From Pogonophryne albipinna (Eukaryota > Chordata > Actinopteri > Perciformes > Artedidraconidae), in contig JAPTMU010000155.1 of NCBI GenBank assembly GCA_028583405.1, positions 62,663-126,662 of the forward strand: DNA of 64,000 nucleotides, given 5' to 3'. Below, one piece after another: positions 1 to 64,000 of this stretch; the stretch's first letter is position 1, and each line of letters begins with the position of its first letter. The notes beneath the pieces are model-generated. The model had not been told where the DNA came from. It searched no databases and saw only the letters and a program-made list of their open reading frames with translations. The translations under genes were made by a program, and so were the position numbers.

Positions 1-3000
1 AAAATAGTGCATCATAGTGCGGGTAAAGTCCCCTGACAACTCCCCTCACATTCCTCCAGAGTCAGAAAAAGTCTGAGTTAATTTTTTGGAGAAGGGGTGA
101 AAATGGAAAAAAGTATCCGAAAATAGTGCATCATAGTGCGGGTAAAGACCCCTGACAACTCCCCTCACATTCCTCCAGAGTCAGAAAAAGTCTGAGTTAA
201 CTTTTTGGAGAACCATGAAAACGGGCCAAAAGTATCCGAAAATAGTTCATCATAGTGCGGGTAAAGTCCCCTGACAACTCCCCTCACATTCCTCCAGAGT
301 CAGAAAAAGTCTGAGTTAACTTTTTGGAGAACCATGAAAACGGGCCAAAAGTATCCAAAAATAGTGCATCATAGTGCGGGTAAAGTCCCCTGACAACTCC
401 CCTCACATTCCTCCAGAGTCAGAAAAAGTCTGAGTTAACTTTTTGGAGAACCATAAAAAAGGGGTGAAAATGGAAAAAAATATCCGAAAATAGTGCATCA
501 TAGTGCGGGTAAAGTCCCCTGACAACTCCCCTCACATTCCTCCAGAGTCAGAAAAAGTCTGAGTTAATTTTTTGGAGAAGGGGTGAAAATGGAAAAAAGT
601 ATCCGAAAATAGTGCATCATAGTGCGGGTAAAGTCCCCTGACAACTCCCCTCACATTCCTCCAGAGTCAGAAAAAGTCTGAGTTAACTTTTTGGAGAACC
701 ATAAAAAAGGGGTGAAAATGGAAAAAAATATCCGAAAATAGTGCATCATAGTGCGGGTAAAGTCCCCTGACAACTCCCCTCACATTCCTCCAGAGTCAGA
801 AAAAGTCTGAGTTAACTTTTTGGAGAACCATAAAAAAGGGGTGAAAATGGAAAAAAATATCCGAAAATAGTGCATCATAGTGCGGGTAAAGTCCCCTGAC
901 AACTCCCCTCACATTCCTCCAGAGTCAGAAAAAGTCTGAGTTAACTTTTTGGAGAACCATGAAAACGGGCCAAAAGTATCCGAAAATAGTTCATCATAGT
1001 GCGGGTAAAGTCCCCTGACAACTCCCCTCACATTCCTCCAGAGTCAGAAAAAGTCCTGAGTTAACTTTTGGAGAACCATGAAAACGGGCCAAAAGTATCC
1101 AAAAATAGTGCATCATAGTGCGGGTAAAGTCCCCTGACAACTCCCCTCACATTCCTCCAGAGTCAGAAAAAGTCTGAGTTAACTTTTTGGAGAACCATAA
1201 AAAAGGGGTGAAAATGGAAAAAAATATCCGAAAATAGTGCATCATAGTGCGGGTAAAGTCCCCTGACAACTCCCCTCACATTCCTCCAGAGTCAGAAAAA
1301 GTCTGAGTTAATTTTTTGGAGAAGGGGTGAAAATGGAAAAAAGTATCCGAAAATAGTGCATCATAGTGCGCGTAAATTCCCCTGACAACTCCCCTCACAT
1401 TCCTCCAGATTCAGAAAAAGTCTGAGTTAACTTTTTAGAGAACCATGAAAACGGGCCAAAAGTATCCGAAAATAGTGCATCATAGTGCGGGTAAAGTCCC
1501 CTGACAACTCCCCTCACATTCCTCCAGAGTCAGAAAAAGTCTGAGTTAACTTTTTGGAGAACCATGAAAACGGGACAAAAGTATCCGAAAATAGTGCATC
1601 ATAGTGCGGGTAAAGTCCCCTGACAACTCCCCTCACATTCCTCCAGAGTCAGAAAAAGTCTGAGTTAACTTTTTGGAGAACCATGAAAACGGGCCAAAAG
1701 TATCCAAAAATAGTGCATCATAGTGCGGGTAAAGTCCCCTGACAACTCCCCTCACATTCCTCCATAGTCAGAAAAAGTCTGAGTTAACTTTTTGGAGAAC
1801 CATGAAAACGGGCCAAAAGTATCCGAAAATAGTGCATCATAGTGCGGGTAAAGTCCCCTGACAACTCCCCTCACATTCCTCCAGAGTCAGAAAAAGTCTG
1901 AGTTAACTTTTTGGAGAACCATAAAAAAGGGGTGAAAATGGAAAAAAATATCCGAAAATAGTGCATCATAGTGCGGGTAAAGTCCCCTGACAACTCCCCT
2001 CACATTCCTCCAGAGTCAGAAAAAGTCTGAGTTAATTTTTTGGAGAAGGGGTGAAAATGGAAAAAAGTATCCGAAAATAGTGCATCATAGTGCGCGTAAA
2101 TTCCCCTGACAACTCCCCTCACATTCCTCCAGATTCAGAAAAAGTCTGAGTTAACTTTTTAGAGAACCATGAAAACGGGCCAAAAGTATCCGAAAATAGT
2201 GCATCATAGTGCGGGTAAAGTCCCTGACAACTCCCTCACATTCCTCCAGAGTCAGAAAAGTCTGAGTTAACTTTTTGGAGAACCATGAAAACGGGACAAA
2301 AGTATCCGAAAATAGTGCATCATAGTGCGGGTAAAGTCCCCTGACAACTCCCCTCACATTCCTCCAGAGTCAGAAAAAGTCTGAGTTAACTTTTTGGAGA
2401 ACCATGAAAACGGGCCAAAAGTATCCAAAAATAGTGCATCATAGTGCGGGTAAAGTCCCCTGACAACTCCCCTCACATTCCTCCATAGTCAGAAAAAGTC
2501 TGAGTTAACTTTTTGGAGAACCATGAAAACGGGCCAAAAGTATCCGAAAATAGTGCATCATAGTGCGGGTAAAGTCCCCTGACAACTCCGCTCACATTCC
2601 TCCAGAGTCAGAAAAACTCTAAGTTCACTTTTTGGAGAACCATAAAAAAGGGGTGAAAATGGAAAAAAGTATCCGAAAATAGTGCCTCATAACCCGGGTA
2701 AAGTCCCCTGACAACTCCCCTCACATTCCTACAGAGTCAGAAAAGTCTGAGTTAACTTTTTGGAGAACCATGAAAACGGGCCAAAAGTATCCAAAAATAG
2801 TGCATCATAGTGCGGGTAAAGTCCCCTGACAACTCCCCTCACATTCCTCCAGAGTCAGAAAAAGTCTGAGTTAACTTTTTGGAGAACCATGAAAACGGGC
2901 CAAAAGTATCCAAAAATAGTGCATCATAGTGCGGGTAAAGTCCCCTGACAACTCCCCTCACATTCCTCCAGAGTCAGAAAAAGTCTGAGTTAACTTTTTG

Positions 3001-6000
3001 GAGAACCATAAAAAAGGGGTGAAATGGAAAAAAGTATCCGAAAATAGTGCATCATAGTGCGGGTAAAGTCCCCTGACAACTCCCCTCACATTCCTCCAGA
3101 TTCAGAAAAACTCTAAGTTCACTTTTTGGAGAACCATAAAAAAGGGGTGAAAATGGAAAAAAGTATCCGAAAATAGTGCCTCAAACCCGGGTAAAGTCCC
3201 CTGACAACTCCCCTCACATTCCTCCAGAGTCAGAAAAAGTCTGAGTTAATTTTTTGGAGAAGGGGTGAAAATGGAAAAAAGTATCCGAAAATAGTGCATC
3301 ATAGTGCGCGTAAATTCCCCTGACAACTCCCCTCACATTCCTCCAGATTCAGAAAAAGTCTGAGTTAACTTTTTAGAGAACCATGAAAACGGGCCAAAAG
3401 TATCCGAAAATAGTGCATCATAGTGCGGGCAAAGTCCCCTGACAACTCCCCTCACATTCCTCCAGAGTCAGAAAAGTCTGAGTTAACTTTTTGGAGAACC
3501 ATGAAAACGGGACAAAAGTATCCGAAAATAGTGCATCATAGTGCGGGTAAAGTCCCCTGACAACTCCCCTCACATTCCTCCAGAGTCAGAAAAAGTCTGA
3601 GTTAACTTTTTGGAGAACCATGAAAACGGGCCAAAAGTATCCGAAAATAGTGCATCATAGTGCGGGTAAAGTCCCCTGACAACTCCACTCACATTCCTCC
3701 AGAGTCAGAAAAGTCTGAGTTAACTTTTTGGAGAACCATAAAAAGGGTGAAAATGGAAAAAAGTATCCGAAAATAGTGCATCATAGTGCGCGTAAATTCC
3801 CTGACAACTCCCCTCACATTCCTCCAGATTCAGAAAAAGTCTGAGTTAACTTTTTAGAGAACCATGAAAACGGGCCAAAAGTATCCGAAAATAGTGCATC
3901 ATAGTGCGGGTAAAGTCCCCTGACAACTCCCCTCACATTCCTCCAGAGTCAGAAAAGTCTGAGTTAACTTTTTGGAGAACCATGAAAACAGGCCAAAAGT
4001 ATCCGAAAATAGTGCATCATAGTGCGGGTAAAGTCCCCTGACAACTCCCCTCACATTCCTCCAGAGTCAGAAAAAGTCTGAGTTAACTTATTGGAGAACC
4101 ATAAAAAAGGGGTGAAAATGGAAAAAAGTATCCGAAAATAGTGCATCATAGTGCGCGTAAATTCCCCTGACAACTCCCCTCACATTCCTCCAGATTCAGA
4201 AAAAGTCTGAGTTAACTTTTTAGAGAACCATGAAAACGGGCCAAAAGTATCCGAAAATAGTGCATCATAGTGCGGGTAAAGTCCCCTGACAACTCCCCTC
4301 ACATTCCTCCAGAGTCAGAAAAGTCTGAGTTAACTTTTTGGAGAACCATGAAAACAGGCCAAAAGTATCCGAAATAGTGCATCATAGTGCGGGTAAAGTC
4401 CCCTGACAACTCCCCTCACATTCCTCCAGAGTCAGAAAAAGTCTGAGTTAACTTTTTGGAGAACCATGAAAACGGGCCAAAAGTATCCGAAAATAGTGCA
4501 TCATAGTGCGGGTAAAGTCCCCTGACAACTCCCCTCACATTCCTCAGGGTCAGAAAAAGTCTGAGTTAACTTTTTGGAGAACCATGAAAATGGGCCAAAA
4601 GTATCCGAAAATAGTTCATCATATTGCGGGTAAAGTCCCGTGACAACTCCCCTCACATTCCTCCAGAGTCAGAAAAGTCTGAGTTAACTTTTTGGAGAAC
4701 CATGAAAACAGGCCAAAAGTATCCGAAAATAGTGCATCATAGTGCGGGTAAAGTCCCCTGACAACTCCCCTCACATTCCTCCAGAGTCAGAAAAAGTCTG
4801 AGTTAACTTTTTGGAGAACCATGAAAACGGGCCAAAAGTATCCGAAAATAGTGCATCATAGTGCGGGTAAAGTCCCCTGACAACTCCCCTCACATTCCTC
4901 CAGAGTCAGAAAAAGTCTGAGTTAACTTTTTGGAGAACCATGAAAATGGGCCAAAAGTATCCGAAAATAGTTCATCATAGTGCGGGCAAAGTCCCGTGAC
5001 AACTCCCCTCACATTCCTCCAGAGTCAGAAAAAGTCTGAGTTAACTTTTTGGAGAACCATAAAAAAGGGGTGAAAATAGAAAAAAGTATCCGAAAATAGT
5101 GCATCATAGTGCGGGTAAAGTCCCCTGACAACTCCCCTCACATTCCTCCAGAGTCAGAAAAAGTCTGAGTTAACTTTTTGGAGAACCATGAAAACGGGCC
5201 AAAAGTATCCGAAAATAGTGCATCATAGTGCGGGTAAAGTCCCCTGACAACTCCCCTCACATTCCTCCAGAGTCAGAAAAAGTCTGAGTTAACTTTTTGG
5301 AGAACCTTGAAAATGGGCCAAAAGTATCCGAAAATAGTTCATCATAGTGCGGGTAAAGTCCCGTGACAATTCCCCTCACATTCCTCCAGAGTCAGAAAAA
5401 GTCTGAGTTAACTTTTTGGAGAACCATAAAAAAGGGGTGAAAATGGAAAAAAGTATCCGAAAATAGTGCATCATAGTGCGGGTAAAGTCCCCTGACAACT
5501 CCCCTCACATTCCTCCAGAGTCAGAAAAAGTCTGAGTTAACTTTTTGGAGAACCATGAAAACGGGCCAAAAGTATCCGAAAATAGTGCATCATAGTGCGG
5601 GCAAAGTCCCCTGACAACTCCCCTCACATTCCTCCAGAGTCAGAAAAAGTCTGAGTTAACTTTTTGGAGAACCATAAAAAAGGGGTGAAAATGGAAAAAA
5701 GTATCCGAAAATAGTGCATCATAGTGCGCGTAAATTCCCCTGACAACTCCCCTCACATTCCTCCAGATTCAGAAAAAGTCTGAGTTAACTTTTTAGAGAA
5801 CCATGAAAACGGGCCAAAAGTATCCGAAAATAGTGCATCATAGTGCGGGTAAAGTCCCCTGACAACTCCCCTCACATTCCTCCAGAGTCAGAAAAGTCTG
5901 AGTTAACTTTTTGGAGAACCATGAAAACAGGCCAAAAGTATCCGAAAATAGTGCATCATAGTGCGGGTAAAGTCCCCTGACAACTCCCCTCACATTCCTC

Positions 6001-9000
6001 CAGAGTCAGAAAAAGTCTGAGTTAACTTTTTGGAGAACCATGAAAACGGGCCAAAAGTATCCAAAAATAGTGCATCATAGTGCGGGTAAAGTCCCCTGAC
6101 AACTCCCCTCACATTCCTCCAGAGTCAGAAAAAGTCTGAGTTAACTTTTTGGAGAACCATAAAAAAGGGGTGAAAATGGAAAAAAGTATCCGAAAATAGT
6201 GCATCATAGTGCGGGTAAAGACCCCTGACAACTCCCCTCACATTCCTCCAGAGTCAGAAAAGTCTGAGTTAACTTTTTGGAGAGCCATGAAAACAGGCCA
6301 AAAGTATCCGAAAATAGTGCATCATAGTGCGGGTAAAGTCCCCTGACAACTCCCCTCACATTCCTCCAGAGTCAGAAAAAGTCTGAGTTAACTTTTTGGA
6401 GAACCATGAAAACGGGCCAAAAGTATCCGAAAATAGTGCATCATAGTGCGGGTAAAGTCCCCTGACAACTCCCCTCACATTCCTCCAGAGTCAGAAAAAG
6501 TCTGAGTTAACTTTTTGGAGAACCATGAAAACGGGCCAAAAGTATCCGAAAATAGTGCATCATAGTGCGGGTAAAGTCCCCTGACAACTCCCCTCACATT
6601 CCTCCAGAGTCAGAAAAAGTCTGAGTTAACTTTTTGGCAAACCATGAAAACGGGCCAAAAGTATCCGAAAATAGTGCATCATAGTGCGGGTAAAGTCCCC
6701 TGACAACTCCCCTCACATTCCTCCAGAGTCAGAAAAAGTCTGAGTTAACTTTTTGGAGAACCATGAAAACGGGCCAAAAGTATCCGAAAATAGTGCATCA
6801 TAGTGCGGGTAAAGTCCCCTGACAACTCCCCTCACATTCCTCCAGAGTCAGAAAATGTCTGAGTTAACTTTTTGGAGAACCATGAAAATGGGCCAAAAGT
6901 ATCCGAAAATAGTGCATCATAGTGCGGGCAAAGTCCCCTGACAATTCCCCTCACATTCCTCCAGAGTCAGAAAAAAGTCTGAGTTAACTTTTTGGAGAAC
7001 CATAAAAAAGGGGTGAAAATGGAAAAAAGTATCCGAAAATAGTGCCTCATAACCCGGGTAGAGTCCCCTGACAACTCTCCTCACATTCCTCCAGAGTCAG
7101 AAAAACTCTAAGTTAACTTTTTTGAGAACCATAAAAAAGGGGGGAAAATGGAGAAATTGTGTCCGAAAATAGTGCATCATAAGGCGGGTAGAGTCCCCTG
7201 ACAACTCTCCTTACATTCCTCCAGAGTCAGAAAAAGTCTGAGTTAACATTTTGGAGAACCATGAAAACGGGCCAAAAGTATCCGAAAATAGTTCATCATA
7301 GTGCGGGTAAAGTCCCCTGACAACTCCCCTCACATTCCTCCAGAGTCAGAAAAGTCTGAGTTAATTTTTTGGAGAACCATGAAAACGGGCCAAAAGTATC
7401 CGAAAATAGTGCATCATAGTGCGGGTAAAGTCCCCTGACAACTCCCCTCACATTCCTCCAGAGTCAGAAAATGTCTGAGTTAACTTTTTGGAGAACCATG
7501 AAAACGGGCCAAAAGTATCCGAAAATAGTGCATCATAGTGCGGGTAAAGTCCCGTGACAACTCCCCTCACATTCCTCCAGAGTCAGAAAATGTCTGAGTT
7601 AACTTTTTGGAGAACCATGAAAACGGGCCAAAAGTATCCGAAAATAGTGCATCATAGTGCGGGTAAAGTCCCCTGACAACTCCCCTCACATTCCTCCAGA
7701 GTCAGAAAAAGTCTGAGTTAACATTTTGGAGAACCATGAAAACGGGCCAAAAGTATCCGAAAATAGTTCATCATAGTGCGGGTAAAGTCCCCTGACAACT
7801 CCCCTCACATTCCTCCAGAGTCAGAAAAAGTCTGAGTTAACTTTTTGGAGAACCATGAAAACGGGCCAAAAGTATCCGAAAATAGTGCATCATAGTGCGG
7901 GTAAAGTCCCCTGACAACTCCCCTCACATTCCTCCAGAGTCAGAAAAAGTCTGAGTTAACTTTTTGGAGAACCATGAAAATGGGCCAAAAGTATCCGAAA
8001 ATAGTTCATCATAGTGCGGGTAAAGTCCCGTGACAACTCCCCTCACATTCCTCCAGAGTCAGAAAAAGTCTGAGTTAACTTTTTGGAGAACCATAAAAAA
8101 GGGGTGAAAATGGAAAAAAGTATCCGAAAATAGTGCATCATAGTGCGGGTAAAGTCCCCTGACAACTCCCCTCACATTCCTCCAGAGTCAGAAAAAGTCT
8201 GAGTTAACTTTTTGGAGAACCATGAAAACGGGCCAAAAGTATCCGAAAATAGTGCATCATAGTGCGGGTAAAGTCCCCTGACAACTCCCCTCACATTCCT
8301 CCATAGTCAGAAAAAGTCTGAGTTAACTTTTTGGAGAACCATGAAAACGGGCCAAAAGTATCCGAAAATAGTGCATCATAGTGCGGGTAAAGTCCCCTGA
8401 CAACTCCCCTCACATTCCTCCAGAGTCAGAAAAAGTCTGAGTTAATTTTTTGGAGAACCATAAAAAAGGGGTGAAAATGGAAAAAAGTATCCGAAAATAG
8501 TGCATCATAGTGCGCGTAAATTCCCCTGACAACTCCCCTCACATTCCTCCAGATTCAGAAAAAGTCTGAGTTAACTTTTTAGAGAACCATGAAAACGGGC
8601 CAAAAGTATCCGAAAATAGTGCATCATAGTGCGGGTAAAGACCCCTGACAACTCCCCTCACATTCCTCCAGAGTCAGAAAAGTCTGAGTTAACTTTTTGG
8701 AGAACCATGAAAACAGGCCAAAAGTATCCGAAAATAGTGCATCATAGTGCGGGTAAAGTCCCCTGACAACTCCCCTCACATTCCTCCAGAGTCAGAAAAA
8801 GTCTGAGTTAACTTTTTGGAGAACCATGAAAACGGGCCAAAAGTATCCGAAAATAGTGCATCATAGTGCGGGTAAAGTCCCCTGACAACTCCCCTCACAT
8901 TCCTCCAGAGTCAGAAAAAGTCTGAGTTAACTTTTTGGAGAACCATGAAAATGGGCAAAAAGTATCCGAAAATAGTTCATCATAGTGCGGGTAAAGTCCC

Positions 9001-11078
9001 GTGACAATTCCCCTCACATTCCTCCAGAGTCAGAAAAAGTCTGAGTTAACTTTTTGGAGAACCATAAAAAAGGGGTGAAAATGGAAAAAAGTATCCGAAA
9101 ATAGTGCATCATAGTGCGGGTAAAGTCCCCTGACAACTCCCCTCACATTCCTCCAGAGTCAGAAAAAGTCTGAGTTAACTTTTTGGAGAACCATGAAAAC
9201 GGGCCAAAAGTATCCGAAAATAGTGCATCATAGTGCGGGCAAAGTCCCCTGACAACTCCCCTCACATTCCTCCAGAGTCAGAAAAAGTCTGAGTTAACTT
9301 TTTGGAGAACCATAAAAAAGGGGTGAAAATGGAAAAAAGTATCCGAAAATAGTGCATCATAGTGCGCGTAAATTCCCCTGACAACTCCCCTCACATTCCT
9401 CCAGATTCAGAAAAAGTCTGAGTTAACTTTTTAGAGAACCATGAAAACGGGCCAAAAGTATCCGAAAATAGTGCATCATAGTGCGGGTAAAGTCCCCTGA
9501 CAACTCCCCTCACATTCCTCCAGAGTCAGAAAAGTCTGAGTTAACTTTTTGGAGAACCATGAAAACAGGCCAAAAGTATCCGAAAATAGTGCATCATAGT
9601 GCGGGTAAAGTCCCCTGACAACTCCCCTCACATTCCTCCAGAGTCAGAAAAAGTCTGAGTTAACATTTTGGAGAACCATGAAAATGGGCCAAAAGTATCC
9701 GAAAATAGTTCATCATAGTGCGGGTAAAGTCCCCTGACAACTCCCCTCACATTCCTCCAGAGTCAGAAAAGTCTGAGTTAACTTTTTGGAGAACCATGAA
9801 AACGGGCCAAAAGTATCCGAAAATAGTGCATCATAGTGCGGGTAAAGTCCCCTGACAACTCCCCTCACATTCCTCCAGAGTCAGAAAAAGTCTGAGTTAA
9901 CTTTTTGGAGAACCATAAAAAAGGGGTGAAAATGGAAAAAAGTATCCGAAAATAGTGCATCATAGTGCGGGTAAAGTCCCCTGACAACTCCCCTCACATT
10001 CCTCCAGAGTCAGAAAAAGTCTGAGTTAACTTTTTGGAGAACCATGAAAACGGGCCAAAAGTATCCGAAAATAGTGCATCATAGTGCGGGTAAAGTCCCC
10101 TGACAACTCCCCTCACATTCCTCCAGAGTCAGAAAATGTCTGAGTTAACTTTTTGGAGAACCATGAAAACGGGCCAAAAGTATCCGAAAATAGTGCATCA
10201 TAGTGCGGGTAAAGTCCCCTGACAACTCCCCTCACATTCCTCCAGAGTCAGAAAAAGTCTGAGTTAACATTTTGGAGAACCATGAAAACGGGTCAAAAGT
10301 ATCCGAAAATAGTTCATCATAGTGCGGGTAAAGTCCCCTGACAACTCCCCTCACATTCCTCCAGAGTCAGAAAAAGTCTGAGTTAACTTTTTGGAGAACC
10401 ATGAAAACGGGCCAAAAGTATCCGAAAATAGTGCATCATAGTGCGGGTAAAGTCCCCTGACAACTCCCCTCACATTCCTCCAGAGTCAGAAAATGTCTGA
10501 GTTAACTTTTTGGAGAACCATGAAAATGGGCCAAAAGTATTCGAAAATAGTGCAACATAGTGCGGGTAAAGTCCCCTGACAACTCCCCTCACATTCCTCC
10601 AGAGTCAGAAAATGTCTGAGTTAACTTTTTGGAGAACCATGAAAACGGGCCAAAAGTATCCGAAAATAGTGCATCATAGTGCGGGTAAAGGTCTGAGTTA
10701 ACTTTTTGGAGAACCATGAAAACGGGCCAAAAGTATCCGAAAATAGTGCATCATAGTGCGGGTAAAGTCCCCTGACAATTCCCCTCACATTACTCCAGAG
10801 TCATAAAAAGTCTGAGTTAACTTTTTTGAGAACCATAAAAAAGGGGTGAAAATGGAAAAAAGTATCCGAAAATAGTGCCTCATAACCCGGGTAGAGTCCC
10901 CTGACAACTCTCCTCACATTCCTCCAGAGTCAGAAAAACTCTAAGTTAACTTTTCGGAGAACCAGAGAAAAGGGGTGAAAATGGATAAATTGTATCCGAA
11001 AATAGTGTCCCATAACGCGGGTAGAGTCCCCTGACAACACTCCTTACATTCCTGCAGAGTAAGAAAAACTCTGCCCGA
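1..11078. repeat. Satellite array, ~119/129-bp units, about 90 copies
   Basis: Head-to-tail tandem repeat occupying the whole left edge and continuing off the window. A unit starts near AAAATAGTGCATCATAGTGC and includes a CCCCTGACAACTCCCCTCAC core. At least four variants recur. Type A (119 bp) has CCATGAAAACGGGCC. Type B (about 129 bp) has CCATAAAAAAGGGGTG. Type C lacks the CCATAAAAA part and has GGAGAAGGGGTG. Type D has GCGCGTAAATTCC and TTTTTAGAG. Variants recur in fixed order, giving higher-order repeats. Units near 7060-7200 and after 10780 are more diverged, as expected towards an array edge. 119 is not a multiple of 3, so the short ORFs inside are incidental. I do not recognise the family by name. 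Confidence 0.97.
1230..2676. repeat. Tandemly duplicated six-unit higher-order repeat
   Basis: Units in the order C, D, A, A (with GGGACAAAAG), A, A/B occupy about 1230-1954 and recur in the same order at about 1955-2676. Diagnostic variants are offset by a constant 720-725 bp: GCGCGTAAATTCC near 1368 and 2093, GGGACAAAAG near 1574 and 2295, TCCATAGTC near 1761 and 2483. A partial third copy (C, D, A, GGGACAAAAG) starts near 3230. Confidence 0.8.
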
Positions 11079-11389
11079 GGACTCCATCATGGACTCTGCC
11101 TTGCCCCCGGGCCGTCCGCCTGAGGACTCCACCATGAACTCTGCCTTGCCCCCGGACCGTCCGCCCGAGAGCTCCATTATGGACTCTGCCTTGCCCCCGG
11201 GCCGTCCGCCCGAGAGCTCCGTCATGGACTCTGCCTTACCCCCGGGCCGTCCGCCCGAGAGCTCCATCATGAACTCTGCCTTGCCCCTGGGTCGTCCGCC
11301 CGATACACGTCCTCCGGACCCCCCCCACCCACCCTTTTGGATTTTTTTTGACGTCTAGAATCCGTCCCTTGAGGGGGGGGGGGGGGTTC
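11079..11389 (+). mobile_element. 3' internal end of an LTR retrotransposon: Pro-rich repeat tail and polypurine tract
   Basis: Five imperfect 45-bp repeats encode a motif like SALPPGRPPESSIMD (ORF 11089-11358). The same motif occurs near the 3' end of the LTR element at 58083-58200, so this is the C-terminal tail of a related element. After the ORF a G-run (about 11371-11386) lies immediately before the LTR that starts at 11390, the expected place for the plus-strand-priming polypurine tract. Everything 5' of the tail is replaced by the satellite array. Being part of a retroelement is well supported; the protein's function is unknown. Confidence 0.75.
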
Positions 11390-11935
11390 TGTCACGGTTT
11401 TAAGTGTGTGTGTCTGGTAGTGGGTGTTTTTCTGTTCTCCTTGTCATGTTTTCCTCCCTGTGTATTGTCTGGTCTTTCTCCCCGTGTTTTTCTGTCTGTC
11501 GTTAGTTTCCCTGGTGTGTCTAATTTCCTGATTGTTTTCACTTGTCATCCCTTCTGTGTCTCCTGTGCTCATCAGCGTCAGCCCCGCCCCTGATTGTTCC
11601 CACCTGTGTCTTGTTACCCTGTGTTTAAATTCCCCTGTCTCCCAGTGTTCAGTGTCAGTTCGTTTTCGTCTCTTGTCACGTTCAGGTCTGTGCTATTGTC
11701 GCTTGCTATGGTCAGGTCTATGCTCCTTATGCTCTTGAAAAGTTTGATTCCTCACTACGTGAGCGCTTTCATTTTTTTGTTCTCTATTTTTGTCATCTCG
11801 GCTAGAGATTTGATAGTTAATTTTTGTTGTTGTTCAATGCTGTATTTGGAAAATAAAGTATCTTACAAATACTTTACCTCTGTCTCCCGGGTCATGCAAT
11901 TGGGTCCTACATCCTAAGTGTCTGAGTTCGTAACA
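11390..11935 (+). mobile_element. 3' LTR of Ty3/gypsy-like element (TGTCACGG...CGTAACA)
   Basis: Starts TGTCACGG right after a polypurine tract and ends CGTAACA, followed by GGTAC. An AATAAA lies near 11853. The central part (GTTAGTTTCCCTGGTGTGTC, then an ATTGTTCCCACCTGTGTC stretch) and the 3' part (GTATCTTACAAATACTTTAC) align along most of their length with the solo LTR at 39340-39837, which fixes both ends. The matching 5' LTR is not in the window. Assignment to Ty3/gypsy rests on LTR ends and 5-bp target duplications of sibling copies, so it is tentative. Confidence 0.85.
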
Positions 11936-11940
11936 GGTAC

Positions 11941-12474
11941 TCCTTGGTTGACTGGGGCTGATGGGGAACGGCAGTCACTGATGGTCACAAAGTGTTTCTG
12001 GTTCGAAAGGTAGCACGATGCAATGCTGACCTTTTCTTTAAAAGCCAACTCTTTCTTAAAATAAAGATAAGATAAGATGGAAAAAAGTGAGATTCTTCAC
12101 ATGTAGTTTATTATACATGATGATGAACATTTATACATGAACACATTTGATGATTGTCTCATTGTAGGTCAGCTTTTCCTTGAAAGAAATTCTAGTCTGG
12201 GTGGTGTTTTGTCAGGTGGCAGAAGTACCAATCTCTATCAAACAGAACCTAAACATCGCACAGATAAATATATTTCATAAAAAAAGTTCCAAATAAAGGG
12301 GCAGACGTTGTTCCAACAATAGTTACAGCTGTGCAAAAATATTTTCTTTTTCATTTTAGACTCAATTCGTATAGCAATCGTGGTGATGATCAAGGGTGGG
12401 ACAGCCGAGAAAACTGCACCATGAACTGGTCACCATGAGCAAAGAGAATCCATATGAAATAAGTTCTCGTACTC
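11941..12474. other. Intergenic, nothing recognised
   Basis: AT-rich unique-looking DNA after the LTR. An AAATAAAGATAAGATAAGATGG stretch near 12060 resembles a LINE or SINE tail, but no body is recognisable upstream. No ORF of interest. Confidence 0.4.
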
Positions 12475-13205
12475 ATATAGGACTAAGATAACGTTTTGAG
12501 GAACATAACCAAGTGGTACAATTATGTCCGAAAGGGCTGAAAAACGTTTGCGTGGGGAAATGATCTGTCCTCAACATTTCATGTGCCAAAACAGCAGACA
12601 GGAAGTGGTATGATCCTTTGCCGCTGTTACTGTACCATTGTGTTTACCACAATGTAACCAAACTTGAATGGCAAAGTTTACTTTCACCTTTCATTCCCAC
12701 ACTTAGATGTCTCTGTATCTTCCACAGACATAATCCTACAAAAACCTGTTGCTTGGAGCAGTTTCCTGTTGTGATTATCTAAATCGTTCAAATTGGCACC
12801 ATCCCATAAACCCTCGAGCACTTCCATTCACACCCAATTATTTCTGTTATAGCTGGGGATTTCTATAACCCTAAGCCCTTTGTTTTCTGGGAGCATTTTA
12901 TAGGACTTTGCTAACGTTTTGAGTAACTTTATTAAGGTGTACCATACTGCCCAAAAAGACTGAAGAATACTTAGTGTAATTCGGTTTTTTTAAGGTTTCA
13001 AATATTTGCATGGGAAAATTACCTGACCTCCACCACTCGAGTGAGAATATGTCAGCCACAAGAACAAACAGGAAGTGTGTTGATCTTCTGCAGCATTTAG
13101 TTCAGATTTAGCATTCAGATTTCTTTACCACAATGTGCCAGCATGACTTGAGTGGCCAATTACACTTCCACTTTCGTTTTCAAACTTTGGTTCCCTGTAG
13201 ATGAA
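12475..13205. repeat. Ancient diverged tandem duplication (~430-bp period)
   Basis: 12475-12720 and 12905-13205 align collinearly though diverged. Shared blocks are ACGTTTTGAG, TTTGC(G/A)TGGG, ACAGGAAGTG(G/T)T(A/G)TGATC, TTTACCACAATGT and a CTTTC..TT..CTCTGTA / CTTTC..TT..CCCTGTA end. No coding potential is evident. It may be an old dispersed element present twice or a true local duplication. Confidence 0.6.
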
Positions 13206-14569
13206 GTTGCCCAGGTCTTGGAAATATGCTTGTTTTTTTGGTAAACAAAACCTAAAACGTGTAATGTAATGAAACATTTAGAACGACAATAGCAATGACT
13301 TTTATAAACAAGTGAATCCAGCTGTTTCAGTTCCCTCTTACACAGTAAGCCACACTATTCTGCAGGACACTCAGATGTTGTTCTGTTGGCAGATCACCGT
13401 GGTATTCGATGCTGCACGGCATACCAACTGTAAGAGAGGAGCTTTTTACAATTTATTTTTTGTAGGCCTTTGTGTTTAAAACAGGACTTCAATAGTTGCA
13501 TTCAGAGCCACGTGAATTTTAGCTTTCAAGCACATTTCAATAATGAACCTTTCCTTTGTCCTTAAAGGCCAACTGTACTCTAGCAACTGTACAACGTAAG
13601 CTGTTGGCTCGCCAGCAACCATGAATGTGTGTGTAATGTAATGTCTAGTGTGTGTGTATTGTAATGTGTAATGTGTGTTAATCATGTATGACGTTAGCCC
13701 TTTTAGTTTAGCCTGTTAGCACGCCAGCATTTGATTATTAGCACTAAATAAATCAGCCTACATCTGAAGCACATAATAATTTGCAGGTAAAATGTGGACC
13801 TGATGGTGGCGTTGAATAAAAACTTGGGGTCAAAACATATGATCACCAAAGTGGTGAACCGATCAGCTATCACACTGACATTGCTGCTCAGTGAGCTGCT
13901 AATCCTAACCTAACATGAATCACTTTTTTCATTTATATTGAAACTATTTTCTCTCCTTACAAACGCATCTCGTTGTCCCATTATGAGCAATTCTTCCTCA
14001 TTGGGCTCAGCACATTACACATGTGCATATACAGTACAAATGTTCAGAGTTACGTTTATTGTTTAGAAAAATTTATATATTGGTGGGAAAAGGTTTGAAT
14101 TGTGTAACTGTGTGTGATAATTGCATGATGTTTGCTGTAGAGGACAGGATAGGAACAGTGTTCTCTGTGACTTCAAATGTATTCATATATATATACGTAG
14201 GAGAATATTTTTATAAAAATACATATTCCACTGCAAAACAATCCAATTGTTGTGCTACAAAAATACTTTCATATCAAATTATAATAATAAAAACTATGAA
14301 AGGCAGCCACAGAATGATTTAATGGAAGTGGGAATAGGACTAAGTAAAGCTATCAGTACCATGATGAAATAAAACTGCATTCAGAAGTTGCAAGTAAGAA
14401 GTATTAAAAGTCAAATATATTTTTCACATTCTTTTTTTTACCGTTGCATCAGTACTCATGTGTTATACTGTAAATATCTAATGTATCCATGTATTGCTGG
14501 TGTAAAACCCTTCAAGAAATTGTTCAACATTGAGAAAAACTATTTGCTGAAATGTAAAGAGCCAGGCTA
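13206..14569. other. Intergenic, nothing recognised
   Basis: AT-rich. Short ORFs here (for example 14023-14322) have no recognisable domain and simple composition, and I treat them as chance. The 13790-13860 stretch (GGACCTGATGGTGGCG, then a GATCACCAAAG motif) resembles part of a teleost dispersed repeat also seen near 20990-21330. Confidence 0.4.
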
Positions 14570-15310
14570 GTTATCCCACCCATGCTAAGCTAGGCTAAAC
14601 CTGAGCTCAGTCCCTTTGCTTAATAGAAAAAGTTTAATATTTTTGAAAATACAAGGATTTGACATTCTTTCAGTGTTAGAGATGTTCAGATAGATATCAA
14701 TCTCATGTCTGTGTGTCAAATACAGAGCTGGAGTGAGGATGTGGTTAGCCTAGCTTAGCATGAAGACTAGAAGGAGCGGAAACAGCTAGCCTGACTTTGT
14801 CCAGAGTTAAAAAATACTCCTACCTACTTAACATCTTGTATCTTAGACGGACATGCTAAGAAGAAAACTGCTGGGTTTAAGTTCAATAATGTGCTAGAAT
14901 GATCTGTTCAGCAGCAGATCTCTATGGACAGTGTGCAGACAGAAATAACTGAGTTATACTCTATTATTTTCCAGAAAATGTTTCAAGCTAGTAACTTAAC
15001 CACTAAAACGACAAATCCATTTTTTTTACATTTCGATGTCTAGAAGGATTAAACATGTGTCTAGAAGGATTAAACAGGCCAATGTTAGCGTTAGCATCCC
15101 CTTCTTTTCAGTCTTTATTCTAAGATAGGCTAACCATTTCCTGACTCCGGCTCCATACTCCACACATAAACATAAGATTGATATTAATCTTATCATGACT
15201 CTCTGAATAAAATAGGCATATTTCTCTAAGGCACAGACGTGATACTGATATACATTCTCTGTTAACTCTCGGACAGAAAGCAAATAGGAGTATTTCCTAA
15301 AATGTTGAAT
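14570..15310. repeat. Degenerate teleost dispersed repeat with internal inverted arms
   Basis: Contains GCTAAGCTAGGCTAA and GGTTAGCCTAGCTTAGC motifs typical of an abundant fish repeat. The segment about 14680-14762 is an imperfect inverted copy of about 15118-15205: TTAGCCTA versus TAGGCTAA, GAGCTGGAGTGAGGA versus TCCTGACTCCGGCTC, GATATCAATCTCATG versus CATAAGATTGATATTAATC. A 20-bp direct duplication (GTGTCTAGAAGGATTAAACA) sits near 15056-15075. The GTATGCTAAGCTAA motif reappears near 48325. The class of the element is not certain. Confidence 0.5.
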
Positions 15311-18300
15311 AATTACTTTAAAAGGGAGAAAAATAACATGAAAGAAAACACAGACTCAGCACTTGTCTTTACTTAAAATACAACAAATGGAGAAGTTTGT
15401 TCATGTTCCCCCTTCTGGAGGTTCAAAGCATTACCAATCAAGCCATGATATAGCAATCACTACAAATCAAGCACAGAGATTTAATGTACAGAGATTTGCA
15501 TCATTGGGTGCATATTAAAATAAAATCTTTGAAGCCTACACATTTCTATCATGACACTGGCTAGTTTAAACTCTAGCAGTGCATCTTGTTTATAATTTGC
15601 ATTGAACAACATTAGTAACTAGTAACTACAGGTTAATGTAGTGGAGTAAAAAGGACAATATTTCCTATGAAATGTAAAAGTATAAGGTCTCACAAAATGG
15701 AATTACTCACAAAAAGTACTTCAAAACTAGTATACAAAATGTGCATGGTTACCTTTTTTTCTTATCTCTTGTCTTTTATCTCTCGCTTAACCAACCCAAA
15801 CCTGCATTACTTCCCACAACACAGCCATTTGAACCATTGATTGTGTTATTCTGTTGTTAAAATAAAGTCTTATTTTCAATGCCACTGTATTGATGTACAA
15901 ACTGCTCTACATGTCATTTGTCAAATGATTCAGCTTTGGAGGAACATTATTAAACTGTCAGAAAAAGGCTTATTTCACATGACACTGGATGATTGTTTCT
16001 GGACATCAAGATGTTAACAAGAAAGTGTTTTTCACTGAAGTTGATACTACTTTACAGGAGAAGGGAGCCTATCTATTATTGCCAAAGACAACTAAAGTGC
16101 ATTCTGCTTTACCCACTAACTCAATGGCTTGTACAATAAGTCATAATACATACATTAATATAACACGTAACCCTATAGTAGTTATAGGGCTTGCAGCACA
16201 ATGTGTTAGCATTTTATTAACTTGTATACAAAGTATACAAGTATCACATTTTTCAAACAAAGTGCTATGAGTAACCAAAATTACTTCCAATAATTAAATT
16301 CAGCATCACATTCAACCAATGATGATATCACTTTTTACTTTTGTTTGTGTGCTATAGGCATTACTTTTCAACGTAAGCTCATGTTGTGAATTAAAACGTT
16401 AGTTGCTATTTCTTAAATTTTCATAGGCTAATAGACAAACATGGAAGTTTAGCAGTAATAAAATTTGGCACTTCTTCGAGCTTCCCTCACACAATGCATC
16501 CACATCCAGTGTAGAAATATTATGCATAAAATCCAGTGCATTAACTGAACATATTGTATGTTCAGTTATTTATGTTCAGCTTACTATATTATAAGTAAGC
16601 ATTGACATTCAGAACTCTGGAAAACTGGAAACTCATCTGAGACTAACAAGGCTGAAGATACTTTCCCTGATTTTGGGGCGCTACTGGGTTCTATAACCAA
16701 CATGTTAACCCTTTTTAGCTAACCTTAATTTCCTTATAATCAAATACATCCTCTTTGTTACTATCCATGACACTTACATGCTGGTGTTGTGTGTCTATGC
16801 TAGCTTACGTTAGCATAAACCCTTTATAAATGGTACATTGGTTAATTAGACAGTAGTACGCAGTTTTTCTTGTTGTTACTTTGGTTATGGGTAATACATT
16901 TATTTAGTTATGCTTTATTAAGCAGTACTAAAACGAGTTTACAAAGCTTTTGGATTATGAGGTTGTGAAAAATCTTTAGGGATCCTCTAACCATTCAAAT
17001 GACAGCACAAATAGTTTGTTCAAATGCCAAAGTACAACCATTTTCTGGTGAGGACGTATATTGACCATGTGTATCATGCATGACCTGTCTGTCAGAGCGT
17101 GACAGCTGTAGCAATTACGTTGTTGCTATACAGTTTTAAAAACCTGGATATGTGGCGTTTGTTTCCCATTTCCTATCTATACTGCTAGTTTCTTTAAACC
17201 AATATATCTTGATATAGGTCCTTTAACCTTTAAGAAGTAGTTATTCTTTTAACCTAAACCACAATATACCAAACCTTAACAGTGGTGGCAGATGAGGACA
17301 CATTAAAGATATCTGCAGATCTAGGCCACTGCCTTCAAAATGGCTAGGTAACACACTAATGTACCCAAAATCTGTACATGTGGAAAAGAAACAACAACCA
17401 AAGCCCAGAAGATATGTGGCCAAGCGCTAAAGAGCAATTTAAAAAACATAAAATGCGCTGTACTCCAAATGGGGTTTTCACAATCTTGTAACCAAAATGT
17501 TGTCCATATTACTGACCCATAAAGCATTTTATACTATTGACCATTATTAAACTATAAGTTAGAATGTATAGACCCTTAATTAAAAAAAGACAATAAATGG
17601 CATGAAAGAGGTTAATCCAAGACCTCGGTTGGCCTGTGTTAGCTAAATTGAAGGAAAGTGTTAGGCTGAGTGATTTTTTCTTTTTAGTTTGCAGTATGAA
17701 GAAGAGTTTTAATCACAGAATTTCATGAAAACACATTTGTTGGATTTATCTCAATCGGTAGAACTCAATGGCAGAAACGTGTTTTAATATGTGAATGCTT
17801 CAGGTTTTACACCTCGGAAGTTCGTAGGAGTCTCTTCACCTTTGGCTCTGATGTTAAATAGTGTTATATAGGCATGTACATTTAGGACTTACAGATGTAA
17901 TGACCAATTTGGAACATTAACATGCAATGAAACAAACAAATGTACAGCTTCTGCCAAATTCATTTGCATGCCATTGTCAAATTGTTTGGAAGCCATAATA
18001 AAAGCATCCCAAAGATGCTTTTTTTCACATGTGATGATGACTGAGTCAACTTTATAGAATAACTGTAGCTTACATTAGAGCTATAGAAAGTTTCCTCTTT
18101 GTTTTTTAGGAGCACAGTAGCAAAACAGTTTGTAGAATTCAAATTTAAAAAATGACATAACTCAAATTGGCAGCACAAATTGATTGAAACTGACCAGGCC
18201 AATTTATTGACGTTGCCATGACCCTAGCAACTTGAAGGGTAAAAAAATTGTTTGTTTGTACACAAAAATACTTCAAGCAATACAATTCAAACTTTAAGGC

Positions 18301-20869
18301 CTCAGTATGCTTTAAAGAAACGTATTTTCTAAGTGTCTAGAAGCCCGGGGATCACGGGGAATGTAAAACGTTATCTTTACGATTACTAAAAAGAGAGGCC
18401 ATGATGGCAGACTTTATAGTGGTCACTTATAACAGGTATAAAAATGTTCCTCCTACATCCTACTTCCTTTGAAGCATACTAAGGCCTTTAGATAGAAGAA
18501 AGTTTTTACATGAGTTTGTTGACTTGTAGCTGGGGAAGAAAGCCTACAAAAATGCCCCCTACCCCCCCTTTGAAGCATATAATATCAGGACTCAAGGACG
18601 CATAGCATGCTGAAATGGTGCTGAAAGTGAAGTGGTGGTAGAGCACATTAAGTGAACATTGAAAATAGAATGTTTTATTTTTTTGAAAAGGTGAGGTGAT
18701 CAGTGATGTGTTGACAGGTTCTCAGACGGCTTATTACCTACAAATGAGGCTTCATAAACTTTTTGGCCGTTTAAGTGTAAACATTAAGTCTTCATTCTCA
18801 CAAACTCCAGTGGCTTTCAAGCAAAACATACCGTATTTACATGTATTACATATTATTATGACAAAACAACAACAAATAAATGTATGAGTATATTTATAAT
18901 AATCTGTCAAAGGATAATCCTACTTGCTCTGTTAGGGTTATGTGGAATTTAACAGAGGGTGTATTTGATTGTGGGGAAAACATCTAGCTAATTCTACAGA
19001 GTTTCAAAGATTACACAGCTGGTTAACTATACTAAGGGTATGAGATGTGTGTATGTTTGTGTGTTGGGGATGGAGAAGGGCTGCATATGTACATTTCTTC
19101 ATCACTGCATAAAGGCTTTTCAAATCTTTATCTTCCTAGACATCTTCATACAGAAGCACACAAGGCAGTAGAGGACATGGGTTAAGATGATTGTTATTTC
19201 CTTAAAATCAAAAGAAAGATGAACACGCTTTGATTTTGTGTGACAACAAAATGAATGTAACCCAAGAAACCTGAGTATTAGGGTCTTGTGGACAAGTGAG
19301 GATTACATGGATTTACTTAAAAACTGTTTTGGTTAAGATGGACCTGAGCCTGGAAGTCACAAACTGAATTTACCAATCAATTAACATTCTGGCCTTCACC
19401 TAATATCATGATGGTGAGTAGTCACTTTGGGTTAAGAGAGAGTTACTACCTTAAGTAAAGATCTCGTCTTGGTGTGTGATGTGATGAAATGATATCAACA
19501 GACAAACTGTTGTGTGCCAACTATTATGTGATAACTGACGGACTAACCCTAACCCGGACTGTCATAGTTGAAGCAAATCTCCTAACCCTAACCAGTCAAG
19601 CTACTTTCCAACCCTGAATGAATGGCGAAGATCGAAAGGAATGAGATTGCCGATCCAAGCAGCAAGGGTTTTCGAATCAGTTGACCCAGTTCACCCTGCC
19701 TCAAGGACACCTTTCTTTTAGAGGGTATTCGGGCATGTTCAATTGGGTGGAGACACCAGGTCAGACAAAGGTCATTCTGATTGGAATACAAAGGTTATCA
19801 CATCAGGGAATACCTTGGAATCCCACAGGATTCCCCAGTGGATGCGGCTAATGGAAGGTATAATTGGACTCCCATGCTTAGACTGGAACCAGGATGAATA
19901 AATGGAAATGATCAGCTCACACACTAACTAAACTGAAAACTAACTGGTTCCTACCACTGGGAAACCATCTCTAGCATTTTAAATGAAACTAGTCTAATTG
20001 TTTATTCAAAAGGGAATGCTATACATAATTTACGAATGTTATAGGGAAATATTTGAGTAATTTTCATTTTTTAGGGAAATCCAGAATATGAGCTACCAAA
20101 TCAGAATGTTAGCAAAGGGGTTTTGTCTTAAAGTAGGGCCTCTTTTGGCATCAATATCAATATCATATCAGAATCAGAATCATGAGAACGCAGTTTGGGT
20201 TAAGACCAAATAAGGTGATCACAAATTAACAGAGATTTTTATAAATAAATTACAAAAAATAGTTTGTGATCACGTGAAAACAATAATCACACCCATGGTC
20301 TTCTATCCTTCTATATCCTCACTTCACTCCTGGCAGCAAATGATAGGGCATCTGTATAGATGAGTGGTGACTTTCTTTGGTTACAAACATTACGGTAAAA
20401 ATATATTATCCCTCCTATTTTGCTATGCTCCCTGGAAAATGTCGAAGATTATGGCCACTCTACTAGCCTTTGCTAAAATATTAATCTTTAATGGATTTTT
20501 CCTTTCTTTCCATACTTTTTGACGATTTGACTCATTATTAGTCTTAGAAAAAGGCCCAGTCATTCTTACACCTATAAAATTGTATACCAGAAGAAGAAAG
20601 GGGTCGAAGTCAAGAAAATAGTTGGTCAAGGCAACAGGGAGGTAAAATAGTTGTATACAAACTGAGATATTTTCCCAACAAGATTCTTCTCTCTGGCTCA
20701 GATTAATGGTCGGGTGTCCCACCCTCTAAATGGGCATTTAAAGGGAGATTTAGAGAGTGTAACAAGTGTGTGTTTTCTGCGCTATGGATGCTTGATGTCA
20801 TTTTAATGCCAAAGGGGCAATTAAGAAAATGTAAAAAAAATGTGTTAAAAACATTTAAGGCCTGTTAAG
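15311..20869. other. Intergenic, no gene recognised
   Basis: AT-rich DNA without a credible coding exon. A short palindrome CTTGTATACAAAGTATACAAG is seen near 16222, and an interstitial telomere-like CTAACCCTAACCC near 19545 and 19582. ORFs such as 15989-16270 and 17960-18202 lack domains and splice context. Confidence 0.4.
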
Positions 20870-21330
20870 ATGCCTTTATAAAGTTTAAAATGTAGTGGCT
20901 AATGGACCTCCAACAAGTTCATTATTTTCTCTATGGCGACACACTGGTATTGTGCTTATGGCCACTCACCAAAAAAACAAGTTTACAGCAATGCTAGCAG
21001 CTTTGCAAGGCTGCACAGGCACAGCGATGCTTTGAGCTAAATGCTAATGTTAGCATGCTAATATGCTCCCAATGACAGTTAACATGATCATTTTTAGCAG
21101 GTATAATATATAACATGTATCCCATTTCAGTGAGGCATGTTATCATGCTAATTTAGCATTTGCTAGTAAATAAAAAATAAGAGCTGAGGCGGAATGTAAT
21201 TAGTTTTGTAGGTATTTGAGTTTTAAACAAGATAAAAATGGTGATCTGATTTCATCTGCCAGATGAAAAGTCATTAAAAGTTATTACAATCTATCCCGAG
21301 GAGACATGCATGTGTGTATTAAAAGTTGGA
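20870..21330. repeat. Old teleost dispersed repeat fragment
   Basis: Contains GCTAATGTTAGCATGCTAA, GTAATTAGTTTTGTAGGTATTT and CATCTGCCAGATGAAAAGTC. These motifs recur together in an abundant fish repeat, here heavily mutated. Boundaries are approximate and the class (LINE- or DNA-transposon-derived) is undetermined. Confidence 0.45.
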
Positions 21331-23243
21331 CTAAATTGTCGGCCAATCTGTGTGAAATGCTGAAATATTTCACTGCATAAGTAAAAACCGTATGCCTACT
21401 GGTGCCGTTATGAAAAGTCAAGGGATTATAGAATTAGTTAACTCTAGCACATTTCAGGGCGATCCATCTAGCAGGCTTATTTGTCAAGATACTTCTGTCT
21501 GTAAAAAAGTGATGGACCAACATACAAACCAACATAGCCATGCAGTTAGCATTTCAATAGACACGTGCCAATTGTTCAGAAATGAGTACTGTCCTTGGCC
21601 ATGGTATAAACCACAATATTCTGTCTAGACAATAAACTAGAGATTAGTGTGCTCTAACATGTTTGAAGTTGTCCTAACTCTGGTCTTACTCTATAGTCAC
21701 AGACGACAGTATTTTTCAAAAGGCGTTTGCCAGCTAAAGATGGTTAAAACATCAGTAGATTCCTGTTAATTCAAACAGTTGTTTCCGTTCTCCTCCTCCC
21801 TGCATTAGCTGAAGCCAGTAGTAAACTGCACAGTAGTTTGTTAAAAAATGTCAAGCATTAGCATTTTGTTTGGCCAAACTACAAAAGTAAGCCTAAACTT
21901 CACTTACAGCTTCAAAAGTTATTAATTTCTGTTAAAATTTTATTGCAGCATTTAAGTGAAAATATTAAATTAGTAACATATATATACAGTAAAAGATTTA
22001 AAACATTAAAAAAGACAAAAGCTAAGACATAAGCTTGAACATGACGAAGGATAAATTGGCAGCCGTTTTGTGACTGAGCACGTTCATTTAAAATGACAGG
22101 CTTTGTTTGTTGTTTCTGCAGAGATTTGTTGTTGTTGTTTACAAGGAATAGCCTACTAGTTGAAAGATGCACCCATCAACAAAAGAGTGATGGGATCTGT
22201 TAATTACCCCTATTTGATCCTGAACTATTCCTTTCATTCTAACGTAGACACAACCTGTCCGTAGTTTTAATAAAGTGCCTTCAGAGTTGTGCAGATTTAG
22301 TAACCCAACTCAGCTCGTGTACATATTTAAAGGTTAATATTTACAGAAAGAACGGAGATGAAAGGTTTGAGATGCCCTAAGGGTAATAGATTTTTTTTTC
22401 TTATAAAAGAATAGCATTTGCATGTTGACTGTTTTTAGGTTTCAGGGTACATCACTGCTACCGGTGTGAGAAAGCCTTCCCAAGCTCATCACTCTTATTA
22501 TACAGTCATATGACATACAGAGGGTGGACATATTAATAAAAAACCCTGTAATCATAGTCAGGATAAACTAATAAAGTAATGATTCAACTCCATATTTAAA
22601 TGTGAGGATTGAGTTTGTAGTGTTGTTGCTTTGGACTGCATCAGTTTCCAATCATTGGATTGTATATATTTAAGCAATGTGTTGGGCCAAAAACCCGCCC
22701 AATAATCATCTTTCAATTCAAATTGTGTTTGACTACTCTTGGATGCCCTTTAAATTGGGTTGAATAAGAAAAAAAAGGTATTTATGCATTTTAAGGGGTT
22801 ATTTGGACCCATGGAAACATCTACTGTTAATGTTTAAGCCCCTTCTCTTTTTTGGTCACAAAGTATTATCCACACCTCAAAACTATAAGGCCTTAAAAAT
22901 TGTACCTAAAAATATGAGGTTTTATCAACAGCTCAAACAACAATTGACTATCATAGCCTTTACAAATGTATTTGTAACAGACTTATTGTATCTGATTACT
23001 TCATGTTATTTCATGCACACCCTCTGTATATATTTAGGTATCGTCAAATGAAACTGCGCTACCAGCAAAAACTTGTTTTGTTTTGTAGAGCCTACATTTT
23101 GTTTGCCTGGTTTCTACCTCCGCAATACAAAGGTTTTTTTTGTTTGTGTAATTGAGTTGTGTCCACTCCTTGTTGTTTTGCCCCTTGTCCTTATTCCTTT
23201 CTGGCTCCAACGTCTCCTACTCCTCTCCATCCACCTCCCGTAG
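21331..23243. other. Intergenic, downstream of hisat
   Basis: AT-rich. This should hold the hisat 3' UTR (the gene is on the minus strand, so its 3' side is to the left), but I could not place a polyadenylation site with confidence. No other gene is recognised. Confidence 0.4.
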
Positions 23244-25785
23244 CTAGATGACGTCTGACTCCACCACGCATTGCTCAGTGTACTCCTTCACCAGCTCCAC
23301 GTTCAAGATGTTGCGGCAGAATTCCATCATGGGCTTCCAGAGTGGCGGGTCCAGGAACATCTGGCACATCACGTGACCCTTCAGAGTGGCAGTGTGGTGC
23401 TGCAGGTGGCACAGGAACTGCTGCCGGACATGATCCAGGTCCTTACCGAACATGTCAATGTTCAGGTAATACCTGTTTTAAAAGAAGTGTGGTCAATTGA
23501 GTGAACATAATTTCTTGTTCTAAAATAACTGGAAATCTTAACCCTCCTGTCGTGTCTGTTTCTCCCCCCTCACTTTGGTGTTCCCGGGAAAATTGGACCG
23601 TTCTGTAACTTTAACTTCTCTTACATTGAAACAAGAACCATTCAAAATCACCACATTTTATTTAACACCATTTTAAGATGTAAACAATGTCTCAGACTTC
23701 TAGTTTACATTAATGGGTGTGTACTATCTGATGAACAGTCTAGAGTTACCCATTAATTTCCTATGGTGTTCATTTTTGACTGGGAACACCATCATTGTTA
23801 CAAAGTTGACTAAACCACTCAAAATTCAAAGAAAGTGGTGATCAGCAGCTTTATATGTTCAAATGCCGACTGTGGAGGATATCATAAGGCCTGGAGGCAA
23901 TCAAATATAAAACACAATATTTATGATTGATGGAAGAAGTAATCGGTCCAATTTGATCCGAACACCACAGGAGGGTTAAAACAACTATGTATATAACAAA
24001 TTAGCAACTTTGGCAACAATGGCATTATTGTAAGACAACATCATTGCATATTTTTCTGCACAGTAGTTGTCCCTGAATTTCAATGATTATAATAAGAAAG
24101 AAAGAAGAGTTACCAGTCATCTCCAATGAGCACCCTGAAAGGGAATGTACAGAGGCTGGCCACAGTAGGGTTGGCCACATCATCGACCATCCAGTCAATG
24201 TGCTTCTTCAGTACAATAGCCATGTTACTGGGTAGAAGCTTGAATGGCTGCCAATCTTGAATGATGGTGGCGTTAGGAAGGACCCCATGCATCCGATCAG
24301 AGGTCAGATACAGCTGGCGGATGGCTGTATTGTCGAGACGCACTGGAGGAGGTTTGAAGGAGGTGGACAAAGAAGATTGAATATCTCCAAGACCAAGATC
24401 AGACAGACGCAGCTTGAGTTCTTCAGCCCTGAAGCGCACCAGGAGAATACCCTATAGAGAAGAAAGCCAATGCAGGAGCTGACCATGGACTATATCGTAT
24501 ATATTTACATCAATAGTAAAACCAATTGACTTAAATTGAGGCTTATAAAGCACAGGCCAATACATAGAAAGGCTTGTTGCTTGTACCTGCTTGGTTATGA
24601 GTCGATATTTCTGGAAATCCTTGGGTCCGAGCTGATCGTCACGGGTCAAGCGGGTTACTTTGACATCAGAGAACTTGGATTTGACCAGATCAGAGCAAAA
24701 GCGCAGCAGAACCCCAGCCACACCCTTACCCCTTTCCTGAGGGGCGACACGTAGACCTTCCACCAGCATCGTCTCCCCATCGTCAATCACAACCACTGAC
24801 TCCAGAGCAATCTGTTGAGTAGAAGAAGAACATGTTGGGAAGAACCCTTTGGATACTTTGCCTTCTGCCAGTGAAAGTTATCTAAAACATGTTCAATGTC
24901 ATTGAGTCGGATAAGACGTAAACACAGAAAGAGGTCTCCCAAAATACTCAAAACTGGTTTAGTATGCAGTGTAGCATAAAGTATCTACTATCAATTGAAA
25001 GTGCCACCAAAGAGCTCAAAGTATAGTTTCTAGCCAAACAACATGTCAGCATCCGTGCTTGGCGTGTACAGGTTACGATTTAAAATTCAGTAATTATATA
25101 ATAGTTCCTAACGCAAGTAACTCCCCTTTACTACGAGGTTTGTCTCGATTGCTGTCAAGTTAGAGGGGTTAATCATATTGGTGGGCTCTACTTTAGAGAG
25201 ACTGGTCTGGGACATGTTAGCATGGCAGTTAGTCTCCAAATTAGGACAAAGGTGACTCCCAGTAATTCGCAATGGTTTCATTTGAATAATATTTGTGTGT
25301 TCTTAGATAGTTGGAGAACGGAAAGTTCCCAGTAGGTTTCTGCTTATTAAACGCAGTTGCTGAGAAATGAAACCAACGAGGAATGGCCTTAATTATGACA
25401 AATGTAATTTTTAACTTTTTAATTTTAAGTCATGAAACTCTTACTTTTGCACAGAGAAATGTCTTGGGTAAGAAAACAATTTTCCGACTTCTGTAATTCA
25501 AGAATTCAGCTTTTTCTACATCCATAAATTGTTATATTACTTATGATCAAATATTTGTATTGAACTTACCACTTTTCCCTGTTTGCGGGCCAATATGACG
25601 GTGCGGTTGGTCTCCTGCAGCCAGTCGGTGTATCTTGTGGGCAGGTAGTCGAGGCCTCCATAGATACCCTGGCTCATGCCCATGATCTCATCAAAGTCCT
25701 CCTCAGTGGCAACAGAAAACTGAAGGCCTGCCTGGGACAGGGCCTCTGGGAGCTGGAGCATGGTCAGGCTGGTGTCAATCTTCAT
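23244..25785 (-). CDS. hisat: Histidine N-acetyltransferase (GNAT family), complete, four coding exons
   Basis: Encodes a 335-aa enzyme that I recognise as fish histidine N-acetyltransferase (NAT16-related). It transfers acetyl from acetyl-CoA to the alpha-amino group of L-histidine, giving N-acetylhistidine, abundant in fish brain and lens. Coding exons on the minus strand are 25785-25570 (aa 1-72), 24811-24587 (73-147), 24451-24114 (148-259 plus two bases) and 23472-23244 (260-335, with stop). Every junction has a GT donor and AG acceptor, and the frame is continuous. Met1 begins MKIDTSLTMLQLPEAL; an upstream in-frame Met lies before a likely acceptor (TTTCAAG) and was rejected. The GNAT acetyl-CoA loop QERGKG (Q-x-x-G-x-G) is at residues 97-102. 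The protein ends CVVESDVI, without stops or frameshifts. A noncoding 5' exon probably lies upstream but is not placed. The reaction comes from family knowledge; substrate specificity is inferred from whole-protein resemblance. Confidence 0.92.
23542..23975. mobile_element. piggyBac-like MITE in hisat intron 3
   Basis: A 434-bp non-coding element bounded by TTAA on both sides (23538-23541 and 23976-23979). Its ends are inverted: left CCCTCCTGTCGTGT, right (reverse complement) CCCTCCTGTGGTGTT. Both continue to an AAATTGGACCG block further in. TTAA target and CCCT-starting ends are piggyBac hallmarks. It contains no transposase ORF. It sits between the exon ending at 23472 and the exon starting at 24114, leaving both splice sites intact. 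Confidence 0.8.
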
Positions 25786-28700
25786 CTTGAAATAACTGAT
25801 GAGATACAAAGTGGGGGAGAGGTTATTATGGATTGTAGTTATTTTCTTAAACAAGGATTTGGAAGAGCCCAAGAGCTGTCCTCACCCTGGTGGAACATTC
25901 TGGATGCGGCTAAACAAGCTTCTTCAAAATGTGCCTGCTTGGATAACAGGTGTTTGTGTCAAATCCACACCAAATGAGACTCTTGCTCAATTATAACACA
26001 TTCAGTAATGTTTCTGCCACTTTAAATAGATTTAATGGAAAGAATAATCACATTAGTAACTCCCGGCACAAATGCTTTACGTGTTATGGCTTGGCACTTG
26101 GTAAGTGAAACATACTGTAAGCAGTCTGTGAAAGCAGAGTAATAGCAGTGGTAAAACACAGACAGACAACATCTATACACATTTATTTTTTCACTTATTA
26201 CATAATATAGGAATCCAATACAGTGGAAAAATAAATAGGAATTAAATTGATGAGATTGGTGTAGGAATTGACAACTAAAAGCAAAATAATGCCAGTGAAA
26301 AAACTTTCATTTTCATTCAATTGCCAAAAGAGTGAACCAAACACAAATGACTGCCAAGAATGATAATGGCCAGTAACTGAATGAGATTGAGCAACAGATG
26401 AGTAGAAAGCAGAATAAAGATTTATACAGGAAAACATGAATGGATGGATCAGAAGGATATAGAAATGCAAGAAATAGGGAAATAAATTACAGATGAAAGG
26501 CAGAAACAGATCAATCACAACAGACACAGGACGTGTAAGATTGTCACCTATCTTGATCCCTATGTCTTTTATGCTTAGTCTGGTAAATCCATACCCCTCA
26601 GCTCTCTAATCCCTACACTAATACCCTCTCCACATTGTAATCACTGGTATTTGTCCAGAACTTGGCTAAAGAATGTACAGAATAAAAAATACAAGATAAA
26701 ATAGAGAAAGCTTTGAAGACATTTGTTTGGTCACATATATCACACAACCTTGAAGCCTACAATGCTGTTATTTCACCCAGATAAGACACATCAAGACAAA
26801 GTCAAGATCGAAGTGTTGTGGGCGCTAACCAAAACGAAAAAAGATTGAATAATATTGAAGTGCACCGGTGCCAGGTGTTAAGGCTCTGCACAGAGGAAAA
26901 CAAAAACAAGATGCTTGCTCTTACGAAGTTTTTTGCATTTAATTAGTTCGTGATACAAGGTATTAACACATGATGTAGTACAGTGTGATCAAATCAAATA
27001 AAACAAGCTTGTGCAAAAGAAAGACATGCAACATAAGAAGCCATATAAAAGAGTGATAAAATATGATAAGATACAATTAAGAACGAAAACATAAAAAAGC
27101 ATATAATGTAGGTAGGGTTACAAAGTAACACAGTTTATTGGACATAAATTCCAAAAGCTGTCAAATTCTGAAAGCTTCTTCCATTGATTGGATGTTTTGA
27201 ATAAAACACATTTTAGTGCTGTTAGCAGTTTTGGATGGTGATTCCACCTTTCATAGTAGGCAATAGGTAAGATAACTCCTTCTTAACCTGCAATGTATGT
27301 ATTTCACTGGGAGGGAATAAAGCATGGAAGATTCACAATAAGTCTCTCCAGTTTTCACCCCCGAAGTAAAGGTGCCATAACCAACCAGCTGGATAACACT
27401 GCAATGGTTCTCTGTGAACACAACACATTGTACTGTTGTACTTGATGTCACTCAAGACCAATCTGCAGTTACTGTTACCAAAGTTCAACCACAGGTCTTT
27501 GACACAAACTTGAACAGTGCAACCCATGCTCATAAACGTTAATGTTTCGAAATTGGCTGCAACATTGAGTATTTGCATTTGCACTGATGATAAACAATTA
27601 TAAATGGTACCTAGCCCTAGCTTTGATAGCTGTACAGAGATTGGAAGAATACCAACAACAAGATTGCAAATTGTAATCCAACAAACAGTTTGCTAAACTA
27701 CCTCATTCAGGTCCTAGTTACTGAAGCCAAACCATTTATTGTCCATAACTGAGGCTTCTGAGACAAAAAAGACAATAGCAAACAAAGACAACCATCCGAC
27801 TATCCAACTTCAGATCCCCAACCTGCCTCTCCAGAGCATAGACATACAGTATGTGTCAAAACAGAAAGGAATACCGAAAAGAAAAAAGACCGAGCCAAAC
27901 AGTCCAAGTATTGGCTCAATGGACAACAACAAAGCTTTCAAATAAATGCAACGCTACTCCTAACCAGAAACAGATACAGGACACCAGGCACACACTGTGG
28001 CAACACATTCACAATCAAGCCTTTGTTCTATCGTTATATGAACCCTCAAAACAACTTGTGTTTTCACATTTGGACCATCAATGGTAGCATGTACCAAGGC
28101 AGTGTACTACCCCCTCTGTTTTTCTACTTTGGCTCCTCCCCTTCCTGGTAGGTTTATTTCCAGAGGTTACTATGATAACAGGTTCAGGAAGAATGGGACC
28201 ACTATCAACCTCCTCTTCTGCATAGACCTCATCTGCCCATTTGTGAACACATGGTTGCAAAAAGAGAGAGGATTACTGGGACTGAATGGCTTGAACCAAC
28301 ACACAGACACACAGGGCAGCTTTATTCTTAAGGATTTCACAATCACAAAGGGGGCCTAGAACAAGGAAGACATACAGAAAGAGTACGACTGTACTGAAGT
28401 GCACCACTAAAAAATGTATACAAGCAAGACACAAAAGTCATTACATATCCATCCGGGTAGTTAAGTTGAACACCTGAACACATAAAGTCCTGGATTGTTC
28501 TTGCATAAAAGGGAGTAAGGATTCTAAATGTCAACAAGTCCAGCACCCTGACACTGTGCAACCTCAGAAAATAAAACGGCCGGGGTTAAGTGACTACCAA
28601 GGCTAGTGTCCTGTGGACCACCTATGAATAAATCGTTCCAAGGACAAACTGTTCCAGAGTGCAGCTGGTAAGGGCTATACTACAGCAAAGAAAATATGAC

Positions 28701-29458
28701 GATAGAGGAGACTCAAGGATATTTCCTAGTCACCAAAACGAAAGAGCAAGAGGAGGCACTAATCACCAGAATAACAGAAACCCTCTGCCGAATAGGACCC
28801 AAGGTGCGGACTGGGTCATTCAGTTGGAGAACAACCATGTAGAGAAACTATGGTGTTGAGAATGCTAGAGAAACAAAGTACTGAAACTCCAAGATGAAAC
28901 CAAGATCTTTCCACCCCCAGGTTGGATGCGGTTTGGTCGGGCATAATCAAACAAAGCAACCGCAATTGGATGCCGGGCAAAATAAGCTGGCGAGATCACC
29001 TGGAAAGGGCGATCTTGGCTTGTTTCAACTCTGGAAAATGTTGCAACAAAACACGCACTTCCTTATATGAAAAACAGCTAAGACAAACATCCCTACATTT
29101 CCGAAATTAATCAAAGCTTACTTGATGCAAAAGAAAAAAGAGGGAGCGTTTTAAGACAAATCTTCCTTGAAATATTTCTGACCCATGTCGGAAACCTAAC
29201 CTTGCTTGCACATGGTATTTGTTCACAACTTTTGAAGTGCAAATGTTACTGAATCAGAATAATGCCAACAAAGTACAGGTCTGAAAACGCCCTTACTGAA
29301 GGGTTGAAGGGTTATAGAGAATACTAATTATGTTTCAAGCCTTCATTACCTGCTTCGTTACATTGATACCAATTTGTCCAAAGAAGTGACAAAATGATGA
29401 AAGGTTTTTGAACATTTTATTTATTACAAGATCTAGAATCCTTAACATTTTGAAACAC
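25786..29458. other. Intergenic upstream of hisat, no gene recognised
   Basis: Should contain the hisat 5' UTR exon and promoter, which I cannot place. 27690-29110 is unusually A-rich and A/C-biased on the plus strand, with several medium ORFs (27739-27945, 28659-28859, 28922-29110). They look like fragments of an old coding sequence or retroelement, but I recognise no domain. Confidence 0.35.
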
Positions 29459-29562
29459 AACTTTTACCTCCTTTTTGAAAATACATGAGACACGTCTACA
29501 GTCTACGAGGTGGTAAAGACTGTAGACGTGTCTCATGTATTTTCAAAAAGGTGGTAAAAGTT
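29459..29562. repeat. Near-perfect 46-bp hairpin at the LINE 5' junction
   Basis: Left arm 29459-29504 and right arm 29517-29562 are reverse complements with a single mismatch (GGAGG versus GGTGG), separated by a 12-bp loop. The right arm runs straight into the truncated LINE coding sequence. One reading is snap-back or inverted synthesis during LINE insertion; another is a later inverted duplication. Confidence 0.9.
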
Positions 29563-30475
29563 GAGGTAAAAGCTGCAGCTCAACGTCACTAAAACTAAGG
29601 AGCTAGTGGTTGACTTCAGGAAGCAGAGTACCGCCCCAAGCCCAATTACCATCGTGGGCATGGATGTGGACATTGTGGACAGTTACAAATTCCTGGGTGT
29701 CCACATAGACAATAAACTGGACTGGAATAAACACACTGACGCCCTATATAAGAAAGGCCAGAGTCGCCTGTATTTCCTCAGGAGACTCAGGTCCTTTAAC
29801 GTCTGCAGCACTATGTTGCAGATGTTTTATGACTTGGTGGTCTCCAGTGTCATCTTCTTTGCTATAGTGTGTTGGGGCAGCAGGGTGAAGATAGCTGATG
29901 CCAACAGACTCAACAAGCTCATCAGGAGAGCAGGCTCTGTCTTGGGAGTGGATCAGGAGTCGTTGGCAGTGGTGTCGGAGAGGAGAATGTTGAGGAAACT
30001 TCTCAACATTCTGGACAACGGGTCTCACCCCCTGCATATCACACTGGTTTCCTACCGGAGCACCAGGAGGTCTTTCCTCCCAGTGGCCATCAAACTCTTT
30101 AACTCTTCACCCTTAAGTAAAGGGAACTGAGAACTTCCACACCAACACTATATGTGCAATATACATATAATTACCATCATTACAATACGCTCGCTGCTAT
30201 ATAACTATGTGCAATATTAGTATTATTAATAATATGCAATGATAACGTGCAATTACGTAACTGCCACTACGTTTTATTTTTTGGCACTACTAAATAATGC
30301 TAATAATTGCATTGATTGTTGGCCATCTATGTTTCTATGTTTCATGTTTAATTGCTCTTTTTACTGCACTTTTAGTGTACAGTTTTGCTGTTGTGCTGCT
30401 GTGGTTATTGTATTTTTGTTACTCTGGCACAACAATTTCCTTCGGGATAAATAAAGTCTTATCTTATCTAAAACA
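29560..30475 (+). mobile_element. 5'-truncated Rex1/jockey-like LINE: C-terminal ORF end and 3' UTR
   Basis: An ORF (29606-30130, open upstream to about 29560) encodes the C-terminal part of a non-LTR retrotransposon polyprotein downstream of the reverse transcriptase catalytic core. Visible motifs are FRKQST, YKFLGVHIDNKLDW, LRRLRSF, VCWGSRV and ending RRSFLPVAIKLFNSS. The 3' UTR ends CGGGATAAATAAAGTCTTATC and then TTATC repeats, a typical LINE tail. The endonuclease and the catalytic part of the reverse transcriptase are absent, so it cannot be autonomous. The assignment to the Rex1/jockey group is from motif resemblance. Confidence 0.82.
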
Positions 30476-33907
<3,432 letters not shown>

Positions 33908-35386
33908 TTCAAACAAAACAAAAGAAATACAAATATAGAAACTTTTATGAGAGCTCTAATTAAGTTAGTTAGTCGTTGTCTGTTTGGATCAGACTACAAA
34001 AATGAACTCATCCAACATGCGAGGGTCAAAGTGGAAGACAACCAATTATACAGCTAAAGGCCGTCACGCAAGGGGCCCATGGAAAGATGATAATGTCCAA
34101 AACGTGTCAGTGGGTTCCATCTTGTCATGGCAGTTGGCATGCCCAGAAGTATGTCATTTCAGTTATGAAAGACTTCAAGATAATATTGGGCTTTCTCGAT
34201 GATGGGTTGGAGTTATGGAAGGCAAACGTGCAAATCACAACTTCAAGCGAGGACGAGAAAGCTTTGGTTAACCGCGAGACAAATCACAGCACCAACACAT
34301 CAAATGTGGCAGATCATCTAATTTCTCTGCAAAGTGTTCTTAGTTAATTCATATTGTTAATTGTTTGCTATAGGTCAATAGTCACCAGTTGAACTTAAGG
34401 TGATCTTTTCCCTCTCTTCATCCCCAATAGTAAATCCACAAAGTGTTCCAATTCTAATGGAATTTATTTATTTGCCCGCAGTTTTTGGACGATTTTTGAA
34501 GCTGGGGCAACCAAGCCTTAATGCAGTTGTCTAAGAGGAACTGAAAGCCTAGGTAACAAACGATATTGCCAATTGCATTTGCAGGACCACAGCTGAGAGC
34601 CCAGTTATGAGCTGTGGCCCAATGAATTTATAAAAACAAATTACTTTGTTGCAGGTGGTAGGACATGTTCTACGTTCCCCATGGCGAAATGTAACAACAA
34701 ATATTATAAAATAGTAGAAAGAAGAGTCAAAATTGTTTTAGTGTTTACATGTTTTAATTTTAAGAGCCTAGAATTGCTATTTTAAGTACAAAGTTGTATT
34801 GCTTATCCACAGTTCTTCTAATGCTATGGCCTCTGCGTCCATGGCTCCGTTCATCTGTCTTTCCCTGGTAACACACCTGCCACGGGCCAACGAATGGGGA
34901 AGGGATGTTTTTCCTAGGAATAAAGATAGGAAAGATATGAATTTTGACATTTGTGCGTAAATAACTCCGAAATGGGGGGAAAACACAATTAATCCATGTT
35001 GCCCTTACCTTGGCAAGAACTCTAAAGTCCGTCACCCAGCACCAGAGGAAGCATTTACCCGCTTTTAGAGGCATTACTTTGTCCGAGCTCAACCACCTCA
35101 GCACATGTGCTTAATGGTTTAAGACCTCCACCTGTACAACGCAGTATCAGTCATGAATAATGCGTCATCTGAGGCACAATGCATAATTTACAACGGGGTA
35201 GCTTACCAGTTGCTGCGGCAGCTTTCTTGTAAGCTGTAATTCACTGATGATCGTTTGACATGAACACTTTTAGCATTTCCTGACTAGAAAAGTTGAATTA
35301 TTTGCGATTTATTACCAGTTTTTCCGTTTTATTTAAAGTTTTAAGTCATAAAGCTGGCCCTTGGCTGATCCTTTGACTTCCCCCAA
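33908..35386. other. Intergenic, with an unassigned minus-strand ORF
   Basis: No gene is recognised with confidence. A minus-strand ORF at 34760-35104 (114 aa, starting MLRWLSSDKVMPLKAGK, Trp- and basic-rich) has a more protein-like composition than its surroundings. It might be a transposon exon remnant. No domain was identified. Confidence 0.35.
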
Positions 35387-35485
35387 TTCTACACGGAAAA
35401 AGAACAGGTCTCTTGAACACCTCAAAATACAAAACTCAAAGGAACACACCATATCTTCAGTAGATTATCCTGTTGGTGTGATGAG
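35387..35485. repeat. 99-bp direct repeat, copy 2
   Basis: Partner of 31847-31945. Its right end coincides exactly with the first base of recognisable L2 sequence, so the LINE probably inserted into this repeat. No continuation of the copy-1 flank is seen beyond the LINE. Confidence 0.85.
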
Positions 35486-35885
35486 TAAAGCGAGAGCAGC
35501 TTACTACTCTTCATTAATATATTAGAATAAGAATAATGCAATATTTATTTTCAGCACTGTAGCCAGGCTGACAGAGAGCCACAGCTCGATTGAGCCTTCT
35601 ATTCCCATAGTACTCAGTAGTAATGATTTTATGTGCTTTTTTAACGATAAAACTGTTACTCTTAGAAACAAAATTAATGACCTCTTGCCTTTGACCAGTA
35701 TAGTGTTATCAACAGCTCCCGGAAATGTAATACACTAGATAGTAAATTAGAAGGCTTTTCAGCCATAAACCTTGAACAATTAAATTCAATGATTATCTCT
35801 TCTAAACCATCAACGTGTATCTTAGACCCAATTCCAACTAAGGAAGGACGTTTTTCCATTAATTAGCACTCCTTTATTAAATATT

Positions 35886-37322
35886 ATGAATATGTCTTTA
35901 TTATCGGGCTATGTTCCACAATCATTCAAAGTAGCAGTGATAAAACCGCTTCTTAAAAAGCATAACCTCAATCCAGAGGTTTTAGCCAACTCTAGACCTA
36001 TTTCTAATCTTCTGTTCCTCTCAAAAATTCTTGAGAAAGCAGTCGCAAAACAGTTGTGTGATTACTTAAAAAACAATAATTTATTTGAAGATTTTCAATC
36101 TGGCTTTAGAACACATCATAGCACAGAGACAGCTCTGGTTGCAGTCACAAATGACCTTCTAAAAGTCTCAGACAAAGGACTTGTCTCTATTCTTGTCTTG
36201 CTCGATCTCAGTGCTGCATTTGATACTATCGACCATGATATCCTATTGCAAAGACTAGAGCACTTAGTTGACATACAGGGAACTGCTTTAGGCTGGTGTA
36301 GGTCCTATCTATCTGAACACTCTCAGTTTGTATGTGTCAACGATGAATCTTCCATGCAAACCAAAGTTAGCCATGGAGTGCCACAGGGCTCAGTGCTTGG
36401 ACCTATTTTGTTCACATTATATATGCTTCCGTTAGGCAATATTATAAGGAATCATTCTGTACATTTTCATTGTTATGCGGATGATACTCAACTATATTTA
36501 TCAATAAAGCCTGATGAAATTAATCATCTAAATAAAATTCAAGATTGCCTCAAGGACTTAAAAACGTGGATGACTTTAAACTTTTTTATGTTAAACACGG
36601 CCAAAACTGAAGTTATTATACTCGGCCCAAAGAATCTACGAAACAAATTATCTAAAGATATACTAACTATGGATGGCATTAATTTGGCCTCCAGTGAGAC
36701 TGTCAGGAATCTTGGTGTTATATTTGATCAGGATTTATCCTTTAACACCCACATAAAATCAATTTCAAGGACCGCCTACTTCCATCTACGTAACATTGCA
36801 AAAATCAGGCATATCTTGCCTGAAAACGATGCAGAGAAACTAGTCCATATATTTGTTACTTCAAGGCTGGATTATTGTAACTCTTTATTATCAGGGTGTA
36901 CCAAGAAGTCAGTTAAGTCGCTTCAGCTGATTCAAAATGCTGCAGCATGTGTACTAACCAGAGTTAGGAAAAGGGACCACATTACTCCTGTTCTGGCTGC
37001 CTTACACTGGCTCACTATAGAACACAGGATATCATTTAAAATTCTACTTCTCGCCTACAAAGCCCTTAATGGGCAGGCGCCATCTTACCTTAAAGAACTC
37101 ATTATACCCTACTGTCCTACTAGGGAATTGCGTTCCAAGAATGCAGGGTTGTTGGTTGTTCCTAGAGTCTCTAAAAGTACAATGGGAGCCAGAACCTTTT
37201 CTTATCAAGCTCCACATTTGTGGAATCAGCTTCCAGTTTGTGTTCGGGTGGCAGACACCCTATCCGTTTTTAAGAGTGCGCTTAAGACCTTCCTTTTTGA
37301 TAAAGCTTATAGTTATGGCTGA
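35886..37322 (+). pseudogene. L2 LINE reverse transcriptase, C-terminal 478 codons
   Basis: Open reading frame with RT core motifs in order: finger motif SRPISN (residues 36-41), QSGFRTHHSTETAL (71-84), motif A LLDLSAAFDTIDH with D107, motif B HGVPQGSVLGP (163-173) and motif C YADD (197-200). The C-terminal LINE domain runs to the stop (LHWLTIEHRISFKILLLAYKAL, split across residues 373-394). The listed start is only the first Met after the last upstream stop; the element's true ORF2 starts far upstream. The endonuclease is missing, so the copy is dead on its own. The RT function would be target-primed reverse transcription of LINE RNA. Confidence 0.88.
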
Positions 37323-37867
37323 TTAGATTCAGCCCCTAGTATTGCTGCTATAGGCTTAGTTTGTCGGGGGACACCTTACTTCTTCCTTCTCTCTGTCTGT
37401 ACCTGTGTACTCTCATGTTCCGAATAACCCAGCTTCCCCAAAAAAATGTTTGGTGTATATCTACGCCGGGATCCTGAGTCGTGGCTGATCCTGTTGCTGT
37501 GGTCCTGAGTCCTGGACCGCGAGCCCTGGATCTTGAGTCGTGGCTGTGCCTGTTGCTGTGGTCCTGGATCATAAGTCCTGGATGGATATCCTCGTGGATT
37601 CATCTTCTTATTATAGACACATGCATTTCCAAACATTTGGACTACCTATGTTGCAAATGTATTATCTTTTCAATTTACACACGGCATCTATTGCACGTCT
37701 GTCCGTCCTGGGAGAGGGATCCCTCCTCTGTTGCTCTCCCTGAGGTTTCTCCCATTTTCCCCTTTAAACTGTGGGTTTTCTCCAGAAGTTTTTCCTTGTA
37801 CGATGTGAGGGTCTAAGGACAGAGGGTGTCATATTGTAATACTGATATTCTGTACAAACTATGAAGT

Positions 37868-38442
37868 TGTCAGGGTTTGAGTTTTGTTGTGTCTAGTTGT
37901 GGACCACCTCCACCCACCCAGTTTGAAATGTTTGACTTTGTGTAGGGACGTCTGGAATCCGTCCCTAGAGGGGGGGGGGGGGGGGTTATGTCAGGGTTTG
38001 AGTTTTGTTGTGTCTAGTTGTGGGGTTATTTTGCTGTTCTGTTCTCCCTGTCATGTTTTCCTCCTTGTTTCTTGTCTGGTCCTTCTCCCTGTGTTTTCCT
38101 CCCTGTCGTTAGTTTCCCTGGTGTGTCTAATTGTCTGATTGTGTTCACCTGTTGCCCTTGTGTTTCTCCTCCCCTGCCCGGCTGTTTCTCGTCTCGTGAT
38201 TACCCCTCCCTGTATTTAGTCTTGTCTCTTCCTGTGTTCGGTGTCGGTTCATTGTTTGTTTTTTCCTGTCTCCCTCCATGTTGGTCACGACCGTGTTTTG
38301 GGTATTGTATTTCCGTCATGTTACCTCTATCCATGCCATGCTATTTTGCTGATCGGCTTTGAATTAAAGCTCGCTTTTGTTTGTAGACCTTGGCCTTTTT
38401 TTGTAATCTGCTTTTGGGTCCTACCTTTCCCAAACCGTAACA
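37868..38442 (+). mobile_element. LTR retrotransposon remnant: 35 bp of 5' LTR fused to 3' internal end, polypurine tract and full 3' LTR
   Basis: 37868-37902 equals the first 35 bp of the LTR (TGTCAGGGTTTGAG...). It jumps directly to internal 3' sequence (CACCTCCACCCACCC, then GGAATCCGTCCCTAGAG), a long G tract (polypurine tract), and a complete LTR at 37989-38442 (454 bp, ends CCGTAACA). A 5-bp target duplication GAAGT flanks it (37863-37867 and 38443-38447). The internal end matches that at 11330-11389, so both belong to one family. Confidence 0.9.
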
Positions 38443-39339
38443 GAAGTCCACTGAGACAAATGTAACATTTGTGATATTGGGCTATATAAATAAACATTGA
38501 TTGATTGGTTGGTCCCTGTTCTCCTCGTGGTTTGAGATCTCCCGCGATGACGTCGTGAATTCAATTCCGCTTTATATCACCCCTAAGCAAACTGCAGAAA
38601 GGATCTATCCACCATGAGAAGCAGTGATTATGGAAGCTGAAACAGTGTACTGCCATCAGACTGCCACCTGGAATGAGTTGTTCTTTATTTTGCTTATTTT
38701 AGGGACCAACATTTGTTGGAACAGGTCCATTTCAATCACAGCAATTTAATCTACAAAGCAGTGAAAAGTACTCTGTGTGAGCACAAAATAAATTGATGCT
38801 AATGGCTTTAGTCAAGAGCAACAAACTCTTACTGATATGTGCTGGGTCCAGGCTCAAGGGCGTATGGCACTCTCAACTCTTTCCAGGACATGCCAGGGCC
38901 CTGCCTGCCAGTAGCTTTGCCGATATCTGTGTTGATAGGTAATAGATTAAGAGCGGTGAATCAGCTTAGAAACAGGAAGTACTCAAACGTTTGTGAGTTT
39001 ATCAAATTTAGCAGTGATTCCATGTCACAAAAAATCTTACTGATGGTGTATCTAACAAACTTAAACTAGCTTTATTAAATGTCAGGTCTCTGGCAGGAAA
39101 AACATTTTTAATCAATGATTTTATCACTGAGCACAATCTTGATTTTATGTTTTTAACGGAAACTTGGATTGAACAAAATAACAGTGCAGCTGTTCTTATC
39201 GAATCAACCCCTCCCAACTTTAGTTTTATGAGTCAGGAAAGAATGCATAAGAAAAGGGGTGGAGTTGCTATTTTGCAGAGGTGGGACCAAGTCATTGTTT
39301 TGCAAGTCCGAGTCAAGTCTCAAGTCTTTGCGCTCAAGT

Positions 39340-39837
39340 TGTTACGATCTCAGGCACTTAGGATGTTGGACCCAATTGCAGACAGGGAGACAGAGGTAAA
39401 GTATTTGTAAGATACTTTATTTTTGAATGAACAGCAAAAAATGATCAACAAAAAATGATCTCTACAAAATGGAGAACAAAAATGAAAACGCTCACGTAGT
39501 GAGGATCAAAACTATTCTTGAGCACAAAAGAGCATAGACCTGACCATGGCAAGAGACAAGACGAATTGACACTGAACACTGGGAGACAGGGGAATATAAA
39601 CACAGGGTAACTAGACACAGGTGGGAACAATCAGGGGCGGGGCTGACACTGATGAGCACAGGAGACACACCAGGAGTGACAGGTGAAAACAATCAGGAAA
39701 TTAGACACACCAGGGAACTAACGACAGACAAGAAACACAGGGAAAGAGACCAGACAATATACAGGGAGGAAAACATGACAAGGAGAACGGAAAAACACCC
39801 ACACACAGAAACGCGACATGACACAACAATCCTGACA
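39340..39837 (-). mobile_element. Solo LTR (498 bp), same family as 11390-11935
   Basis: On the minus strand it begins TGTCAGGATTG and ends GATCGTAACA. A perfect 5-bp target duplication CAAGT lies on both sides (39335-39339 and 39838-39842). It has no internal region, so it is most simply a solo LTR left by recombination between two LTRs. It aligns with the LTR at 11390-11935 across the GTCAGCCCCGCCCCTGATTG, GTGAGCG and GTATCTTACAAATAC blocks. Confidence 0.93.
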
Positions 39838-40444
39838 CAAGTCCGAGTCAAGTCTTTGGGCTCAAGTCCGAGTCAAGTCTCAAGTCAGGATGGGCAAGTT
39901 CAAGTCAAGTCCAAGTCCTAAACTTTGACAAAACGAGTCTTAAACAAGTCATTATGTGCTTTTCACCAAATGTAATGACATCGATCAACAGAATAATACT
40001 TAATAATTAAACTGCTCTTTATTAGTCACATTAATCATTTAATAATCAATTTTCTCTCTGCTGGTAAAGTAACGTGTTTTTTTCTATTTGAAGAGGGATC
40101 AGTAAGGTTAGGCTACCGTGACGGTTTGATTCAGAAGGAGTTTAATTGATAAGATCCCTGATGTTGAGGTGACCAGAATGTTTATTTACACTGTGTACAA
40201 CATGTTATAAGGGACCCACAATCTATCTTTATGCAAGGGATAATGTGCAGCGAGGCGGTCTGGGGAAAAGAACACCTGAATCTAGATCCCTCTGCAGGTG
40301 GTACTTTAACTATATTTTGATGCTAATACTTTTGTACTTTTACTTGTAACATTTTGAATGCAGGACTTTTTATTGTAACCGATTATTCCTTCACTCAGGT
40401 ACTTTTACTCAAGTACAAGATCTGAACTTCTCCCACCTTTGGCA

Positions 40445-40683
40445 ATAAATCCTGAGTGGTTACCAAAAAAAAACCCTGCTCTGAAGGTTATTTTCATTTT
40501 ACAAATCCTGCAATCAGCTTTGATTTCTCCAATATCATTGAAATGCAGCCAGATGCTGCTTCTTTTTCCGGTTTTCGCTAATTTCTTGACTTTTTCCGAC
40601 GCGCTTGCATTTAAATCCGTCTCCCCGTCTCCCCGTCGCTCTGTGCAGCTGGCCTGTACCACTACACATGCTGTGCCCCCCAC
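40445..40683 (-). pseudogene. BED zinc-finger remnant of a hAT transposase
   Basis: The minus-strand reading has KRSSIWLHFNDIGEIKADC then RICKMKITF. The aromatic-rich W-x2-F start and the C-x2-C pair fit the first half of a BED finger, the DNA-binding N-terminus of hAT transposases. The His pair that should follow is not in frame, and a T9 homopolymer right there suggests a frameshift. The rest of the transposase is absent. Confidence 0.6.
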
Positions 40684-41433
40684 CCTTATTTCACATAATG
40701 GTATGATCTTAGTGTGTCCTCGTATATGATTGGCCGCATGGTGGCCCAGCTAAATAAAGACCCGCCCCTGCCTGCAAGGATTCTCAGCAAGAGTAGGAGC
40801 GGCTGGAGATTCTGCTCTCCCCGACGCAAGTCTGCTCTTCTAGCGGCATCTCGCGATCGGCGTGTTGGAGACCTCTGAATTAAATTATCAAGTCACCTCA
40901 AGTCAGAAGGCTCAAGTCCAAGTCAAGTCCCGAGTCATTGGTGTTCAAGTCCAAGTCGAGTCGCAAGTGTTTTGTGATTTTGTCAAGTCGAGTCCAAAGT
41001 CATCAAATTGGTGACTCGAGTCTGACTCGAGTCCAAGTCATGTGACTCGAGTCCATACCTCTGCTATTTTGTTCAATGATTCCATTCAATGCAGGAAGAC
41101 ATCTTATGGGAACTTTGCTTCTTTTGAATATGTGGCCCTTCAGCTGAAATGCTCCTCTCGAGCTCTGTTCCTAAATATCTATAGACCACCCAAATACTGT
41201 GCAAGCTTTTTTGATGACTTTACTGAACTGCTGTCTATAGTGTGTATTGACTTTGACCGTCTAGCAGAGATGGGGACTCGAGTTTGTGACTCGGACTCGA
41301 GTCGCACTTAAGTCACACACACAGAGACTTCAGACTTGACTTGGACTCCTGCTCAAAAGACTTCAGACTCGACTTGGACTCGTGTTTTGGGACTCGTGAA
41401 CAATCATTGTGTTTTCTATTTTTGGCGTGTTAA

Positions 41434-41708
41434 AGGTGGGGTAGATAAGTTTGAGAAACCGGCTCGAGATCGCTAGAATTTGAAAATACACAACCGGAGA
41501 AAATCTGCCACTTCCTCACAGAGCCCCTCCTCCAACACACACGACCAATGAGGGCACGAGATAAGTTTGTGCCCCGTTGGGAGGCTGACAGGCAGGTAGG
41601 CCATCCAGTTATTTTAGCCGGGCCGGCTATCGGGATGTTAAGAGCATTCCATGGAATATAACAAAAAGTGTATCTCGAGCCGGTTTCTCAAACTTACCTA
41701 CTCCACCT
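41434..41708. mobile_element. Small foldback MITE (TTAA-flanked)
   Basis: About 40-bp inverted arms: left AGGTGGGGTAGATAAGTTTG, then AGAAACCGGCTCGAGAT; the right end is its near-perfect reverse complement (ATCTCGAGCCGGTTTCTC, then a CCTACTCCACCT end). TTAA lies on both sides (41430-41433 and 41709-41712). No ORF. It ends about 20 bp before the BED-finger exon of the host hAT element. Confidence 0.8.
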
Positions 41709-41730
41709 TTAACATTAACATTAACATCAT

Positions 41731-41920
41731 GGTAACACCATGGCGACCACCTGCAGCTGTACCGCTTGTAATTAGGTTAAACTATAAAAACTTCGAACAA
41801 AACGCCGGCGGCACCAACAAAAGGAGCGCACACTGCAAAGTCTGCAATATTAAAATCAAGGATGCTGGTGCAACAACGTCAAATTTCATCAGGCACTTGA
41901 AAACTCACCCGGAGAGGTCA
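41731..41920 (+). CDS. BED zinc-finger exon of a hAT transposase, with splice donor
   Basis: The reading frame carries NKRSAHCKVCNIKIK followed by TSNFIRHLKTHPER, so C-x2-C and H-x3-H are correctly spaced for a BED finger, the DNA-binding module at the N-terminus of hAT transposases and ZBED proteins. Immediately after the finger is GAG|GTCAGT, a plausible 5' splice site, so this could be a first coding exon. No downstream exon with DDE/hATC motifs is visible before the element ends at 43063. It appears to be an orphan DNA-binding exon. Start chosen at the Met before TPWRPP. Confidence 0.65.
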
Positions 41921-43487
41921 GTCACATGAACGCATATGGACGGTTAGCAAACATGTTTAGCTCAGCATCAGCTATGTAATGTTAACTTAGCTTGCTACTA
42001 GCTTTGTAACTGAATATTTGAAAAGATGAGTGAATGTTTGCTTGTCACACTTGTTTGCGTTGAGTGGCGTTGACATCCAACTCTTGACATGACATAAAAA
42101 AGGTCGGTAACGTTAATCATTACGTTCCGCTGCCACCATCTACTGGCTAACGTTAAATGTAGAAAAATACATAGTTACATACATAAATACATCTGTCGGT
42201 TTATAGGCAGGTTACAGGTTTATTGTTGACCACGTAACGTTAATGTTACAGGTTTATCAGGTTACCATTACACTGGGTTTGAGTGAGAGGATAGAGGAAT
42301 ATGTTTATTTATAGTAGACTTAAAAGATGTAATTAGAGACCCAGTGTAATTAAACAATACGGTTGCAGAGGTCAAATTTTAACATTTTTGTCCACTGGCC
42401 AAATGGCTAGCCTAGTGAATGTTGAAATGTTACCAGCCACTCAATAGATTGCCATTGTTATTTTTGGCTGGTGCGTGCAACATACAGTACCAGCCACTTG
42501 ATGATTTACCAGCATTTGGCTGGTAAATGGTGTTAATGGTAGATATCTCTTTTGGAACAGGTCATGTTTTAATATCACCAGTTCAGTATATTTCAGATAA
42601 TATTGCAGCAATAGTTTTTTAGTTGCAAATGGCACAGAACAAATGTTTACTTTTAAATACTTTTAACACAGTTTCCCTGCGGGGGATTAATAAAGTATTT
42701 GTGATACTGATTTCTGATTCTGAAGTGTTTTGCTTATAAATTGTTTGCATTTAGCTAAAGTGTCCTCATATTGCATTGCAATAGCCTGTTTAAAGTGATC
42801 ATATAACAAACAACTAATCAGTACTGATACTGTATGCTAATAGATATAGGAGTGATAATAATACAGTAAATGCTTTGAATTTCTTAGATATAGCTGTGCA
42901 GTATTCTTAACAGACTGGATAGCAGCAGACAATAGAAGGCTTATTACAACCAGAAGAGACATGAGACTTTTATTTTTTAGAGACTTGAGACTTGACTTGG
43001 ACTCGTGACCAAAGACTTGAGACTTGACTTGGACTTGCAAAAAAAGACTTGTGAACATCTCTGCCGTCTAGTCATTGTTGGTGATTTTAACATCCATGTT
43101 GACAACCCCCAGGACAGAGGGGCTAAAGAACTGTTTTGTGTTCTTGATAACTATGGACTGACTCAGCATGTGACGGAGCCCACGCACAATAAGGGGCACA
43201 CTCTGGACTTAATTATCTCAAAGGGTCTGAATATCTCTAAGGTTGTGGTGACTGATGTTGCACTCTCTGATCATTCCTGTGTTTTCTTTGAGAGCTCTAT
43301 TTCTGTTCACAAAAATGTTCAAAAAGAGGTAACCACAAAGCGATATTTAACTGAAAATACTAGGGAAATGTTTACTCAGAATTGTTCTTCCACACTTGCC
43401 CCTGCTCAGTAAATTAGCTAGTAGATCATTTTAATTCAAAAATTTAAAAATGTTATAGATGCCATTGCTCCAACTAAGGTAAAGGAA

Positions 43488-45467
43488 GTGACTGGGAAGA
43501 AAATATCTCCATGGAGAAAGGCCATGACCGTGAGAGCAGAAAAGAGAGAGTGTCGAAAAGCTGAACGTAGGTGGCGAAAAACAAATCTCCAGGTTCACTT
43601 TAAAATCTATAAAGAGAGACTTGGCCTTTATAATTTGGAATTGAAAAACGCACGACAATCTTTCTTCTCTGACATCATTACCAAAAACAAAAACAATGCA
43701 CGTGCCTTGTTTGCTACCGTCGACAGACTAACTAACCCCCCAGTGTCAGTAGCCTCTGAATTTCTATCCACCAGGGCATGCAATGATTTTGCCTCCTTCT
43801 TCACTGACAAAATTCAGAAAATCAGACAAGCAGTCAGTGCCTCTGCATCAGGTACAGCAAATGTGTTGTCCCTATGTCCACCTAATATCAATTCAAACAC
43901 CATGACACAATTCCATCAGATTAATGATAAAAACCTAGAGGACATTATTCAACTTCTGAAATCCTCCTCCTGCTGCCTTGATATTATTCCAACAGGATTT
44001 TTTTTCAAAGATGTTTTTCATTGCATGGCCTCAGATCTACTTCATATAGTAAACAAATCTCTTCACTCAGGTATTTTTCCACAGGCCTTGAAAACTGCAG
44101 TCATTAAACCGCTCTTAACAAATAATAATCTAGATGCTTCAGTAATGAACAATTACAGGCCCATATCAAACCTGCCATTTCTAGGTAAAATCATCGAAAA
44201 AGTTGTTTTTCAACAGTTGAGTAATTTCTTGCATTTAAATAGTTGTTTCGATGTGTTCCAGTCAGGCTTTCGTCCAAACCACAGCACTGAGACTGCTCTT
44301 GTAAAGGTCTTCAATGACATCCACTTAAACACAGACAGTGGCAGAACTTCAGTGTTAGTATTATTAGATCTCAGTGCTGCGTTTGACACTGTTGACCACA
44401 ACATATTACTCGACCGACTAGAAAACTGGGTGGGACTTTCGGAAACAGTTCTAAATTGGTTTGATTCCTACTTAAAGGACAGAAAAAACTTTGTTTCTAT
44501 AGGTAAATACACATCTGAGTTGACAAATATGACATGTGGGGTACCTCAAGGCTCCATCTTGGGGCCTCTTCTCTTTAACATCTACATGCTACCACTGGCT
44601 CAGGTAATGAAAAACAACAAAATAAGTTACCATAGCTATGCGGATGACACACAAATGTACGTAACAATTTCACCAGGAGACTATGCTCCAATTCAAACAC
44701 TGAGTAAGTGCATTGAACAAATCAATGACTGGATGTGTAAGAACTTTATCCAATTAAACAAAGATAAAACTGAGGTAATGGTTTTTGAAGCCAAGGCAGA
44801 ACGTATAAAAGTTAGCGCTGAGCTTCAGTCTGCAATGTTCAAAACAACAGATAAAGCCAGAAATCTAGGTGTAGTCATGGACTCTGACCTGAGTTTCAAC
44901 AGTCACATTAAAACAGTTACTAAATCAGCCTACTATCACCTAAAGAATATATCTAGGATTAAAATACTAATGTCACAGCAGGATTTGGAAAAACTTGTTC
45001 ATGCTTTTATCTTCAGTAGACTGGACTACTGTAATGGTGTCTTTGCAGGTCTCACTAAAAAATCTATTAGAAAGCTGCAGCTAATTCCGAACGCTGCTGC
45101 TCGAGTCCTCACTAACACTAAGAAAGTGGATCACATCACTCCTGTTCTGAAGTCTTTACACTGGCTTCCTGTGTGTCAAATAATAGATTTCAAAATACTG
45201 CTGCTGGTTTATAAAGCTTTGAATGGTTTAGGCCCAAAATACATTTCTGACCTACTGCTAAATTATGAACCATCCAGATCTCTCAGGTCTTCAGGGACTG
45301 GTCAGCTTTCTGTCCCCAGAGTCAGAACTAAACATGGAAAAGCAGCGTTTAGTTATTATGCTCCAAATATCTGGAACAAACTCCCAGAAACCTGCAGGTC
45401 CGCTGCAACTCTGACTACTTTTAAATCCAGACTAAAGACTTTTCTTTTTGCCGCTGCTTTTAATTGA
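43488..45467 (+). CDS. L2 LINE ORF2, reverse transcriptase part (659 codons, open)
   Basis: Reverse transcriptase of an L2-clade LINE, copying its RNA at a nicked genomic target. Visible in order: basic linker (residues 1-60), NNYRPISNLPFLGKIIEK (221-238), QSGFRPNHSTETAL (258-271), motif A VLLDLSAAFDTVDH with D294, motif B CGVPQGSILGP (350-360), motif C YADD (384-387), LNKDKTEVMVF, and the C-terminal LHWLPV...LVYKALNG block. No stop or frameshift occurs in these 659 codons. The matching endonuclease lies upstream (39060-43412) but is out of frame and split by two DNA transposons, so the element as a whole is inactive. The Met used is just the first after an upstream stop. Confidence 0.9.
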   Translation: MTGKKISPWRKAMTVRAEKRECRKAERRWRKTNLQVHFKIYKERLGLYNLELKNARQSFFSDIITKNKNNARALFATVDRLTNPPVSVASEFLSTRACNDFASFFTDKIQKIRQAVSASASGTANVLSLCPPNINSNTMTQFHQINDKNLEDIIQLLKSSSCCLDIIPTGFFFKDVFHCMASDLLHIVNKSLHSGIFPQALKTAVIKPLLTNNNLDASVMNNYRPISNLPFLGKIIEKVVFQQLSNFLHLNSCFDVFQSGFRPNHSTETALVKVFNDIHLNTDSGRTSVLVLLDLSAAFDTVDHNILLDRLENWVGLSETVLNWFDSYLKDRKNFVSIGKYTSELTNMTCGVPQGSILGPLLFNIYMLPLAQVMKNNKISYHSYADDTQMYVTISPGDYAPIQTLSKCIEQINDWMCKNFIQLNKDKTEVMVFEAKAERIKVSAELQSAMFKTTDKARNLGVVMDSDLSFNSHIKTVTKSAYYHLKNISRIKILMSQQDLEKLVHAFIFSRLDYCNGVFAGLTKKSIRKLQLIPNAAARVLTNTKKVDHITPVLKSLHWLPVCQIIDFKILLLVYKALNGLGPKYISDLLLNYEPSRSLRSSGTGQLSVPRVRTKHGKAAFSYYAPNIWNKLPETCRSAATLTTFKSRLKTFLFAAAFN

Positions 45468-45639
45468 ACTATTCACATCTTAAACTGCACTGTATCTTTT
45501 ATCCATGTATTTTTTTCTTTTAATGTTTATTTTATTATCTTTTCTTTTTAATGACTGATTTTAAATGCCATTTTCTTAATGTCTTTCGTTTTTTGTAAAG
45601 CACTTTGAATTGCCTTGTGTTGAAAGGTGCTATATAAAT

Positions 45640-45758
45640 AAACTTGCCTTGCCTTGCCTTGCCTTGCCTTGCCTTGCCTTGCCTTGCCTTGCCTTGCCTT
45701 GCCTTGCCTTGCCTTGCCTTGCCTTGCCTTGCCTTGCCTTGCCTTGCCTTGCCTTGCC
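45640..45758. repeat. (CCTTG)n tail of the L2 LINE
   Basis: About 23 pentamer copies directly after the LINE 3' end AAATAAACTTG, which itself ends with the repeat motif. It is the expanded 3' tail of the element. Confidence 0.95.
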
Positions 45759-45828
45759 CTTAGTCTGACATCCAGAGGAGGAAGGAGCCAAGAAGTCAGA
45801 ATGGACATCCTTAGGATAGTCTCTAATG

Positions 45829-46215
45829 CCTAATTTCCATTGCATGGCTCAGGCATGGCTCAACTCGACCCGGCTCCTTTTCTCTATTGTGTTTTCATCT
45901 GCAGATAGTACCCACCTAGTGTAGACGAGAATCTCTGCTGATCGAAGCAGCTTTGTGCAAAAGTGCATCACATGCTTGATCTTTTTATTTGAAATTGAAG
46001 AGAGAAATGTCTGCACCTCGTTAATTGTATCGCGTAGTTCCCGGACTTCCATTTATTTAATGTTTTCGAATCGCTATCGGCAATAGTTTGGTTTGTGCAG
46101 GATGTTCCGATGACGCACTGGTGAAGACTCTCTGACCAATCAGTTGTCAGCAGCTTTTAGTATCATCCTCTTATGACACTAAGCACAATTTCGACTGAGG
46201 TGCTACCAAAAAAGG
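45829..46215. repeat. Possible MITE fragment
   Basis: Left end TAATTTCCATTGCATGGCTC followed by a GGCTCAACTCGACCCGGCTC stretch, and right part GAGGTGCTACCAAAAAAGGG, resemble the ends of a common teleost non-autonomous DNA element. Target duplications were not found. Low certainty. Confidence 0.35.
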
Positions 46216-47227
46216 GCCAGCTACTATCCTCAACATTTGAGTGACCGAGATCATGTAAGTGTATTTCAAGTGTACTATGTATAAATCTATTGAGCTGTAC
46301 TTAAATCAGGTTTTAAAATTGTTTGACTGATAGAGATCATGCAATGTTATTATTTGTTTATTGATTGTTATGAACCTGCCTGAGGACCACAGATGGAAAT
46401 TAGCTATTAGCTATAATCTGGCATATTGCATCTCTTCTCTTTGCTGAGATTAATGTATTTGTATGCATGGTCCTTCTATAAATAAATACATACATTTGCT
46501 CATTGAAAAACAAAAAAGGAGAACCATACGTGGAAATGCGGCATAAGTGAACACATTTTCACCTTCATTGATCAGTTTACGGGGGAAAGAGGTAAACATG
46601 TGTTCCTTCTGCTTTCCTAAAGACTGGCCCAAACAAATGTAAGAACACACACGAAAAAGAAGAATTCCACGAGTGTTTGGTGAATGGAGCTAAAAACCTA
46701 TTTTGTTATAGTTAATCGTAGAGGCTGGAAATGGGATTCCAGTGGGCTGGAAGCCAAAGAGACTCGGGTTGGAAATGGCTGAGACAGTAATGGCTTTTAA
46801 GAATGAGCAAAGTCATTAACGGGCTTACATTACATCCACATTTACAAATGGCTCTTGCCCTCTGAGCCCTGGTGTGATTATTTAAAGCCCCCTTCACACT
46901 GTATATAAGAATTCCAATGTCTGAATCAGGTAAACAGGCATTAAACAGACTTTAAACTTTAAGCTTCCCAGAACAAGGTCGGAATGATGACTATGTGTGA
47001 ATAGAGCTGCTCATTGTCCAGGCTGAAACATCTTGATGATGGTCCATGGGACTGGCGTATAACCAGAAGTACCAGGAGTCTAACTGGAGATGTATTGAAC
47101 CTTTGGGACATGTAATCAGATGACTGAGAATAATCAGGTTTAGGCAGATTTTTCACACGTTTTTTAAACGCAGTCACCCCACTTCTAGTTCAATATTACT
47201 TTGAATAGTGTCTTGTTGAATGTGGGT
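46216..47227. other. Intergenic, nothing recognised
   Basis: AT-rich spacer between the L2 LINE region and the next LINE fragment. No gene, RNA or clear repeat identified. Confidence 0.4.
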
Positions 47228-48000
47228 TGAATGTTGGTTGTTCCTCGAGTCTCTAAAAGTACAATGGGAGCCAGAGCCTTTTCTTATCAAGCTCCACATT
47301 TGTGGAATCAGCTTCCAGTTTGTGTTCGGGCGACAGACACCCTATCCGTTTTTAAGAGTGCGCTTAAGACCTTCCTTTTTGATAAAGCTTATAGTTAGGG
47401 CTGATTAGATTCAGCCCCTAGTTTTGCTGATATAGGCTTAGTTTATCGGGGGACATCTTACTTCTTCCTTCTCTCTGTCTATACCTGTGTACTCTCATGT
47501 TCCGATTAACCCAGCTTCCCCAAATTTCTTTCTTTTTGGTGTCTATATACGCCGGGATCCGGAGACACGGATGATCCTGCGGTCCTGTGTTCTGGATCGC
47601 GAGCCCTGGATCTTGAGTCGTGGCTGTGGTCCTGGATCATAGGTCCTGGATGGATATCCTCGTGGATTCATCTTCCTATTATACACACATGCATTTCCAA
47701 ACATTTGGACTACCTATGTTGCAAATGTATTATCTTTTCAATTTACACACGGCATCTATTGCACGTCTGTCCGTCCTGGGAGAGGGATCCCTCCTCTGTT
47801 GCTCTCCCTGAGGTTTCTCCCATTTTCCCCTTCAAACTGTGGGTTTTCTCCGGAAGTTTTTCCTTGTACGATGTGAGGGTCTAAGGACAGAGGGTGTCGT
47901 ATTGTCATACTGATATTCTGTACACACTGTGAAGACCACTGAGACAAATGTAACATTTGTGATATTGGGCTATATAAATAAACATTGATTGATTGATTGA
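47228..48000 (+). mobile_element. L2 LINE 3' end, 5'-truncated copy
   Basis: Aligns throughout with 37145-37867 plus 38443-38515, from the last ~55 codons of ORF2 (VFRSLKVQW-like frame region) through the 3' UTR to GCTATATAAATAAACATTG and an ATTG tail. It has no LTR element at the GTGAAGACCACTGAG site, so it serves as the empty-site reference for the insertion at 37868-38442. Confidence 0.9.
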
Positions 48001-49539
48001 GGTACCAACAGTGAAATATTTAGATGAAGTGACACCCCTGGACCCCGAATATCTAAAACGTAATAGATTAAACATTATATTTTCAAGATATTATTTTTGT
48101 CCGATCCATGTGGGTGGGTAGTTGGCCCAGCTCAGTCAGGAAAAAGACTAAGAAACGGAGAGTAAAAAATACACATGTTGGTGCATATGGCCTGGGTGAG
48201 CAGCTTTTACTGCATGTTTTAGGCGCTATCTAAATATAAATTGTCATTAACAAATCTGCTTAATATCACACCTAAAGCTATCTTATTTTAACGTAATACT
48301 ACTTCCTGTCTGTTTTCACTCTGTATGCTAAGCTAATCAAACTGTTAGCTTAGCATACAGCTTATACGGAGTATTTCCCAAGAAAAATAACTATAAAAAC
48401 TTAAAATATTAAATAAATAAATACAATTACCCACTTCTATTTTTATGCGTAACACAAATATAAAGAAATGTCTTTATTGATCCTCAATAAAACAGCTTGG
48501 TGGTTTTTGGTGTTTAGTCCTAAATGCCGGTTTTCACCAGTATCATCTTATGAAAATAAAAAACACAATCGAACACAAAACTGTTGGGCATATTACGTTT
48601 ATACTAAATATCGAGCATTATCTATGAAATTGTTTTTGTTTGCAAATATCAATATTGGCATTGGCCTGAAACAAAATAGGCCACAAATGCAATATTCCTT
48701 TTTTTCAAAGGATCCACAAAATATCTTAAAAAAGCATGCATTTACAGTATATGAAACGATTTTCATCTGCGGATTAATACACATTTTGTGCTTTATGAGT
48801 ATTTTGGCAGCAGGACGGTGTTTCAGTTTTGATTTAGTGCCAGTTTTTTGTCTGATTTATTTTGGACTGATTTATTTGGGGGTCGACACATGGCTGCAAG
48901 CACTGATTTATTTTTCACCCTGCTGTCCAAGGTCATGAGCTCACCATCATGTAGAAGTGCTCATTAAAAATCCTTGTTAAAATAAACATAAACAAATTGC
49001 AAGACAGGCTGTTTAAAGGTAGCTGTGTAAACCAGAATTAGAAGTTCAAACCGGGATTCATGTTAAGATTTTCTGACAAAACACAAATGCACGTAATGGG
49101 CAGGGTGGCCCAAACGGCTCCTGCTGTCAAATGAATGAGGATCATCGGGAGAAGAGGAAGTGTGTGTGGGGGATGGGTGGGGATTACGTGTGTGTCATTA
49201 CACCCACAGACAGCTGCGGGTGTAATAAATATGATGAAACGAGGGGATGAGAGGACAGCTGAAATTAGGATTTTGGGTTTGTTTATGTTTTTTCTGTCTG
49301 CTCTGTACAATATCAGTGAGGCAAAATGAGAGAGGCACTTCTCTCACTAAGCCCTGTTTGACTTAGCAGCAGTTCATCATGAGTCAGGGCGATCTGCAAA
49401 CAATGAAACTGCTCAGGCAGACGCCATTCTTCTCCACATCTACTTTAAGACTCCACCTAATGGCCTTTCACCTCTCCTTTGCCTCGCTCTATTTAAGTCC
49501 TCATCTCTTAACTTCCTCCCAGCCTCATTGATGAATCCT
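48001..49539. other. Intergenic, no gene recognised
   Basis: AT-rich. A 156-codon ORF at 48468-48938 has hydrophobic stretches but no recognisable domain or splice context and lies in very AT-rich DNA, so I do not call it a gene. A GTATGCTAAGCTAA inverted motif near 48325-48360 belongs to the repeat family at 14570-15310. Confidence 0.4.
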
Positions 49540-49742
49540 CACCCCCCCCACCCTCCTTCTTCCCAGCCTCCCCCACCATCCCCCTCCCCCCGCCTCTCCT
49601 AAATCTCTTCCCTCCCTCCCTTCTCTTGTCCTCCTCTCCCCCTGGCCTCCCCTCTGCACTGCAGCACCTATACAATCATTAATCTCCAAAGTCCCTGTAG
49701 TGCGACACACAATGCGTAAAGTGTGTGTGTGTATGTGTGTGA

Positions 49743-49828
<86 letters not shown>

Positions 49829-49850
49829 TGTGTGTGTGTGGGTGGGTGTT
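49540..49850. repeat. Polypyrimidine tract followed by (TG)n microsatellite
   Basis: 49540-49660 is strongly C/T-biased on the plus strand. 49746-49850 is a TG dinucleotide tract with a few GGG interruptions. Together they form a low-complexity block; ORFs in it are artefacts. Confidence 0.9.
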
Positions 49851-50989
49851 TATGTGCAGAACAATGTCACACTTAACACTGTCTGAAAAAGTCACATGCT
49901 CTATTAGAGACAGATTTATGCTTTGCTCATTAGTGCCCGGTTAGCTGCTGAATTAATGCACAATGAAGAAATATTTGTATTATTATTTAGTTGCTCTCAC
50001 AGGGCTTGGATCACACAATTTGACTATTTTCTCTTCATTTTGACACTGACCAAAAGCTGTGCTTCTGATCCACCCTTGGACCCTCTTCTGTTCCTCTTTT
50101 ATCAGAAAATGATTCCCTTGTTTTTGTATTACTCATACACCAACACGCTCTCCTGTGTGTAGTTAGAATGAATTTCTCTGGCTTTTATAATTGTTCAGAC
50201 TATCTGATTGAGCTCCTCATCCTGACATACAGTGACAATTCTTAGCAGTTTGACACTAACACATAACAAGGGACATCAGAAACCTCTACTTAAACACTTT
50301 TAGGACAGACACACTGTGAAGACACTTGAAGAAAGGACATTGTTAGAGGACAAGCAGAGAAGCTGATGTTTAGATGACTTCATAGTAAATCATGAGAGCG
50401 ACAACCTTAGTCAATTGGTTAAAAACATGTATTTGTGTGTTATCATGCAAGATTGTCAATTAGCAAACAATGTGATTGAATCCAAATAGTGAAAATGTGG
50501 TGCCCCAAGACATTCAGAATGTGTTTTTTACATTCTAATGTCGGAACAACCATCCTGCATTGATGTATTCTGATGCATAAACATAGATATGTTTGCAGCA
50601 CATGCTTCCTGTAATTATTTGTTATTTACTTAAATGTTTCTCTCTTGAATAAAACTTTAAGCACTTTCTTTGAATTGATACATTAAAAAAATAGAAATGT
50701 AAGTAGATTAGTAGGGATCTAAAACAGGGATGCACTGATATAAATATCAGGCCAATACTAACTTAAATAGGTTATTCGAGTATTGGTGACAATATAATAA
50801 CCTATCTATTCAATTTATTTCTATGTTAAAATACTATATACATTATATACTGGAATCAAAACGTTACTATATGTCCTATAGGATCCTTGTTATGCCATTT
50901 CTTTGGTTCATATTTATTAAGTGCCTCTACTGTGAAATGTCTCCATGCTTTAATGTTCAGAAAGCTCTTTATTGTTCTCATACTGCCTG
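49851..50989. other. Intergenic, nothing recognised
   Basis: AT-rich spacer up to the hAT-like element. No coding exon or RNA gene was recognised. Confidence 0.4.
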
Positions 50990-51548
50990 TGCTGCAGCAG
51001 TGGCGGTGCCAGGGGGGCAAAAAAGGATTGAATCGAAAATAATATGCTACAGTACAGTAATGCTACAGTACAGTACAAGTAGCCTACTTCTGGGTCTCTG
51101 TGTTTCATGCAAGCTCCGCTCTGTGTGTGTGGCACGAGCCATTTTGTGTTTGTGCGTGAGCGAGAGAGAGCGCGCACCGGTACCGGAGATCGTTGTGGTT
51201 AGCATCTGGTGCTAGCTACGCTAACGGATATAAGGAGCTTTTTCAACAACAAGGTGGAGGGAGAACTCTCTCCTGTCAGACTGAGAGTCTCAGATAACCT
51301 CAGCTCAGGGGAGGTAAAGGACTCTCTCAGTGTTTAGAATAGATAGTTCACTGTAGTCTAAGTTATCGCAGTGGGTCTCAAAACTGTTTGGTCACGATTA
51401 ATGCAAATAAGTATTTCTGAGGCACACGTTTATTGAAGAAGAAGAAGATTGAACTTATTGTCATTATGTAGTACAGGTAGCCTACTATGTAAGGAAACGG
51501 TTTCTCTGTATTTGACCCATCCTAGTGCTACGAGCAGTGGGCTGCCAT

Positions 51549-51954
51549 TGTCACGATCTGTCTGTATTGTATGTTGTCTTGTCTGTCTTTTGTTTCATGT
51601 TTTATTTTGAAAGGTCTTCACCTCCTGTCTTGCCTGTTTATGTCTGCGTTGTGTCTTGTTTAAATCTGTCTGTGGTTCCCTGTCGTTAGTTTCCCCTGGT
51701 GTGTCTAATTTACCCGATTGTGTTCACCTGGTGTCCCTGTGTTTTCTCCTCCCTCCTCACCTGTGTCTTGTTTGTGTGATTAGTCTTGTGTGTATTTAAG
51801 TTCTGGTTTTTCTGTCTGTCTTTGTCGGTTCGTCTTGTGTCATGACTAGTTCGTCGGTGAGTGTTCTGTTTTGTCTTTGTTAGTATAGCCTTGAAATAAA
51901 GGAATTTTCACGTTAATCTGCATTTGGGTCCTACCTGCTTCACACACCGTAACA
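51549..51954 (+). mobile_element. 5' LTR of the older, tandem-repeat-rich LTR retrotransposon
   Basis: Starts TGTCACGATC and ends CACCGTAACA. It shares GTTAGTTTCCCCTGGTGTGT, then a TGTGTTCACCTG motif and TTTGGGTCCTACCT, with the LTRs at 11390 and 37989. AATAAA near 51894 fits a polyadenylation signal. The gag-like ORF begins 19 bp downstream. A recognisable 3' LTR was not found at the other end (58262-58320), so the 3' side is probably deleted. Confidence 0.82.
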
Positions 51955-52447
51955 TTACGAACCGACCAACAAATGGACCCAGCAGATGATCCATGGGAGG
52001 TAGAATTACAGCATTTTACCTTCTATCTGGCTTGCTTCTTCGATTGGTGGAAGTGAGCGTCCAGTGTTCGGCAGAAGAGGGCCGCTCTGGTAGAGGCGCA
52101 CCGGTTGGCAGCTGAGAAACTATGTTTTGTGGAGTTCTTACCTGACTGGATTTTGGACTTCCTTGAAACATGTGATTCCCGGCCTGCTAGCCCCAGGCAT
52201 GCTAGCTCCATGTCTCCCAATTCCCAACCTGGCACCATACGCCTTGGTGGGTTCAGCCTGAAGTCAACCCGTGCTTCTGCCCCAGTTCCTGCTCCTGTCC
52301 AGGAGTCGTATTCCGGAACTCGTCTGGCTTATGGAGATCCACGGAGTATTCAGGCGGCTGCTAAGAGGAGTCGTCGCAAGGCCAGGCTAGCAGCCCGAGC
52401 CCCAGCAGCCATGGTTCTGGCTACAGAACCGGCCCACACAGCCATGG

Positions 52448-52710
52448 TTCCGGCCCCAGTTCTGGCCCCAGCAGCCATGGTTCCAGCCCCAGTTCTGGCC
52501 CCAGCAGCCATGGTTCCGGCCCCAGTTCTGGCCCCAGCAGCCATGGTTCCGGCCCCAGTTCTGGCCCCAGCAGCCATGGCTCCAGCCCCAGTTCTGGCCC
52601 CAGCAGCCATGGTTCCAGCCCCAGTTCTGGCCCCAGCAGCCATGGTTCCGGCCCCAGTTCTGGCCCCAGCAGCCATGGTTCCAGCCTCAGTCCTGGCCCC
52701 AGCAGCCATG
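52448..52710. repeat. 30-bp minisatellite (PAPVLAPAAM repeats)
   Basis: About nine tandem 30-bp units with CCAGTTCTGGCCCCAGCAGC as core, differing mainly at one CCGG/CCAG position. The antisense reading (LLGPELGPEPW repeats) is a shadow. Confidence 0.92.
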
Positions 52711-52889
52711 GTTTCGACGCCAGCTCCCCGTGTCCTGTCGGCGTACCGGCCGACTCCAGCACCTCGTCTCCTGTTGGCTGTCCGTCCGACGCCGGCTGTC
52801 CGTGTCCTGTCGGCGTACCGGCCGACTCCAGCACCTCGTCTCCTGCTGGATCTCCAGCCGACGCCAGCTCCCCGAGTCCTGTCAGCATG

Positions 52890-53283
52890 TGTGATGCCCC
52901 TGTGGGTTCATCAGTAGAGAGGAGGTGGCTGTGCTGTGGTGATTGGTGATTGCAGTAACTCAGGGCACCTGGGTCTGGTGTCCTGCAACTATTTAACGCC
53001 TCTCTGCTCCTCTCTGTTGTCTCTCTGCTTCTCCCTGCAGGCACACCGGTTTTGTTGAGTATAATAGGAGTTTATTCAGTTGCTTTACTTTGTGCACTTC
53101 AACACTCTCACACACATACATGTCCATACAATCCTCACCCTGCATTTACATTACTGATACCACTGACTTCCACACCTCATACTTTACTGGTTTTGACTTG
53201 TTTGTCCTAAATAAACACCTTTAACTACCCGTTGACATGTTGTGTCTCCTTTTTGTTGTGGCCTTTTGAGCCAGGTCGCAACA
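52890..53283 (+). repeat. 5' LTR of the young element
   Basis: 394 bp, starts TGTGATGCCCC and ends GTCGCAACA. A TATA-like CTATTTAAC near 52988 and AATAAA at 53210-53215 fit promoter and polyadenylation signal. Identical by eye to 55994-56387. Confidence 0.95.
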
Positions 53284-53285
53284 AA

Positions 53286-53303
53286 TGGGGGCTCGTCCGA
53301 CGG
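53286..53303 (+). other. Primer-binding site, tRNA-Pro-like
   Basis: TGGGGGCTCGTCCG begins two bases after the 5' LTR. It is complementary to the 3' end of a proline tRNA over its first 14 positions; the last four differ from the usual retroviral tRNA-Pro site. Confidence 0.8.
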
Positions 53304-53849
53304 GTTATTTGTTTAAAAAGTTTGTGTAGTGCTCAGAGCACATGGTGTCATTGAGCAGCTGATTCATTGTTGTGGTCCAGCTGTGTGCTGGCTTGTCGCT
53401 GCTATTTGGGGGACACATCATGTCTTTTGGGTTTTAGGAGGCTGTAGTGTTTGACATGTCGTCAGGTTTTGTCTGCCAATCAGAAGGTAAGATGTTGCTG
53501 TTTGTTACGTTTTTGTAAAAGAGATTTTCCCCGCTAGGCTTAAGTGGCGTTTCCCCTTGGGTTGCGTCTGTTTTTTGTTGTTGTTTTTTTTCATAGTGTT
53601 GTGGCGACGTGGTTAGTGTCAGCTGTTTTCGGACAGCTGTCTCGGGGGCACGTCCGCGTGAGTTCTTGGTGTTACATGCGTGCAGGTTGCTCCATAACTC
53701 CGCCGGGTTCCAGTGCGTAATTACCCACCGCAAGCCACATGAAGACTAGGTGAGATTAGGAAGATTTTGTTTAGGCAGTTAGGGGGAAATTCTCTGTTGG
53801 GTTAATCTTATGCCCATGCGTGTTGGCAGTTTAATACTTTGCTTTCTGA
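53304..53849 (+). other. Leader between primer site and ORF
   Basis: About 550 bp without a long ORF. This is where packaging signals of LTR elements normally lie; nothing specific is recognised. Confidence 0.6.
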
Positions 53850-56021
53850 TTGGTTATTATGACTTCTTTGTCAGCGTTTGTGGATGCGCCCTCAGTGTCT
53901 TTCTTAGATGATTGCCAGAAGGCGCAGTTGGTCGAAATAGCAGAGCACTATAACATTGCTGTTGTGGGGAGCAAGCGGAAACATGACATTAAAACTGTCA
54001 TTGTGTCATCTTTGTTTGAGCAGGGGGTGTTGCAGAAGAGTGAGTCTGGTGCAGCAGGGTTCGTGCCGGTAGTGGTTCAGACAGCTGGTTTAACGTTCGA
54101 GCAGCAAAAGGAGCTTTTGGCCATGCAGTTTGATCAGGAGAGATTGCGGTTGGAGTTGAGGTTGGAGCAGGAGAAGTTGAGGTTGGAGCAGGAGAAGTTG
54201 CAGTTGGACATGAGGTTGGAGCAGGAGAAGTTGCAGTTGGAGATAAGGGGTCAGCAGCAGGAGGTAGAGAAGCGTTTAGAGGTGGAGAAGGTGCTGGAGG
54301 TGGAAAAGATGAAATGTGAGGTGGAACATGCTAGATTACGGCTGATGGGAGAGGGCAAGTTTTCTCCAGGGGAGGATGGTGGTGATAGGTCGGCATCAGG
54401 CAGTGGCGATATCATTTCTTACTTGCGATTAGTGCCAAAGTTCAATGAGCGTGACCCGGACATTTTTTTCACTCTATTTGAACGCATAGCAGAGGCAAGA
54501 AACTGGTCAGATTCGGACAGAGTGCTGTTACTTCAGTGTGTACTCACTGGGCGAGCACAGGAAGCCTATTCAGCTGTTTGTGGCGAAAATGCTTTGGACT
54601 ATGATAGAGTAAAATCAGCGGTGTTGAAGTCTTACGAACTGGTTCCTGAAGCGTATCGTCAAAGGTTCAGAAGTTGGGTCAAGGGAGATAAACAGACACA
54701 TGTGGAGTTTATCCGTGATTTAACTTCTCATTTTCAGCGGTGGTGCACGGCAGCAAAGGTTGCAAGTTTTGACGGTCTTTGTGAGCTCATTGTCTTGGAA
54801 CAATTTAAAGACATTCTCCCTCAGCGTGTGGCCACTTATGTGAATGAACAGAAGCCTTCCACCGCGTTTAGAGCTGCTGAATTAGCGGACGATTTTGTGT
54901 TGACACATAAGGGCAGTTTTACTGAGAAGTATTCTAGGGGTGATTGGAAACGTGGAGAAGACAATGGCTATGCCCGCGGTGGTGCAAAGTTTTCACCAGG
55001 CTCCTCCCGTAGATTTGTAGGTCCAGGGCGATCCGAGGGCGCCAGAGTGGGCCAATGTCATTATTGCCGAGAAGAGGGTCATTGGAAGGAGCGGTGTCCG
55101 TTGCTGGAACCTGAGGGGAAGCCTCGTTCTTCATCACATGCTCCAGCCATGTGTTGTTCTGCCGTTTTGGTTAAAAAGCCGCAGGGTGTAAGATCGGGCA
55201 TGGTGCCTGTTAAGAAGCTGGTTTGTGCCGACTTGGAGGTGGGTTCTGTTTTTGAGCCGTTCATAACGGAAGCCGTTGTATCAATGGTCGGTAGTGACAA
55301 GTATGTTCCGATTAAGGTGTTGCGTGACACAGCAGCTAGATACTCATTTATTGTTGAGTCCGTGTTGCCTTTTTCGTCAGAGACAGAAACAGGGGATTTT
55401 GTGCTGATGAGGGGCATGGAGATGGGCTTGATTCCTGTGCAACGTCATACAGTAGTGCTGGATTGTGAGCTGGTACGGGGAGTTGTGTCTATCGGCGTGC
55501 GTCCCGCGTTGCCACTTGATGGGGTACAGATGATTTTGGGCAACGATCTAGCTGGTAGTGCTGTGTGGGCGGGTGTGCCACCGCCTGTGGTGATTTCCAG
55601 GCCGTTGGCATCTGTAGAGCCAGATGAGAGCGGTTTGCAATTTCCAAGTGTGTCTCCAGTTTATACTGTTACGCGTGCGCAGAGCCGTAGGATGTCGACT
55701 GGCCTGCCTGTTTCGGAGTCTGGAAAATGTGGTCCAGCACGGTCCTTGGACTTTGAGATCGAGACAAAGAAGAGGAGGCCGAAGAAGAGGAGGCCGAAGG
55801 AGGTCGGCGCGCCCAAGAGGCCGATGAGCGCCTACATGCTGTGGCTCAACGCCAGCCAACCCAAGGAGGAGTGGGACAGTGGCGGAGGAGGAGCGTCCTC
55901 CAGTCCTAAGAAGGAAATTAAAAAAGCTGGAGTTAAGAAGGAGGATATTGGGTTGTCGTGGATCCCTTTGGGGCCCCGTCTTAAGGGGGGGGCTGTGATG
56001 CCCCTGTGGGTTCATCAGTAG
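53850..56021 (+). CDS. Gag-protease-like polyprotein with captured SSRP1 HMG-box fragment (723 aa)
   Basis: Residues 20-60 form a basic SAP-like helix pair, and 84-165 a Glu/Leu/Gln-rich coiled coil of RLEQEKLQLE-type repeats. About 185-355 is a retroelement capsid region whose last part (LEQFKDILP...AAELADDFVL) is SCAN-like. A CCHC zinc knuckle CHYCREEGHWKERC has C403, C406, H411 and C416. About 455-575 is retropepsin-like, with DTA at 493-495 where DTG/DSG is usual, and a terminal ILGNDLAG. Reverse transcriptase should follow, but residues about 640-700 instead contain a basic linker, APKRPMSAYMLWLNAS (654-669), KEEWD and GGGGASSSPKKE. These match the HMG box and tail of SSRP1 with internal segments missing. 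The ORF crosses the polypurine tract and stops 28 bp inside the 3' LTR. A second Met four codons in is an alternative start. Gag assembly is known for the family; a chromatin role for the tail is only inference. Confidence 0.88.
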   Translation: MVIMTSLSAFVDAPSVSFLDDCQKAQLVEIAEHYNIAVVGSKRKHDIKTVIVSSLFEQGVLQKSESGAAGFVPVVVQTAGLTFEQQKELLAMQFDQERLRLELRLEQEKLRLEQEKLQLDMRLEQEKLQLEIRGQQQEVEKRLEVEKVLEVEKMKCEVEHARLRLMGEGKFSPGEDGGDRSASGSGDIISYLRLVPKFNERDPDIFFTLFERIAEARNWSDSDRVLLLQCVLTGRAQEAYSAVCGENALDYDRVKSAVLKSYELVPEAYRQRFRSWVKGDKQTHVEFIRDLTSHFQRWCTAAKVASFDGLCELIVLEQFKDILPQRVATYVNEQKPSTAFRAAELADDFVLTHKGSFTEKYSRGDWKRGEDNGYARGGAKFSPGSSRRFVGPGRSEGARVGQCHYCREEGHWKERCPLLEPEGKPRSSSHAPAMCCSAVLVKKPQGVRSGMVPVKKLVCADLEVGSVFEPFITEAVVSMVGSDKYVPIKVLRDTAARYSFIVESVLPFSSETETGDFVLMRGMEMGLIPVQRHTVVLDCELVRGVVSIGVRPALPLDGVQMILGNDLAGSAVWAGVPPPVVISRPLASVEPDESGLQFPSVSPVYTVTRAQSRRMSTGLPVSESGKCGPARSLDFEIETKKRRPKKRRPKEVGAPKRPMSAYMLWLNASQPKEEWDSGGGGASSSPKKEIKKAGVKKEDIGLSWIPLGPRLKGGAVMPLWVHQ
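55770..55950 (+). pseudogene. ssrp1: Captured fragment of SSRP1 (FACT complex subunit) coding sequence
   Basis: In frame with the upstream gag-protease. Lys/Arg-rich linker, then APKRPMSAYMLWLNAS, the distinctive start of the SSRP1 HMG box (HMGB proteins differ here), then KEEWD from its third helix region, then a Gly/Ser stretch and KKE-rich tail like that after the box. About 35 residues of the box are missing between NAS and KEEWD, so it cannot fold as a full HMG box. No introns remain, which suggests capture from spliced mRNA. The identification comes from remembered SSRP1 features, not a search. Confidence 0.8.
55983..55993 (+). other. Polypurine tract of the young element
   Basis: AAGGGGGGGGC directly 5' of the 3' LTR, where plus-strand DNA synthesis is primed. 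It is also translated as the end of the polyprotein (KGGA). Confidence 0.8.
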
Positions 56022-56387
56022 AGAGGAGGTGGCTGTGCTGTGGTGATTGGTGATTGCAGTAACTCAGGGCACCTGGGTCTGGTGTCCTGCAACTATTTAA
56101 CGCCTCTCTGCTCCTCTCTGTTGTCTCTCTGCTTCTCCCTGCAGGCACACCGGTTTTGTTGAGTATAATAGGAGTTTATTCAGTTGCTTTACTTTGTGCA
56201 CTTCAACACTCTCACACACATACATGTCCATACAATCCTCACCCTGCATTTACATTACTGATACCACTGACTTCCACACCTCATACTTTACTGGTTTTGA
56301 CTTGTTTGTCCTAAATAAACACCTTTAACTACCCGTTGACATGTTGTGTCTCCTTTTTGTTGTGGCCTTTTGAGCCAGGTCGCAACA
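55994..56387 (+). repeat. 3' LTR of the young element
   Basis: 394 bp, same ends and by eye same sequence as 52890-53283. Followed by target duplication GCATG. Confidence 0.95.
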
Positions 56388-56429
56388 GCATGTCGGCCGA
56401 CTCCAGCCCCCCGTGTTCTGTTGGCGAAC

Positions 56430-56995
56430 CAACTCTCTCTCGAGCTACCTCTCGAGTCCCCTCTCGAGTTCCCTCTCGAGTCCGAGTCTCCTCTCGAGTC
56501 TCCTCTCGAGTATCCTCTCGAGTCTCCTCTCGAGTCTCCTCTCGAGTTTCCTCTCGAGTCTCCTCTCATGTTCCTTCTCGAGTCTCCTCTCCTGGGCCTT
56601 CTCAGGTCTCCTCTCGAGTCACCTCTCAAGTCTCCTTCCAAGTCCCCTTTCAAGTCACCCCTCCAGTCCCCTCTCGAGTCTCCTCTCAAGTCTTCTCTCC
56701 AGTTCCCCCTCAAGTTCCCTCTCGAGTTCCCTTTCAAGTCATCTCTCGAGTCCCTGTTCAAGACACTTCTCAAGTTCCCTCTCGAGTCTCTTCTCAAGTT
56801 CCTTCTCGAGTCCCCTCTCAAGTCTCCTCTCGAGTCTCCTCTCCAGTCACCTCTCGAGTTCCCTCTCGAGTCTCCTCTCCAGTCACCTCTCGAGTTCCCT
56901 CTCGAGTCCCCTCTCAAATGACCTCTCGAGTTACCTCTCAAGTTCCCTCTCAAGCCCTCTCTCGAGTTCCCACTCAAGTCCCTACTCAAGTACCG
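56430..56995. repeat. CTCTCGAGT-type short tandem repeats
   Basis: Dozens of degenerate 12-15-bp units (CCTCTCGAGTCTCCTCTCAA type). They stay open in several frames on both strands, so overlapping Ser-Arg, Leu-Glu-Ser-Pro and antisense Arg-Gly-Asp ORFs appear; only the frame continuing the LTR-element ORF is likely meaningful. Confidence 0.9.
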
Positions 56996-56999
56996 TTGG

Positions 57000-57960
57000 T
57001 GGTTCCGCTGGGGGTCCTGCCAACCCTTTGTCCTGTCCCGTTGGAGGTCCCGCCGTCTACTCTCCTGCCGGGGGTCCTGCCAGCTCCTTGTCCTGTCTCG
57101 TTGGAGGCCCCGCCGACTACTCTCTTGCCGGGGGTCCTGCCAACCCTGTGTCCTGTCCCGTTGGAGGTACCGCTGGGGATCCTGCCAGCTCCTTGTCCTG
57201 TCCCGTTGGGGGTCCCGCCGACTACTCTCCTGCCGGGGGTCCTGCCAACCCTATGTCCTGTCCCGTTGGGGGTCCCGCCGACTACTCTCCTGCCGGGGGT
57301 CCTGCCAACCCTTTGTCCTGTCTCGTTGGAGGTCCCGCCGTCTACTCTCCTGCCGGGGGTCCTGCCAATCTTATGTCCTGTGCCGTTGGAGGCCCCGCCA
57401 ACAACTCTCCTGCCGGGGGTCCTGCCAATCCTATGTCCTGTGCCGTTGGAGGCCCCGCCGACTACTCTCCTGCCGGGGGTCCTGCCAATCTTATGTCCTG
57501 TGCCGTTGGAGGCCCCGCCGACAACTCTCCTGCCAATCCTATGTCCTGTGCCGTTGGAGGCCCCGCCGACTACTCTCCTGCCAACCCTGTGTCCTGTGCC
57601 GTTGGAGGCCCCGCCGACAACTCTCCTGCCGGGGGTCCTGCCAATCCTATGTCCTGTGCCGTTGGAGGCCCCGCCGACTACTCTCCTGCCAACCCTGTGT
57701 CCTGTGCCGTTGGAGGCCCCGCCGACTACTCTCCTGTCGGGGGTCCTGCCAACCCTGTGTCCCGTTGGAGGCCCCGCCGACTACTCTCCTGCCGGGGGTC
57801 CTGCCAACCCTTTGTCCTGTCTCGTTGGAGGTCCCGCCGTCCACTCTCCTGCCGGGGGTCCTGCCAACCCTGTGTCTTGTGCCGTTGGAGGCCCCGCCGA
57901 CTACTCTTCTACCGGGGGTCCTGCCAACCCCATGTCCTGTTTCGTTGGAGGCCTCGACAT
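57000..57960. repeat. 60-bp minisatellite (20-aa units)
   Basis: About 16 units of 60 bp, some shortened to about 45 bp by loss of the CCGGGGGTCCTGC part, in the ORF of the older LTR element. The core contains GTTGGAGGCCCCGCCGACTA. Confidence 0.93.
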
Positions 57961-58544
57961 CACATGTCTCGCCGGGGGTCCTGTCAACTCCTTGTCCTCT
58001 TCCGTGGGGAATCTTGCCGACACCTGTTCCACCGGCTCTGGTTACTGTCCGGTCAACACCGGCTCCTGCCCGGTCCCCTGAGAGCTGTGGTCTTCGCCCC
58101 TCCTCGAACTCTGCCTTGCCCCCGGGCCGTCCACCCGAGAACCCCTTTTTGAATTCTGCCTTACCCCCGGGCCGTCCGCCCGAGATCCCTTCCTGGTCCT
58201 CTGCTGTGCTCCTGGGCGGTCAGCTCAGTCCCGTCCTCCTGACCCCCTCCACCCACCCTGGTGGCCTAGTGATAAATATTTAAATAAAAATCTTCGGACC
58301 CCCCTAGAGGATGTTAGGTCCACCCCACATTTGTAAAAAAAAATAGCACTTTGAGCTGATTATCGAGCCTTCATTGTAACACTGTATGTGCGTGAGCGTG
58401 TGGGGAGTGTTGCAGTAGAAAATTCCACTGTAGCGCCCGGTACATTAATGGGAAACCCTAAATGTTTGAGCACCCTCTATCAAACGTCAAGCTACCCCAC
58501 AGCACCCCCAAAAGAAAATATCTGGCACCGCCACTGTGCTGCAG

Positions 58545-58833
58545 CACCTCTTTTCACCCTCTGTCTGAAACCAGAGCCCAGTCTGCTGTGATTGGTTAGC
58601 TGGCCAACTCTGTTGTGATTGGTCAACCTCTTATAGATGTCATATAGATCATGTACAATGTGTTGGAGCTTTAGCTAATAGAAGCACAAGTTTTACAACG
58701 AGATGTCACCATGTAACGAAAGTAAACAAAGGAGTCCAATGGAAGTGTTTCAGACAGGGGGCGGGACTTCGGGATTTTAGCCTTTGCATTATATGCACAA
58801 AAACCTATATAACAAAGTACAGGAAAGCGAATA
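58545..58833. other. Short spacer
   Basis: Right flank of hAT-like element 3. The site across the target duplication (left GCCTG, right CACCTCTTTTC) would be the pre-insertion locus. Two CCAAT-related GATTGGT motifs lie near 58590 and 58617. No gene. Confidence 0.4.
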
Positions 58834-59553
58834 GAGAACCGCAGTGACGCGTCCTAAAACCCGGAAGTAAGTTAGCATTTTTACCACGTCCGGTTCCTTC
58901 GATAAAAAGCAATGCAATTTCTCCATAGGATTTTGGAAAATAGCTCCAAATAAGGTCTGTGTTTGACACAAATTGAAGAGACAGATCACGTTTTGTTCTA
59001 CGACATTAAATACATCAGCAGTGACCCCGCTGGTGATTTTTGAAGAGTTTACGTGTCTGAAAAACGATGGTTGTTAACAAGTGGCTGAATAGGACTACAG
59101 AAGTTGTCCAGGCCGTTTTACGTCATTACACCGAACACGTAAAACACTCCCGCTAAATTTGTTTGCCCTGTTCTGCTTGAAAGCAAGTACCTGCCTCCTG
59201 GAAACTGTTCAAACAAACACTTCAACTTGTACCATTTACAATCTGTATGTTTGAATATGGATCTTAAGTTGGCGTGACTTTGAAGCAGCGACCCTGCTGT
59301 AGTTCCTTTATAGCATAACGTTAGCATTTTGCTTCTTGCGACTAGATTTATGCTTCGAAAATTATAAAAGTAGGATAGACATGTGGATATTATCCGGCTG
59401 AACAAAACGTGATCCGTCTCTTAAATGTGTGTCAACCACAGACCTTATTTCGAGCTATTTTCCAAAATCCTATGGAGAAATTGTATTGCGTTTTTGACGA
59501 AGGAACCGGAAGGAGTTTACATCCGGGTTTTAGGATGCGTCACTGCGGTTCTC
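58834..59553. mobile_element. Foldback MITE with ~160-bp inverted arms, TA target
   Basis: Left arm about 58834-59000 and right arm about 59402-59553 are reverse complements over nearly their whole length: GAGAACCGCAGTGACGC outermost, then CTCCATAGGATTTTGGAAAA, then GATCACGTTTTGT innermost. One ~15-bp indel occurs near CGGAAGTAAG. TA lies on both sides (58832-58833 and 59554-59555). The 400-bp centre has no transposase. Superfamily uncertain; the TA target fits Tc1/mariner-like mobilisation. Confidence 0.85.
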
Positions 59554-59555
59554 TA

Positions 59556-60704
59556 TACCCCAAAAGATTAATAAGGCCTCTTTGAATGTCTAATTAGACC
59601 ATTTGCAGCAATACATGTCAGCAATAGTCATGTGACACACACCCAGGCAGTTGAAGCTGAGCATTTGACATTGTCATAATTTATAACATCAAAATCCAAC
59701 AAGCTTTAAAACACCAGGCTTTAGATTTTGCATGACAACACACATAACAAACCCAACCCCGTTTGGAATGTACAAAACCATGCCTGTCCCCCCCCACCCC
59801 CCATCCCCTCCACTGCCGCTTTATCGTGCCTCTGTTTGCATGGGGTGATGGAGACAGAGGGCCCGGCCTGTGTGAGTAAATGTGTACAAAAGTGGAAAGA
59901 ATAGGATGTCCATGTTGTGCTTTCCTATTTTTTCTCTCCCCTTCCATGATTAATACAATAATGCCTCCACGCTTTCAATCCCAAATACCAAACTGTCAAA
60001 AGACATCAGATCACATCCTTTCTCTCTTTTCTCTCTCCATTCCTCTTTTTCTCCCTCACCCTCTCTTTTTCTCCCTCCAGCAGCAGTACAGCCTTGCATG
60101 ACAAGTTGACAACAGAAAGTATTTCATCCGTGAGTCACACAAAAGACAGAGGGCTAAAAGTGATGGCGGGAGCAGGATGGAAATGGTGATGATAGGAGAG
60201 AGAGGCCGCCAAAACAGCTCACCTGTCCCGTGGTTATTTAAAGCTGCACTTATCAATACTTTTATTTAAAAAATTGATCAAGTGACTGCGCGTAATGTGA
60301 AGAAAGTGACAAACCAGCAGAGAATTATCATCCTCTCTGAGGTTCCTAGCCTATTTGTTTTGGTTTTACGGTTCACAAACACACAACAGGCAGCCATTTT
60401 TTAGCAAAAAGGTTAGTTAGTGAACAATGATGCTAATAGAGGAGTGAATAGTAGACATATAGGTATTACAACTTGTGATTATCCTTGTTAAGAATAGTTA
60501 AGTAATCAAACAGTAAAGTAATCCCTATATTCAGAACTAAAGCTTGGTAAGGGCGCTCTTTTAGCTTTGAAACTAATTACAGAATTTAGCTTTAAAATAA
60601 GCAAAACATGCTAAAAGAAACCATAATAACAGCGTTAATTTGTTAGCAACCCCTAAGCGTCAAATTTTTCAATAAATGGACCTTTAAGTCTATTTTTGTT
60701 TGAT
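59556..60704. other. Intergenic, no gene recognised
   Basis: Contains a C-rich stretch near 59788 and a CT-rich tract (60020-60080). Short ORFs have no domains. Confidence 0.4.
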
Positions 60705-61420
60705 TTCTGACAAGGTTCAAGGTTCTTTATTTGTCATACGAACATAGCTTCAGAGTAGTTATGTCGATGAAAATCTTAGGTCACAGGCTTCTCCAACTGT
60801 GCAACACAATAATACAGAAGAACAGAAAAATATAGTGCAAGTAAATATTAAAAAGTAAATACAAAAAGAAAAATAGCTTTAAAAAAGTGAAGTAGTGAAA
60901 TAAGAGTCTATATGCAAGCTATTGGAATGATATATTAGATAAATTACTTAAATTACTAAGTAGCAGATGAATGTTATGGATGTTGTTACAACAGTTCAGG
61001 TGTTTAACAGTCTTATTGCCTGTGGGATGAAACTGTCTCTGAATCTGGTGTTTTTTGTCCGGATGCTACGGTAACGCCTGCCAGACGGCAGCAGACTGAA
61101 CAGTTTGTGGCTGGGGTGATGGGGGTCTTTTATAATCCGGAGGGATTTCTTCCTGAGCCGCTGGGAGTATAGGTCCTCCATGGATGGCAGCTCCGTCATG
61201 GTGAAGTTCTGTGTAGTTTTTACCACCCTCTGCAAAGCCTTACGATTGAGGGCTGCCGTACCAGGCCGTGATGCAGCCAGTCAGGATACTCTCTATGGTG
61301 CACCTGTAGAAGAGGATGTGATGTTTCCCACCCGCACTGCCTGGGGTCTGCCCATCAGGAAGTTCAGGATCCAGTCACAGAGGGCACTTTTTTGCCAACA
61401 TAGTGTTACATGCTAAAACC
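60705..61420 (-). mobile_element. Rex1/jockey-like LINE fragment, 3' end with RT C-terminus
   Basis: Read on the minus strand: an RT-like stretch (DWILNFLMGRPQAVRVG) near 61380, a deletion, then an open stretch (60996-61235) with QRVVKTTQ, DLYSQRLRKKSLRII, LLPSGRRYRSIRTKNTRFRDSF and IPQAIRLLN, the conserved C-terminus of these LINEs. The 3' end is ACAAATAAAGAACCTTGAAC, a typical tail, at 60716. It is internally deleted and inactive. The family is similar to, but not the same copy as, 29560-30475. Confidence 0.82.
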
Positions 61421-62279
61421 AAGCAGACATGCAACAAAGGTTTCTAATACCTTTGCATTATTGCCGCATCATGTCAAAGTCATGTCAAATATGTTTGGCA
61501 TTTTTTTTACCACTAATTATAATCGAGAAGCAATCTTGGACCTCCATTTTGTGCCCTCACATGTAGCGTGGTGTGTCCCATTTCTGTTCGGGATGAAGGG
61601 GTAGCGGCTATCTAAAGTCCAGATGGCCCGCCAAATGGAGAATTTCCACATGCATAGTCAAATCAAGTGAGAGGGATTTTGCCAGAATGCATTGCGACTG
61701 GGCCTGAAGAGCAGCAATGTGTAGAAATGTGGCCTTTATGTATTTTTATTATGTAAAATATGTTAAATCTGGGTCTTCTACAAAGTAAATTGATTACTGT
61801 TATTCATTTTCATGATGATTGAATTAGCTGTGTATTAACAACAGCAGATGAATGCACTGGACTACAGAATCTATATGACTCTCATGCCTGTATTTTTCTT
61901 TTGTCGACTACTGCAACTCACATCAACCTCCTGGCTTTAATTTCTGAATGATCATTACCCAATCAAAAGCACTTTGAGACAAGCGATAGTGTGACAGCAG
62001 AAGTAATGGGATAGGAGCCATGTCTGATAGCTGCACATGAGTCTTTTATATCTCCTTACATTCTTATTACAAGGTAAAGCTGCAGAGGTGTCTGGATTCT
62101 CCAGTTGCAGAGTCTAATCACTTTGAGTGGATATAGGTTGCATGCTCACTTTAGCATGTGATAGCCAGGGTTTGCTTTGTACTGATAACCAGGGGTTCAA
62201 TGGGGCTGGTTCCAAGTGGTGGCCTACGCTCATCAGCCTTTTCAACAATGTATATGTTTGCATTTTAAATGTGTCCCTG
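61421..62279. other. Intergenic, no gene recognised
   Basis: No coding exon, RNA gene or clear repeat recognised. Confidence 0.4.
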
Positions 62280-62497
62280 CACTGAAAAAACTGAAATGTT
62301 GAATTGAATTAAATGTATTATATCAACAAATGTCACATAACTGTATTATATTAGTTGAAAGCAATAATATTAACTTGAACGTAATATATTTAAACGTAAT
62401 ATTATTTCTTTCAAATAACCAAATCAAATACAGTTATGTTGTGAAATCTGTTGATATAGTACATTTAATTAAAGCCAACTGATCAGTTGTTTCAGTG
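62280..62497. mobile_element. Small foldback MITE (CACTGAAA ends)
   Basis: About 95-bp imperfect inverted arms: left CACTGAAAAAACTGA, then AATTAAATGTATTATATCAACA, then GAAAGCAATAATATTA; the right end is its reverse complement with about 15% differences. No ORF. Target duplication unclear. Confidence 0.75.
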
Positions 62498-64000
62498 TGC
62501 ATATTAAATCAAGCGCACCCTAAACATCCAGATACTACCCAGCGTTAGACTACCTTCTTTTTTAATTAAACCGCTCAGAGACTAAACTTTGCTCATTGCC
62601 GATTAATAATTAAAGTCTGTACTAAAGTTAAAGCTTTAAGGATAATTAATAAAGCAAATAAACAAACAATAACCAAGCAGAACCATATGGTCAATAAAAG
62701 ATCCCCCATTGTCATACCACAAAACCCCACATACACCAGGTGCCCAAAACACCATTAACCACACCCATGTGACGATCACCGGACAAACAATCAATTACCA
62801 ATGTGTGTGGTGTTAACAGACCATGAGAATAATAAAACAATAAATGCAGGCTAGCTTAGCATTATGGCTCCGACACATAATATGAGGTTAGCACCCCCTG
62901 TTAGTTTGCGCTTCATACGGCTGTTATCTGATTGGTTGCGTGTCAAAAGGTCAGCGGCAATCAAGGTTAAAGTTGAAATAATTGTAATTCTGTCCAGAGG
63001 AAAACAACGTCAGCCCAGAGTTGTTTTACCCCTGGTAATGTGGAGGCAGATTTGGAAAGGTTCTGAATTGACTATTGATGAGATGTCATCCCTTGTCTTT
63101 TTGACCAGCTGTAGTTGGTCGGCATGGTGAAGGTGGCGCTTCAATCCAACCACCCAAATCCTTCCCGAAATATGGAGAATATCTTGTTTAACATGCATAT
63201 CATCAGTCATTTACACCAAATGTTCTCAACAGCACAATATTACATATCATCTTAATCTAGCCTTATAATTTTGATCTCAAAGTGCACCAGATTGTTGCAT
63301 TAAGCTTTCAAATGAAAGATTAAGGTGAAATTTTTGTGTAAATATTCCTATGATTTACATTGCAATACATATTGTTCTAAATGTAATATTAAAAAGTCAT
63401 TTTTTTTCTAATATGGTGAACCCGTAATGTGTTAACAAAAGCTGTGCTCTATTGTATATATTTTATATATTATATCTATATATTTTATCACCAATTAATA
63501 ATGATGAGAAATAATCTTGACCTCCCTCTGTTGAAACAAATCCCAGTTTATACCTATAGAAAGTTATTAATTATTCCTTGTATATAAACCACGTAATAGT
63601 TATTATGGACATGCAGGGCAGGCAGCATCTAAGATAATCTGGTAGGTAGTATAAAGAACGACAAAGTCCGCAAAAGTAGGGTGTCACATGTGAAACCAAG
63701 TCAACGCAAATGCAAACGAATGAAATGTACAGAATCGTATTGCTGGACATTCTTCGGAAATTACTAAACGTTACCATAAGATATCGTACGAGGTGTAGTA
63801 CAAGTAACGCTGCATTTGACCTGATTTGCATGTATGCAATCTGTACATGAAAATGTAGCACGTTTGTACGGTTTACAAAAAAAATCCTAATTTATTTATT
63901 GAGTTAATCAATTGGAAATTAATCAATTCATATACAAAATGGTACATATACATAATATTAAGGTATTTGAAACAGACTATATTTTCTCCAGATATGAGCT
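62498..64000. other. Intergenic to right edge, nothing recognised
   Basis: AT-rich; an alternating TA tract lies near 63450-63490. ORFs such as 62864-63130 and 63571-63861 lack recognisable domains. Confidence 0.4.

Follow-up and report, generated by a model that had tools for sequence, protein, structure and literature searches.

The retrotransposon and its relatives

The window, meaning the whole stretch of 64,000 nucleotides that was analyzed, contains a complete LTR retrotransposon on the plus strand (52890-56387), which holds one intact open reading frame (ORF) of 720 codons. The 5' LTR (52890-53283) and the 3' LTR (55994-56387) are each 394 bp long and identical in all 394 bases; they begin with TG, end with CA and carry AATAAA at LTR position 321. 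The target site duplication GCATG is found on both sides, at 52885-52889 and 56388-56392. Also on the plus strand, the primer-binding-site-like sequence TGGGGGCTCGTCCG (53286-53299) starts two bases past the 5' LTR and may correspond to a proline-tRNA primer site, and the polypurine tract AAGGGGGGGG (55983-55992) lies one base before the 3' LTR. Because the LTRs show 0/394 differences (95% upper bound on their divergence, 0.76%), the insertion is recent. Many recent Gypsy copies have been reported from Pogonophryne albipinna (PMC10716251).

The element sits between G+C-rich minisatellite arrays (52399-52883 and 56437-58005) with units of 33, 36/72, 12 and 60 bp. Joined without the element, its flanks read TGTCAGCATG followed directly by TCGGCCGACTCCAGC, which by eye resembles the neighboring tandem repeat; across them, the three forward frames run without a stop codon for 752, 737 and 453 codons. 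No other copies of the LTR or of the inner part were found within the window. Elsewhere, the window contains a satellite array with a 119-bp unit in about 88 copies that extends to its left end (1-10690), two ORFs with reverse transcriptase domains that are probably of the LINE type (35886-37322 and 43488-45467; PF00078, E = 1.6e-36 and 4.2e-34) and a perfect array of 23 CTTGC pentamers (45643-45758). Possible N-acetyltransferase-like exons lie on the minus strand (24452-25872); one of the two ORFs there resembles GNAT weakly (E = 0.0079, short of the cut-off), and the other shows no match.

The single ORF of the element is open over 53850-56021, with its first ATG at 53859. The resulting protein of 720 amino acids (53859-56021, plus strand) comprises a Gag, a protease-like region and a tail derived from the SSRP1 gene, and its stop codon falls within the 3' LTR. 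Glu/Gln/Leu-rich repeats near the start (54095-54268) are likely to form a coiled coil. The Gag capsid is a SCAN domain (residues 263-351, 54645-54911; PF02023, E = 7.3e-19). The CCHC zinc knuckle that comes after it (residues 399-414, 55053-55100) scores below the Pfam cut-off (16.3 versus 20.8 bits), and its C400, C403, H408 and C413 are invariant in 10/10 aligned proteins. The protease-like region, whose limits were placed by eye and are approximate (55251-55556), was recognized by alignment with relatives P0036 and P0046 from the motifs RDTAAR and ILGNDLAG; the Pfam scan gave no protease match in the ORF, and the two relatives read RDTGA where the window copy has RDTAAR. The DTAA form (window 55319-55340) also occurs in P0001, P0003, P0004, P0034 and P0050. 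The identical LTRs, the GCATG duplication and the SCAN match bear out the preliminary description, which took this DNA for an LTR retrotransposon whose Gag-protease-like ORF is intact; the span that it gave, 53850-56021, is correct for the ORF, and the element with its LTRs is larger.

A search with residues 1-500, in which 7993 candidates were scored, found 255 proteins at E <= 1e-5, and among the best 120 of these all relatives with a named organism come from fish. Relatives P0042 and P0061 have, in this order, SCAN, a weak knuckle, integrase and reverse transcriptase. Integrase ahead of reverse transcriptase is the order found in Gmr1 elements. The SCAN domain itself is reported to derive from a Gmr1-like Gag (PMC3424704), and over half of frog Gmr elements are reported to carry it (PMC4131045). 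The window copy resembles Gmr1-like Ty3/gypsy elements in its SCAN-type Gag, and its relatives do so in their placement of integrase before reverse transcriptase; it differs from them in that integrase, reverse transcriptase and RNase H are absent (Pfam scan). Going by domain content, we file the element as a pol-less derivative of Gmr1-like Ty3/gypsy rather than as a full member. In the window copy, then, pol is absent, the LTRs and the ORF are intact and the insertion is recent.

What normally follows the protease-like region is seen in relative P0034 (79% identical), which parallels the ORF through that region and, at the position where the window copy has SSRP1, leads on into an integrase zinc-binding domain. 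This agrees with the earlier statement that pol is missing, and the idea that the tail is an ordinary retroelement C-terminus was rejected on the same comparison. P0034, known from a partial protein, is a possible helper. A gene model of Pseudochaenichthys georgianus (P0093) joins a SCAN-type Gag to cep104 and may be an annotation chimera.

Origin of the C-terminal tail

The ORF contains APKRPMSAYMLWLNAS, KEEWD and GGGGASSSPKKE. To identify the source of the tail, we searched 5.77 billion sequences with residues 600-720, which yielded 32 proteins at E <= 0.01. Of these, 28 are identified as SSRP1 from their names or their SSRP1 Pfam domains, and the other four are further copies of the element family. 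Against PDB sequences, SSRP1 (9.6e-5) ranked ahead of HMG-D (0.036) and Nhp6A (0.66). As judged by these searches, the best non-element match of the tail is SSRP1, and the proposal that the C-terminus comes from SSRP1 and from no other HMG protein holds.

We aligned the window tail, allowing long gaps, with SSRP1a of Pseudochaenichthys georgianus (P0005) as the reference. The captured segment (55740-55943, plus strand) matches SSRP1a in five blocks, with 9/12 identical residues at 387-398, 26/28 at 535-562, 4/6 at 592-597, 5/5 at 617-621 and 15/19 at 635-653. It begins with RSLDFEIET (55740) at SSRP1a residue 387 and ends near residue 653. As had been proposed, it has internal gaps. The preliminary description had placed its start at the HMG box; the piece in fact begins upstream, in the middle part of SSRP1. 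Three short blocks further upstream, 9, 9 and 2 residues long and all within SSRP1a residues 1-120, were taken as chance matches and excluded. The gap at 621-635 corresponds to an alanine stretch in P0005. Because many other fish SSRP1 sequences also lack this stretch, the gap does not reflect a deletion in the element.

Of the HMG box, the window copy retains the first 18 of 69 profile positions (window residues 652-669), which score below the Pfam cut-off; the box is cut to the same 18 positions in P0002, so a whole HMG box is found in neither, and what remains is too small a part of the fold for structure prediction. The QP that precedes KEEWD has no counterpart in SSRP1 or in any known part of the element. 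A 15-nt tandem unit encoding the basic sequence KKRRP is present in two copies (55767-55799, plus strand) and looks like a nuclear-localisation signal, a role it could have. Behind the SSRP1 segment, a stretch common to P0001 and P0004 (55944-55993, plus strand) probably represents the native 3' end of the element; no full-length relative reached this far. Third-codon G+C content is 1.00 over 29 tail codons. We discarded it as a mark of foreign origin because it does not discriminate: a run of 26 codons in Gag reaches 1.00 as well.

The matching blocks are short, so one may ask whether the likeness arose by chance, belongs to another HMG family or reflects an assembly error at the join. We consider this almost certainly wrong. 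The E-values and the ranking favor SSRP1, one block alone matches at 26 of 28 residues, and the join recurs in records from two named fish, Pogonophryne albipinna and Gymnodraco acuticeps, and in one ENA contig. The P. albipinna record is not independent if the window is from Pogonophryne; the Gymnodraco record is independent.

To characterize the donor, we compared 119 SSRP1-like sequences, namely those containing KRPMSAYMLW among 242 proteins, a sample biased to matches of the tail search. The motif RRPKEV (within KKRRPKEV) occurs in two of the 119, both from icefish (P0005 from Pseudochaenichthys and P0180 from Chaenocephalus aceratus), and GVKKE occurs in P0005 only, the P0180 model being without that part. 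Eleginops and Cottoperca have KKQKD in place of the icefish-type motif. Because the window copy carries both RRPKEV and GVKKE, the donor was most likely the SSRP1a gene in an Antarctic notothenioid lineage that had already diverged from Eleginops. This assignment draws on two short motifs and on four notothenioid SSRP1 sequences (P0005, P0010, P0015 and P0180), of which P0005 represents a cluster of 18. The Antarctic radiation has been dated to about 10.7 million years ago, with about 22 million cited from earlier work (PMC10256766).

The form in which SSRP1a was captured was assessed at the protein level. Exon joins were deduced, partly by eye, from gene models that show intron-like inserts or skipped stretches; these models are irregular and only P0180 is from a notothenioid. 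One join, at SSRP1a residues 537/538, appears in three of the 119 models (P0026, P0202 and P0223), and another, at 595/596, in four (P0006, P0008, P0027 and P0180). The first is crossed without inserts by P0002-P0004 (alignment) and by P0001 (by eye). The second is crossed without inserts by P0001-P0003 and the window copy, with only two matching upstream residues (KE). The absence of inserts at 537/538 and at the thinly covered 595/596 supports the capture of spliced, intron-less RNA, as had been suggested, with junctions and joins alike deduced from proteins.

Another route to an intron-less tail would be read-through: an element inserted in an SSRP1a intron could have had its transcript spliced into SSRP1a exons and later been copied whole. 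The left edge at 387/388 and the right edge at 650-653 both lie near breaks in gene models (P0239 and P0180) and are possibly exon borders, as read-through would predict. Each border is seen in one gene model of 119, however, and the element's probable own 3' end comes directly after SSRP1, so that a second join is needed anyway. We regard read-through as unlikely.

Copies of the chimera and the role of its tail

The preliminary description asked whether the SSRP1 piece is unique to this copy. The protein searches indicate that it is a family trait: the Gag-to-SSRP1 join occurs in four further proteins, P0001 from Pogonophryne albipinna, P0002 and P0003 from Gymnodraco acuticeps, and P0004 from an ENA contig of 2106 bases. 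P0001 is the closest element copy (98% identity over the aligned part); as other close copies come from Gymnodraco, the host of the window element is most likely an Antarctic notothenioid. P0001 and P0002 are without part of Gag or protease, probably as a result of gene modeling. Two more proteins, P0033 (Gymnodraco) and P0035 (Trematomus bernacchii), stop short of the tail and are uninformative on it. A search with the P0002 tail (E <= 0.1) found no copies beyond P0001-P0003 among the best 120 of 201 matches. Pattern searches for the DNA of relatives returned 5 matches in viral_contigs and 34 in genome_contigs, with 0 relatives in either. The copies were recovered by protein search, which favors open frames.

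The five sequences share the join and differ in their gaps. P0002 and P0003 retain SSRP1a residues 526-562 (P0003 without KRP) and 592-621. P0001 retains 527-534 plus extra KRRPN units. P0004 retains 522-544, after which comes the probable own end of the element, and has lost the HMG start. By eye, the P0002 frame is shifted after ESKK. The basic stretch is present in all five sequences, with a number of KKRRP-like units that differs among copies. In the window, the 8-nt direct repeat GAAGGAGG occurs at 55796 and 55937 and would fit the P0004 gap through template slippage; this is weak evidence, as GAAGGAGG is one of 12 repeats of at least 7 nt in the purine-rich stretch and P0004 is known from its protein only.

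Tail differences per residue exceed those of Gag-protease in nine of ten pairs of copies. In four pairs p < 0.001, all of them involving the shifted end of P0002 or the missing block of P0004, and the remaining six have p values from 0.03 to 0.46. The pair P0002 and P0003 is reversed, with 1/82 differences in the tail and 15/371 in Gag. The test is not firm because it uses five sequences in overlapping pairs, because the tail counts take in the element's own 3' end and because the P0002 shift or the P0004 gap throws some pairs out of alignment. As far as these comparisons go, there is no sign that the tail is under stronger constraint than Gag.

These results bear on the possibility that the tail is useful, its basic KKRRP repeats directing Gag, or what Gag carries, to the nucleus or chromatin, so that the chimera was kept by selection. 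Several observations would fit: all five sequences have the basic stretch, though P0004 has lost the HMG start; the number of KKRRP-like units varies among copies; and the window copy maintains its frame through several joins, something not required of a pure passenger. FACT is also a plausible retroelement partner, since alpharetrovirus integrase is reported to bind it (PMC8149907). This binding makes a chromatin role thinkable by analogy, and it is not evidence for the window element. Against a useful tail stand the reduction of the HMG box in the window copy and P0002 and its absence in P0004, the P0002 frame shift, and the excess of tail differences in nine of the ten pairs, with the four strongest involving P0002 or P0004. 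We therefore consider a selected tail rather improbable, and the earlier idea that the tail tethers particles or cDNA to chromatin is not sustained by the incomplete, below-cut-off HMG piece, its loss in P0004 and a constraint that does not exceed that of Gag. A more specific scenario, in which the basic repeats of Gag are kept by selection, bring pol-less particles or cDNA to the nucleus and give the chimera a competitive edge over its full-length parents in the genomes of Antarctic fish, is more doubtful still.

Proposed history and comparison with known captures

The history that we favor, with good confidence, is that of a non-autonomous Gmr1-type Ty3/gypsy element, present here as a young insertion, that captured a spliced SSRP1a mRNA by template switching and then spread with a tail that is mostly a passenger. 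Gag particles would have packaged spliced SSRP1a mRNA alongside the element RNA, and the reverse transcriptase would have switched templates. A stretch of SSRP1a (about residues 387-653) would thereby have replaced integrase, reverse transcriptase and RNase H, in frame behind Gag and protease, in a chimera that retained its LTRs, primer site and polypurine tract. Integrase and reverse transcriptase were probably supplied in trans by full-length relatives. In later copying, the purine-rich SSRP1 stretch would have shed blocks and gained short repeats, leaving different subsets in different copies. The tail, mainly a passenger, would add a basic and probably unfolded end to Gag.

On this reading, the family is a clear vertebrate case in which a Ty3/gypsy element took up a host mRNA and then multiplied, and copies in Pogonophryne and Gymnodraco, two named Antarctic fish genera, would retain different remnants of one capture. 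Such a series of copies permits ordering the losses, dating the capture relative to the Antarctic fish radiation and testing for selection on a host-derived Gag tail.

A literature search by titles and the starts of abstracts found no paper on an SSRP1-bearing retroelement; on capture and on notothenioid elements it found precedents, not the SSRP1 case. The preliminary claim that no element of this kind has been described is too strong in view of these precedents. LTR elements are already known to capture host mRNA, and the points of interest here are the replacement of pol and the series of eroded copies. For instance, maize Bs1 is described as an LTR element with host-gene pieces in its coding region and a hybrid ORF (PMC5408686, PMC13317346), and LTR-mediated retroposition has been reported in animals including zebrafish (cited in PMC5408686). 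The window element resembles Bs1 in enclosing host sequence within a hybrid ORF. It differs in that Bs1, as described, comes from a plant and carries pieces of three host genes, whereas ours is a fish Gmr1-type element with a piece of one chromatin gene, known in several copies.

Among vertebrates, crocodilian endogenous retroviruses (ERVs) are reported to have acquired KIT-ligand and nectin3 mRNA, the nectin3 case being present in several copies, 5/6 of them with a small deletion (PMC4299795). These elements are retroviruses, however, and nectin3 is described as having replaced env, with remaining domains that show evidence of purifying selection (PMC4299795). In the window element it is pol whose place was taken, and the HMG domain of SSRP1 is no longer whole.

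Acute transforming retroviruses carry host mRNA in frame behind Gag, have lost pol, need a helper and encode functional oncoproteins. The window element resembles them in its in-frame fusion of Gag to host sequence, its loss of pol and its probable need for a helper. It differs in being a retrotransposon, not an infectious virus, and in carrying a truncated, eroded host piece where they carry a functional oncoprotein.
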